Translations under genes and position numbers: made by a program
The notes under the pieces: generated by a model
Databases searched by the model: none
Seen by the model: the letters and a program-made list of their open reading frames with translations, nothing else
What the model was told of the DNA's origin: nothing
Source: Desulfurococcaceae archaeon
GTDB lineage: Archaea > Thermoproteota > Thermoprotei_A > Sulfolobales > NBVN01
Direction: 5' to 3'
DNA: 38,862 bases
Assembly (NCBI GenBank): GCA_020833415.1
Contig: JAJHQJ010000010.1
Span: 1 to 38,862, forward strand
Shown here: piece by piece, positions 1-38,862 of the stretch
Layout: each line of letters opens with the position of its first letter
Position numbering within the stretch: position 1 is the stretch's first letter

Positions 1-346
1 GGTCTAGCACGGCCTCGAACACCCTCAGCTGGTAGCTGAAGGTACCGGGGGTGAAGACCCTATCTAGGCCCACCTCACCCAGGAACCTGACGCCGCCTCC
101 CTCGATGAGCCCCTCCAGCTCCCTAACTAGCCCGACTACGTCGGTACCCCCGCCAATACCCCACGGGTGTACACCGACGGCCGGGACCACCGTGGGGCAC
201 CGCCTAGCTAGCTCAACGGTCCTAGCGCTCGACTGGATATCGTCTGATACGGCCAGCATCGTGTACCTACCGCAGTAGGCTGTCCAGGAGTCGCCGTACT
301 CGTGTAGGTGTATATGCGAGTCGACGTAACCCGCCAGGACCACCAC
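1..346 (-). CDS. TatD-family metal-dependent hydrolase, N-terminal part (runs off left edge)
   Basis: The reading frame enters at the left edge on the minus strand and starts at GTG 346 (or GTG 343), behind a purine-rich AGGCGGTGG. Near the start it reads GYVDSHIHLHEYG, the first metal-binding HxH of the amidohydrolase/TatD fold. It continues with GVHPWGI and GEVGLDR, the second and third conserved blocks of TatD proteins (ordinarily GxHP and GEIGLD). TatD proteins are divalent-metal-dependent nucleases or hydrolases acting in DNA repair or RNA turnover; the true substrate cannot be told from here. Only about 115 residues are in the window, so the C-terminal metal ligands are not visible. The gene has its own TATA box about 65-75 bp upstream of the start. 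Confidence 0.8.
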   Translation of the reverse strand, partial: MVVLAGYVDSHIHLHEYGDSWTAYCGRYTMLAVSDDIQSSARTVELARRCPTVVPAVGVHPWGIGGGTDVVGLVRELEGLIEGGGVRFLGEVGLDRVFTPGTFSYQLRVFEAVLD

Positions 347-408
347 GGCGGCCACCGCCTACCTAGTTACCACTACCGCAGGGCCTGCCAGTGGTGGGTA
401 GAGGACCC

Positions 409-421
409 CGTATATAAGTTA
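409..421 (-). promoter_or_regulatory. TATA box for the TatD-like gene
   Basis: On the minus strand the sequence reads AACTTATATACGG. It is the only strongly AT-rich stretch in the 84-bp gap between the two genes and matches an archaeal TATA element. Transcription would start near 388, giving a leader of about 40 nt that contains short inverted repeats (CCACT/AGTGG and GCAGG/CCTGC at 370-395). Confidence 0.5.
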
Positions 422-430
422 CGCACCCCG

Positions 431-1258
431 CTAGTACGTTATCTCCACCAGTAGGGCTAGGAGGCTGACTACGAGTATCCACGTTAGTGCTACCAGTAGG
501 GACGGGGGCGGCGGTAGGGTAGCTACTAGAGCCGATGCTGTGGCTGAGCCGAGGGCTAGTGCTAGGGCGATCCTCTTGAGGGTTATCCTGGGGTGGCCGC
601 TGCGCGCTAGGACCCTAAGTACCGCGGCGGCTAAGCTACCCCTGTACCTAACGTACTCGGGTAGCCTGTGGTAGACCTTCAGACCGCTATCGGTTAACCT
701 GTAGAAAACCCTCCTACCACCCAACCTACCCGACCTCACCACCCTCTTGAAGAGCCTCGGCTCCTCCTCTACGTAGGGTCTTAGGTAGTCCTCGAGGGTC
801 GCCGGGCTCAGCCTAGTCACCGAGGCCAGCGTACTGAGGGGTAGCTCGTAGCCCCTAGACGACCCCAGGGCCACCAGGACGTCGTAGAGGTAGGAGAACC
901 TGATGATATCCCTGGGCATGTCCTGGACCGCGGCCGCAGGTCCCCCGGTACCCGCCGCCCCCCTACCACCCTCCAAGACCGTTACTAGGGTGCTGAACAC
1001 CCTCCTACCCTTCTCCGTGAGGACCAGCTCCCCCTCGCCCTCGACTAGGCCCTTAGCCCTCATCTTACGCAGCGAGTCCAGGACGGCCTTCCTCCTCTCA
1101 CCCAGGACCTCCACAAGCCTATCCACGGAGCACCTACCTAGGTACCCCACGGTGAGCAGTATCCTAAGCTGTAGCCAGCCTCTGGCGAAGTCTACAACAG
1201 CATCGACCTCCCTAAGAGCTGATACCGAGTTCAGTAGGTCCGGTAGGCCGCTACCCAT
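431..1258 (-). CDS. Membrane-tethered winged-helix regulator, ArnR-like, divergent from the archaellin gene
   Basis: The open frame reaches 1318, but ATG 1258 is preferred because a TATA box lies about 32 bp upstream, giving about 275 residues. The first half has a winged-helix domain (about residues 30-85, LRILLTVGYLGRCSVDRL then LRKMRAKGLVEGEGELVLTE). A Gly/Ala linker follows, then a second helix-turn-helix-like region (about 120-200). The protein ends in two hydrophobic helices (about 227-246 and 252-272). In Sulfolobus, ArnR and ArnR1 have an N-terminal HTH and two C-terminal membrane helices, are encoded beside the arl genes, and activate arlB; topology and position match here. The second HTH region is extra relative to that description. 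The family assignment is inference from architecture and context. Regulation of arlB by this protein is likely but not shown. Confidence 0.6.
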   Translation of the reverse strand: MGSGLPDLLNSVSALREVDAVVDFARGWLQLRILLTVGYLGRCSVDRLVEVLGERRKAVLDSLRKMRAKGLVEGEGELVLTEKGRRVFSTLVTVLEGGRGAAGTGGPAAAVQDMPRDIIRFSYLYDVLVALGSSRGYELPLSTLASVTRLSPATLEDYLRPYVEEEPRLFKRVVRSGRLGGRRVFYRLTDSGLKVYHRLPEYVRYRGSLAAAVLRVLARSGHPRITLKRIALALALGSATASALVATLPPPPSLLVALTWILVVSLLALLVEITY

Positions 1259-1284
1259 AGCCGGCAAGTTAACTACGGTAACGC

Positions 1285-1297
1285 AGTAAATAAGAAC
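1285..1297 (-). promoter_or_regulatory. TATA box for the ArnR-like gene
   Basis: The minus strand reads GTTCTTATTTACT. Its centre lies about 32 nt upstream of ATG 1258, so the transcript would carry only a few untranslated bases. This supports ATG 1258 over the more upstream in-frame ATG at 1318, which would lie before the transcription start. Confidence 0.5.
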
Positions 1298-1407
1298 AGG
1301 AGACCGGCGGCAACCCACCCCCAGCTACCCACCCGTCGACCAGCGGTCGAAACGGACCCCAAATGTTAAGTAGGGCTACCGCGGATCAAAACGTGAGGTG
1401 CGTGCAG

Positions 1408-2058
1408 GTGAGGCCCAAGCTCAGGAGGGCTAGGAGGGGTATAGTAGGTATCGAGGCAGCCATAGTCCTAATAGCGTTCGTGCTAGTGGCAAGCGCCCTA
1501 GCATTCGTAGTACTAAACATGGGCATGTTCACAACGCAGAAGACCAAGGAGGTGATAGCTAGGGCTTACGAGGAGGCGACGAGGGCTATAGACATAGCTG
1601 GGAACGTGGTAGCTAAGACCTCTGATGGTAGTGTAGACCTAGTAGCAATACCCATAAAACTGACGGCGGGCTCTAGAGCAGTAGACCTAAACAAGACGGC
1701 AGTAGCGATAACCGTTATAAACCCGGATGGCTCAGCTCAGCACACGGACAACGGCTACAGGTATATAGATGAAAAGACGTTCTCTAAAATCAAAGACTTC
1801 GGCAGTGATATAACAGGCTTGAATGAGCTGGAGGCTACCTTCGTCTACGTGAGGACCGACGAAGATGCCACTACAGGTGATAACCTACTGGAGCCTGGAG
1901 AGATAGTGCTGCTGGTCTTCAAGGCACCTACTGGCACAGGCCCCTACAGTAGGATCATAGTAGAGATTAAGCCTCCTCAGGGTGCTTCAATAACCGTTGA
2001 GAGGGTAGTGCCGCCTAAGATAGACAGTACCTACGTAGACCTAGACATAGGTGGGTAA
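1408..2058 (+). CDS. arlB: Archaellin (archaellum filament subunit)
   Basis: The precursor has a class III signal peptide: basic residues ending in RRARRG, then the mature sequence IVGIEAAIVLIAFVLVASAL. Cleavage after the Gly by the ArlK/PibD peptidase leaves the conserved hydrophobic helix with Glu at +5 that packs into the filament core. The rest is a beta-rich outer domain of normal archaellin length (about 200 residues). ATG 1363 is open, but GTG 1408 gives an 11-residue leader typical of archaellins and has GAGGTG seven bases upstream; GTG 1393 and 1402 are also possible. Only one archaellin is seen. It is the first gene of the arl cluster and is followed by a perfect palindrome that probably makes its transcript more abundant than those of the downstream genes. 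Confidence 0.9.
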   Translation: MRPKLRRARRGIVGIEAAIVLIAFVLVASALAFVVLNMGMFTTQKTKEVIARAYEEATRAIDIAGNVVAKTSDGSVDLVAIPIKLTAGSRAVDLNKTAVAITVINPDGSAQHTDNGYRYIDEKTFSKIKDFGSDITGLNELEATFVYVRTDEDATTGDNLLEPGEIVLLVFKAPTGTGPYSRIIVEIKPPQGASITVERVVPPKIDSTYVDLDIGG

Positions 2059-2078
2059 GCCCTTATAAGGGCTTACCC
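2053..2078 (+). terminator. Perfect 26-bp palindrome overlapping the arlB stop; terminator/attenuator and possible internal promoter
   Basis: The arms GGGTAAGCCC and GGGCTTACCC are exact reverse complements around a central TTATAA, and the arlB stop codon lies inside the left arm. A stem-loop here could end most transcripts after arlB. The centre CCTTATAAGG also resembles a TATA box about 33 bp before the next start (ATG 2099), so it may double as a promoter for the downstream genes. Partial termination after the archaellin gene is known for Sulfolobus; its operation here is inference. Confidence 0.6.
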
Positions 2079-2098
2079 AACCCTAGTAGGGGTGTGAG

Positions 2099-2998
2099 AT
2101 GAGCCGGGTTTTTTACTCCACTCCCCTCTCCCTAGGTGTGAGTAAGGAGGTTGCGGTAGTCGTCCTAGCCTTCGTAGCTACGGCCGCGACCTACGGCTTC
2201 GTCCTCTACTCGTACACGTCTTTCTTCCGCGCTCAGCCCCCCGCTCAGTTCTCGGCTCACTCAGCCTACCTCCTCTACTACGGTGGCTGTGTGTGGAGGG
2301 TCGACGTACCTATCTCGGTGAGCGGGGGCCCCGTAGACCCGACCCAGGTGGTTATCCAGCTGTCGGTGGGCGGCTACTCCGCGAGCTTGAACGCCTCCAC
2401 GACTAGGTTCTCCGCTGGTGGTAGGGTCTTCTACGGCTCTGTAGCTGGGTTACTGACCTCGGGGAGGGTCGTGGCCGTAGTTTACGGAGGTGGGGAGGGG
2501 GTCCCCCTAGACCTCTTCGTGTTCGTAGACCCTCTGGGTAGGCTTAACGTAGTCGTAGACGACGACTCGGATGGGGTTATGGATGACTCCACCCTCCTGA
2601 GGTTCTCCCAGGGGGTCGGTGCCCAGGTCCCCCTGGACCTGGGGTCGGAGGTGGTGCTAACCGCTACTAAGGGCGAGGTACTACCCCTAGAGTACCTAAC
2701 GGTCCTGGCGTCCGCCTCGAAGCCCGGTGCCTCGGTCGAGGTAGTTGGTGGGGGTCTACGCTACCTCATCCCGGTTCCAGAGCTCCTCACCAGCCTGAGG
2801 ACCCCTACCCTGGTGGTGAGCGCGGTCGAGGGTTCCGCAGGTCTCTACGCCTCGGTTATTATCCCGAGGTGCGTTGTCCCGGAGGGCTCTAGGCTGGGGA
2901 TCAGGGTAGCGGTAGCCTCAAGCACCGTAGCCGAGGCTACCGTAGCGGTACCCAGCGTGGGGGGCGTGACCGGGGCCGTAGTGGTGCCGCTAAGGTGA
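2099..2998 (+). CDS. Membrane-anchored archaellum-cluster protein with an EF-hand-like calcium loop
   Basis: I do not recognise the family. The 299-residue protein has one N-terminal hydrophobic helix (about 16-38, VAVVVLAFVATAATYGFVLY) preceded by LGVSKE, which vaguely resembles a class III pilin/archaellin leader (Gly, then Glu four residues on). The remainder is a Ser/Gly/Val-rich beta-type extracellular domain. Near residue 155 the sequence DDDSDGVMDD fits the DxDxDGxxDD calcium-binding loop of dockerin/EF-hand-like sites. ATG 2099 follows GGGGTGTGAG. The next gene overlaps its stop by 4 nt, so it is translated together with the archaellum genes. A minor archaellin, cap or anchor component is possible but unproven. 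Confidence 0.65.
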   Translation: MSRVFYSTPLSLGVSKEVAVVVLAFVATAATYGFVLYSYTSFFRAQPPAQFSAHSAYLLYYGGCVWRVDVPISVSGGPVDPTQVVIQLSVGGYSASLNASTTRFSAGGRVFYGSVAGLLTSGRVVAVVYGGGEGVPLDLFVFVDPLGRLNVVVDDDSDGVMDDSTLLRFSQGVGAQVPLDLGSEVVLTATKGEVLPLEYLTVLASASKPGASVEVVGGGLRYLIPVPELLTSLRTPTLVVSAVEGSAGLYASVIIPRCVVPEGSRLGIRVAVASSTVAEATVAVPSVGGVTGAVVVPLR

Positions 2999-3222
2999 GC
3001 ACTACGTCCAAGAGGTTCAGAACCGTTGTGGTACTCTACACAGTCCTCGGGGCAACCCTATCCGCCGTCGGCGCCCTAACCGCGTGGCTATCCAACGCCG
3101 GGGCGGTACCATCGCTCACCAACCCGGTCGCCAGGGTCGCGGTAATAGCGCTAGGCCTCGCACTCCTGGCAATCGGTACGCACATAGCCATAGCCGGTCT
3201 AGCTAGCTTAAGGAGTAAGTAG
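2995..3222 (+). CDS. Small two-helix membrane protein of the archaellum cluster
   Basis: The gene encodes a 75-residue protein of unknown function. GTG 2995 overlaps the preceding stop (GTGA), which suggests translational coupling. It has two predicted membrane helices (about residues 10-31 and 46-70) with a short loop, a basic N-terminus (SKRFR) and a basic C-terminus (SLRSK), so both ends are probably cytoplasmic. No catalytic motif is visible. Its place between the calcium-loop protein and the ArlD/E-like gene suggests a role in the archaellum basal body or its anchoring, by context only. Confidence 0.6.
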   Translation: MSTTSKRFRTVVVLYTVLGATLSAVGALTAWLSNAGAVPSLTNPVARVAVIALGLALLAIGTHIAIAGLASLRSK

Positions 3223-3388
3223 CTGGCCACCAACGACACGACCCCGGCGGACTGCAGGACCTAGGCGGGCTATTATGGCTCTAGCCCTACCATCAATTCG
3301 GGTCCCCAATACTACTACGCCCAACGACCTGCGCCCTCTCCGACGCTGGGCGCGGGGACTGCAAACTCCTATACTAGGTTTAGAAAGC

Positions 3389-3400
3389 GTTATTAAATAG
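3389..3400 (+). promoter_or_regulatory. TATA box ahead of the ArlD/E-like gene
   Basis: GTTATTAAATAG is the best TATA-like element in the 188-bp gap 3223-3410, which otherwise shows no gene. It is preceded by AGAAAGC, a possible BRE. It would start transcription near 3421, which is after ATG 3411. A weaker element, GTTTAGAAAG at 3379-3388, would instead place the start next to that ATG. This indicates a second transcription unit for the motor and secretion genes, separate from arlB. Confidence 0.4.
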
Positions 3401-3410
3401 CTCCTACTAT

Positions 3411-4182
3411 ATGTTTAGAAGGGGGGTGCGACTTACTGAGGTGGTCCTGCGACTGCCCGCTGTGTCGAGCGCTGGTCCACCCCGTACTACGTAGGCTAGC
3501 AGCTACAGCAGAGGTCCGCGAGCGGGTCGCCCCGGAGGTAGTTGAGGAGCCGCCGGCCTCGGAGCCACCCCGAACGCCCTACGAGGTCTTAAACCCCCCG
3601 GTAGCCCCGCAACCCTCCCCGCCTCCGGTGGAGAGGGGGGTAGAGGGGGGACCCCTTGAGGTTAGACTACCGGAGGAGTTCGTTGAGAAGTTTGAGAGTC
3701 TTGAGAGGGAGGTGAGTACCCTACATAGGGAGCTCAACGCCCTCCGCGATAGCCTGACGACCCTGGCGGTAGAGCTTAGGGAGGCTGTGGCGGAGCTGGG
3801 TAACCCGTTCAACGTACTGAGGGGCCCCACCAACGGTGGCGAGCATAAGGACGGGGGTGGGAGCGGGAGAGGCTCGAGGAGGCTCCAGCCAACTACGTTC
3901 CTAAGCATCCTGAAGGTCCTCTACAGCATGCTCGAGGAGGTTGGTAAGGAGCAGGCGCTGCTGCTGGTTAGGGGGTACGTAGATGCCGGGGTAGTGGATA
4001 GGGAGGTGGGGGAGGCCCTGGCTAAGATGGTCGAGCTAGCTGATGCTATGAGGAGGAGCGGGCTCTCTGTAGAGAAGCAACTCCCCTACACCTACGCCAT
4101 ACTCAAAGCCCTTAACGTGGGCGACCGGGACCTCGACGATTACGTACTGAGGGAACTACTCAAGCGTGGGAGACTTGGGTAG
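3411..4182 (+). CDS. ArlD/E-like archaellum signalling protein (coiled coil + C-terminal ArlCE-type domain); start region frameshifted
   Basis: A canonical frame starts at GTG 3628 (184 residues), but the frame is open back to 3397 and reads protein-like text with a CDCPLC cysteine cluster and a Pro/Glu-rich linker. No ATG, GTG or TTG occurs in that part. ATG 3411 joins it if one G of the run 3421-3426 is skipped, giving about 256 residues. A coiled coil follows (about 3661-3800, heptads of L and V). The C-terminal domain (3898-4180) contains KVLYSMLEEVGKEQ and YVDAGVV, closely like the ArlD/ArlE domain of euryarchaea (LLERVG...YYVDIGWIS). ArlC/D/E proteins link the ArlH/ArlI motor to chemotaxis adaptors such as CheF; crenarchaea usually carry ArlX here instead. 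The next gene starts inside its last codons. Confidence 0.65.
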
Positions 4183-4666
4183 GGGGGTCTCCAACGTAGT
4201 AGCTGAGGCCCTACTGCTGGTCGTTGGGGTATCCCTAGCTGCAGCCCTACTGTCGGCAGTGGTCTCCAGGGTATCCATCGTTCAGAGTAGGTTCTCGAAC
4301 GTTGTCTCGGAGCTAGCCCAGTCGGTGGTTGAGAGGCTCGCGTACGTCTACGCTACGTACAGTCCCTCCGAGGGCGCGTTCGTGGTGTACCTAAAGAACG
4401 TAGGTAGCTACCCGATCTACCAGCTCAACGCATCCACAGTTCTCTTCGGTGGTGCGGAAGGCCTGCAGTACCTACCCTACTGCAGTAGCCAGAGGGTCGG
4501 CTGCTGGAGGGTGGTGGAGCTCGGGGTAGTCAACAACACCCTAGACCCCGCTGAGACCGTAGCCGTATACGTGTACAACTCGACCAGCGTAACCCCGCCG
4601 TACCGCTTCAAGCTGGTGACCGCCAGGGGGACGGCGGTCGAGGCTACGTTCACCGTCTACTGGTAG
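4166..4666 (+). CDS. arlG: Archaellum stator/periplasmic protein ArlG
   Basis: The 166-residue product starts at GTG 4166, overlapping the previous gene by 17 nt; TTG 4175 is an alternative. It has a short basic N-terminus and one membrane helix (about 12-33, VVAEALLLVVGVSLAAALLSAVV) with a pilin-like RG|VSNVVAE start. The rest is a beta-sandwich-type outer domain with Cys pairs (YCSSQRVGC). In archaella, ArlG forms a filament capped by ArlF outside the membrane and together they act as stator against the S-layer. The assignment rests on the single-helix architecture, length and its place just before arlF-arlH-arlI-arlJ. ArlF and ArlG are weakly conserved, so which is which is less certain than that both are stator proteins. 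Confidence 0.75.
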   Translation: MGDLGRGVSNVVAEALLLVVGVSLAAALLSAVVSRVSIVQSRFSNVVSELAQSVVERLAYVYATYSPSEGAFVVYLKNVGSYPIYQLNASTVLFGGAEGLQYLPYCSSQRVGCWRVVELGVVNNTLDPAETVAVYVYNSTSVTPPYRFKLVTARGTAVEATFTVYW

Positions 4667-4674
4667 GTGGCGCC

Positions 4675-5181
4675 ATGTCAACCTCGGTAGTAGCCTCCGC
4701 AGCGGTCATGGGTTTAGCGATGGTGATCCTACTCGCCGTGCTGGCCAACTTCGTGGTTACCTACGTAGCCACGGCGGGTAGGTTGCTGGAGCTCTCGAGG
4801 TACTACAGGAGGCCTACGCTACTAATCGGCGGAGCCCGCGTTGTGGGCGGGGGCCGCGTGGTCTTCAACGTAACGAACCAGGGTCCGGAGTCCGTAATCG
4901 TAGACTCCTCGACCACCCTCCTACTCGACTACCAAGCTGGAGACGGCTCGGGGCGTGTTACTGAGCTACTCAGCTACGGTACATCCTGGTACGTAGAGGC
5001 CCTAGTAGTCGGGGGCTCGACCTACCCCGTAGCTCCCGGGGCCGCCGTAGAGGTGAAGCCCGGGGCCACGGCCCGCGTTGTTGCTACAGTAGGTGGTGGT
5101 ATAGCCCCGGGTAGTACTGTGATCCTAGTACTAGTAGATAGGTGGGGCTCGAGGGTTGAGTATGTCTTCGCAGCTACCTAG
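4675..5181 (+). CDS. arlF: Archaellum stator protein ArlF
   Basis: ATG 4675 begins MSTSVVASAAVMG, like the N-terminus of ArlF proteins (MGFSVSASAAII). One membrane helix spans about 5-34. The outer domain (about 50-168) is a Val/Gly-rich beta fold with the pattern VVFNVTNQGPESVIVD, typical of ArlF (a beta sandwich that binds the S-layer). It follows arlG by 8 bp and overlaps the start of arlH by about 20 bp, so it is translated with them. With ArlG it is expected to tether the motor to the cell envelope. Confidence 0.8.
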   Translation: MSTSVVASAAVMGLAMVILLAVLANFVVTYVATAGRLLELSRYYRRPTLLIGGARVVGGGRVVFNVTNQGPESVIVDSSTTLLLDYQAGDGSGRVTELLSYGTSWYVEALVVGGSTYPVAPGAAVEVKPGATARVVATVGGGIAPGSTVILVLVDRWGSRVEYVFAAT

Positions 5182-5884
5182 ACTAACGACGGTGAGCACT
5201 GGTAACGAGGAGCTGGACATGAGGCTAGGAGGGGGTATCCCCCACCCGTCCCTAGTACTCATGGAGGGTGACAACGGTACCGGGAAGACGGCCCTATGCG
5301 CCCAGTTCACCAAGGGGTACCTCATGGATGGGATGAGGGTGGTCTACGTAACTACCGAGAACACCGTTAGGCACTTCCTAGAGCAGGCGCGTAACATAAG
5401 TATAGACCTAACGGACTACTTCCTAAAGGGTCAGCTAACGGTCCTATCGTCCAACATCCGGGGGGCTAGGTGGGATAGGGATAGGGCTAGGGCGGCCGCC
5501 GAAGCCCTCATAAAGTTCGCCGAGTCCGGTGTAGCCAGGTACAGCGCCCTCATCATAGACTCCATGAGCCAGATCCTCCACTACCTCGGGGATGGGGAGA
5601 TCCACACCCTACTAACCAGCCTGAGGGGCGTGGTTAGGAGGGGTACTACCGTGATAGTCACCCTACACCCAGGGGTGGTCGGGGAGAGCGTGGTGAGGGA
5701 GTTCGCAGCAGCCTCCGACGTCTACATGAGGCTGACCCTCGGTGAGATCGGGGGTAGGCTGGTGAAGGTGATCAACGTAGTTAAGATACGGGGGGCCCCA
5801 ACCCTAGCTGAGACGAGCATAGCGTTCGACGTAGACCCGGCCTTCGGTATCAAGGTAGTCCCACTAGCCCTAGCTAAGGTATGA
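5162..5884 (+). CDS. arlH: Archaellum motor ATP-binding protein ArlH (KaiC/RecA-like)
   Basis: The gene encodes a RecA-fold regulatory ATPase of the archaellum motor, which binds ArlI and ArlJ on the cytoplasmic side. Walker A is GDNGTGKTA near residue 36, and Walker B is ALIIDSMS near residue 129. VYVTTENT lies between them, at the position of the conserved KaiC-family segment. About 240 residues is normal for ArlH. ATG 5162 is chosen; TTG 5156 is in frame two codons upstream. The start lies inside arlF. The usual ArlI gene follows after 20 bp. Confidence 0.92.
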   Translation: MSSQLPRLTTVSTGNEELDMRLGGGIPHPSLVLMEGDNGTGKTALCAQFTKGYLMDGMRVVYVTTENTVRHFLEQARNISIDLTDYFLKGQLTVLSSNIRGARWDRDRARAAAEALIKFAESGVARYSALIIDSMSQILHYLGDGEIHTLLTSLRGVVRRGTTVIVTLHPGVVGESVVREFAAASDVYMRLTLGEIGGRLVKVINVVKIRGAPTLAETSIAFDVDPAFGIKVVPLALAKV

Positions 5885-5904
5885 GGTGGGAGTAGCTGGC
5901 CCAG

Positions 5905-7659
5905 GTGAAGCGGTACCAGGTAGCGGCTCGGGGTGCTACCGACCTCTCCACATACCTCAGGAGGTACCCGTACCTAGCTAGGTACATCCAGCAGGTAGCT
6001 ACCGAGGTCGGGGTACCCCAGTTCCTCGGGCAGGACGTGCCGGGCGACCTGAAGAAGGCGGTCAAGGTCAACGTGGTGTACACAGTCGACGACGGGGTCT
6101 TCATACACGTCTACACGCCTCCACGCGGTACCGAGTCGGGCTACAGGAAGTACGTTGTGGTGGAGCCGCCGAAGCCTCCACCTGAGCTGCTGAGGGCTGT
6201 AGAGGAGAAGCTAGCGGCCGTACTCACGGAGAGGGACGCCGCCTCTAGCCTTACCGAGAGGAGGGAGGTGCTGATGAGGGCTCTTGGGAGGGTGATCGAG
6301 GTTGTAGATACCCCGGTGAACTACAGGGACTTACTGAGTGGGGGACTGGGTAAGCTCAGGAGGATCCCGGTGTACTCCGCGGACTACCAGAACCTACTGT
6401 ACCACTTGGTGAGGGATAAGGCCGGTCTAGGGGTTCTAGAGCCCCTACTTAAGGATAGGTACATAGAGGACATCTACTGCAACGGGGTCGGCTACGTCTT
6501 CATAGTCCACAAGGTCTTCGGACCCCTCGAGACGAGCCTACACTTCAGTACCCAGGAGGAGCTCGACAGGTTCATCATAGAGCTGAGTGAGAGAGTCGGT
6601 AAGCCGGTGAGCCACGCGAGACCCATAGTCGACGCGACCCTACCGGACGGTAGTAGGATAAACATAGTCTTCGGTAGCGACGTCAGCCTGAGGGGGAGTA
6701 GCTTCACCATCAGGAAGTTCAGCAAGATCCCCATGAGCGTGACCGAGCTGATAAGCCTTGGGACCATGGATGAGTACGTGGCTGCCTACCTGTGGATACT
6801 CCTCCTAGAGGGGATGAGCGGGTTCATAAGCGGTGAGACGGCGTCGGGGAAGACCACCACCCTCAACGCCATAACGGCGTTCATAAGACCTACGGCTAAG
6901 ATAGTCTCGATCGAGGACACGGCCGAGATCCAGCTACCCCACGAGAACTGGCTGCGCGAGCTTACCCGGGACACGGGCAGCGTTGAGACCAGCGTCACCA
7001 TGTTCGACCTCCTCAAGGCAGCTCTGAGGCAGAGACCTAACTACATAATAGTCGGTGAGATCAGGGGGGCCGAGGGTAACGTAGCCTTCCAAGCCATGCA
7101 GACGGGTCACCCAGTTCTATCCACATTCCACGCCGCAAGTGTTGAGAGGCTCGTCCAGAGGCTGACGTCGCCACCGATAAACGTACCCATAACACACATA
7201 GACAACCTGAACTTCGTGGTAATCCAGAGCGCTGTGTACAGGGAGGGTGTGCTCATGAGAAGGGTGATAAGCGTGAACGAGATAGTGGGCTACGACCCTA
7301 AGGCTAAGTCGGTGATCTACATACCTATATACACGTGGGACCCGGCTAGGGATAGGTTCACGTTTAGAGGTAGGGGTACGAGCTACCTACTCGAGGAGAA
7401 GATAGCCGTAGCCAGGGGCATACCTAGGAGGGAGATGGGGCTCATATACGATGAGCTCAATCTGAGAGCTAAGATACTTAAGAGCCTAGTCGAGAGGAGG
7501 GTCTTCAACTACTACGACCTGTTCAGAGTCATAGCGAGGGTCTACAGCATGGTTGACGCGAAGGCCAAGGCCTCGCCCAAGGAGGAGACCCCCTACGCCA
7601 TAATTAAGGCCCTCGAGGAGGCCCTCGCCAGGATACGCCGGGGCGAGCTGGTAAAGTAG
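5905..7659 (+). CDS. arlI: Archaellum assembly and rotation ATPase ArlI
   Basis: The product is a type II/IV secretion superfamily hexameric ATPase that powers both filament assembly and rotation. The N-terminal domain (about 1-230) is followed by the RecA-like core: Walker A GETASGKTTT near residue 310, Asp box SIEDTAEIQLP near 335, Walker B IIVGEIRGAEG near 380, and His box HPVLSTFHA near 401. The length of 584 residues is at the upper end for ArlI. The start is GTG 5905, giving MKRYQV, with GAGGTGGG about 14 bp upstream. It is followed by arlJ after 9 bp, the conserved HIJ order. Confidence 0.95.
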   Translation: MKRYQVAARGATDLSTYLRRYPYLARYIQQVATEVGVPQFLGQDVPGDLKKAVKVNVVYTVDDGVFIHVYTPPRGTESGYRKYVVVEPPKPPPELLRAVEEKLAAVLTERDAASSLTERREVLMRALGRVIEVVDTPVNYRDLLSGGLGKLRRIPVYSADYQNLLYHLVRDKAGLGVLEPLLKDRYIEDIYCNGVGYVFIVHKVFGPLETSLHFSTQEELDRFIIELSERVGKPVSHARPIVDATLPDGSRINIVFGSDVSLRGSSFTIRKFSKIPMSVTELISLGTMDEYVAAYLWILLLEGMSGFISGETASGKTTTLNAITAFIRPTAKIVSIEDTAEIQLPHENWLRELTRDTGSVETSVTMFDLLKAALRQRPNYIIVGEIRGAEGNVAFQAMQTGHPVLSTFHAASVERLVQRLTSPPINVPITHIDNLNFVVIQSAVYREGVLMRRVISVNEIVGYDPKAKSVIYIPIYTWDPARDRFTFRGRGTSYLLEEKIAVARGIPRREMGLIYDELNLRAKILKSLVERRVFNYYDLFRVIARVYSMVDAKAKASPKEETPYAIIKALEEALARIRRGELVK

Positions 7660-7668
7660 CCCGACCCA

Positions 7669-9303
7669 GTGATGGCTGTGCCGAGGAGGTTAGCAGACCC
7701 CTACTTCCTAGCCGCACTAGCTGTAGCGGTGGCTATCGTAGCCTACTTTAGGGAGCCTACCTACGCACCGCTACTCCTAATACCGGCAGCCGTCGGTCTA
7801 GTACGCATAGGGCTACCCCTGCTCAGGAGTAAGCTGAGGGTCTCCGCAGTAGACCTAGACCTCCTCTTCCTACTCCTCCACATGTACTCCGTCTCCACGG
7901 GCAAGCCCCCGCGTAAGAGGCTCTTCCAGCTGAACTGCATCGTGGGGGACTACGGGGAGTACGGCAGGGCCCTAAACAGGATAGCCGGTCTAGCTGTGGA
8001 CTGGGGTTACGGGTTCGTCGCTGCCACTAGGTACGTAGCTAGGGAGGTTAGGAATAGGGCGCTGAGCGACTTCCTCCTAAGGTTCAGCGAGGTACTGAGG
8101 ACTGGGGAGGACCCGACTCTGTTCCTCGAGACGGAGTTCGCGGCTGCTAGGAGGAACTACCAGTCCCAGTACTACAGGACCGTGGATATCCTGAGGATCG
8201 TACTGGGCCTACACACCACGGTTATGAGTGCTGCCGCCTTCATACTGACCGTCATGAGCGTCCTCCTGATGTTCATCGGTGGCGATGTAAGCGTGTACTT
8301 CGTTACCTTCGTGAGCTCCACCACCCTCGTAGCTATGTTCACCGCAGTGATATACGTAGCGGTACCCAAGGAGTGGATAACCCCTAGGGCTAGGCCGAAG
8401 CCAGCTCGGATCTATAGGAGGTACAACATAGCGCTAGCAGTAAGCCTACCCCTAGCGGCGGTCCTCGGCTACCTAGCGTACAGAGAGCTGGGCGGTGCCG
8501 AGTGGTCCCTGATGGCGGTCGGCGGGGTTATGCTAGTACCCGGGCTGGCCGCTAGGAGTATAGAGAGTAGGGTGAAGAAGCTGGAGTCCTTCTACACGAT
8601 CTTCGTACGTAGCCTCGGCATGACGTACGCCATAATCCCGAACTACCAGAAGGCCTTCAGCTCCCTACTTATGAGCGACTTCGGGCCCCTGATGGGGCCT
8701 CTATCCCGCGCCTACTCCCGGGTGAGTAATGGGATAGACCCGAGGATAGCCTGGAGGTACTTCATCTACGATACGTGGAGCGACCTAATAGCTAGGTCTA
8801 CGAACGTGTTCGCCGATACGGTCGACGCGGGGGGTAGCACCAGGCTCGCCGGGACCCTCCTAAGCGACCTCTGCACCAGGATAAGCGACCTCAGGAGCCT
8901 CAGGGAGAGGGTTGCGAGGACTTTTGAGGTGACCACCTACATGATGCAGGCCCTGGTCTCGGCTATAGCTGTGGCGATCATAAACATAGTGAGACTGTTC
9001 TCGGACTACGTCAGGGTCCTCGCGATCGGCGTGGGAACCGTGGCGTTCTACGAGCTACCGATGATGGCCTTAACCCCGGAGACCGTAGCTATCATGACCA
9101 ACATCACGATGGTCTTCCTAGCCCTACTGACGGTAATGAACGCCATAGCTATCAAGGTAGCCTGCGGGGGAATTCCGGAGGCCTTCTGGCAGCAGGTATC
9201 CATCCTACTCGTCGTTACCAGCGGTGCTGTAGTTGGGATGAGGTTCATGGTGGAGGCGATCTTCGGTAGCCTACTCGTACCTCCGGCCCTAGTCCCAGGG
9301 TAG
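7669..9303 (+). CDS. arlJ: Archaellum membrane platform protein ArlJ
   Basis: This polytopic TadC/PilC-type platform protein of 544 residues is the membrane partner of ArlI and ArlH. Hydrophobic helices cluster near the N-terminus (about 10-50), in the middle (about 185-235 and 255-300) and at the C-terminus (about 420-540). They are separated by two basic cytoplasmic domains (about 60-180 and 305-420), the two-domain layout known for ArlJ/PilC. GTG 7669 or the next codon ATG 7672 can start the protein. It closes the conserved arlHIJ set. Confidence 0.9.
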   Translation: MMAVPRRLADPYFLAALAVAVAIVAYFREPTYAPLLLIPAAVGLVRIGLPLLRSKLRVSAVDLDLLFLLLHMYSVSTGKPPRKRLFQLNCIVGDYGEYGRALNRIAGLAVDWGYGFVAATRYVAREVRNRALSDFLLRFSEVLRTGEDPTLFLETEFAAARRNYQSQYYRTVDILRIVLGLHTTVMSAAAFILTVMSVLLMFIGGDVSVYFVTFVSSTTLVAMFTAVIYVAVPKEWITPRARPKPARIYRRYNIALAVSLPLAAVLGYLAYRELGGAEWSLMAVGGVMLVPGLAARSIESRVKKLESFYTIFVRSLGMTYAIIPNYQKAFSSLLMSDFGPLMGPLSRAYSRVSNGIDPRIAWRYFIYDTWSDLIARSTNVFADTVDAGGSTRLAGTLLSDLCTRISDLRSLRERVARTFEVTTYMMQALVSAIAVAIINIVRLFSDYVRVLAIGVGTVAFYELPMMALTPETVAIMTNITMVFLALLTVMNAIAIKVACGGIPEAFWQQVSILLVVTSGAVVGMRFMVEAIFGSLLVPPALVPG

Positions 9304-9318
9304 GTCCCCCAGTCAACG

Positions 9319-9331
9319 CGCGTTCTTATTA
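9319..9331 (+). promoter_or_regulatory. TATA-like box before the Ig-like surface protein gene
   Basis: GCGTTCTTATTAG lies in the 39-bp gap after arlJ. Its centre is about 17 bp before ATG 9343 but about 28 bp before GTG 9355. It would therefore support a leaderless start at GTG 9355 and separate transcription of the surface protein from the arl operon. Confidence 0.35.
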
Positions 9332-9342
9332 GGTCTAAGTAC

Positions 9343-11745
9343 ATGGAGTTCTCGGTGGGGGCCATATCGGGGCCTCGCTCTAGGCTACTCCTCTACGTAC
9401 TTGTAGCCCTAGTAGTTCTCAACAGCTCTACCCAGGTACTCTCGCAGAGCCCCCCGACGTTCCCACCGCAGGTAGTCAGGAGGTCCGTAACGTGGTCGGA
9501 CGGTGGGTTACTGTGGATACTCGACGTCGCCCTGAGCTCGCCCATGCCGTGGTATGTGGGTGGCCTAGCTAACGTCTCAGTTACGGTAACCCTCGGGGTG
9601 GCACCACCGGGTAGGAGCCTCAGCCTAGTTCTCCGGTTGGTAGGTCCAGGTGGTACTGAGCTAGCCTCCAAGTTCTTGGGGACTCTCTCGGGGGAGTCCC
9701 AGAGGGTATGCGGAGACCTACAGCTGGTCGTCTCCCCACTCTACTTCAGTACCCGCGCCGGGGAGATCTCCAAGGTGAACCTAAGGGTGGTTCTAGAGGG
9801 GTACTCCGACAGTAGAAAGTATAACGCCACGGCGGACTTCCCGGTGCTGATCTCATCGCCCCGGTCTAGGCTAAGTATCAGCGTGGGGATCAACGGGAGA
9901 CCCGACTACAACTACATGGTCGAGTCCATAGCTCGGGTTAATATAAGCGTACTGCTACGGAATACTGCCGAATCGTACGTAGACGGCGCGCTCCTAATGA
10001 TATACGTGAACAACACTCTAGCCGATAGGATCTCAATCGGTAGGGTCGGGCCCCTAGAAACGCGGGAGGTCACCACCACGCTACTCAACTACTTTAGACC
10101 GGGGGTCTACTACATCCGGGCGGTCGCGAGCTACTACCTCCAGGAGGGGGTGGTGGAGGAGGCTAGCGCTATCGGCCTGCTGGAGGTAATCACCGGCTCG
10201 AGCGTTGTGCTGAACGTCGATAGGTCGGTGGCTGTTGAAGGTACGCAACTGACCTTCTCAGGCGTGGTCTCACCCGCACCTAGGGGTGGTCAGGTAGTTC
10301 TCGAGAAGCTCGTCGGCGGCGTGTGGGTAGGTATAGGCACTGCCACTGTAGACCCCGGGGGCTTCTTTAGGTTCCGGTGGGTAGCCGAGGACGTACCCCC
10401 CGACCTCGACTACGTAGTACACACCTTCAGGGTCAGGGTTCCGGTATCCCTGGTAGGCGGTGTAGCTAGTCTCTACAGCCCGACCGTATCTGTGCAGGTC
10501 TTCTCATCCAGGATGGTGGTGAGGTTCATTGCGGACATCTCTCTAAGCATAGTACCGGATACCGTAGCTAGGGGGCTGAAGGCGTCGTTCTACGTAAGGC
10601 TACGTCCGCAGTTACCCGTATGCATACCCATTAAGCTGGTCTACAGGGTCCCGGAGCTCTACGAGTGGGCTGAGCTAGGTGAGGTAGTGGTATGCGGGGG
10701 CGAGGGAGTGGGTGAGGTAACTATAGAGCTACCCCCCGGGAGGTACCCGGTTAAGGCCTTGGTATACTCAAGGTCGGGTAGCGTCGAGAGCTTACCCAGG
10801 GTCCTCACCGTAGTAGCAACACCTAGGCTGGTGTTGGAGGCTAAGAGCCCCCTCTTCTACGGGGAGTCCCTGGAGGTTAGGGTGGTGCTAAGCCCAGTAC
10901 CCGACGGGGCTGCCCACGGGTGGCTGGGCGTCACGATTAACGGCTCCAGGTGGTTCAGCTCAAACATCTCCATAGTAGGGGGCTACGCCACCGTAAGCCT
11001 TGGGAGAGTGAGCGCGGTAGGTGTACTGAACATCACGGTCTGCGCCTCAGCCTACGGTACTACCGTATGTAACGCGACCCTGGTGAAGGTACTTAGGCCC
11101 TCCATATCCATATCCCCACCCTCAGTAACTGCGGAGACCGGCGCGTCGGTCAGCTTTACCGTAGCGGTATCCCCGGGGCAGACCTACCCGCTCAGGGTTT
11201 CAGTACTGCAGGACTCCACCGTAGTTAACTCCTACAGCGTCGAGACCGACGGCACCGGAGTGGCTAGGCTCACGGTTAGCGCCCCGCCGAGAGCCGGTAG
11301 GTACTCCGTTACAGTCGAGATACCGGGAACGGGTCTATCGGCATCGGCGACCCTCAACGTCATAGAGGTAGTCAGGTCCATCAGCTTGGAGATCCTCAAC
11401 AAGTCCGTACCCCCCTCAGCTACGGTAGTCGCTAGGGTAACCCTGCACCCACCACCGGCGAGCCCGGTGCAGGTAATCCTGCTGATCCAGGCTAACGGTA
11501 GGTGGAGCCCGCTGGCCTACGGACTCATCCTATCGGGTGGGGAGGGTGTGGTTAGGTTCCAGGCCCCCGCCGATGCGGGTACGTACAGCGTTAAAGCTAG
11601 GGTCGAGGCTATGCAGGTCGAGAGTAACGTGGTAACCCTACAGGTCTCCCCGCAGACGGTCATCGCGCAGGAGTACCTCTACGCACTGGTAGCCGCCGCT
11701 GCCGCGGTAGGTGGGGTACTCCTACTCATCGGTAGGAGGAGATGA
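9343..11745 (+). CDS. Large secreted Ig-like-repeat surface protein with C-terminal membrane anchor
   Basis: The product is about 800 residues. A signal peptide is visible (SRLLLYVLVALVVLNSS, about residues 13-29, cleavage probably near the following S/Q-rich stretch). The body is Val/Ser/Gly/Pro-rich beta sequence with several Ig-like or CARDB-like segments. One unit runs near residues 290-380 (VAVEGTQLTFSGVVSP) and two similar units are near 590-680 and 685-780 (each ending TYSV or RYSV and then TLNV or TLQV). Near the C-terminus YLYALVAAAAAVGGVLLLIG is followed by RRR, so the protein stays in the membrane with its body outside. GTG 9355 is an alternative start. Its stop overlaps the start of a membrane-bound winged-helix gene, suggesting that the two work together. 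It might be an S-layer-associated or archaellum-associated protein; no specific function can be assigned. Confidence 0.7.
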   Translation: MEFSVGAISGPRSRLLLYVLVALVVLNSSTQVLSQSPPTFPPQVVRRSVTWSDGGLLWILDVALSSPMPWYVGGLANVSVTVTLGVAPPGRSLSLVLRLVGPGGTELASKFLGTLSGESQRVCGDLQLVVSPLYFSTRAGEISKVNLRVVLEGYSDSRKYNATADFPVLISSPRSRLSISVGINGRPDYNYMVESIARVNISVLLRNTAESYVDGALLMIYVNNTLADRISIGRVGPLETREVTTTLLNYFRPGVYYIRAVASYYLQEGVVEEASAIGLLEVITGSSVVLNVDRSVAVEGTQLTFSGVVSPAPRGGQVVLEKLVGGVWVGIGTATVDPGGFFRFRWVAEDVPPDLDYVVHTFRVRVPVSLVGGVASLYSPTVSVQVFSSRMVVRFIADISLSIVPDTVARGLKASFYVRLRPQLPVCIPIKLVYRVPELYEWAELGEVVVCGGEGVGEVTIELPPGRYPVKALVYSRSGSVESLPRVLTVVATPRLVLEAKSPLFYGESLEVRVVLSPVPDGAAHGWLGVTINGSRWFSSNISIVGGYATVSLGRVSAVGVLNITVCASAYGTTVCNATLVKVLRPSISISPPSVTAETGASVSFTVAVSPGQTYPLRVSVLQDSTVVNSYSVETDGTGVARLTVSAPPRAGRYSVTVEIPGTGLSASATLNVIEVVRSISLEILNKSVPPSATVVARVTLHPPPASPVQVILLIQANGRWSPLAYGLILSGGEGVVRFQAPADAGTYSVKARVEAMQVESNVVTLQVSPQTVIAQEYLYALVAAAAAVGGVLLLIGRRR

Positions 11746-12200
11746 TAGCCCTCCAAGCCACAGAACCCCCTGGCTCTACCCAACTCATCGGTCTACTGCA
11801 GGTGCTGATTGCGGTGGCCATCCTCATAGCTGTAGCTATAGTTGCTATCTCCCTCACTACACTATCGAGACCTACCGAGAGCTCCAGACCCCCCGAGAGA
11901 GGTGGGGGGCAAGACATCGAGGAGGAGGCGGGCCCTAGGCGTGTGCCGGCACTAGTGGAGAAGTACGAGGTTGAAGTACTTAGGTACCTGAGTAGAGCTG
12001 AGGCGGTCGATATACAGGACCTGCTAAGCCAGCTACCAGACAGCAGGGAGTACGTAGGTGAAGCTATTTCAAGGCTCGCTGAGTCCGGACTGGTGGAAGT
12101 ATCGAGCGGGATCGTAGCCCTCACAGAGAAAGGGAGGAAGATGCTCGAACTACTTAGGGAAAAGCGGTGGCTGAAGGACGTAGAGAAATCCGAGGAGTAG
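11742..12200 (+). CDS. Membrane-tethered winged-helix protein coupled to the surface protein
   Basis: The gene encodes 152 residues, with ATG 11742 overlapping the upstream stop as ATGA. There is one hydrophobic helix near the N-terminus (about 17-42, LLQVLIAVAILIAVAIVAI) and a charged linker (about 43-72). A winged-helix domain follows (about 75-140, with DIQDLLSQL, a recognition-helix-like segment, SGLVEVSSGIVALTEKG). The C-terminus is Lys/Glu-rich. The DNA-binding end should be cytoplasmic. In Sulfolobus, arnR lies just downstream of arlJ; this gene holds a similar place but has the helix N-terminal, the reverse of ArnR. It may regulate the arl cluster, its own operon, or sense the surface protein; this is inference. 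Confidence 0.65.
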   Translation: MIALQATEPPGSTQLIGLLQVLIAVAILIAVAIVAISLTTLSRPTESSRPPERGGGQDIEEEAGPRRVPALVEKYEVEVLRYLSRAEAVDIQDLLSQLPDSREYVGEAISRLAESGLVEVSSGIVALTEKGRKMLELLREKRWLKDVEKSEE

Positions 12201-12219
12201 CCCATACGACCGTTCGTCC

Positions 12220-12760
12220 CTAGATGCCCATCCTTACTAGTCCATGTTTATTCATCGCATCCAGGGACTTCCACCTCGCCCATGCTTCACGGGCGATCAG
12301 CGTGGGGTCATGGGCGGCCGTCGAGCCCAACGGCACGGGGCCCCCATCTAGCGTAGACCCGCCTAGGCGATGGGGGCAATGCCCCGAGCCTAGGCGGGCC
12401 CTGAGGAGCAGGTTGTAGCTCGCTACAACATCTCTATGCCATAGCTCCCCGCCCTTGGAGCACCTACCAACTCTACCGCCGTTCCTGTAAGCGATTGGGG
12501 CGTTATGTATTGGACACACCCTAGAGGTGTTCCTTGGGTTTACATAGATTACTGGGACGCCGTGCTCCCTAGCCTTCTCCTCGATAGCTCTCTGGACTCC
12601 CTTGAAGGACGCCTGGTATACCCTGTGCCTGAGCTGATCGTCCCCGATGTGGTTGATCATTTCTTTAGCAGGGTTTTTACCAAGTGTCAAGCCTTTGGCA
12701 GACCTCCTTGGGCCTCGGCAACCTCTCCGAAGACTCTGGAATAGCTTATACCAGCAATAA
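12220..12760 (-). pseudogene. tnpB: TnpB (IS200/IS605-family) remnant, C-terminal part
   Basis: The minus-strand frame reads about 156 residues from a TTG at 12690 and stays readable upstream to about 12760 (WYKLFQSLRRG). It matches the TnpB C-terminus: ASFKGVQRAIEEKAREHGVP, then VNPRNTSRVCP, then a zinc ribbon and the final RuvC motif HRDVVASYNLLLRA. The zinc ribbon is damaged: CPIH and RCSKGG stand where CPxC/H and CxxCG are expected, so the last Cys is missing. The N-terminal RuvC-I and RuvC-II regions are absent, since a full TnpB has about 380-430 residues. No tnpA and no clear element ends were seen. It marks the left end of a lower-GC island and is probably non-functional. Confidence 0.75.
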
Positions 12761-13007
12761 TAGATAGAAAGAGCTTATAGATTTAGGTCTAACCCCTAGC
12801 CATCAACTACGAAACAACCCCCATCTAACCGCTTTCCGCTGACGTTGAGGTATCTGTTCATAAGGTATCGGCTCACGGGATCCACATGCTCAGGTCCGTC
12901 GGGAAACCCTTCACCTCTTCCTTTATTTGTTGAAGCTACTATGAAGTGACTACGTAGTTATTGACGAATTTTTAAGTGATCGACATCGAGATAGGCTGAT
13001 GTGTTGT
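12761..13007. other. AT-rich intergenic stretch
   Basis: About 250 bp lie between the TnpB remnant and the methyltransferase stop. The stretch is clearly richer in A and T than the flanking arl genes. I find no gene, tRNA or convincing inverted repeat. It may hold the decayed start of the transposon gene. Confidence 0.5.
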
Positions 13008-13979
13008 TTAGACCTTGAGTTCTATGAACCAGGGCTTCATGCTATACCTTAGTTCCTGGTCTCTATGCCTTGGTTTTTCCAGTATGAATAGCTTCTCGTG
13101 GTATATTAGTAGGAAGTCCCTGTCCCTCAGCTTGCTCCAGACCTCTCTAGTTGTCTTCATCCTGTGCTGAACTTTTATCACCTCCTCCTTTAAGACGAAG
13201 CCTACGTCGAGGAGTATCATCAACGCGTAGTGAGTTATTGGTACGTAGTGCCTCTTGACCCTCGTATCCCCAATTAGTATGCCCAGTACTCCACCAGGCT
13301 TTAGCACTCTGTAGATCTCTCTCGCTACCTGCCTAAAGAGAGTTAGGTACTCCTCTAGGCTCGTAGTCCTGGACAGATCTCCTTCGGTTCCCTGCTCACC
13401 GTACTCGATGATGTTAAAGTACGGCGGGTGGGTAGCCACCAAGTCTATGGAGTTATCCGGTACCTTATCGAGTTTCCTGGCATCGCCGTGGTAGACCTTG
13501 TACCAAGCGCTATAGGCGCTACCCGCGGTGTTACCGTCCTTAACGTAATCGACCAGCCTCTTGGGCTTTCTCTCGTGTAGAGCCTTCACAAGGTAGTAGA
13601 GCCTGTGATGGGTTAAGATGACGGCGTTGTAGTTTATGTCCACAGCTATGCAGTTCCTGTTCAGTAGCAAGGCCTCTATACAGGTCGTTCCAGAGCCTAC
13701 CATAGGGTCTAGAACGGTTTCACCAGGGTTGGTGTACCTCAGTATCAAGGCGCGGGGTATCTGGGGGGCCCAGTTACCCCTGTAGTCGCCCCTGTGGGTA
13801 GCCCAAGAACCTCTCTCAGGGAAGCTCCAAACGGTTGCAGAGATATCTGTGAGTTCTCCAGGTAAGGGCTCGAGCCTCCTAACCTCTATAGGTTCGAGGG
13901 GGATTACCTGGTCCTCGATAGCTATAGCTTTATGCTTGGAGACGAAGTCTAGGTACTCCTCTACGGGGACCTCCCTCAT
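13008..13979 (-). CDS. DNA methyltransferase of the N4-cytosine/N6-adenine type, motif I before motif IV
   Basis: The 323-residue protein has the SAM-binding motif I DPMVGSGTT at residues 91-99 and the catalytic motif IV as THPPYF at 183-188 (the family form is TSPPY or DPPY). It also has WATHRGDYRGNWAPQIPR (about 59-76), a segment typical of a group of archaeal site-specific methylases, and GVLGILIGDTR further on. The order motif I then IV is opposite to that of the common beta class. It starts at ATG 13979, about 73 bp after an unknown gene on the same strand. No recognisable restriction enzyme is adjacent, so it is an orphan-type or broken restriction-modification methylase. Target base and site cannot be told from sequence alone. 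Base composition is more AT-rich than the flanks. Confidence 0.85.
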   Translation of the reverse strand: MREVPVEEYLDFVSKHKAIAIEDQVIPLEPIEVRRLEPLPGELTDISATVWSFPERGSWATHRGDYRGNWAPQIPRALILRYTNPGETVLDPMVGSGTTCIEALLLNRNCIAVDINYNAVILTHHRLYYLVKALHERKPKRLVDYVKDGNTAGSAYSAWYKVYHGDARKLDKVPDNSIDLVATHPPYFNIIEYGEQGTEGDLSRTTSLEEYLTLFRQVAREIYRVLKPGGVLGILIGDTRVKRHYVPITHYALMILLDVGFVLKEEVIKVQHRMKTTREVWSKLRDRDFLLIYHEKLFILEKPRHRDQELRYSMKPWFIELKV

Positions 13980-14052
13980 GCTCTAAACCTCATGACGCGC
14001 CTCGCATCAGAAGGTGTGGACCCGGCCTCAGGAAGAGCGTAGACGGCTAGAG

Positions 14053-14544
14053 TCATTTTAGAGCCCAGGTACTTCGGGGGTGGGTAGTTGGCGCCTCCTG
14101 AAGACCTACCCACTTAAGCGTTGCGAGGAACCTCCTAACTTCAGTTTTTAAATCGTTACTCAACGCGCTGAAGTGGTGGTCGATTACGCTGTCAACGCTC
14201 CATCTATCTCTTAAAGTCTTGAGTATCGCATTAATAAGGCGTTCATCTATAACACCGTATTTCCCCTTCAATTCCGCGAACGTTTTACCTAGGTCATCGT
14301 GCGTAGGTATTTTTGCTCGGGGTTTGAGATCGGGGGAGGACCTCCAGACCCCAAAATCGCGTTCGGTTTTACCGTCAGGCACGGCTATTAATACCACGTG
14401 GTCGTCGATCTCCTCAACTAGGATGAGTCCGGGGGACCTATCTCTGCAGACTCCAAGCTTTGCATCCAGCTCGTTCCTCACCCCCTCGGGTGGCGGTAGT
14501 CTATCTATACTACCCATATACCGCTTTTCACTAAGCGCTCTCAA
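14053..14544 (-). CDS. Unknown protein upstream of the DNA methyltransferase
   Basis: I do not recognise this 163-residue product. It starts at TTG 14544 or ATG 14517 (MGSIDRLPPPEG). The frame stays open about 18 codons further upstream and there carries a Cys cluster CERCSC but no usual start codon. The middle is beta-type (GLILVEEIDDHVVLIAVPD) and the C-terminal half is helical and charged, ending in SALSNDLKTEVRRFLATL. It precedes the methyltransferase in the same direction with a 73-bp gap, so the two may form one unit. A specificity, restriction or accessory role is possible by context only. It lies within the lower-GC island, so horizontal origin is likely. Confidence 0.5.
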   Translation of the reverse strand: MRALSEKRYMGSIDRLPPPEGVRNELDAKLGVCRDRSPGLILVEEIDDHVVLIAVPDGKTERDFGVWRSSPDLKPRAKIPTHDDLGKTFAELKGKYGVIDERLINAILKTLRDRWSVDSVIDHHFSALSNDLKTEVRRFLATLKWVGLQEAPTTHPRSTWALK

Positions 14545-14615
14545 CGCCTCATCCTTACTCCAGGCCGTACAGCTACACCTCTCGCATTCTCTCCTCTAAA
14601 ACCTCCACCCTTTGG

Positions 14616-14627
14616 GGAATTATAAAC
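14616..14627 (+). promoter_or_regulatory. TATA box of the EVE-domain pseudogene
   Basis: GGAATTATAAAC has its TATA centre about 26 bp before ATG 14649. This is the spacing expected for a leaderless archaeal gene and supports ATG 14649 as the former start. Confidence 0.45.
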
Positions 14628-14648
14628 GGATCAACTGCTTAAGAGAAG

Positions 14649-15014
14649 ATGATGCTGTTGACCTATGGAGAGGTTAGTCAGGGGGTTATTAAGGGGGAGA
14701 ATATCTACGGGGCTCCCAGGGGCGGGTTCCACCAAAGTTCATCGAAAAAGAAAGTAATACTGTTTTTCTATACCGTCAAGAAGGGCTCTAAAAGACTTGT
14801 GCGAGGCTGTTGACGTATGTAGAGCTCCTCCTGGTCGGTTTAGGGAAGATGAGCCTCTATGGCCTGACGAAGTTGCTAGAGTAAGAAATCTCCCAGGGTG
14901 TAACCCGTCAAATCGGGCATAGTTGATTTAAGAGAAGATGCCAAGAAGCTGAATTTTTCGGGGAGAGGTAGGGGAGGCGAACGTTCTACTTACGGGAGCG
15001 CCAGCAAATGCTAA
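14649..15014 (+). pseudogene. Frameshifted EVE-domain protein (modified-base reader family)
   Basis: Three consecutive reading frames together spell an EVE domain. Frame 1 (14649-14813) reads QGVIKGENIYGAPRGGFHQ and VILFFYTVKKGSKRLV, like the EVE N-terminus (VIKEKNIWGVP...GDKLVFYVTKKGSKRIVG). The next frame (about 14797-14922) reads GRFREDEPLWPDEVARV, matching the hallmark DexPiWPDEVxxG. A third frame (about 14910-15014) reads VKSGIVDLREDAKKLNFSG. The C-terminal strand order is kept but at least two frameshifts and internal stops break it. EVE domains bind modified cytosines or other modified bases in DNA or RNA and often occur in defence genes. The gene looks recently inactivated because each segment is still easy to read. 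Confidence 0.65.
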
Positions 15015-15044
15015 AAGCCTGTATTGGAGCATTCGAGGTCCGAA

Positions 15045-15209
15045 TTAGTGATGTGGGCGTTTAGATAAGTCGAAACGGTGAGAGCCGGTAAGGACCGCGT
15101 CGAGAAGCTTCCTCCCAACCTTCTCGAGAACCTCCCCTCTAACATAATCACCAAAAGCCTTGGCATTCATTTTCATACCAGGGTCTATCAGGAAATTCGA
15201 CTCTCCCAT
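15045..15209 (-). CDS. Small ORF of unknown function, doubtful
   Basis: A minus-strand frame from ATG 15209 encodes 54 residues (MGESNFLIDPGMKMNAKAF, then DYVRGEVLEKVGRKLLDAVL, ending KRPHH). The composition is protein-like: amphipathic Lys/Glu/Leu helix and codons such as AAG and GTT. The frame is open upstream to at least 15270 without another ATG. It may be a short gene or the tail of a decayed one in the island. The opposite-strand frame over the same bases looks less protein-like. Confidence 0.3.
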   Translation of the reverse strand: MGESNFLIDPGMKMNAKAFGDYVRGEVLEKVGRKLLDAVLTGSHRFDLSKRPHH

Positions 15210-15293
15210 GAGCTCAACCGGGGGTTCACGACCCTGGGAAACGCTGTGAACCGGTACTAGGCTAAGGTATTTAGAATGGGGGCCCCAATCGTG

Positions 15294-15371
15294 TGGCGGG
15301 CCCGCCGGGATTTGAACCCGGGACCACCGGCTTAGAAGGCCGGCACCCTATCCTGGCTAGGCCACGGGCCC
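15294..15371 (-). tRNA. tRNA-Arg (anticodon UCU)
   Basis: The minus strand folds as a full cloverleaf. The acceptor GGGCCCG (15371-15365) pairs exactly with CGGGCCC (15304-15298). The anticodon stem is CCGGC/GCCGG with loop CTTCTAA, giving anticodon TCT. The T arm is CCGGG-TTCAAAT-CCCGG. The discriminator is G (15297), followed by CCA encoded in the DNA (15296-15294). No intron is present. The tRNA reads AGA codons. A TATA box 26 bp upstream places the transcription start exactly at the tRNA 5' end. Just downstream lies a GGGGCCCC repeat and a T-rich run that may end transcription. Confidence 0.95.
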
Positions 15372-15389
15372 CTACTCAGTCTTCGTGGC

Positions 15390-15401
15390 GGAGCTTAAAA
15401 C
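15390..15401 (-). promoter_or_regulatory. TATA box of tRNA-Arg
   Basis: The minus strand reads GGTTTTAAGCTC (15401-15390). The element is centred about 25 bp before the tRNA 5' end at 15371, so the transcript would need no 5' leader. It lies immediately after the rtcA stop codon. Confidence 0.55.
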
Positions 15402-15403
15402 CT

Positions 15404-16459
15404 CTACCTAGGCGGTCTCCCCCGTATCCTTAGTACCACCGGTCGGTCTAGCTCCCCCCTGTAGTCTACCTCCACCCCGAGGACCCTCTGGACTAGCCAT
15501 ATGTTCGTGTAGGCGTGCATGGTGAGCCTCGCCAACCCAGCTACGCTCTCCCCGTCGGCTAGGGCTAGGTAGGGTACTACCATGTCCCCCATGTGCCTGT
15601 CGTAGGCCATCCCCGTCCCCAGGTCCTCGAGGAGCTTGGCGGCCGCCTCCCTGCCTACGACCTCCGCCGGCTTACCCCTCTCGCCTAGAGCGTCCCCCCC
15701 GAGTACGCTCCTCTCCGTCTCGGCCCAGAGCACCACCCCGGAGCCGGGCCCTAGGTGCGGGTCCCTACCCTCCTCGTACCACTCGACGTCGACGGTGACC
15801 GGTACCCCGAGCCTCCTAAGCTCCTCGGTAGCCGCCCTGGCCTGCCTCTCGGCTACGTGCCTCGGTAGCCTGACGCAGTGCGACAGCCCCCTCACGGAGA
15901 GGGCCCTGCCGGCCTCGACTAGGTCTACCGGGTTGAAGCCCCTCGGGGGCCTCTCGACCCTGACCCTCACGACACCGCCTCCCCTCGGGTAGTGCCCCCT
16001 CCTAACGAGCTCCACATCGAACGAGTACCCCAGCCTGGCTAGGTGGGGTCTGACCACGAACCTCAGGTAGTCGATCGGTGGTGACCACGGTACGTCGGTA
16101 CCGCCCCTGATCTCCAGCTGCACCGGCGAGTCCGCGAAGGCTACTATAGGTAGTAGGGTCTGGAGTACCAGGGTTACGGAGCCGGCTGTACCTACGTCGA
16201 ATACGTAGCTACCACCCCTGATCGAGCCCGGCCTGAAGACCACCTCGGTAGACCCTACGTAGGCCCCTTCAACACTGGCCCTGCAGACCTCCGCCGCGGC
16301 TAGTATACCGGTTAGGTGCTGCCTCTTCAACCCCGGCTCAGACCTCTTAGCCCTTATGTTGACGACCCTTACGTCGACCCCCGCTATAGCTGAGAGGGCT
16401 ACCGCCGTCCTGAGTATCTGCCCCCCGCCCTCACCGTAGGAGCCGTCTATAACTAGCAT
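15404..16459 (-). CDS. rtcA: RNA 3'-terminal phosphate cyclase RtcA
   Basis: The enzyme converts RNA 3'-phosphate ends to 2',3'-cyclic phosphates with ATP. The N-terminus MLVIDGSYGEGGGQILR is the family signature, KRSEPGLKRQHLTG follows, and the C-terminal part has RHMGDMVVPYLAL with the His that is adenylylated. ATG 16459 gives 351 residues, close to the family norm of about 340; the open frame runs upstream to 16498 but enters nadM. It starts 1 nt after the nadM stop, so the two are co-translated. Confidence 0.92.
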   Translation of the reverse strand: MLVIDGSYGEGGGQILRTAVALSAIAGVDVRVVNIRAKRSEPGLKRQHLTGILAAAEVCRASVEGAYVGSTEVVFRPGSIRGGSYVFDVGTAGSVTLVLQTLLPIVAFADSPVQLEIRGGTDVPWSPPIDYLRFVVRPHLARLGYSFDVELVRRGHYPRGGGVVRVRVERPPRGFNPVDLVEAGRALSVRGLSHCVRLPRHVAERQARAATEELRRLGVPVTVDVEWYEEGRDPHLGPGSGVVLWAETERSVLGGDALGERGKPAEVVGREAAAKLLEDLGTGMAYDRHMGDMVVPYLALADGESVAGLARLTMHAYTNIWLVQRVLGVEVDYRGELDRPVVLRIRGRPPR

Positions 16460-16460
16460 C

Positions 16461-16994
16461 TCAGTCCAACCCCAGGACCTCCCTAATCCTCTCAACACCC
16501 CCTATCTCATCTATGAACCTAGTCACCGACCTGGGTACGAGCTCCCTCCAGCTACCATCCCCCGCGGCCATGAGCCTCCTAATCCTAGTCGAGGAGTACC
16601 TACCCCTCTCGTAAGGTGGTGGTACGAGGACCTCGTAGCCGGCCTCCTTGAACAGCCTAACGACTAGGGGGTTCCTAGCCACCCCGTACCTGAACTTGGG
16701 TACGTAGAGCTGCAGGTAGTTAACCCACACAGCGTTCATCAGTACATCCGGGACGGGGATTATGTAGACCCTCCTAAGGTCTATACCGAACTCCTCCATG
16801 GCTAGCCTAAGCATTACAACCCTCTCACCAGCTGTAAACGGGTTGACGATGGTGTGGGACTCCTGGGCAGTACCTATAGCTACCACAAGCTCGTCAACCC
16901 TCTCGAGGGCCCACCTAATCACCTCGACGTGACCTAGGTGTACCGGCTGGAACCTACCCGGGTACACGGCCCTAACTACATCGCTCCAGACCAT
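16461..16994 (-). CDS. nadM: Nicotinamide-nucleotide adenylyltransferase, archaeal NadM type
   Basis: The product is a 177-residue nucleotidyltransferase making NAD+ from NMN and ATP. It has the phosphate-binding GRFQPVHLGH near residue 13 and the second motif ISSTR-like as RYSSTRIRRLMAAGD (about 137-151), both hallmarks of the NadM family. VAIGTAQESHTIVNPFTAGER is also the conserved archaeal form. ATG 16994 is used; an in-frame GTG five or six codons later would give the usual shorter N-terminus. A TATA box (GCTTATTTGC on the minus strand, 17022-17031) lies about 33 bp upstream. It leads a two-gene operon with rtcA. Confidence 0.92.
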   Translation of the reverse strand: MVWSDVVRAVYPGRFQPVHLGHVEVIRWALERVDELVVAIGTAQESHTIVNPFTAGERVVMLRLAMEEFGIDLRRVYIIPVPDVLMNAVWVNYLQLYVPKFRYGVARNPLVVRLFKEAGYEVLVPPPYERGRYSSTRIRRLMAAGDGSWRELVPRSVTRFIDEIGGVERIREVLGLD

Positions 16995-17054
16995 AGCCCC
17001 TGGTCGAGTACCGTTGATAGCAAATAAGCTGGCGGGTAGACGCCTAGCCCGACC

Positions 17055-17621
17055 CTAGCCGCGCTGCGTACTCCTCAGTACTAGCTCTAGGTAGGACTCC
17101 ACGATGAGGGGTCTACCCTCCAGACCAAGGTCCCTGAGTACGGCTCTAACCTCCCTGAGTAGTACCTCCTCCGACTCCGGGTTAACCATCTCGAACTCGG
17201 CGAAGCTACCCAACCCCTCGACTACGTCTAGGAATACCCTGAGCTCCCCCCTAGTGTAGACCCTCCTACGCTTAGCGACCCTGATGGCCTGGAAGCCCAG
17301 CTTCCTGAAGACCTCGAGTAGCCGCCCATCGGGTAGAGGTATCTCGACCTCCTCCCTAGCCTTAACCCTGGAGGGCTCGACGACCCCCTTGTAGGTGAGC
17401 CTGAACTCAGTACCCGAGGGGGTCTCGGACCTCCTGAACCTGAGGACCGTCCCGTATCTGTAGCTACTGCAGCTCCTTAGGTCTACGTAGTGGTCCTCCT
17501 CGTAGACCTCGCCCAGGTACCTGAAGCCCAGCCCCTCGAGCACCTCCGACACCCTCCCCAGGTCGACGCCCTCCAGGCTCACCTTAACCTCAAACTCCCT
17601 AGAGCCCACCCGCAGGCTCAC
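17055..17621 (-). CDS. CYTH-domain protein (class IV adenylate cyclase / triphosphate-processing family)
   Basis: The 188-residue product has the CYTH opening EFEVKVSLE (ExExK), a central block YRYGTVLRFRRSE that supplies the basic tunnel residues, and GTEFRLTYKG plus REEVEIPL (alternating Glu). Near the end it has FLDVVEGLGSFAEFE, in which acidic residues bind metals. CYTH enzymes act on triphosphates: adenylate cyclase CyaB, thiamine triphosphatase or inorganic tripolyphosphatase. The particular activity cannot be chosen from sequence. GTG 17621 lies about 26 bp after a TATA-like TCTTTTAGCTTA, suggesting a leaderless transcript. It is divergent from the RNA methyltransferase gene. Confidence 0.85.
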   Translation of the reverse strand: MSLRVGSREFEVKVSLEGVDLGRVSEVLEGLGFRYLGEVYEEDHYVDLRSCSSYRYGTVLRFRRSETPSGTEFRLTYKGVVEPSRVKAREEVEIPLPDGRLLEVFRKLGFQAIRVAKRRRVYTRGELRVFLDVVEGLGSFAEFEMVNPESEEVLLREVRAVLRDLGLEGRPLIVESYLELVLRSTQRG

Positions 17622-17664
17622 CTCAACTCTTAAGGTAGTCTAAGCTAAAAGAGCTGGGCGGGGG

Positions 17665-18690
17665 TTGCCGGGCTACACCGAGGCCCTGAGTACCGTGTGG
17701 GACAGGATTAGGAGCTCCATCAGTAGTAGGGTCGAGGAGGTGGCGTCGACCTACGGCTACCTAAGCTACATGGTCGCTAGGTACCTGGAGATCCTCAGTA
17801 GCTGGGAGGACGTCCTGGAGCTACTCAACGCCTTCGAGAGGGAGCTACCTAGGTCCATAAGGGTGAACACTCTGAGGTTTAGGAACCCAGGGGAGGTTGT
17901 CGAGAGGTTGCAGGTCCTGGGCTACGCCCTCACCCCGGTACCCTGGGAGAGGTACTCCTACACCGTGGTTAAGCCTGGGAGGGTACCCCTAGGGGCTACC
18001 CACGAGTTCCTCCTCGGTGGCTACTACCTCTACAGGGGGTTGGCGTCCCTCCTACCCCCAGTAGCTCTGAACCCGACGGGTAGCGATAGGGTACTAGACG
18101 CTGCCGCAGCCCCCGGGGGTAAGACTACTCACATGGCCCAGCTAATGGGTGGCAGGGGGCTTATAGTTGCGGTAGATGTAGATAGGGAGAGGTTTAGGGC
18201 CCTCAGGACCAACCTGGAGAGGATGGGTGTTGAGAACGTAGTTGCCCTGAGGATGGACAGTAGGCTCGTCCCGAAGGTATTCGGGAGGTTCTTCACCAAG
18301 GCACTACTCGACGCGCCGTGTACTGGTGAGGGGATCATACAGCTTGATAGGTCGAGGAAGGTTAAGACGTCCTTCGAGGACCTGGTTAGGGCCCACAGGC
18401 TCCAGGTGGAGCTCCTGAGGGCTACCGTGGAGTCCGTGGTCCCCGGGGGTCTCGTACTGTACTCTACGTGCTCCATAGCTCCCGAGGAGGACGAGTTCAC
18501 GGTCGCCGAGGTACTCGAGTCCTCCGACCGGGTCGAGGTGGTCGACATACCCCTGGAGCTCGACCTAATGCCGGGGCTGGGCGAGTACTTCGGTGTGGGG
18601 CTCCCGGACGGCGTTAGGAGGTGTAGGCGGGTATACCCGCATAAGCACGGGATGGAGGGGTTCTTCCTATGCCTCCTAAGGGTACTGTGA
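17665..18690 (+). CDS. RNA cytosine-C5 methyltransferase, NSUN/RsmB/Trm4 family
   Basis: The 341-residue product has an N-terminal RNA-binding part (about 1-130, with SIRVNTLRF as in NOP2/Sun proteins) and a SAM-binding core. Motif I is DAAAAPGGKTTHMAQ near residue 146. Motif IV is DAPCTGEG near 216, and the catalytic Cys motif VI is YSTCSIAPEEDE near 264. It closes with GMEGFFLCLLRVL. The enzyme makes m5C in tRNA or rRNA; which one is not determined. The start TTG 17665 follows GGGCGGGGG. It overlaps the next gene by 22 bp, so the two are translated together. Confidence 0.92.
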   Translation: MPGYTEALSTVWDRIRSSISSRVEEVASTYGYLSYMVARYLEILSSWEDVLELLNAFERELPRSIRVNTLRFRNPGEVVERLQVLGYALTPVPWERYSYTVVKPGRVPLGATHEFLLGGYYLYRGLASLLPPVALNPTGSDRVLDAAAAPGGKTTHMAQLMGGRGLIVAVDVDRERFRALRTNLERMGVENVVALRMDSRLVPKVFGRFFTKALLDAPCTGEGIIQLDRSRKVKTSFEDLVRAHRLQVELLRATVESVVPGGLVLYSTCSIAPEEDEFTVAEVLESSDRVEVVDIPLELDLMPGLGEYFGVGLPDGVRRCRRVYPHKHGMEGFFLCLLRVL

Positions 18691-19259
18691 GGTGTAGGGT
18701 CGGCGGCGGAGAGCTTGGGGAGGAGGTCGCCAGGCTATTCGGAGCCGGGGCCCTCAGGGCCCTCGCGGGCTACGTCCCCATGTACTGCTGGAGCTCCTTC
18801 ACCGAGGTCTACCTACTCAGGGAGGAGCTCCTGGAGGCGGTCGACAGGGTACTCAGTAGCGGTAGGGTACCCTACTCAGCGGGCCTCTACGCCGGTAGGC
18901 TTAGGAGGTCCAGACCTAGGTTCATACCCTCCCACCTACTCGTGGAGAGGGTCTACGAGGCTCTAGGTAGGTACGTAAGGGCCCTCGAGGCATCCGAGCA
19001 GGGGGTTAGGGTAGTCCTCTACGGGAGGGACATACTCAGGTTATCTACACTCAGGTGCTTCGAACCCATTGAGAAAGGTGAGGTCGTATCGGTAGTAGGT
19101 ACAGACGGGAGGGTCTACGCCCTGGGGCTCTCCGAGGTCGACAGCTGCTCAGAGCTGGAGAGGCTTAGAGCTGAGGACGTCGTAGCTAGGGTTATCTTCG
19201 ACCTAGGCTGGTACCTACGCGGTGGGACTGTAGCTAGGGAGAGGAAGTACAGGGTGTAG
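18669..19259 (+). CDS. Nip7-like protein with C-terminal PUA domain
   Basis: The 196-residue product matches archaeal Nip7 (UPF0113) proteins. The middle PYSAGLYAGRLRRSRPRFIPS corresponds to their YxGxxIGxL...FxPS segment. The C-terminal PUA domain has VVLYGRDILRLS, KGEVVSVVGTDGRVYALGL and DLGWYLRGG, like the Nip7 ending GxGYYLRRG. Nip7 acts in ribosome biogenesis and archaeal members bind U-rich RNA. ATG 18669 lies inside the end of the methyltransferase gene. The tight pairing suggests that the PUA protein guides or assists the methyltransferase; this is inference. Confidence 0.75.
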   Translation: MPPKGTVRCRVGGGELGEEVARLFGAGALRALAGYVPMYCWSSFTEVYLLREELLEAVDRVLSSGRVPYSAGLYAGRLRRSRPRFIPSHLLVERVYEALGRYVRALEASEQGVRVVLYGRDILRLSTLRCFEPIEKGEVVSVVGTDGRVYALGLSEVDSCSELERLRAEDVVARVIFDLGWYLRGGTVARERKYRV

Positions 19260-19275
19260 GGGGCGCTCGAGGACT

Positions 19276-19878
19276 CTAGCTACCGCTAAGTACGAAGCTT
19301 CGGCCTAGTTCGTAGGCCCTCACCGAGCTCTCGACCCACCTAGCCGGTACTACCTCGGCTATCGCCCTCCTTATAGAGCTATCAGAGGGGGTCCCCGAGG
19401 TAGCTGCGAAGACCCCGAGCATGACCATGTTAACAGCCCTCGGGTTCCCAACCCTGAGCGCCAGCTCGACCGCCGGTACCCTAACGGTCCTAGCGTACCT
19501 CGAGATCTCCTCCAGGAGGGCCTCGGCTGGTAGCTCCTCCCTCCTTAGGCTAGCCGATAGCGGTGGCTTAACTACGCTAGCTACTAGGGCTAGACCCCCG
19601 GGTTTGAGTAGCCTTAGGGCCCTGAGGGCCTCGACCAGCTCAAGCCCTATGAGGTAGTCGGCCTCACCCTCGGAGAACGTGGGTGATAGGACCGAGTCGC
19701 CGAACCTAACGTAGCTAACAACAGAGCCGAACCTCTGGGCCATCCCCAGGGTCTCACCAGTCCTCACCGAGAACCCGTCGTAGACCGCAGCAACAGCCAA
19801 TACCCTGGAGAGGGTTAGACCGCCCTGACCCCCTACAGAGGCTATAGCTACGTTAACCACCCTCCTACCCAACCTCAA
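19276..19878 (-). CDS. iorB: Indolepyruvate ferredoxin oxidoreductase, beta subunit
   Basis: The 200-residue product is the gamma-type subunit of the enzyme that oxidatively decarboxylates aryl pyruvates (from Trp, Phe and Tyr) to aryl acetyl-CoA, passing electrons to ferredoxin. NVAIASVGGQGGLTLSRVLA near residue 9 and GMAQRFGSVVSYVRFGD near 45 are the signature motifs of this subunit. NPRAVNMVMLGVFA near 143 is also conserved. It overlaps the alpha subunit gene upstream by 14 nt, so both are made in one operon. Confidence 0.92.
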   Translation of the reverse strand: MRLGRRVVNVAIASVGGQGGLTLSRVLAVAAVYDGFSVRTGETLGMAQRFGSVVSYVRFGDSVLSPTFSEGEADYLIGLELVEALRALRLLKPGGLALVASVVKPPLSASLRREELPAEALLEEISRYARTVRVPAVELALRVGNPRAVNMVMLGVFAATSGTPSDSSIRRAIAEVVPARWVESSVRAYELGRSFVLSGS

Positions 19879-21697
19879 CCACCTCGAAGGCCTTGTACGG
19901 GCAGAACCTGGCGCACAGCCCGCAGCCGACGCAGTCCCCCTCAGAGACCCGCACCCTACCGTTGCTGTAGTAGAGGGCTGGACAGCCGGTAGTCCTCACA
20001 CACGCTAGGCACCCCGTACACCTATCCTCCACAACCCTGTACCTCCTAGTAACCCCCCGCGCTCTAACCTCCATCAGTGCACAGGGGTGTCTAGCTACTA
20101 CCACCCTCACACCTGGTTCCCTAAGGGCCCTCGTAAGCACCTCCACGGTTAGGTCTAGGTCGTAGGGGTCGACTACGTAGACCCTGTCAGCACCCAGGGC
20201 CCTAACTACTTCCTCTATACTAATCGGCTTAGCCCTCCTACCGGACTCCGTAGTCCCCCAGGCTGGGGTCGACTGGTGGCCGGTCATGGCTACTACGGAG
20301 TTGTCGAGTACTACTACGAGTACGTCGACCCTCTTATGCACAGCCTCGAGTAGGGGTTGGAGGCCTGCGTGGAATAGTGTCGAGTCCCCTATAGTAGCTA
20401 CCACGGGCCCGCCGTAGCCAGCCACCTTCAGCCCCATGGCCATGGATATCGAGGCCCCCATCGAGTGCTCAGTCCATATAGCCTCGAAGGGCGGCTGGAA
20501 GCTCAGTGCGTAGCAACCTATGTCACCGAATATAGGTACCTCATCCCTCCTGTACCCGGCCCTGGCTATAGCTAGGAGTAGGGCTAGGTAGGTGTTCCTA
20601 TGGGGGCACCCGGGGCACATCGGTGGGGGCCTGGGTGGGGGGCTCGGGTAGGTCCCCGCGGGTGGGCTAACCGCGGTCTTAGGTACCCAGCCTACCGATA
20701 CCAGGGCCTCCGCTACCAACCTCCTACTCAGCTCACCCTCCCTAGGTAGGTGACCGCTCTCCTTACCGTAGACCGGGGCCCTAGCGCCGAGCTCGTAGAG
20801 TACCCTCTTAACCACGGTCTCTAGGTAGGGGTCCAGCTCCTCGACTACCAGTACCTCCCTACAGCCCCTAAGGGCATCCTCGAGGAACTCGGTGGGCGGT
20901 GGGTAGAGTAGGGAGAGTTTAACTACGGAGGCCCCGACCCCCAGGTCCTCCAGTACCTCCCTAACGTAGTTGTAGGCGGCCCCCTCAGTTACTACGCAGA
21001 GCTCGCCGGAGCCCTCAACCCTGTTAGCACCCGGGTACAGCTTGGTGAGTACCCCCTCGGTAAGCTCCAGCCGGCTGCTGAGCCACCTATGCCTCTCCAG
21101 GTTAAACAGCATACCCGCCCTAACGAAGCGGGGGATGTCCTTCCTAAACTCCCTAAACCTCTGAGGAGGTCTTACCGGCCCCAGCACTACGTCACCGACC
21201 GCGTGGTTAACCCTAGTCGTAGTCCTCAGGATTACCGGGAGCTTAAGCTCCTCACTTAGGTCGAAGGCAGCTACAGCTAGGTCCTTAGCCTCCTGGGGGC
21301 TGGACGGGGATAGTACGGGGAGCTTAGCTAGGGGCCCCAACCACCTGTTGTCCTGCTCGGTCTGGGTCGTGTGCGGGCCGGGGTCGTCGGCGACTAGGAC
21401 CACCAACCCACCCTCAACACCTCCGTACGCCGAGGAGATCAGGGGGTCGAGGGCTACGGAGGCCCCGGGTGCCTTCATGGTCACCGCGGCCCTAGCACCC
21501 GATATGGCAGCACCGTAGGCTATCTCGAAGGCCACCCTCTCGTTTACAGCCCACTCAACGTATATCTCAGAGCCGGCACCAAACTCGTGGAGGGTCACTA
21601 TCACCTCACTAGAGGGGGTACCCGGGTATCCCGAGACCACCGAGACCCCCGCCTCAACAAAGCCCCTAGCTATAGCCTCGTTACCCATCAAGGCCAT
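19865..21697 (-). CDS. iorA: Indolepyruvate ferredoxin oxidoreductase, alpha subunit
   Basis: The 610-residue subunit binds thiamine diphosphate and two [4Fe-4S] clusters. The N-terminus has GNEAIARGFVEAGV and GYPGTPSSEV; the TPP-binding domain has CPGCPHRNTY, EHSMGASISMAMGLK and ATIGDSTLFHAGL. The C-terminus carries two ferredoxin motifs: CTGCLACVRTTGCP (with a longer last spacing, normal for IorA) and CVGCGLCARFCPYKAF. ATG 21697 or ATG 21688 can be the start. Upstream lies a TATA-like GATATTTAG on the minus strand near 21765. Confidence 0.95.
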   Translation of the reverse strand: MALMGNEAIARGFVEAGVSVVSGYPGTPSSEVIVTLHEFGAGSEIYVEWAVNERVAFEIAYGAAISGARAAVTMKAPGASVALDPLISSAYGGVEGGLVVLVADDPGPHTTQTEQDNRWLGPLAKLPVLSPSSPQEAKDLAVAAFDLSEELKLPVILRTTTRVNHAVGDVVLGPVRPPQRFREFRKDIPRFVRAGMLFNLERHRWLSSRLELTEGVLTKLYPGANRVEGSGELCVVTEGAAYNYVREVLEDLGVGASVVKLSLLYPPPTEFLEDALRGCREVLVVEELDPYLETVVKRVLYELGARAPVYGKESGHLPREGELSRRLVAEALVSVGWVPKTAVSPPAGTYPSPPPRPPPMCPGCPHRNTYLALLLAIARAGYRRDEVPIFGDIGCYALSFQPPFEAIWTEHSMGASISMAMGLKVAGYGGPVVATIGDSTLFHAGLQPLLEAVHKRVDVLVVVLDNSVVAMTGHQSTPAWGTTESGRRAKPISIEEVVRALGADRVYVVDPYDLDLTVEVLTRALREPGVRVVVARHPCALMEVRARGVTRRYRVVEDRCTGCLACVRTTGCPALYYSNGRVRVSEGDCVGCGLCARFCPYKAFEVVEVG

Positions 21698-21790
21698 CCT
21701 AGTACCTGGAGGCGCCTTAAGGGGGTTCAGCCGGTTCCACCAAGGCTAGCTGAGTCCAACGCTAAATATCCTCAACCTAGGAGTGTAGTA

Positions 21791-21805
21791 CGTGTATAAA
21801 GTTTA
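21791..21805 (+). promoter_or_regulatory. TATA-like box upstream of the UreI/AmiS-like gene
   Basis: GTGTATAAAGTTTAT is the strongest TATA match in the 196-bp gap between iorA and the channel gene. It lies about 95 bp before ATG 21894, so the transcript would have a leader of about 70 nt. The same AT-rich stretch could also serve iorA in the other direction. Confidence 0.35.
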
Positions 21806-21893
21806 TTAACTACCTAAACGCACCTAATCCCGGATGGTGATTTGCCCGCTCTACAGCTAGAACCAGTAGGTACAGCACGGGCTAGTACTGTTT

Positions 21894-22346
21894 ATGTTTT
21901 CGTGGCAGCTCTTCGGTAAGGTCGACGCTAAGGCAGCAGGCTACGTAGTATTCGCCGGAGGGTTCGTAGGGCTGGTAATGGGGCTCTTCACCTACATCGC
22001 CCTAGGGCTAGCACTTCCGGGAACACTCGTTATAGTCTTCGCTGTGACGTTCATGGTGGCCGGGTACTGGAGCATCAGGGGTCTCGACCCTAAGACCCTC
22101 GCCTACTTCCTACTCTACCTAGGTATTGCCGACGCTATCTACGCAGAGTACTTCGCTATCGTAGGGCTATACGTATTCTCAACGTTCTGCTGGGCGTGGT
22201 TCCTGATATACCTACTCTTCGTACTAGCCCTACTCACGGGTAGACCCGTATACTCTACCGCAGCAAAGTACTGGTGCCTGGTGTGCTGCTTCGCGACTCT
22301 CCTAATCCCCGGCTTCCTACTGGTCTCGGGTATGGTCTTCGGGTAG
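21894..22346 (+). CDS. AmiS/UreI-family urea or amide channel
   Basis: The 150-residue membrane protein has five to six helices. The N-terminus has FGKVDAKAAGYVVFAGGFVG, like the LxGKxDxKSxAxxNxxVG segment of AmiS/UreI proteins. A second matching stretch is GYWSIRGLDPKTLAYFLLYLGIADAIYA, and the end is IPGFLLVSGM. The family lets urea or short-chain amides cross the membrane; in Helicobacter UreI is acid-gated. No urease or amidase gene lies nearby, so the substrate is open. The His residues that gate UreI are not evident. It is convergent with the beta-propeller gene. Confidence 0.65.
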   Translation: MFSWQLFGKVDAKAAGYVVFAGGFVGLVMGLFTYIALGLALPGTLVIVFAVTFMVAGYWSIRGLDPKTLAYFLLYLGIADAIYAEYFAIVGLYVFSTFCWAWFLIYLLFVLALLTGRPVYSTAAKYWCLVCCFATLLIPGFLLVSGMVFG

Positions 22347-22349
22347 ATT

Positions 22350-22416
22350 AAGCTTAACCAGCTTTTTCACCTATAAGCCCTCCCCTAGGGGAGGAGGTCG
22401 TGAAGTAAAAGCTTTT
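22350..22416. terminator. Bidirectional terminator region with a perfect 16-bp palindrome
   Basis: CCTCCCCTAGGGGAGG (22379-22394) is an exact palindrome. It is nested between AGCTTTTTCAC on the left and GTGAAGTAAAAGCT on the right, which pair imperfectly as an outer stem. The region lies between two convergent genes and has T-rich runs on both strands, fitting a two-way terminator. Confidence 0.5.
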
Positions 22417-22436
22417 TAGGTCTTCTACAACTACTC

Positions 22437-24593
22437 CTAGCTGAGCTTTATGGAGGTCAGGTACTCTAGCTCCGGTAGTGTGTACACCCTAACCTCACTA
22501 GCTGAGATACTGTAGAGCTCTCTACCTATGTAGAGGGACCTGATGGCGTTGGGGTGCTCCAGTAACCTTACAAACTCTAAGCGGTCCCTCCCGAACTTGA
22601 GGACTGCCAGCCCACCTGCGGGTGGGTAGGTACAGTAGCTGGTGATCGGTAGGTACACGTAGCTGTACTCGCGGTCTACGGTAATGGCCTTGTGGTCCGC
22701 TAGTACTGGGGAGTGGGAGCAGCTTATGAGTACCTTGGAGACCTCCTCCATCCTCCCCGGGTCCTCCACGTCGTATAGGGATACCTTTAGGTAGCCACCC
22801 TCCACCCCTACTCCGAGTAGCCTACCGGGTGCTACTGGGTGTAGGTATTCGCTGAAGCCCAGTACCTTTAGGAAGCCGAGTACCCTAGGCTCCTCGGGGT
22901 TTCTTAGGTCTATGGCGAAGAGGGGGTCGACCTGCCTGAAGGTAACTAGGTATAGTGTGTTACCGATAAGCCTCGCAGCGTAGATCCTCTCACCCGTAGC
23001 TAACCCCCTCAGGGAGCCCGCGACCCTACCTGAGTCCAGGTCTACGGTGAAGACGCAGTTCTCCGTCTCACCGGCTGGCTCCACACCGACACCTACCCAC
23101 GGGGCTACCTCCCCGGTCCCACCCCCGGTTCCCGGGGCTACGGTTACGGTTGTTGTAGTACCTCTGTAGTAGTTGACTACGGTTATAGCCCCACCGCCCC
23201 TAGGTGGTGTAGCTGGCAAGACCCTAACTAAGTATGCCTTAACTACTAGGGGGGTTACCGTTGTGGAGACTACGAAGTACCTACCGAGCTCCTCCATGGA
23301 GAACTGGTCTAGTACGGTCCCGGGGACCTTAAAGCTCCTCAGGAACTCCAGGCTAAGCCCGCTAACCCCGAATACGTAGAACGTCGTCTCATCCACCGCT
23401 ACCTGCTTAGATAGCTCCTCGTTAACCCTAGCTACTAGGTTCTCCAGGGAGTTCTCGTCTAGGCTACTGAGGTACCCCCTCAGGGACTCCATCGCCTTAG
23501 CTACATCACCTACGGATAGGTACCTCCCCACCTCACTAGCTACCTCAGCTGGTACGTACTTCGAGACCACCTCCAGGAACTTCACGTAGGCTCTGTAGAT
23601 GGATAGCCTCGATGTGTGGGCTACGTAGAGCCTACTGGGGGACATGTAGACCCAGCTACCGGAGCCCGTTAGGAACGAGTAGACGGTGTACCTCAGGGTA
23701 CTCAGGTCGACCACTAAGATGTTCGTGTAGCTCTCCGGTACCTCCTCAACTACGCCAACACTCTCCACAGCTACGGGGTTCCCGTTTACTACCGGTAGCG
23801 TACCGCCGGTCAGGGGCTGGGATAGGACTAGGTAGACGTAGCCGTTGAGGAGTCTAGAGCCTACTAGGCCCCCGGTTACCTGGACCCTTAGTAGTACCTC
23901 CGGCTTAGATGCGTTACCTACGTCAACAACCACCACGGTGGTATTCGGGGTACCCGCTGGTATGGGTACAGCTACGAGCTCGGGTAGGACAAGCCTCAGC
24001 GGTGGGTAGACATCCTGAACCACTACAGCAAGCCTCCCCCCGCTGAGGAAGAGCCCCACCACGCCCCCGCTGAACTCCAGCCTCCCTACAACCTCCTTGG
24101 AGGAGGCGTCCACTAGGTAGACTACCCTACCGGATGCTACAGCTATCAACCTACCGTCGGTCTTAACTACATCCAGCTCGTCGACACCCTCGACCTGGAC
24201 GTTGGTCCTGGAGTACCTGACCTCAGACTTAGCGTAGGTCGGGGCTGGGGTGGCTACCGGTACAACCGTAGCAACCGCACGTAGGGTAGCCACCTCCCCC
24301 ACTAGCTCCACCACTAGCCCGTAGGTGGGGGTGAGCCCTGATGCTACTGACGTGTACATCCTTAGAGCCCTCTGGACGTACTCCAAGAGCTCCCCGTAGC
24401 TCCTGAACGTTGGGACCCCCACTAGCTGTAACCTAACGTACCTACTGTCCTCAGCTCCCTGGTACGTAGTTACTAGGGTTACACCACCGACCTCGTGCTG
24501 CTGGGGCTGTATGTAGTAGTGTGGTACTAGCGGTACTAGCGAGCCCAGTACTAGGGCTACGACTACGAGTACCAGAGTCCTCGCCCTGCCCAC
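22437..24593 (-). CDS. Secreted protein with C-terminal beta-propeller domain
   Basis: The 718-residue product has a signal/anchor helix (about 4-24, RTLVLVVVALVLGSLVPLVP) and then a beta-propeller of the type found widely in archaeal secreted proteins. Conserved pieces include TNVQVEGVDELDVVKTDG (about 130-147), NILVVDLSTLRYTVYSFL, YVFGVSGLSLEFLRSFKVPG, FAIDLRNPEEPRVLGFLKV and LHPVAPGRLLGVG. A Gly/Thr-rich linker (TTTVTVAPGTGGGTGEV, near 490) interrupts it, probably a surface loop. Function is unknown; substrate or protein binding outside the cell is likely. The start is GTG 24593, just after GGTGAAGG. The intergenic region to the next gene holds a palindromic operator shared with a membrane-bound regulator. 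Confidence 0.75.
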   Translation of the reverse strand: MGRARTLVLVVVALVLGSLVPLVPHYYIQPQQHEVGGVTLVTTYQGAEDSRYVRLQLVGVPTFRSYGELLEYVQRALRMYTSVASGLTPTYGLVVELVGEVATLRAVATVVPVATPAPTYAKSEVRYSRTNVQVEGVDELDVVKTDGRLIAVASGRVVYLVDASSKEVVGRLEFSGGVVGLFLSGGRLAVVVQDVYPPLRLVLPELVAVPIPAGTPNTTVVVVDVGNASKPEVLLRVQVTGGLVGSRLLNGYVYLVLSQPLTGGTLPVVNGNPVAVESVGVVEEVPESYTNILVVDLSTLRYTVYSFLTGSGSWVYMSPSRLYVAHTSRLSIYRAYVKFLEVVSKYVPAEVASEVGRYLSVGDVAKAMESLRGYLSSLDENSLENLVARVNEELSKQVAVDETTFYVFGVSGLSLEFLRSFKVPGTVLDQFSMEELGRYFVVSTTVTPLVVKAYLVRVLPATPPRGGGAITVVNYYRGTTTTVTVAPGTGGGTGEVAPWVGVGVEPAGETENCVFTVDLDSGRVAGSLRGLATGERIYAARLIGNTLYLVTFRQVDPLFAIDLRNPEEPRVLGFLKVLGFSEYLHPVAPGRLLGVGVEGGYLKVSLYDVEDPGRMEEVSKVLISCSHSPVLADHKAITVDREYSYVYLPITSYCTYPPAGGLAVLKFGRDRLEFVRLLEHPNAIRSLYIGRELYSISASEVRVYTLPELEYLTSIKLS

Positions 24594-24654
24594 GTACCTT
24601 CACCGCAGGTTAGCCTACCTAGGTAGCTTTTAGATCTAGCGCTTGAGCACCTCC

Positions 24655-24670
24655 GTTCAGTTAACTGAAC
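24655..24670. promoter_or_regulatory. Perfect 16-bp palindrome, probable operator
   Basis: GTTCAGTTAACTGAAC is an exact palindrome in the 113-bp gap between the divergent beta-propeller and winged-helix genes. Right next to it lies CTAAATAG (24671-24678), a TATA-like box about 32 bp before GTG 24707. The beta-propeller gene has its own box, TAGATCTAAAAG on the minus strand (24626-24637). A dimeric HTH protein bound here would overlap the B-recognition/TATA area of the regulator gene. Autoregulation is therefore likely, by inference. Confidence 0.6.
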
Positions 24671-24706
24671 TAAATAGCGCCCCCGCGGATCGCCGTAGGG
24701 CTTTCA

Positions 24707-25120
24707 GTGGAGTCCAGCGAGCTGAGGGGCACCTCGCTGAGGATCTACCTACACCTACTGGAGTCCGACTCGCCCAAGGGTATTAGGGAGCTGTCTAGGG
24801 AGCTGGGGCTACCTGTTAGCACGGTACACTACCACGTTAGGAAGCTTAGGGAGCTGGGGTTAGTTAGGGAGGTTCCGGAGGGTCTCGTAGTATCTAGGAG
24901 GGTTAGGCTTGAGGGGTTCGTGTACCTAGGTAGGAGGGTCGTACCTAGACTAGCCTTCTACTCAGCATTCTTCACCGGAGTCCTCCTAGGGCTGGCGGGT
25001 ATCACGCTAACAAGCGGAGACCTGAACCCGGATAGGGTTGTAGCACTAGTGGTGTCCGCCGTAGCTACAGCTGTAACAGCTCTGGAGGCGTACTACGTTA
25101 GGAGGTCCCTCCTATCCTAG
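24707..25120 (+). CDS. Membrane-tethered winged-helix regulator with two C-terminal helices
   Basis: The 137-residue protein starts at GTG 24707. The N-terminal winged helix (about 8-62) has PKGIRELSRELGLPVSTV as HTH, VHYHVRKLRELGLVRE as recognition helix and wing. The C-terminus has two membrane helices (about 82-102 and 110-130). The layout is the same as in ArnR-type one-component membrane regulators, but shorter. The recognition helix carries STVHYHVRKL, like MarR/ArsR-type proteins that bind palindromic DNA, and a perfect palindrome lies just upstream. It probably controls itself and the divergent beta-propeller gene. Its stop overlaps the convergent DUF4350-like gene by 4 bp. Confidence 0.7.
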   Translation: MESSELRGTSLRIYLHLLESDSPKGIRELSRELGLPVSTVHYHVRKLRELGLVREVPEGLVVSRRVRLEGFVYLGRRVVPRLAFYSAFFTGVLLGLAGITLTSGDLNPDRVVALVVSAVATAVTALEAYYVRRSLLS

Positions 25121-26169
25121 GACCTCCTCAGTAGGGCCCTTAGGACCGCCCTACCCAACTCCCTACTCTCACGGATTCTAGCCACAGCATCCCTGAGTAC
25201 CTCCTCGGGTTTACCACCCCTCGAGAACCTGGCGCAGCTCCGCCTAAGTACCTCGGCTAGCTCTACATCCCTACACAGTGCCCTGGCGACCTCGTAGGAC
25301 CCCGGGAGCCCCCCAGGGCTGCGCAGGGTAGGCGGCGACCTAGTGGGGGAGGTTGCCCTCAGGGATAGGGCTACTACAACTACTAGAGCTAGGCTGGCCA
25401 CCCTAACAGCGGCTACTAGGTAGGCCCCGGCTACCCCACCCCAGGCTACCGCCGGCTGGGGCTCCGTCCTGTACCTAGAGGCTTCAACAGCTACGACCCC
25501 ACCTCTACAGAGGGACCCCACTAGGCTTGTTACGAAGGCGTAGTTAGGGTTGAGTACGTTCCGGGGGTTGAGTAGCGCGTTCGTGAGGGGCGTCCCATCC
25601 CCTAGGACTACCACCGTCGAGTTCCCCCTCCTGTAGCTGACCGCCAGAGGTACCCCACCCACCTCGGAGAGGACCTCCGCAGACCCCTCGACCACTAGAC
25701 CCGAGGCGTACGCGTAGACCAGGTCAAAGCTACGGTTACCCAGCGAGACCGCGGCCTTGAAGACGTAGCCACCCCCTGCCCTAACCGGGTTCCCGGAGAT
25801 CCTCACGGGTAGCCCCAACCTCCTGAGCAGCTCGTTCGAGTAGACCCCCTCGTCAGCTACTACTAGGTTGGCGCCCAGCTCTACGAGGCTGGCTACGGCC
25901 TCCACATCGCTACTACCGTACGGTAGCTCCGGGGAGGTTACTAGGATGAGGCAGGGTACCCTACCCAACTTAGCGGCAGACCAGCTCTCCACGACGGTAA
26001 CCTCGTACCCTAGGGACCTCAGTACCTCTACTAGGGTTGAGGTACCCTCGGGACCTGGGTTAAGGGGTGAGGCCCCCACGGTCCTGTAGGTAATGGGGAC
26101 CTTCTCGACTAGGAGTGTCGCTAGGAGGGCTGTGGTAAGTAGGTACACAGCCCACCTCCTAACCCTCAC
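25117..26169 (-). CDS. DUF4350-like membrane protein of the MoxR/DUF58-associated set
   Basis: The 350-residue product has an N-terminal helix (about 7-23). An outside domain follows, with NPGPEGTSTLVEVLRSLGYEV (about 37-57), LILVTSPELP and ELGANLVVADEG, the pattern of DUF4350 proteins (GAT-like alpha/beta fold). VVVLGDGTPLTN and NPNYAFVTSLVGSL near residues 187-217 are further matches. A second helix is near 240-265, followed by a helical cytoplasmic tail. DUF4350 proteins are encoded with MoxR, DUF58 and DUF4129 genes in many archaea and bacteria, where they are thought to act on the cell envelope or on complex assembly. It overlaps the upstream 61-residue gene by 11 nt. Confidence 0.65.
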   Translation of the reverse strand: MRVRRWAVYLLTTALLATLLVEKVPITYRTVGASPLNPGPEGTSTLVEVLRSLGYEVTVVESWSAAKLGRVPCLILVTSPELPYGSSDVEAVASLVELGANLVVADEGVYSNELLRRLGLPVRISGNPVRAGGGYVFKAAVSLGNRSFDLVYAYASGLVVEGSAEVLSEVGGVPLAVSYRRGNSTVVVLGDGTPLTNALLNPRNVLNPNYAFVTSLVGSLCRGGVVAVEASRYRTEPQPAVAWGGVAGAYLVAAVRVASLALVVVVALSLRATSPTRSPPTLRSPGGLPGSYEVARALCRDVELAEVLRRSCARFSRGGKPEEVLRDAVARIRESRELGRAVLRALLRRS

Positions 26170-26344
26170 TACGACCCCCCACCGTAGAGATGTAGGAGAG
26201 TACCGCGATACCTGCGAGTAGGGCTACCACAGCAGCTACGTACCGCTCGAAGAAGGCTAGGGCTACCGAGGCTGTGAAGGAGGCTAGGGCGAAGACCTCC
26301 AGTACCTCCAGGGTCCTAGACCGCGCGGCGGACCACCTCCTCAA
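26159..26344 (-). CDS. Small two-helix membrane protein
   Basis: The 61-residue protein has two hydrophobic stretches (about residues 13-30 and 34-53) joined by a short FERY loop, and a basic N-terminus (RRWSAARSRT). It starts at TTG 26344, inside the end of the upstream gene, and its own end overlaps the DUF4350-like gene. Tight overlap on both sides supports it as a real gene of the operon. No family was recognised. Confidence 0.55.
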   Translation of the reverse strand: MRRWSAARSRTLEVLEVFALASFTASVALAFFERYVAAVVALLAGIAVLSYISTVGGRSEG

Positions 26345-26837
26345 CTAGCTTAGCTGCGGACTCGATGTACTCTAGGTCCCCATCCGCGAGAGCTGTTAGT
26401 GCTAGTACTGAGGTGGCTACAGCTACTACTAGCAGTACAACCCCTCCGCGGACACCCCTCCCTGCACTGTCGAGTACCCTCTTAACTACGTAGGCTACTA
26501 GCAGTGCCGCTACTAGGGGCAGTACCCCGGAAGCGTTAGCCAGGGCCTCAGCTACCCTGTACGCCGAGGCTCCCGAGGTGAACGAGGCCAGGGCCTTAAG
26601 GTAGACCGCGGGGGTTCCTAGTCTCAGCCCCAGCCTCACGACTACCGGGGGCTCGACCCTGGGTAGGTAGCCGGTGAGGTGTAGTAGGACCTCCCAGTAC
26701 CCGAGGGTCGCTACGAACCCTACCGCAGCCCTTAGGAGGGCCCTAGAGGGTTCCGGGGCCGCTGCTACAGATACCGCTACCAAGGTTGCGAAGAGTAGTA
26801 GGGCCACTACTAGTGGTAACGCTCTACCCAACCTCAA
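26316..26837 (-). CDS. Integral membrane protein in the DUF4129/DUF4350 operon
   Basis: The 173-residue product has about four membrane helices (about residues 7-26, 32-56, 95-117 and 128-152) and ends in a charged helix (IESAAKLVEEVVRRAV). It starts at TTG 26837, overlapping the end of the DUF4129-like gene by 14 nt. MoxR/DUF58 clusters often include a small uncharacterised membrane gene; the function is unknown. Confidence 0.55.
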   Translation of the reverse strand: MRLGRALPLVVALLLFATLVAVSVAAAPEPSRALLRAAVGFVATLGYWEVLLHLTGYLPRVEPPVVVRLGLRLGTPAVYLKALASFTSGASAYRVAEALANASGVLPLVAALLVAYVVKRVLDSAGRGVRGGVVLLVVAVATSVLALTALADGDLEYIESAAKLVEEVVRRAV

Positions 26838-28388
26838 GGTCCCTAACCCCGAGTCTCCTGGCTAGCTCACCCACCCTACCCACATCCCCGGGGTCTAGCT
26901 GTCTAGCCGAGAACCTAGCTAGTTCGTAGAGTCTCCCAAGCTCTCTCAGGGCCTCAGCCTCCGCGCTACCCAGGCTACTGGACATCCTGCTGACGATCTC
27001 CCTGTGGGTATCTGAGGGCCCTATACGGACCCTAACCCTCCTTCCAACTACATCGATAACCCTCCAGAACACCTCAACTACTACGTTCCGGTAGGTAGTG
27101 CTGGGGTAGTGCGGGACTGCGGGTACCCACCTCCGCAGTGTCTCAGGGGTTCTGGAGGTCCTCCTGAGGGCTACCAAGGCTACCGGTATAGCTACCGAAG
27201 CTACTGCAGCAACTACAGCTACCTGGATGGCTGGGCGGCTCCCGGGTACCGCTACCTCAACCCTCCGCGGGACCTCCTCGGGGACCCTACCGGAGGCCCT
27301 AGAGTAGTGGGCTAGGCTTACGCTACTAGCTACCTCAGCTACCCTGGAGATCAGCCTACCCGGTAGCCTACCTATGGCTAGGCTTATGTCTGCGTAGTCT
27401 ACCGCTGTACTCTGCGTGGAGCCGGGGGTGGTGGGGCTACCTCCACGCTCCCCCTGCCCGTAGTACACGCCGGGTCTAACTACATCCTCCTCGAGGTCCC
27501 CACCGAGTTCCCGGGGCCCCGCGTAGACCGGGGGTAGCGTTAGGTTACCGTACCTGAGGGCTGCTAGTACGACCTCGGGTGAGTACCTCTTAAGCTCCTC
27601 GTAGAGCTCGACTAGCTCCTGGAGGCTGTACCTAGACAGCACCTCCCGTAGGTCTACGTTAAGCTCCCTAAGCCTCTCCACGAGCTCCTCGACTAGCTCC
27701 TGGCTAACCTCCACAGCCGGCCCCGGCCTCTGAGCTACCACGTAGGCTACGGGTGCCTCAACGAGCCTTAGCATGGCTAGTCCGAGGAGTATTGAGTTAG
27801 CGGCCAGCACCTCCTCAGCTAGCTTACCGGCCCTGGGGTAGTCCCCCCTCTCTAGGTACAGAGCGAATAGGGCTACCCTAGTCTGCAGCTCCCTAACGCA
27901 GGGACCGCCGCGCCTGGGGTCTAGGGATAGTGCGAGTAGTAGGACGTCCCTGTAGGAGCTACCTGATAGGGCCCCCTCGACTAGGGCCACCGGTACACCT
28001 AGGTAGCCTAGGGCCCTAGCCGAGGCCTCTAGGACAGACCTCACATCACCCTCCACAACCGTACCGCGCCCCTCGAGGACTAAATTAAGTGCCTTAAGCT
28101 GGGCCCCACCAAGTACTAGGGGTAGCGGGCTACCCCCACCCTCCAGGACGGCCCTACGTAGGTCCCTAACCCACTCCAGGACCCTCCAGCTTGGTTCCAC
28201 ACCTACGTCAGGTACCGAGGCGTTGGGGGAGCACCTAGCGACCCAGTTAACTAGGGAGTCTAGGGCTAGTGCAACCCCGAGTAGGTCCTCTGGGACCTGC
28301 TGTACGTGCCTCCCGTAGCTAGGTACGGAGGCTAGGGTTAGTGCAACCAGGACCAGCGGTACGTAGACCCCTAGCCGCAGACCCCCAT
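26824..28388 (-). CDS. DUF4129-like membrane protein; start region one base out of frame
   Basis: Read from GTG 28200 the product is 458 residues, but the frame is open upstream and spells a signal peptide (LGVYVPLVLVALTLASVPSY, from about 28370). That stretch has no ATG, GTG or TTG. ATG 28388, about 28 bp after a TATA-like TGTTATTACC (28412-28421), joins it only if the G run at 28382-28386 were one base longer; the protein would then have about 521 residues. After a helical outside domain, a membrane helix (PAIQVAVVAAVASVAIPVALVAL, broken here as two halves) lies near the C-terminal third. The last 90 residues resemble DUF4129, with DTHREIVSRM and the preceding VVVEVFWRVID. It leads the minus-strand DUF4129/DUF4350 operon. 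Confidence 0.6.
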
Positions 28389-28411
28389 ACCCTACAGCAT
28401 GGTACTGGGTA

Positions 28412-28421
28412 GGTAATAACA
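28412..28421 (-). promoter_or_regulatory. TATA-like box of the DUF4129-like gene
   Basis: The minus strand reads TGTTATTACC. It would start transcription near 28391, a few bases before ATG 28388. This supports that ATG as the real start of a leaderless gene, even though the frame now breaks after two codons. Confidence 0.4.
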
Positions 28422-28444
28422 GCCCAAGCTAATTCTTCAAAGAC

Positions 28445-28804
28445 TCACCCCACCCTAACCCACGCCCGCCCGAGTCTCCTGTACATACTCGATGCCTCGA
28501 GCCTCAGCCTCTCCACACGTTCGCAGGTAACTACCGGTACACCCTCCACTAGCGCTGAGAGCGCTAGGGGGTTCCCCCTTCTAACCATGCTCTCGAGTTC
28601 CTCAATGGTGTAGATGAATAGGTCTACCCCCTCCCTCGCGTACTCCACCGATATGGAGAACCTATCTAGTACACCTAGGCTAGCTACGTCGCTAGACACT
28701 ACTAGTAGGTCTACATCGCTCCACTCCCCTCCACCACCCCTAGCCCAGGAGCCGAAGACTATCGCCGCCTCCACCCTAATCCTCTCCCCGAGTCTACTCA
28801 GCAC
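28445..28804 (-). CDS. MNT-type nucleotidyltransferase, antitoxin of a HEPN/MNT pair
   Basis: The 119-residue product has the minimal nucleotidyltransferase motif: GSWARGGGEWSDVDLLVV, with GS at 18-19 and DxD at 29-31, the metal-binding acidic pair. YAREGVDLFIYTIEELESM follows as in MNT proteins, and SALVEGVPV near the end is also typical. In known HEPN/MNT systems the nucleotidyltransferase neutralises the HEPN RNase by AMPylating it. GTG 28804 is 5 bp after the stop of the HEPN gene (28810), so both lie in one operon. Confidence 0.85.
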   Translation of the reverse strand: MLSRLGERIRVEAAIVFGSWARGGGGEWSDVDLLVVSSDVASLGVLDRFSISVEYAREGVDLFIYTIEELESMVRRGNPLALSALVEGVPVVTCERVERLRLEASSMYRRLGRAWVRVG

Positions 28805-28809
28805 CCTCT

Positions 28810-29223
28810 CTACACGTCTAGCCCAAGGGACCTCAACCGCTCTCTCACCCAGTTAATCAGGGCCTCAGCTGAACTAATAGCTCTTCCAGCCACCGCCCTA
28901 TCGTAGTACATCCCCGGATACCCCGACTCAAACGCGTTCGGGTACCTTGAGGGTATGTAGTGCCTATCCAGCTCTCTAGCGTAGGTGTAGAGCTCCTCAG
29001 GTACGTCCACCACATCCCTCAGGTAGTCCAGTAGCTCAACTACGCTGTGCCCCCAGGTGCTTCTACCGTACGCGTACAGCAGGGCCTTAACAGCCTTCTC
29101 AGCCGCCTGCTGAGCCTGAAAACAGCTCCACTCAAAGTAGCCACTCCTCAAACTACTCAGCGACGCCCCCAGGTCTCTGAGGGCCTGGCTAAGCCACCTC
29201 CTGGCCTCCTCGAGCCTCTCCAA
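28810..29223 (-). CDS. HEPN-domain protein, toxin of a HEPN/MNT pair
   Basis: The 137-residue all-helical protein has the RNase motif R-x4-H as RSTWGH (R54, H59). QAQQAAEKAVKALLY precedes it, the HEPN helix pattern, and DRHYIPSRYPNAF follows, a conserved substrate-like Tyr loop of HEPN proteins paired with nucleotidyltransferases. It starts at TTG 29223. Together with the MNT gene it forms a type VII-like toxin-antitoxin module; whether it is active here is not known. It is divergent from the radical SAM gene. Confidence 0.85.
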   Translation of the reverse strand: MERLEEARRWLSQALRDLGASLSSLRSGYFEWSCFQAQQAAEKAVKALLYAYGRSTWGHSVVELLDYLRDVVDVPEELYTYARELDRHYIPSRYPNAFESGYPGMYYDRAVAGRAISSAEALINWVRERLRSLGLDV

Positions 29224-29274
29224 GTCCCTACACCGGGAGCTCCGGTACCGGCTTCTGCTACCGGGTCTAACTAC

Positions 29275-30596
29275 GTGGTGGCTACTAAACTAACTCTAAA
29301 CCTCCTGTGCAACCCGTACTACGGGGTACCTAGCTGGGAGGCTCTAGGTCCTACAGGGTCGTAGTTAGCTACGGGAAGTGCGTAGGTTGCGGGTTCTGCC
29401 TAACTGTGAACACTTGTCACTCGCCCGGTAGGTGCGTAGGCTGCCTCTCGTGCTACTGGGCCTGCCCGTACGAGGCTAGGGAACTTGTTGAGGCCTGGCC
29501 CGACGAGGGCGGGCAGGTGACGGTCTACGTTGATGGGAAACCCCTTAGGGTACCGGGTAGCGTGACGGTGGCTAAGGCCTTGGAGTACCTAGGGTTCAGG
29601 TTCAGCCCTCCCGGTTCGAGGGGCGTCAGCCTCGCCTGCGGTACCGGTGGTTGCTGGGCCTGTGCGGTAGTAGTTGACGGGAGGTTGGAGAGGTCCTGCA
29701 TAACGCCTGTCAGGGACGGTATGAGGATAGAGCTTGACACCGGTATGTATAGACCGCTCAGGGTAGTCCACGGACCCGAGCCCCACCTGGTTGGGGGTAA
29801 GGGGACTCCCTGGTGGGAGGTTAACTACGTAGACTACGTTGAGGCAGCTATATGGGTTGCCGGCTGCAACCTCCGCTGCCCTCAGTGTCAGAACTACCAC
29901 GTAACCTACGATAACACCTCAGCACCTCTAACCCCGGAGGAGGCTGCTAAACTCGTAGCGTACTACCAGAGGAGGTACAGCACCAGGGGTATAGCCATCA
30001 GCGGTGGGGAGCCCACCCTAAACCGTAGGTGGCTCGTGGAGTTCTTCAGCCACGTCACTAGGTTTGTGGGGAGGGGTGTTAGGAGGCACCTCGATAGTAA
30101 CGGAACCCTACTAACCCCTGACTACGTGGATGAGTTGGTGGAGGCCGGCTGTAATAACATGGGTATCGAACCTAAGTGCGTACGCGTTGAGACCTACATG
30201 AGGATTACCGGTATACGCGATAGGGAGCTAGCTGAGAACTACCTCAGTACGGCGTGGAGGGCTGTCGAGTACGTGTACGGAAACTACAGGGATAGGGTAT
30301 ACCTCGGTGTAGGGCTAGTGTATAACAGGGCACTGGTATCTATGGAGGAGATCGCTGAGGCCGGTGATAGGATCGCCTCCATAGACCCGAACATCCAGGT
30401 CACAGTACTTGACTACTTCCCTACGTTCAGGAGGAGGTGGTTGAGGAGGCCCTCGCTCAGCGAGATGCTCGAGGTGAAGAGGGTTCTCGAGGAGAGAGGT
30501 TTGAGAACGGTCATAGTTCAGACAGAGCTAGGTCACGTAGGTCCTGGGGACAGGAGGCTGGGCTACCTCTCCTACAGACCCGGCCCTCCGAGCTGA
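29275..30596 (+). CDS. Radical SAM protein with N-terminal [4Fe-4S] ferredoxin and [2Fe-2S] domains; start region out of frame
   Basis: The frame from GTG 29406 (396 residues) starts inside a ferredoxin motif. Upstream it reads KCVGCGFCLTVNTC in frame, then RCVGCLSCYWACPYEA, so two Cys clusters form one domain. No usual start precedes 29406 in this frame. GTG 29275/29278 opens another frame (NLLCNPYYGVPSWEALGPTG) that joins it if the G run 29356-29358 had one more base, giving about 440 residues. Next, a plant-type [2Fe-2S] domain has CGTGGCWAC and a later Cys (LERSC). Then comes the radical SAM core: CNLRCPQCQN (nt about 29868-29897), SGGEPTLN and a TIM-barrel. Such activases make a 5'-deoxyadenosyl radical. 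The core resembles PflA-like activating enzymes; the substrate is unknown. The Fe-S chain could bring electrons to the cluster. Confidence 0.7.
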
Positions 30597-30621
30597 GCCC
30601 CTAGTACGCTAGTACCCGACA

Positions 30622-30632
30622 GTCTATAATAG
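30622..30632 (+). promoter_or_regulatory. TATA box of the MoxR gene
   Basis: TCTATAATAGG is centred about 31 bp before ATG 30659. Transcription would start near 30653, so the leader is only a few bases. Confidence 0.5.
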
Positions 30633-30658
30633 GTATTTCCACCCTATTCTACGGGAGT

Positions 30659-31606
30659 ATGGGTAGGGTTGAGAGCCTAGTTAAGAGGGTTGTCGGGGTC
30701 TGCAGCGAGTTTCTATTCGAGCGCGAGGAGCACGTGAAGGTGCTTACCCTAGCAACGGTTGTCGGGGGTCACGTACTCGTTGAGGGGGTCCCCGGGGTTG
30801 CTAAGACTCTTACAGCTAAGGCCGTGGCTAGGGCTATGGACCTGAGGTTCAGCAGGATCCAGATGACCCCGGACCTACTACCGGCCGATATAGTCGGTAG
30901 TAGGGTGTACGACCAGAAGCTCGGGGACTTTAGGGTAGTCCTAGGCCCTATACACGCTAACCTAGTCCTCGTAGATGAGATCAACAGGGCCTCCCCCAGG
31001 ACCCAGTCGGCCCTGCTCGAGGCTATGCAGGAGAGGCAGGTAACTATAGAGGGCGAGGTCTTCAAGCTGCCGGAGCCCTTCGTAGTCGTAGCTACGATGA
31101 ACCCGGTGGAGGTTGAGGGGGTCTTCCCACTCCCGGAGGCTCAGCTGGATAGGTTCATGGTTAAGCTCCCCATGGGAGGGCTGAGTAGGGAGGGTATGAG
31201 GAGGTTCCTCAAAGTCGACCCGAGGTTTATTGAGGAGAGGTTCGAGAGCCTCAAGCCCGTAGTACAGCGTGGTGAGCTACTGGAGGCTAGGGAGGAGCTC
31301 GGTAGGGTCTGGGTGGATGACTCCATAATAGACTACATCATAAGGCTTACCGAGGCCTTCAACAGCCACAGAGCTGTGAGGCTGGGTCTATCACCTAGGG
31401 GTGCTTCGATGCTACTCCTCTTCTCCAAGGCCCTGGCCCTAGCTGAGGGTAGGGACTACGTCATCCCGGACGACGTTAAGCTGGCCTCCCTATACGTAGT
31501 ACCCCACCGTATAGTACTCAAGCCGGAGTTCCTAGCCGAGGGGCTGTACAGGAGGGAGACAGTGGTTAGGGAGGTACTCGAGAGGGTTGAGGTACCACGG
31601 CCCTAG
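30659..31606 (+). CDS. MoxR-family AAA+ ATPase
   Basis: The 315-residue chaperone-like ATPase has the family form of Walker A, GVPGVAKTLTA (about residue 41), LVDEINRASPRTQSALLEAMQE as Walker B plus sensor region, VVATMNPVEVEGVFPLPEAQLDRF with sensor 1 and the arginine finger, and SPRGASMLLLFSKALA with sensor 2. MoxR proteins act with the DUF58 protein encoded just downstream. The length is normal for the family. It leads a plus-strand unit with DUF58. Confidence 0.93.
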   Translation: MGRVESLVKRVVGVCSEFLFEREEHVKVLTLATVVGGHVLVEGVPGVAKTLTAKAVARAMDLRFSRIQMTPDLLPADIVGSRVYDQKLGDFRVVLGPIHANLVLVDEINRASPRTQSALLEAMQERQVTIEGEVFKLPEPFVVVATMNPVEVEGVFPLPEAQLDRFMVKLPMGGLSREGMRRFLKVDPRFIEERFESLKPVVQRGELLEAREELGRVWVDDSIIDYIIRLTEAFNSHRAVRLGLSPRGASMLLLFSKALALAEGRDYVIPDDVKLASLYVVPHRIVLKPEFLAEGLYRRETVVREVLERVEVPRP

Positions 31607-31636
31607 GGTATACCAGGGCTGTAGCTAGGGTCGTAG

Positions 31637-32895
31637 GTGGGTGGGTCTGGCTAGCTACGGTAGCTACACTAGTACTAGCAGCTACCCTAGCCCTGACCGA
31701 GCTACCTGAGGCTAGGTACGCCCTAGCCGCCCTCCTACCCTACACCTCCCTAGCGCTAGCCCTGCAGAGGTCCGTTGGGAGGGTCTACGTACTCTACGAG
31801 GTTAGCGGAGGTGAGGTAGTTACCGTAGAGGGTGAGGCGGTCGAGCTATCCCTGAGGCTAAGCTCCTGGCTCCTAGCGTTGTCCAGGGTTAGCTCACTAT
31901 CTATCCACGGAGACTGCGGGCTCAGGGTCTCATCGTTTAGGGTACGGCGGGAGGGGCTATCGGCTATAGCTGTAGACGCCCTCCTCGAGGCCTTAGCGGG
32001 TACCCACGTAGTTAGGGGGGTTACCGTAGAGCTCAGGCTACTCCCAGCACCTTTCGCAGCCTCCGTAACCGTCCCGGTGGCTACTACGGTTAGGGTGGTC
32101 CCCAGGGTCGGTAGTAGGGTAGCTGTAGCTAGGGGTGGGGCACCGTACGATATAGGGTTGAGGAGTATTGGGAGGCCGGGTACCGGTACGACGTTCTACG
32201 GTACCCGCGAGTACAGACCTGGTGATGAGCTTAGGTACGTCGACTGGAAGGCCTCCTCAAGACTCGGTAGGCTGGTGGTGAAGCTCTTCGAGCGCGAGGT
32301 CTTCAGGTGCGTAGCCCTAGTGGTAGCCCTAAACTACGGGTTCTTCCGCGGTGCTAGGCCCCCGCTCCCGAGGCTATTCGAGGGGGTCCTAGACCTAGCC
32401 GCTGAGCTGCTTAGGTACGGTGCTGAGGTCCTGGTGGCGGTGGTCTACCCGGGTAGGGTAGCTGGGCTAACGTACGTAAAGCTCCGGAGGGCTGAGGACC
32501 TGGCTAACCTCGCCGAGGCCCTCTCAATGGTTGAGTGGCCGCCCGAGGTATCTGGGGAGAGCCTAGCCTACAGGACAGCCCTGTGGCTATCCCTTAAGCT
32601 AGCTACGGAGCTACTCCCCGGTAGGTGTACGGTTGCCTACGTAGGTGAGCCGGAGTCCGACGTGGACCTGGTGGCCAGCCGCCTAGTGGCGAACTCCCTG
32701 AGGAACCTAGGCTACAGACCCGTCTTCGCCCTAACCTCGGCTGAGGTAGTTAAGCTCCTCTACGGTGAGGCTGGGGAGGGGGACCTGGTAGCACTAGCTA
32801 GGAGGTTCTCCAGGGTCTACAGGGAGGTGGAGGACCTCGAGATCTTCACGGTAGTTGAGGACGTAGGTAGGCTAGCTAGGTACCTGAACTTATAA
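31637..32895 (+). CDS. DUF58 protein of the MoxR set; canonical start missing in frame
   Basis: The first usable start in frame is TTG 31879 (338 residues), which would cut off the membrane anchor. From 31591 to 31879 the frame is open and reads VWLATVATLVLAATLALTEL and YALAALLPYTSLALAL, the two N-terminal helices of DUF58 proteins, but has no ATG, GTG or TTG. GTG 31637 would supply a start if one G were added in the run near 31643-31645, giving about 419 residues. The core has FYGTREYRPGDELRYVDWKA and RLVVKLFEREV, the DUF58 signature. A von Willebrand-like domain follows (about the last 170 residues). DUF58 proteins are partners of MoxR, probably its client-side adaptor. Confidence 0.75.
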
Positions 32896-32946
32896 GCTTG
32901 AGGCCGTGGTGAACTCGGTGGTGGGGGTTCCGGGACTACGTAGTGT

Positions 32947-32968
32947 TAGGGGTCTGTGCAGACCCCTA
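32947..32968 (+). terminator. Strong hairpin at the DUF58-TauE junction
   Basis: TAGGGGTCT and AGACCCCTA pair perfectly (9 bp) around the loop GTGC. The hairpin covers GTG 32956, one of two possible starts of the next gene. It may end DUF58 transcripts, or hide that GTG so that GTG 32983 is used. No long T run follows, so a role in translation is as likely as termination. Confidence 0.4.
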
Positions 32969-32982
32969 CTAACTGCGGGGTG

Positions 32983-33741
32983 GTGACCGTGGAGCTAGCT
33001 GTCCTAGCCCCCTTAGTAGGTCTGGTAGCTGGGTTTCTGGGGGCTATGTTCGGCCTCGGCGGTGGCTTCCTAATGGTCCCCCTACTCACCATGGCCGGTA
33101 CCGACATGAGGGTAGCCATAGGTACATCCTCAGCAGCGATCCTCTTTAACGCCGTATCGGCTGTAGTAGCCTACTCTAGGTACAGGTACGTAGTCTACAG
33201 GGCAGGCCTCATAATATCGGTGGTATCCGTAGCTACAGCCTACCTAGGTGCTAGGCTTACACGTATCGTAGATGTACGGGTACTTAAGGTACTCTTCGGT
33301 ATAGTCCTAATCTACGTTGCGGTTAGGGTAGCCCTGGCTAGGGGGGGCGGTGATAGGGGTGTGGAGAACTACAGACTCGCGTGGACCCCTGGGACCTACC
33401 TCGCCGTCGCCTCCGGTGGGCTGCTAGCAGGGCTCGTCGCAGGTCTACTGGGTGTTGGGGGTGGTGTCGTTAACGTACCCCTACTCACCTTCCTCGGGGT
33501 ACCCATGCACAACGCTGTAGCTACCTCGACACTAGCTATAGCGGTTACCTCCACGTCATCAGCCGTAACCCACTACACCATAGGTAACGTAGACCTCCAG
33601 CTACTTGCCCTACTAGCCCCGACCCTGGTGGTGGGTGCTCAGCTCGGTGCAGCTACAGCTAAGAGACTCAGATCGCTTACCCTGAGGAGGGGCTTCGCGG
33701 CTCTCCTGGTGTTCATAGCTCTTAGAACTATGCTTAGCTAG
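32983..33741 (+). CDS. TauE/SafE-family sulfite/sulfonate exporter
   Basis: The membrane protein has about eight helices and two internal repeats. Each carries the motif GLGGGFLMVPLLT (first repeat) or GVGGGVVNVPLLTFLGVP (second repeat), the signature of TauE/SafE (DUF81) transporters that move sulfite, sulfoacetate or related anions. GTG 32983 is chosen since it gives MTVELAVLAPLVG, with GCGGGG upstream; GTG 32956 is in frame and adds nine residues but lies within a hairpin. The product from 32983 is 252 residues, normal for the family. Substrate unknown. Confidence 0.8.
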   Translation: MTVELAVLAPLVGLVAGFLGAMFGLGGGFLMVPLLTMAGTDMRVAIGTSSAAILFNAVSAVVAYSRYRYVVYRAGLIISVVSVATAYLGARLTRIVDVRVLKVLFGIVLIYVAVRVALARGGGDRGVENYRLAWTPGTYLAVASGGLLAGLVAGLLGVGGGVVNVPLLTFLGVPMHNAVATSTLAIAVTSTSSAVTHYTIGNVDLQLLALLAPTLVVGAQLGAATAKRLRSLTLRRGFAALLVFIALRTMLS

Positions 33742-33785
33742 TTGGGCCTTAAATACCCCCACGTAAGACTCCCGCGGGTCGGGGT

Positions 33786-35084
33786 TTGGAAGCTATCATA
33801 CTGGCCGCGGGCTTTGGTAGGGGTCTGGAACCCGTAACCCACACAAGGCCTAAGCCCCTCCTACCACTCCCCGGTAGGACCCTACTGGAGTACCACCTAG
33901 ATAACCTTAGGGTGGTTAGGGGTCTCTCCAGGGTTGTGGTCGTAGCGAACTACCTAATCGATAGGGTTAGGGAGCTGGTTAGGAGGGTTGGGGGTAGGTA
34001 CCCCTTCGACCTAGTCGTCGTCGACCAGGGTAGGCCTCTGGGTACTGCCCACGCCCTACTTAAGGGCCTCGAGGCCTCCTCCGGCGGTCCCCTACTGGTA
34101 CTCTACGTAGACTCAGCCTACTCCACCGAGGACCTAGCTAGGCTTGCTGAGTCTCCCAGTAGGTTCGTAGTTGCGGCATACCGGGTGGAGGACCCGCGGG
34201 ACTACGGCGTCCTGGTGGTAGGCCCCGATAACACCCTGAGGGACCTCGTTGAGAAGCCTGCCTCACCCCCCTCAAACCTAGTTAACGCGGGTATCTACGT
34301 CCTGGACCACTCCATAGCTAGGTACCTGGAGAGGGTGGAGCTTAGCCCTAGGGGTGAGTACGAGCTTACCGACGCCCTGAGGGCCGCGGCCTCGGGTGGT
34401 ACACCCGTTTACGTCTACGAGCTTAGCTACTGGCGCGACCTCGGTAGGGTCTGGAGGTACCTGGAGTTCTGCCAGGAGTTACTCAGGGCTGAGGTTAGGG
34501 GGGCTACCGTCCTGGGTAGGGTTGAGCCGGGGGTTAGCATTAGGGGGCCTATCTACGTAGGTGAGGGTGCTGAGGTCCTCTCCGGGACATACATAGCCGG
34601 CCCGGTCTACATAGGTAGGAACGCTGTTGTAGGTCCTAACGCCTACCTAAGACCGGGTACCGTACTACTAGATGGGGTTAGGATCGGCTTCTCGGTTGAG
34701 GTTAAGGAGAGCGTTGTGATGGAGGGGGCTGCGGCGGCCCACCTAGCGTACATAGGGGACTCGGTAGTCTGCGAGTACGCTAACCTAGGTGCTGGGACAG
34801 TACTAGCTAACCTGAGGCTAGACGGTAGGGAGGTTAGGGTGGGTGTTAAGGGGGTTAGGGTACCCACCGGTAGGAGGAAGCTCGGGGGCTTTATAGGAGG
34901 TTACGCTAGGCTCGGTGTAAATGTCTCGGTAAACCCGGGGGTTAAGGTGGGGGCCTACTCCAGGGTCTTCCCAGGAGTGTCGGTTTACGAGGACGTACCG
35001 CCCTGCACCACCCTACTCCCAGACGGCTCCACGAAGCCTATCCCGAGGGAGGAGTGTGGGGTCGACCTAGGGGTCTGGGGCTAG
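33786..35084 (+). CDS. Sugar-1-phosphate nucleotidylyltransferase with left-handed beta-helix (GlmU/ST0452-like)
   Basis: The 432-residue enzyme joins a sugar 1-phosphate to a nucleoside triphosphate. The N-terminal Rossmann domain has LAAGFGRGLEPVTHTRPKPLL (residues about 6-26), the nucleotide signature, LGTAHALLKG, YVDSAYS and EKPASPPSNLVNAGIYVL. The C-terminal domain (about 245-400) is made of hexapeptide-like turns (IRGPIYVGEGAEV, YIGRNAVVGPNAYL), a left-handed beta-helix. In Sulfolobus ST0452 this domain adds acetyltransferase activity, so the gene may serve UDP-GlcNAc synthesis for glycoproteins such as archaellin. The exact substrate is not shown. The start TTG 33786 gives MEAIILAAG. 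Confidence 0.85.
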   Translation: MEAIILAAGFGRGLEPVTHTRPKPLLPLPGRTLLEYHLDNLRVVRGLSRVVVVANYLIDRVRELVRRVGGRYPFDLVVVDQGRPLGTAHALLKGLEASSGGPLLVLYVDSAYSTEDLARLAESPSRFVVAAYRVEDPRDYGVLVVGPDNTLRDLVEKPASPPSNLVNAGIYVLDHSIARYLERVELSPRGEYELTDALRAAASGGTPVYVYELSYWRDLGRVWRYLEFCQELLRAEVRGATVLGRVEPGVSIRGPIYVGEGAEVLSGTYIAGPVYIGRNAVVGPNAYLRPGTVLLDGVRIGFSVEVKESVVMEGAAAAHLAYIGDSVVCEYANLGAGTVLANLRLDGREVRVGVKGVRVPTGRRKLGGFIGGYARLGVNVSVNPGVKVGAYSRVFPGVSVYEDVPPCTTLLPDGSTKPIPREECGVDLGVWG

Positions 35085-35093
35085 GCCCGGTAG

Positions 35094-35507
35094 CTACTCA
35101 CCTATGAAGAGCGCTGCGAGTAGTGCTGACACCGTTAGTAGTGCCGCGATACTCATTACCAGGCTCGTGATGAACGTGATGAGGAACACTCCGGACCTCA
35201 CCATCATAGCTAGGTACTCCACAGCCGTGTAGTGCCCTAGAGTCTCCCACTGGAGGCCTACGGCGAGGTAGTATACCGTGGTGTACGCAGCTGAGCCTAC
35301 GACTGAGGCTAGGGAGCCTAGGGTAGCTAGATCTACGAAGCCCCCGCCTAGCTTAACCACCATGTAGGTTAGTAGGAGCCCTGTTAGGGCCCCCGCGTAG
35401 GCGGGTGCGTAGACCCTCTCCTCGATTACGTGGCTTATCAGTATGGTTGCTAGGGCTAGGACCGTGGAGCAGGTGGCTAGTACCACCGCTCTATCCCTTA
35501 ACCGCAC
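35094..35507 (-). CDS. Membrane protein of unknown function
   Basis: The 137-residue protein has about four membrane helices (about 9-27, 34-52, 60-83 and 110-135). It starts at GTG 35507 with basic residues (RLRDR) and overlaps the end of the upstream gene by 17 nt, so the two form an operon. No charge pattern or motif suggests transport. The gene is convergent with the nucleotidyltransferase gene, 9 bp away. Confidence 0.6.
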   Translation of the reverse strand: MRLRDRAVVLATCSTVLALATILISHVIEERVYAPAYAGALTGLLLTYMVVKLGGGFVDLATLGSLASVVGSAAYTTVYYLAVGLQWETLGHYTAVEYLAMMVRSGVFLITFITSLVMSIAALLTVSALLAALFIGE

Positions 35508-35760
35508 GGGCCCTCACCCTGTGTTTGTACAGGTAGGTTACGACCATGTAGAGTACGAGACTGTACATAGCTGTGAAGACCAGTATCTGGAGGAATATCC
35601 TCAGTAGGGGGTCTATATCTAGACTAGCTATGAGCCAGTATATGGGGAAGGCTAGGTAGGCTAGGAGTAGCCCGATTACGAGGGGTCTGAGTACCTCATA
35701 TAGGTAGGCTACCACTAGGGCTGCAGCTACTATAGCTACTAGTACTATGATGTCCTGCAC
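35491..35760 (-). CDS. Small membrane protein of unknown function
   Basis: The 89-residue protein has three hydrophobic stretches (about 4-22, 27-46 and 54-78), followed by a basic tail (YKHRVRARAVKG). It is co-translated with the next gene downstream. The start is GTG or TTG at 35760. Nothing recognisable beyond the membrane layout. Confidence 0.55.
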   Translation of the reverse strand: MQDIIVLVAIVAAALVVAYLYEVLRPLVIGLLLAYLAFPIYWLIASLDIDPLLRIFLQILVFTAMYSLVLYMVVTYLYKHRVRARAVKG

Positions 35761-35821
35761 TAAGCTACACCCGAGGGGTTAGCTGAGGTGTGGTTTAGGG
35801 GTAGGTATTGAAAAGACGTCC

Positions 35822-37468
35822 TCACCTTCTAAGCCTCGGGTTAACTATCTCGTCCAGAGCCATACCGAACAGTATGAAGCCCGCTGCTAGCATTATGAGA
35901 CCGGCTATCGGCGGTATTATCCACCACCAGGCGTTCATGATGAACGCGCCCTGGTAGAACATCTCGTTTATCATCCTACCCCAGGTAGGGGCCTCGGGGT
36001 CTCCGAAGCCTAGTAGCTGTATACCTGCCTCTAGGAACACCATACCCGGTACCGTCATGACGATCCTGTAGACTAGGTAGGGTACTAGCTGCGGGGCTAT
36101 GTGCTTCATCATTATCCTCCACTCACTAGCTCCTAGGGCCTTAGCTGCCTCTACGTAGAGGCTGGACCTTAACGTTATGGTCCACTGCCTTATTATCCTA
36201 GCACCCCCCTGCCACGAGAGGGCTATTATTACCGCGTAGATATTGAAGAGGGTCCTACCGAAGACCAGTCCTACAACCATCACCAAGGGTATTAGTGGTA
36301 TGAAGTACATTACGTCGGTTAGGAACGTTAGGGCCATGTCGGTAGTACTACCTGCTCTGTAGCCAGCTGCTAGCCCTACTATTAGGGCCACTAGGGTTGT
36401 TACAGCAGCTACACCCAGTCCTAGAGCTATAGCTGTCCTAGCTCCGTAGAGCCACTGAGTCCACACGCAGTTACCGTAGGCGGTAGTCCCGAGGATCCCG
36501 AAGGCGTCGCCCTTTATGAATACCCTAACCGGTGCGTAGCTAACTACTAGGGAACCGTCCCTACAGTTCATCATGAAGTCCGCCGGGTTGCAGTAGTAGG
36601 TTATGTTAACGGCTATGTACAGCCTCGTACCCCTCTCCAGCAGTAGCTCTCTAGCAGCGTTCACCTTCCCGAACTCCTCGGCTACCCTGTTCCTAGTCTC
36701 CGGATCCCTTATGCTACGTATGTAGGGTTGCTGGAAGTTCCTCATGGAGTTCGGTAGTACCGCGGGTGCCGATACCTGTATAGCTCCCCTGTAGTAGTCG
36801 AACACCCACCCGACCCTTGTCGTAACTATGTCGTAGAGGGAGTAGAACCCCCTAGGTACCTCGTACTTTAGCACACTCCCGTTGGGACCTGGGACCTCTA
36901 GGACGAGCTTCTCACCCCTCTCCACCAGGTCCTTGTTGATCATTAGGGTATCTACGTTGTACCAGGCCTGCCCCCTACCCTCGAGGTAGCTCGTGTTAAA
37001 CGCTATCCTGACGTCCAGGGACCTGGCCGGTCTATACGGGTACTCTACCATCTCATCACTTACCACCAGTACGCTCGCCGTACCCGTACCGGTAATTACC
37101 ACCCGGAACCCTCCCTCAGGTAGTGGTTGGAGGTCTACCTTCACATCCCCCGAGACCCTACGATCCTGTACCCTAAAGCTGGTCAGGGTCTTGATCACGT
37201 TCCTCGCTACGTCTGGTGGCGCCGCCCAGTCCGGCGTGGCGAAGTCCCCGGCGACTACATCCCTCATCCTAGGGCTGTAGGGTGTTAGAACCGGTGCTAG
37301 ACCCCCCAGTACTGCCAGTAGTATTATGAGGGATATACCTACTACCGCCGTCCTCTTCCTAAACACTAGCTTCAGGGTCTCGCTGAGTGTCAGGAGCCTC
37401 GGTGTTAGGCGCGTCCTAGCTCTAGCGGTAGCCTCCCCAGATCTGTTACCCCTGGGTGTGCGGGCCAT
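35822..37468 (-). CDS. dppC: Dipeptide/oligopeptide ABC transporter permease, DppC type, with a large external insertion
   Basis: The 548-residue permease is much longer than usual DppC (about 290-330). An N-terminal helix (about 42-62, AVVGISLIILLAVLGGLAPVL) is followed by an external domain of about 250 residues (about 63-320), rich in beta segments, before the membrane core. The core has TALTFLTDVMYFIPLIPLVMV and the EAA loop EAAKALGASEWRIMMKHIAPQ, where the ATPase docks, and ends in FGMALDEIVNPRLRR. It follows dppB by 2 bp. The insertion may contact the binding protein; its role is not known. Confidence 0.88.
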   Translation of the reverse strand: MARTPRGNRSGEATARARTRLTPRLLTLSETLKLVFRKRTAVVGISLIILLAVLGGLAPVLTPYSPRMRDVVAGDFATPDWAAPPDVARNVIKTLTSFRVQDRRVSGDVKVDLQPLPEGGFRVVITGTGTASVLVVSDEMVEYPYRPARSLDVRIAFNTSYLEGRGQAWYNVDTLMINKDLVERGEKLVLEVPGPNGSVLKYEVPRGFYSLYDIVTTRVGWVFDYYRGAIQVSAPAVLPNSMRNFQQPYIRSIRDPETRNRVAEEFGKVNAARELLLERGTRLYIAVNITYYCNPADFMMNCRDGSLVVSYAPVRVFIKGDAFGILGTTAYGNCVWTQWLYGARTAIALGLGVAAVTTLVALIVGLAAGYRAGSTTDMALTFLTDVMYFIPLIPLVMVVGLVFGRTLFNIYAVIIALSWQGGARIIRQWTITLRSSLYVEAAKALGASEWRIMMKHIAPQLVPYLVYRIVMTVPGMVFLEAGIQLLGFGDPEAPTWGRMINEMFYQGAFIMNAWWWIIPPIAGLIMLAAGFILFGMALDEIVNPRLRR

Positions 37469-37470
37469 GG

Positions 37471-38499
37471 CTAACCACCCGTCCTAACCCTCGGGTCTAT
37501 AGCTACTAGGACCACCTCTGCTATGAATAGGGATACCACGGTGAGTAGGGCTGAGATGGAGAAGAACGCCGACATCACCGGGAAGTCCCAGTTTAGTAGT
37601 GCCTGGTAGCTGAAGTACGCTACACCGGGCCAGTTCGATATTATCTCAAAGATTATCGCACCACCGAAGATCCCGGGTATTGCGTAGGCTAGCGACATTA
37701 CTAGCGGAGGCCTTACGTTCGGTATTACGTGCTTACTCAACGCTACCCTCTCATCCAGCCCCTTGGCTAGTGCTGTCATGTAGTAGTCCTGACCCATCTC
37801 AGATACGACGAGCTGCCTTATGTAGTATACCCAACCACCAGACCATGCGATCAGCGCTGCCAGGAGCATCGGGGACATGTACCAGAGTAGGTACCTAAAC
37901 TGCTCCCAATCCCTAATACCGATCTCCGGGGGTCTGATAGGTAGTGGAAACACGTATGTGTTCCACAGCACCTTAGGTAGGTAGGCTAGTGTGTAGTAGA
38001 CTATTAGGAGTACTAGCCACCCGGGTAGCATGTTGAAAAATATGGCTGTCTGGATTATTGCTGTATCCAGAGACTTACCCCTGTTCTTAGCGGCTATTAT
38101 ACCTAGGTAGAAGCCTATTACGATAGGTACTATCGTAGTGATCGTGTAGAAGGAGAGGGTGTAGGGTAGTCTAACGGCTATCTCATTTATGACCGGCTTC
38201 TGGGTGTATATGGAGATACCGTAGTTGAAGGTAAGTACGTTACCTAGGTAGAGGAGTAGCTGGTCCGGTATTAGGGGTCTCAGCAGGCCGAACCTCTTTA
38301 TAGTCTCATCTATCCACAGACTAAACCTAGGGTCCTCAGCGGTCCTCCTAAGTGCTGCCAGTAGGGGGTCTGCAGCTACGTTACCCCCCGCAGCCACTAC
38401 CGGCAGTACCCTAACTACTATGAAGTACGACATTAGAACCACTAGGTACGTTACCAGTAGTCTAACCCCCGTCTTAGCTATGAACGTGCCAGCACCCAC
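37471..38499 (-). CDS. dppB: Dipeptide/oligopeptide ABC transporter permease, DppB type
   Basis: The 342-residue permease begins with a membrane helix (about 10-30) and has six in total. The EAA loop is DYYMTALAKGLDERVALSKHVIPNVRPP, where the cytoplasmic ATPase docks. NYGISIYTQKPVINEIAVRLPYTL is the segment typical of DppB. GTG 38499 lies about 30 bp after a TATA box (TTTATTAAG on the minus strand). The ATPase genes DppD and DppF are not in the window and should lie elsewhere or further left of dppC in the operon; here the next genes are small membrane proteins. Confidence 0.9.
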   Translation of the reverse strand: MGAGTFIAKTGVRLLVTYLVVLMSYFIVVRVLPVVAAGGNVAADPLLAALRRTAEDPRFSLWIDETIKRFGLLRPLIPDQLLLYLGNVLTFNYGISIYTQKPVINEIAVRLPYTLSFYTITTIVPIVIGFYLGIIAAKNRGKSLDTAIIQTAIFFNMLPGWLVLLIVYYTLAYLPKVLWNTYVFPLPIRPPEIGIRDWEQFRYLLWYMSPMLLAALIAWSGGWVYYIRQLVVSEMGQDYYMTALAKGLDERVALSKHVIPNVRPPLVMSLAYAIPGIFGGAIIFEIISNWPGVAYFSYQALLNWDFPVMSAFFSISALLTVVSLFIAEVVLVAIDPRVRTGG

Positions 38500-38526
38500 A
38501 GGACTGCCCTAAAGGACTGGGTGCTA

Positions 38527-38542
38527 AACTTAATAAATCTTT
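38527..38542 (-). promoter_or_regulatory. TATA box of the dppBC operon
   Basis: The minus strand reads AAGATTTATTAAGTTT. It is centred about 35 bp before GTG 38499, so transcription would start about ten bases before the start codon. dppB and dppC can therefore be transcribed independently of the binding-protein gene. Confidence 0.5.
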
Positions 38543-38586
38543 AGGAAAGGGAACTAAGGAAAATAGGGATTATAGGTTAAAAGGTC
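38543..38586 (-). terminator. T-rich terminator after the binding-protein gene
   Basis: Following the stop on the minus strand come CCTTTTAACC, CCTATTTTCC and CCCTTTCC. Such T-rich tracts are typical archaeal intrinsic terminators. It separates the binding-protein transcript from the dppB promoter. Confidence 0.4.
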
Positions 38587-38862
38587 TTACTTCCTCCTTA
38601 CCGCTACCGCTACTCCCAGTGCTACTACCCCTAGTGCTACTGCTGCGTAGGATGCCGTCGGTACTGCAGCTCCCTTAACTGCCTCAACGGCCTTTGTTGC
38701 CGCGTCTGTCGACGCTATGTCTACCCTCGGTGTCGCTACCTCAACCTTAGGTGCCGCTAGTGATATTGTTGGTGGTGGTACTACCTCCACCGGTGGTATC
38801 CCGGGGATCTCGACCTTAACCGTTGGCGGTCTCTCGATGACGGGCCCCACTGGTGCTGGTGC
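38587..38862 (-). CDS. C-terminus of a membrane-anchored protein, probably the ABC transporter's binding protein (runs off right edge)
   Basis: The last 91 residues are in the window. A Pro/Val-rich linker (ERPPTVKVEIPGIPPVEVV, then PPPTISLAAPKVEVATPR) leads to a helical segment and a C-terminal membrane helix (ASYAAVALGVVALGVAVA) ended by VRRK. Archaeal peptide-binding proteins are often tethered by such a C-terminal helix after a Pro-rich spacer, and the gene lies just upstream of dppB on the same strand. The binding domain itself lies outside the window, so the assignment is from context. Confidence 0.6.
   Translation of the reverse strand, partial: APAPVGPVIERPPTVKVEIPGIPPVEVVPPPTISLAAPKVEVATPRVDIASTDAATKAVEAVKGAAVPTASYAAVALGVVALGVAVAVRRK

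What the first reader, a model, noticed from the sequence alone, without database searches (positions are those of the whole stretch)
9343..12200. Surface Ig-like protein translationally coupled to a membrane-bound winged-helix protein
The ATGA overlap ties a large extracellular anchor protein to a protein with one membrane helix and a cytoplasmic DNA-binding domain. With the 24655 locus this makes two cases of an extracellular beta protein next to a membrane-tethered transcription factor. A surface-sensing, one-membrane signalling pair is a plausible undescribed system.
Basis: inference. Interest (0 to 1): 0.55.

Follow-up and report, generated by a model that had tools for sequence, protein, structure and literature searches.

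The report
Archaellum-operon Ig stalk and membrane winged-helix
In some heat-loving archaea the genes for the swimming motor end with two extra genes, one for a long surface stalk and one for a small membrane protein with a DNA-binding-type fold, and this conserved pair may link the motor to the cell surface or to gene control.

Summary
The two genes are the 3' end of an archaellum (arl) cluster: divergent ArnR-like gene; arlB; arlX-like and arlF/G-like genes; arlH; arlI; arlJ; Ig; winged-helix.

The winged-helix profile has 16 strong hits (E<1e-12) in 214 genomes of the order. Fourteen lie 1.9-2.6 kb downstream of arlJ; two cannot be tested (contig breaks). A 17th lies in another order. In all 17 the nearest large same-strand gene upstream encodes a C-terminally anchored protein (a fragment in one).

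In an ArlJ tree of 87 rows, 28 rows form one supported branch; all 28 have such a protein beside arlJ (22 by the strict criterion), against 1 of 59 outside. The Ig family occurs without the winged-helix gene in 13 genomes; the reverse was not seen.

Membrane-bound winged-helix regulators of archaella are known (ArnR), and an ArnR homologue is present here too. The small protein has its membrane helix at the other end and lacks ArnR's basic recognition helix, so DNA binding is unproven. I favour a stalk-coupled regulator (0.45) over a structural adaptor (0.35). Novelty: new variant of a known kind.

The parts
9343..11745 (+). Ig-stalk gene: 800 aa, N-terminal signal/TM segment, all-beta tandem domains, C-terminal TM helix and RRR tail, 10 N-glycosylation sequons
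   Evidence: homologues
11742..12200 (+). TM-winged-helix gene: 152 aa, N-terminal TM helix, flexible linker, C-terminal winged helix; ATGA overlap with the Ig gene
7669..9303 (+). arlJ (platform protein); identified by similarity to arl loci, position after arlI, and a sub-threshold T2SSF match
   Evidence: (E 9.9e-5, below gathering)
5905..7659 (+). arlI (motor ATPase)
   Evidence: T2SSE E 1.4e-39
5156..5884 (+). arlH
   Evidence: FlaH PRK06067 E 3.8e-72 (above cut-off), ArlH NF052589 E 2e-56 (below cut-off)
4675..5181 (+). second arlF/G-type gene, assigned by position and conserved order only (no Pfam match)
4166..4666 (+). arlF/G-type gene (Arch_flagellin domain)
   Evidence: PF01917 E 4.3e-7
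3628..4182 (+). arlX-like soluble gene; weak assignment, through a homologue in L055 and a fused form in L074 that match ArlX PF24151 below its cut-off; start may lie further upstream
2995..3222 (+). 75-aa two-TM gene, possibly the membrane part of a split ArlX
2099..2998 (+). unknown gene of the cluster, 299 aa, N-terminal hydrophobic segment
   Evidence: no family
1363..2058 (+). arlB (archaellin)
   Evidence: PF01917 E 3.9e-33
431..1318 (-). ArnR-like gene, divergent from arlB: winged helix near the N terminus and two C-terminal TM segments
   Evidence: NF041016 ArnR E 9.1e-20 over 34-290 (71 bits, below the equivalog cut-off of 400)

Best explanation
The pair is a conserved accessory module at the 3' end of one lineage of crenarchaeal archaellum clusters. 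The large protein is secreted and held by a C-terminal membrane helix; it forms a chain of Ig-like domains beside the archaellum motor. The small protein most likely sits in the membrane with its N terminus out and carries a winged-helix domain on a flexible cytoplasmic linker; it was found only with the stalk. Most likely mechanism: the stalk touches the S-layer, the base of the filament or a surface; its state passes to the small protein through neighbouring membrane helices; and the winged-helix domain then adjusts arl transcription alongside ArnR. Shown: genes, order, conservation, lineage restriction. Predicted: folds and topology. Inferred: contact of the two proteins, DNA binding, and the signal. 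I put the module itself at about 0.9 and this regulatory mechanism at 0.45.
For: 16 of 16 strong profile hits in 214 genomes: 14 lie 1.9-2.6 kb after arlJ, 2 not testable; 8 of the 16 were not in the query alignment. G214 of another order has arlJ-Ig-winged-helix too. Gap between the genes 13 nt or less in 10 of 17. The small gene was never seen without an anchored secreted protein upstream (17 of 17, one of them a fragment). One ArlJ branch holds all 15 pair rows and all 12 Ig-only rows. The winged-helix domain aligns with ArnR's (hhalign 96.8%). In G118, G125, G142 and G183 an ArnR-like gene follows the small gene on the same strand. ArnR is a published membrane-bound archaellum activator (PMC6396743 passages).
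Against: The recognition helix lacks ArnR's invariant basic residues and the C-terminal helix is better conserved than the recognition helix. Generic archaeal winged helices also match the profile (184 of 214 genomes at E <= 0.001), so likeness to ArnR is no proof of shared function. The Ig family occurs without the small gene in 13 genomes, so the stalk has a role of its own. ArnR is present as well in many of these clusters, so a second regulator is not obviously needed. The charge difference across the TM helix is weak in 7 of 17 sequences. In G118 and G125 the genes are 198-213 nt apart and in G142 1755 nt apart with an opposite-strand ORF between.
Confidence: 0.45

Rival explanations
1. 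Structural accessory pair. The Ig chain is an additional stator or bushing that ties the archaellum motor to the S-layer, as ArlF/ArlG are thought to do, and the small winged-helix protein is its cytoplasmic adaptor, docking the stalk onto ArlX, ArlH or ArlI through its conserved C-terminal helix. It does not bind DNA.
For: Position among the motor genes; lineage restriction of the stalk; stalk present without the small gene in 13 genomes; non-basic recognition helix and best-conserved C-terminal helix; membrane-proximal 240 residues are the part shared with the divergent stalks of G118, G125 and G183; published need for S-layer anchoring of the motor (passages of PMC8978795, and PMC12448462).
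Against: ArlF/G-type genes are already in the cluster; a long disordered linker is odd for a rigid adaptor; an ArnR-like gene next to the small gene in 4 genomes suggests regulation.
Confidence: 0.35
2. Surface adhesin carried along in the arl cluster: the Ig protein mediates attachment and the small protein only controls its synthesis or stability; neither acts on the motor.
For: Tandem Ig-like, membrane-anchored surface protein; tight gene coupling.
Against: The strict link to arlJ and to one ArlJ lineage (16 of 17 independent Ig hits within about 3.3 kb of arlJ, the 17th on another contig) fits a motor-related role better.
Confidence: 0.12
3. Chance neighbourhood: two unrelated genes that happen to overlap.
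For: Four-base overlaps are common in prokaryotes (general knowledge, no call).
Against: Order kept across several families and in a second order.
Confidence: 0.02

Closest known systems
ArnR / ArnR1, membrane-bound one-component regulators of the Sulfolobus archaellum (passages of PMC6396743; section 16 of PMC4858521)
   Same: Winged-helix/HTH domain tethered to the membrane and encoded in arl loci of Sulfolobales and Desulfurococcales; profile similarity of the winged helices.
   Different: ArnR has an N-terminal HTH, a sensor part and two C-terminal TM segments and a basic recognition helix; the small protein has one N-terminal TM helix, no sensor part and a neutral recognition helix. A true ArnR homologue is present in the same cluster. 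Note: PMC4858521 says that arnR-like proteins have an N-terminal TM domain, unlike PMC6396743, so proteins like this one may already lie unremarked in that family's arCOG.
ArlF/ArlG stator proteins of the archaellum (passages of PMC8978795; PMC12448462)
   Same: Extracytoplasmic beta proteins of the arl cluster, thought to tie the motor to the S-layer.
   Different: ArlF/G-type genes of about 166-168 aa are separately present; the Ig protein is 800 aa, anchored at its C terminus, and has no archaellin domain match.
arCOG00381 (pfam11748) membrane-bound transcription regulators of haloarchaeal pilus loci (section 16 of PMC4858521)
   Same: Membrane-bound regulator encoded in a type IV pilus locus.
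   Different: Other lineage; no Ig partner described in the section read; sequence relation not tested.
Macroglobulin/complement and contactin chains (Foldseek)
   Same: Several beta-sandwich domains in tandem.
   Different: Fold-level likeness only, TM-score 0.2 or less over the whole chain; no claim of relationship.

Membership tests
Archaellum (arl) cluster | arlB, arlH, arlI and arlJ together in one cluster | tested here: met
   (arlJ by a sub-threshold T2SSF match plus similarity and position)
Archaellum (arl) cluster | arlF, arlG and arlX (or arlCDE) | tested here: inconclusive
   One F/G-type gene passes its Pfam gathering score, the other and arlX rest on position and weak matches
ArnR family (for the 152-aa protein) | N-terminal HTH followed by sensor part and two C-terminal TM segments | tested here: not met
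   One N-terminal TM helix, C-terminal winged helix
ArnR family (for the 152-aa protein) | Basic recognition helix with K77, D81, K85, K89 of the ArnR alignment | tested here: not met
ArnR family (for the 152-aa protein) | Match to the ArnR model NF041016 | tested here: not met
   No match at E <= 0.01; the window's 431-1318 gene does match (E 9.1e-20, below the equivalog cut-off)
ArnR family (for the 152-aa protein) | Binds the arlB promoter | not testable with these tools
   needs EMSA or ChIP
Ig-domain surface proteins (for the 800-aa protein) | Curated Ig-family score reached | tested here: not met
   Ig_3 24.1 bits against 30, Invasin_D3 22.4 against 33
Ig-domain surface proteins (for the 800-aa protein) | Tandem beta-sandwich domains by predicted structure | tested here: met
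ArlF/ArlG stator | Archaellin-type N-terminal domain (PF01917) | tested here: not met
   No PF01917 match in the 800-aa protein
ArlF/ArlG stator | Anchors the motor to the S-layer | not testable with these tools
   needs imaging or binding assays

The most novel reading that the evidence does not exclude
A transmembrane surface- or assembly-sensing device built into one archaellum lineage: an Ig stalk reads S-layer contact or load on the motor, and a directly coupled single-pass winged-helix protein turns this into a transcriptional or motor response. It would give these archaea, whose phylum is reported to lack chemotaxis (PMC8978795 passage), a way to adjust motility to the cell surface.
Probability: 0.25. 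Interest if true: 0.8.

Novelty: new variant of a known kind. Interest (0 to 1): 0.5.

Why it matters
It marks one lineage of archaella by a dedicated extracellular stalk and, in part of that lineage, by a membrane winged-helix partner. I did not find either described in the full-text searches or in the sections of PMC4858521 that I read. How crenarchaeal archaella are anchored, and how the state of the surface or motor reaches arl expression, are open questions that this module would make testable.

Tried and rejected
Recognition-helix charge looked decisive against ArnR, but a second HTH family as control is near neutral too, so I did not use it to exclude DNA binding. I asked whether the ~750-aa protein beside arlJ in family f2 and G062 is an Ig-stalk homologue: hhalign says no (probability 0.2); in f2 the second, ~505-aa protein is the homologue. 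The idea of a free-standing sensor pair was dropped for an archaellum module. The Foldseek hits of the Ig chain to complement proteins were taken as fold-level only. Supplements of PMC4858521 could not be read (no look-ups allowed). Rows dropped: ArlJ rows under 440 aa are not in the tree; G052 (no arlJ on the contig) and G214 (incomplete ArlJ) are not in it either; L183 and L079 were fetched and not analysed; L076 was mapped but not in the census; most loci of the capped search lists were not opened. In the second-locus check I fetched 20 of the 22 best genomes for that winged-helix family; the two left out (G042, G052) have the two genes on different contigs.

Full report
WHAT IS THERE. The first encodes 800 aa with an N-terminal hydrophobic segment, a C-terminal membrane segment near residue 779, an RRR tail and 10 N-glycosylation sequons; the second, overlapping it by ATGA, encodes 152 aa with one N-terminal membrane segment. 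AlphaFold models, each from an 8-sequence alignment, give an all-beta chain (mean pLDDT 82) and, for the small protein, a helix 12-40, a disordered linker (42-67) and a winged helix 69-151 (pLDDT 82-92 for residues 71-150). Foldseek lists CggR/MarR-type winged helices, none below E 0.001 (best 4.6e-3), and for the large protein tandem macroglobulin/Ig-domain chains such as CD109, C5 and contactin at low TM-scores.

CONTEXT. The ten genes from 431 to 9303 form an archaellum cluster. On the minus strand lies an ArnR-like gene (NF041016, E 9.1e-20, below the equivalog cut-off); on the plus strand arlB (PF01917, 3.9e-33), an unknown 299-aa gene, a 75-aa two-TM gene, an ArlX-like gene, two ArlF/G-type genes, arlH (FlaH model, 3.8e-72), arlI (1.4e-39) and arlJ. 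ArlX, the second F/G gene and arlJ rest partly on position and on sub-threshold matches. Ig and winged-helix genes follow arlJ on the same strand. The window genome is an unnamed assembly, 82% complete.

IS THE PAIR CONSERVED? Of 214 genomes of the order, ArlJ is found in 95 and the Ig family at E <= 1e-10 in 25. The winged-helix profile matches something in 184 at E <= 0.001, mostly generic HTH proteins, but only 16 genomes score below 1e-12: G000, G003, G001, G012, G019, G042, G052, G055, G169, G170, G171, G172, G118, G125, G142 and G183. In 14 of 16 the gene lies 1.9-2.6 kb downstream of arlJ with one large gene between; in G052 the contig begins at the Ig gene and in G142 arlJ is on another contig. 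Eight of the 16 were in the query alignment, so eight are independent finds. The next hit, G179 (E 7.8e-11), is a 207-aa protein on a contig where no arlJ was found. Of the 25 Ig genomes 17 were not in the query; in 16 of these the Ig hit lies within about 3.3 kb of an arlJ hit and in G142 it is on another contig. A class-wide Ig search (229 genomes) added G214 and G216; G214, in another order, has arlJ, an 801-aa Ig protein and a 155-aa winged-helix protein in a row, and G216 has a 644-aa anchored protein beside an arlJ piece and no winged-helix hit. Among the 17 winged-helix cases the gap to the upstream gene is 13 nt or less in 10, 28-38 nt in 3 (G055, G171, G169), 198-213 nt in 2 (G118, G125), 1755 nt in G142 with an opposite-strand ORF between, and undefined in G019, where no standard start lies near the Ig stop. 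In G019 the Ig frame itself holds a stop. In G142 the upstream Ig gene is only a 256-aa piece at the contig start.

A LINEAGE OF ARCHAELLA. A tree of 87 ArlJ rows of at least 440 aa (quick IQ-TREE) puts 28 rows on one branch (SH-aLRT 98) with all 15 pair rows, all 12 Ig-only rows and G062. Beside arlJ in these 28, a same-strand protein of at least 350 aa with N- and C-terminal hydrophobic segments starts within 900 nt in 22; in 3 (G003, G019, G142) it is there but called truncated; in 3 (G051, G159, G160) it is on the opposite strand within 2 kb. Outside the branch 1 of 59 meets the strict criterion (G188) and 4 of 59 the looser one; 5 of the 59 have under 1.2 kb of contig left. The tree is a quick one with long branches and composition flags, and the groups were labelled by me. 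The 627-651-aa proteins of G118, G125 and G183 were not found by the Ig profile, but profile comparison shows homology over the last 240 residues including the TM segment (97.8%). In family f2 and G062 the anchored protein nearest arlJ is a different ~750-aa protein (no relation); in most f2 genomes the Ig homologue of about 505 aa follows it. So the rule '28 of 28' is about an anchored secreted protein beside arlJ, not about one protein family.

DEPENDENCE. The winged-helix protein was not seen without an anchored protein upstream (17 of 17, G142 a fragment). The Ig family occurs without it in 13: G031, G041, G051, G156, G157, G158, G159, G160, G161, G165, G081, G086 and G180. G161 was missed by the genome search but matches at E 4.7e-23 in its locus; the contigs of G156 and G157 end inside the Ig gene, so a winged-helix gene beyond it could have been missed there, although the genome-wide profile search found no strong hit in either.

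REGULATOR OR ADAPTOR? For regulation: the winged helix; profile similarity to ArnR's (hhalign 96.8%; other archaeal winged helices would also score); a flexible linker; an ArnR-like gene directly downstream on the same strand in G118, G125, G142 and G183; the published precedent of ArnR (passages of PMC6396743; section 16 of PMC4858521). In G205 two ArnR-like genes flank the arl cluster, which fits the ArnR/ArnR1 pair of Sulfolobus acidocaldarius; that G205 is this species, and that arnR1 lies there, is recalled or inferred. Against: ArnR-like proteins have an invariantly basic recognition helix (net +2 to +5 in 16 sequences; K77, D81, K85, K89 invariant), the small protein's runs from -5 to +3 (17 sequences; Mann-Whitney P 2e-6, indicative only, since the sequences are related), and its C-terminal helix is better conserved than the recognition helix. 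The control family of the second locus runs from -1 to +2 (21 sequences), so DNA binding is not excluded. For a structural role: position among motor genes, lineage restriction, and the published view that the motor is tied to the S-layer by ArlF/ArlG (passages of PMC8978795; PMC12448462).

TOPOLOGY. Residues before the small protein's TM helix carry 0 to -2 net charge in 17 of 17; the 15 residues after it carry -1 in 2, 0 in 5 and +1 to +4 in 10. This leans to N-out, C-in without proving it.

KNOWN OR NEW? Neither gene matches an NCBIfam model that names it. Eight full-text searches showed no paper on such a module; of the listed papers I read passages or sections of six (PMC6396743, PMC4858521, PMC8978795, PMC8105010, PMC13286277, PMC12448462). 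The Pyrodictium delaneyi proteomics paper speaks of flagellins only in the passages seen. PMC4858521 reports arnR-like genes in arl loci of Sulfolobales and Desulfurococcales and says that they have an N-terminal TM domain, which differs from PMC6396743 and may mean that proteins like this one were filed there; its supplementary tables could not be checked.

THE SECOND CASE. The secreted beta-propeller gene 22437-24593 (PF09826, E 2.4e-108) and the winged-helix gene 24707-25120 with two TM segments are also conserved neighbours: of 20 relatives fetched, 17 have the propeller beside it (13 head to head, G006 overlapping head to head, G030 convergent, G022 and G048 on one strand) and 3 do not in the stretch fetched. 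It is a different arrangement and family, not a second copy of this module.

VERDICT. A real, conserved accessory module of one crenarchaeal archaellum lineage that I did not find described. Two mechanisms remain open. New variant of a known kind, interest 0.5.

Noticed in passing
22437-25120: Secreted beta-propeller gene (PF09826) head to head with a winged-helix gene that has two TM segments; adjacent in 17 of 20 relatives fetched. A separate conserved pair.
   Followed up: partly
12220-12690 (-): ORF with a TnpB/Cas12f1-like zinc-ribbon domain (PF07282, E 1.1e-13) directly after the winged-helix gene; looks like a transposon-gene remnant.
   Followed up: no
2995-4182; L074 3901-5067: ArlX may be split here into a small two-TM gene and a soluble gene; L074 carries a 388-aa form with both (ArlX PF24151 E 1.8e-5, below cut-off).
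   Followed up: partly
2099-2998: Gene of unknown family (299 aa, N-terminal hydrophobic segment) between arlB and the arlX-like genes; similar proteins at the same place in L051, L053, L055, L054 and L052.
   Followed up: no
ArlJ tree, family f1 (G000, G003, G001, G012, G019 against G013, G020, G024, G026 and others): One family holds two distant archaellum lineages, which suggests transfer or old duplication of whole arl clusters.
   Followed up: no
L219 (G188), 47 nt after arlJ: A 1223-aa anchored secreted protein beside arlJ outside the Ig branch.
   Followed up: no
13008-13979 (-): DNA methylase of the N6_N4_Mtase family (PF01555, E 2.5e-27) just beyond the cluster.
   Followed up: no
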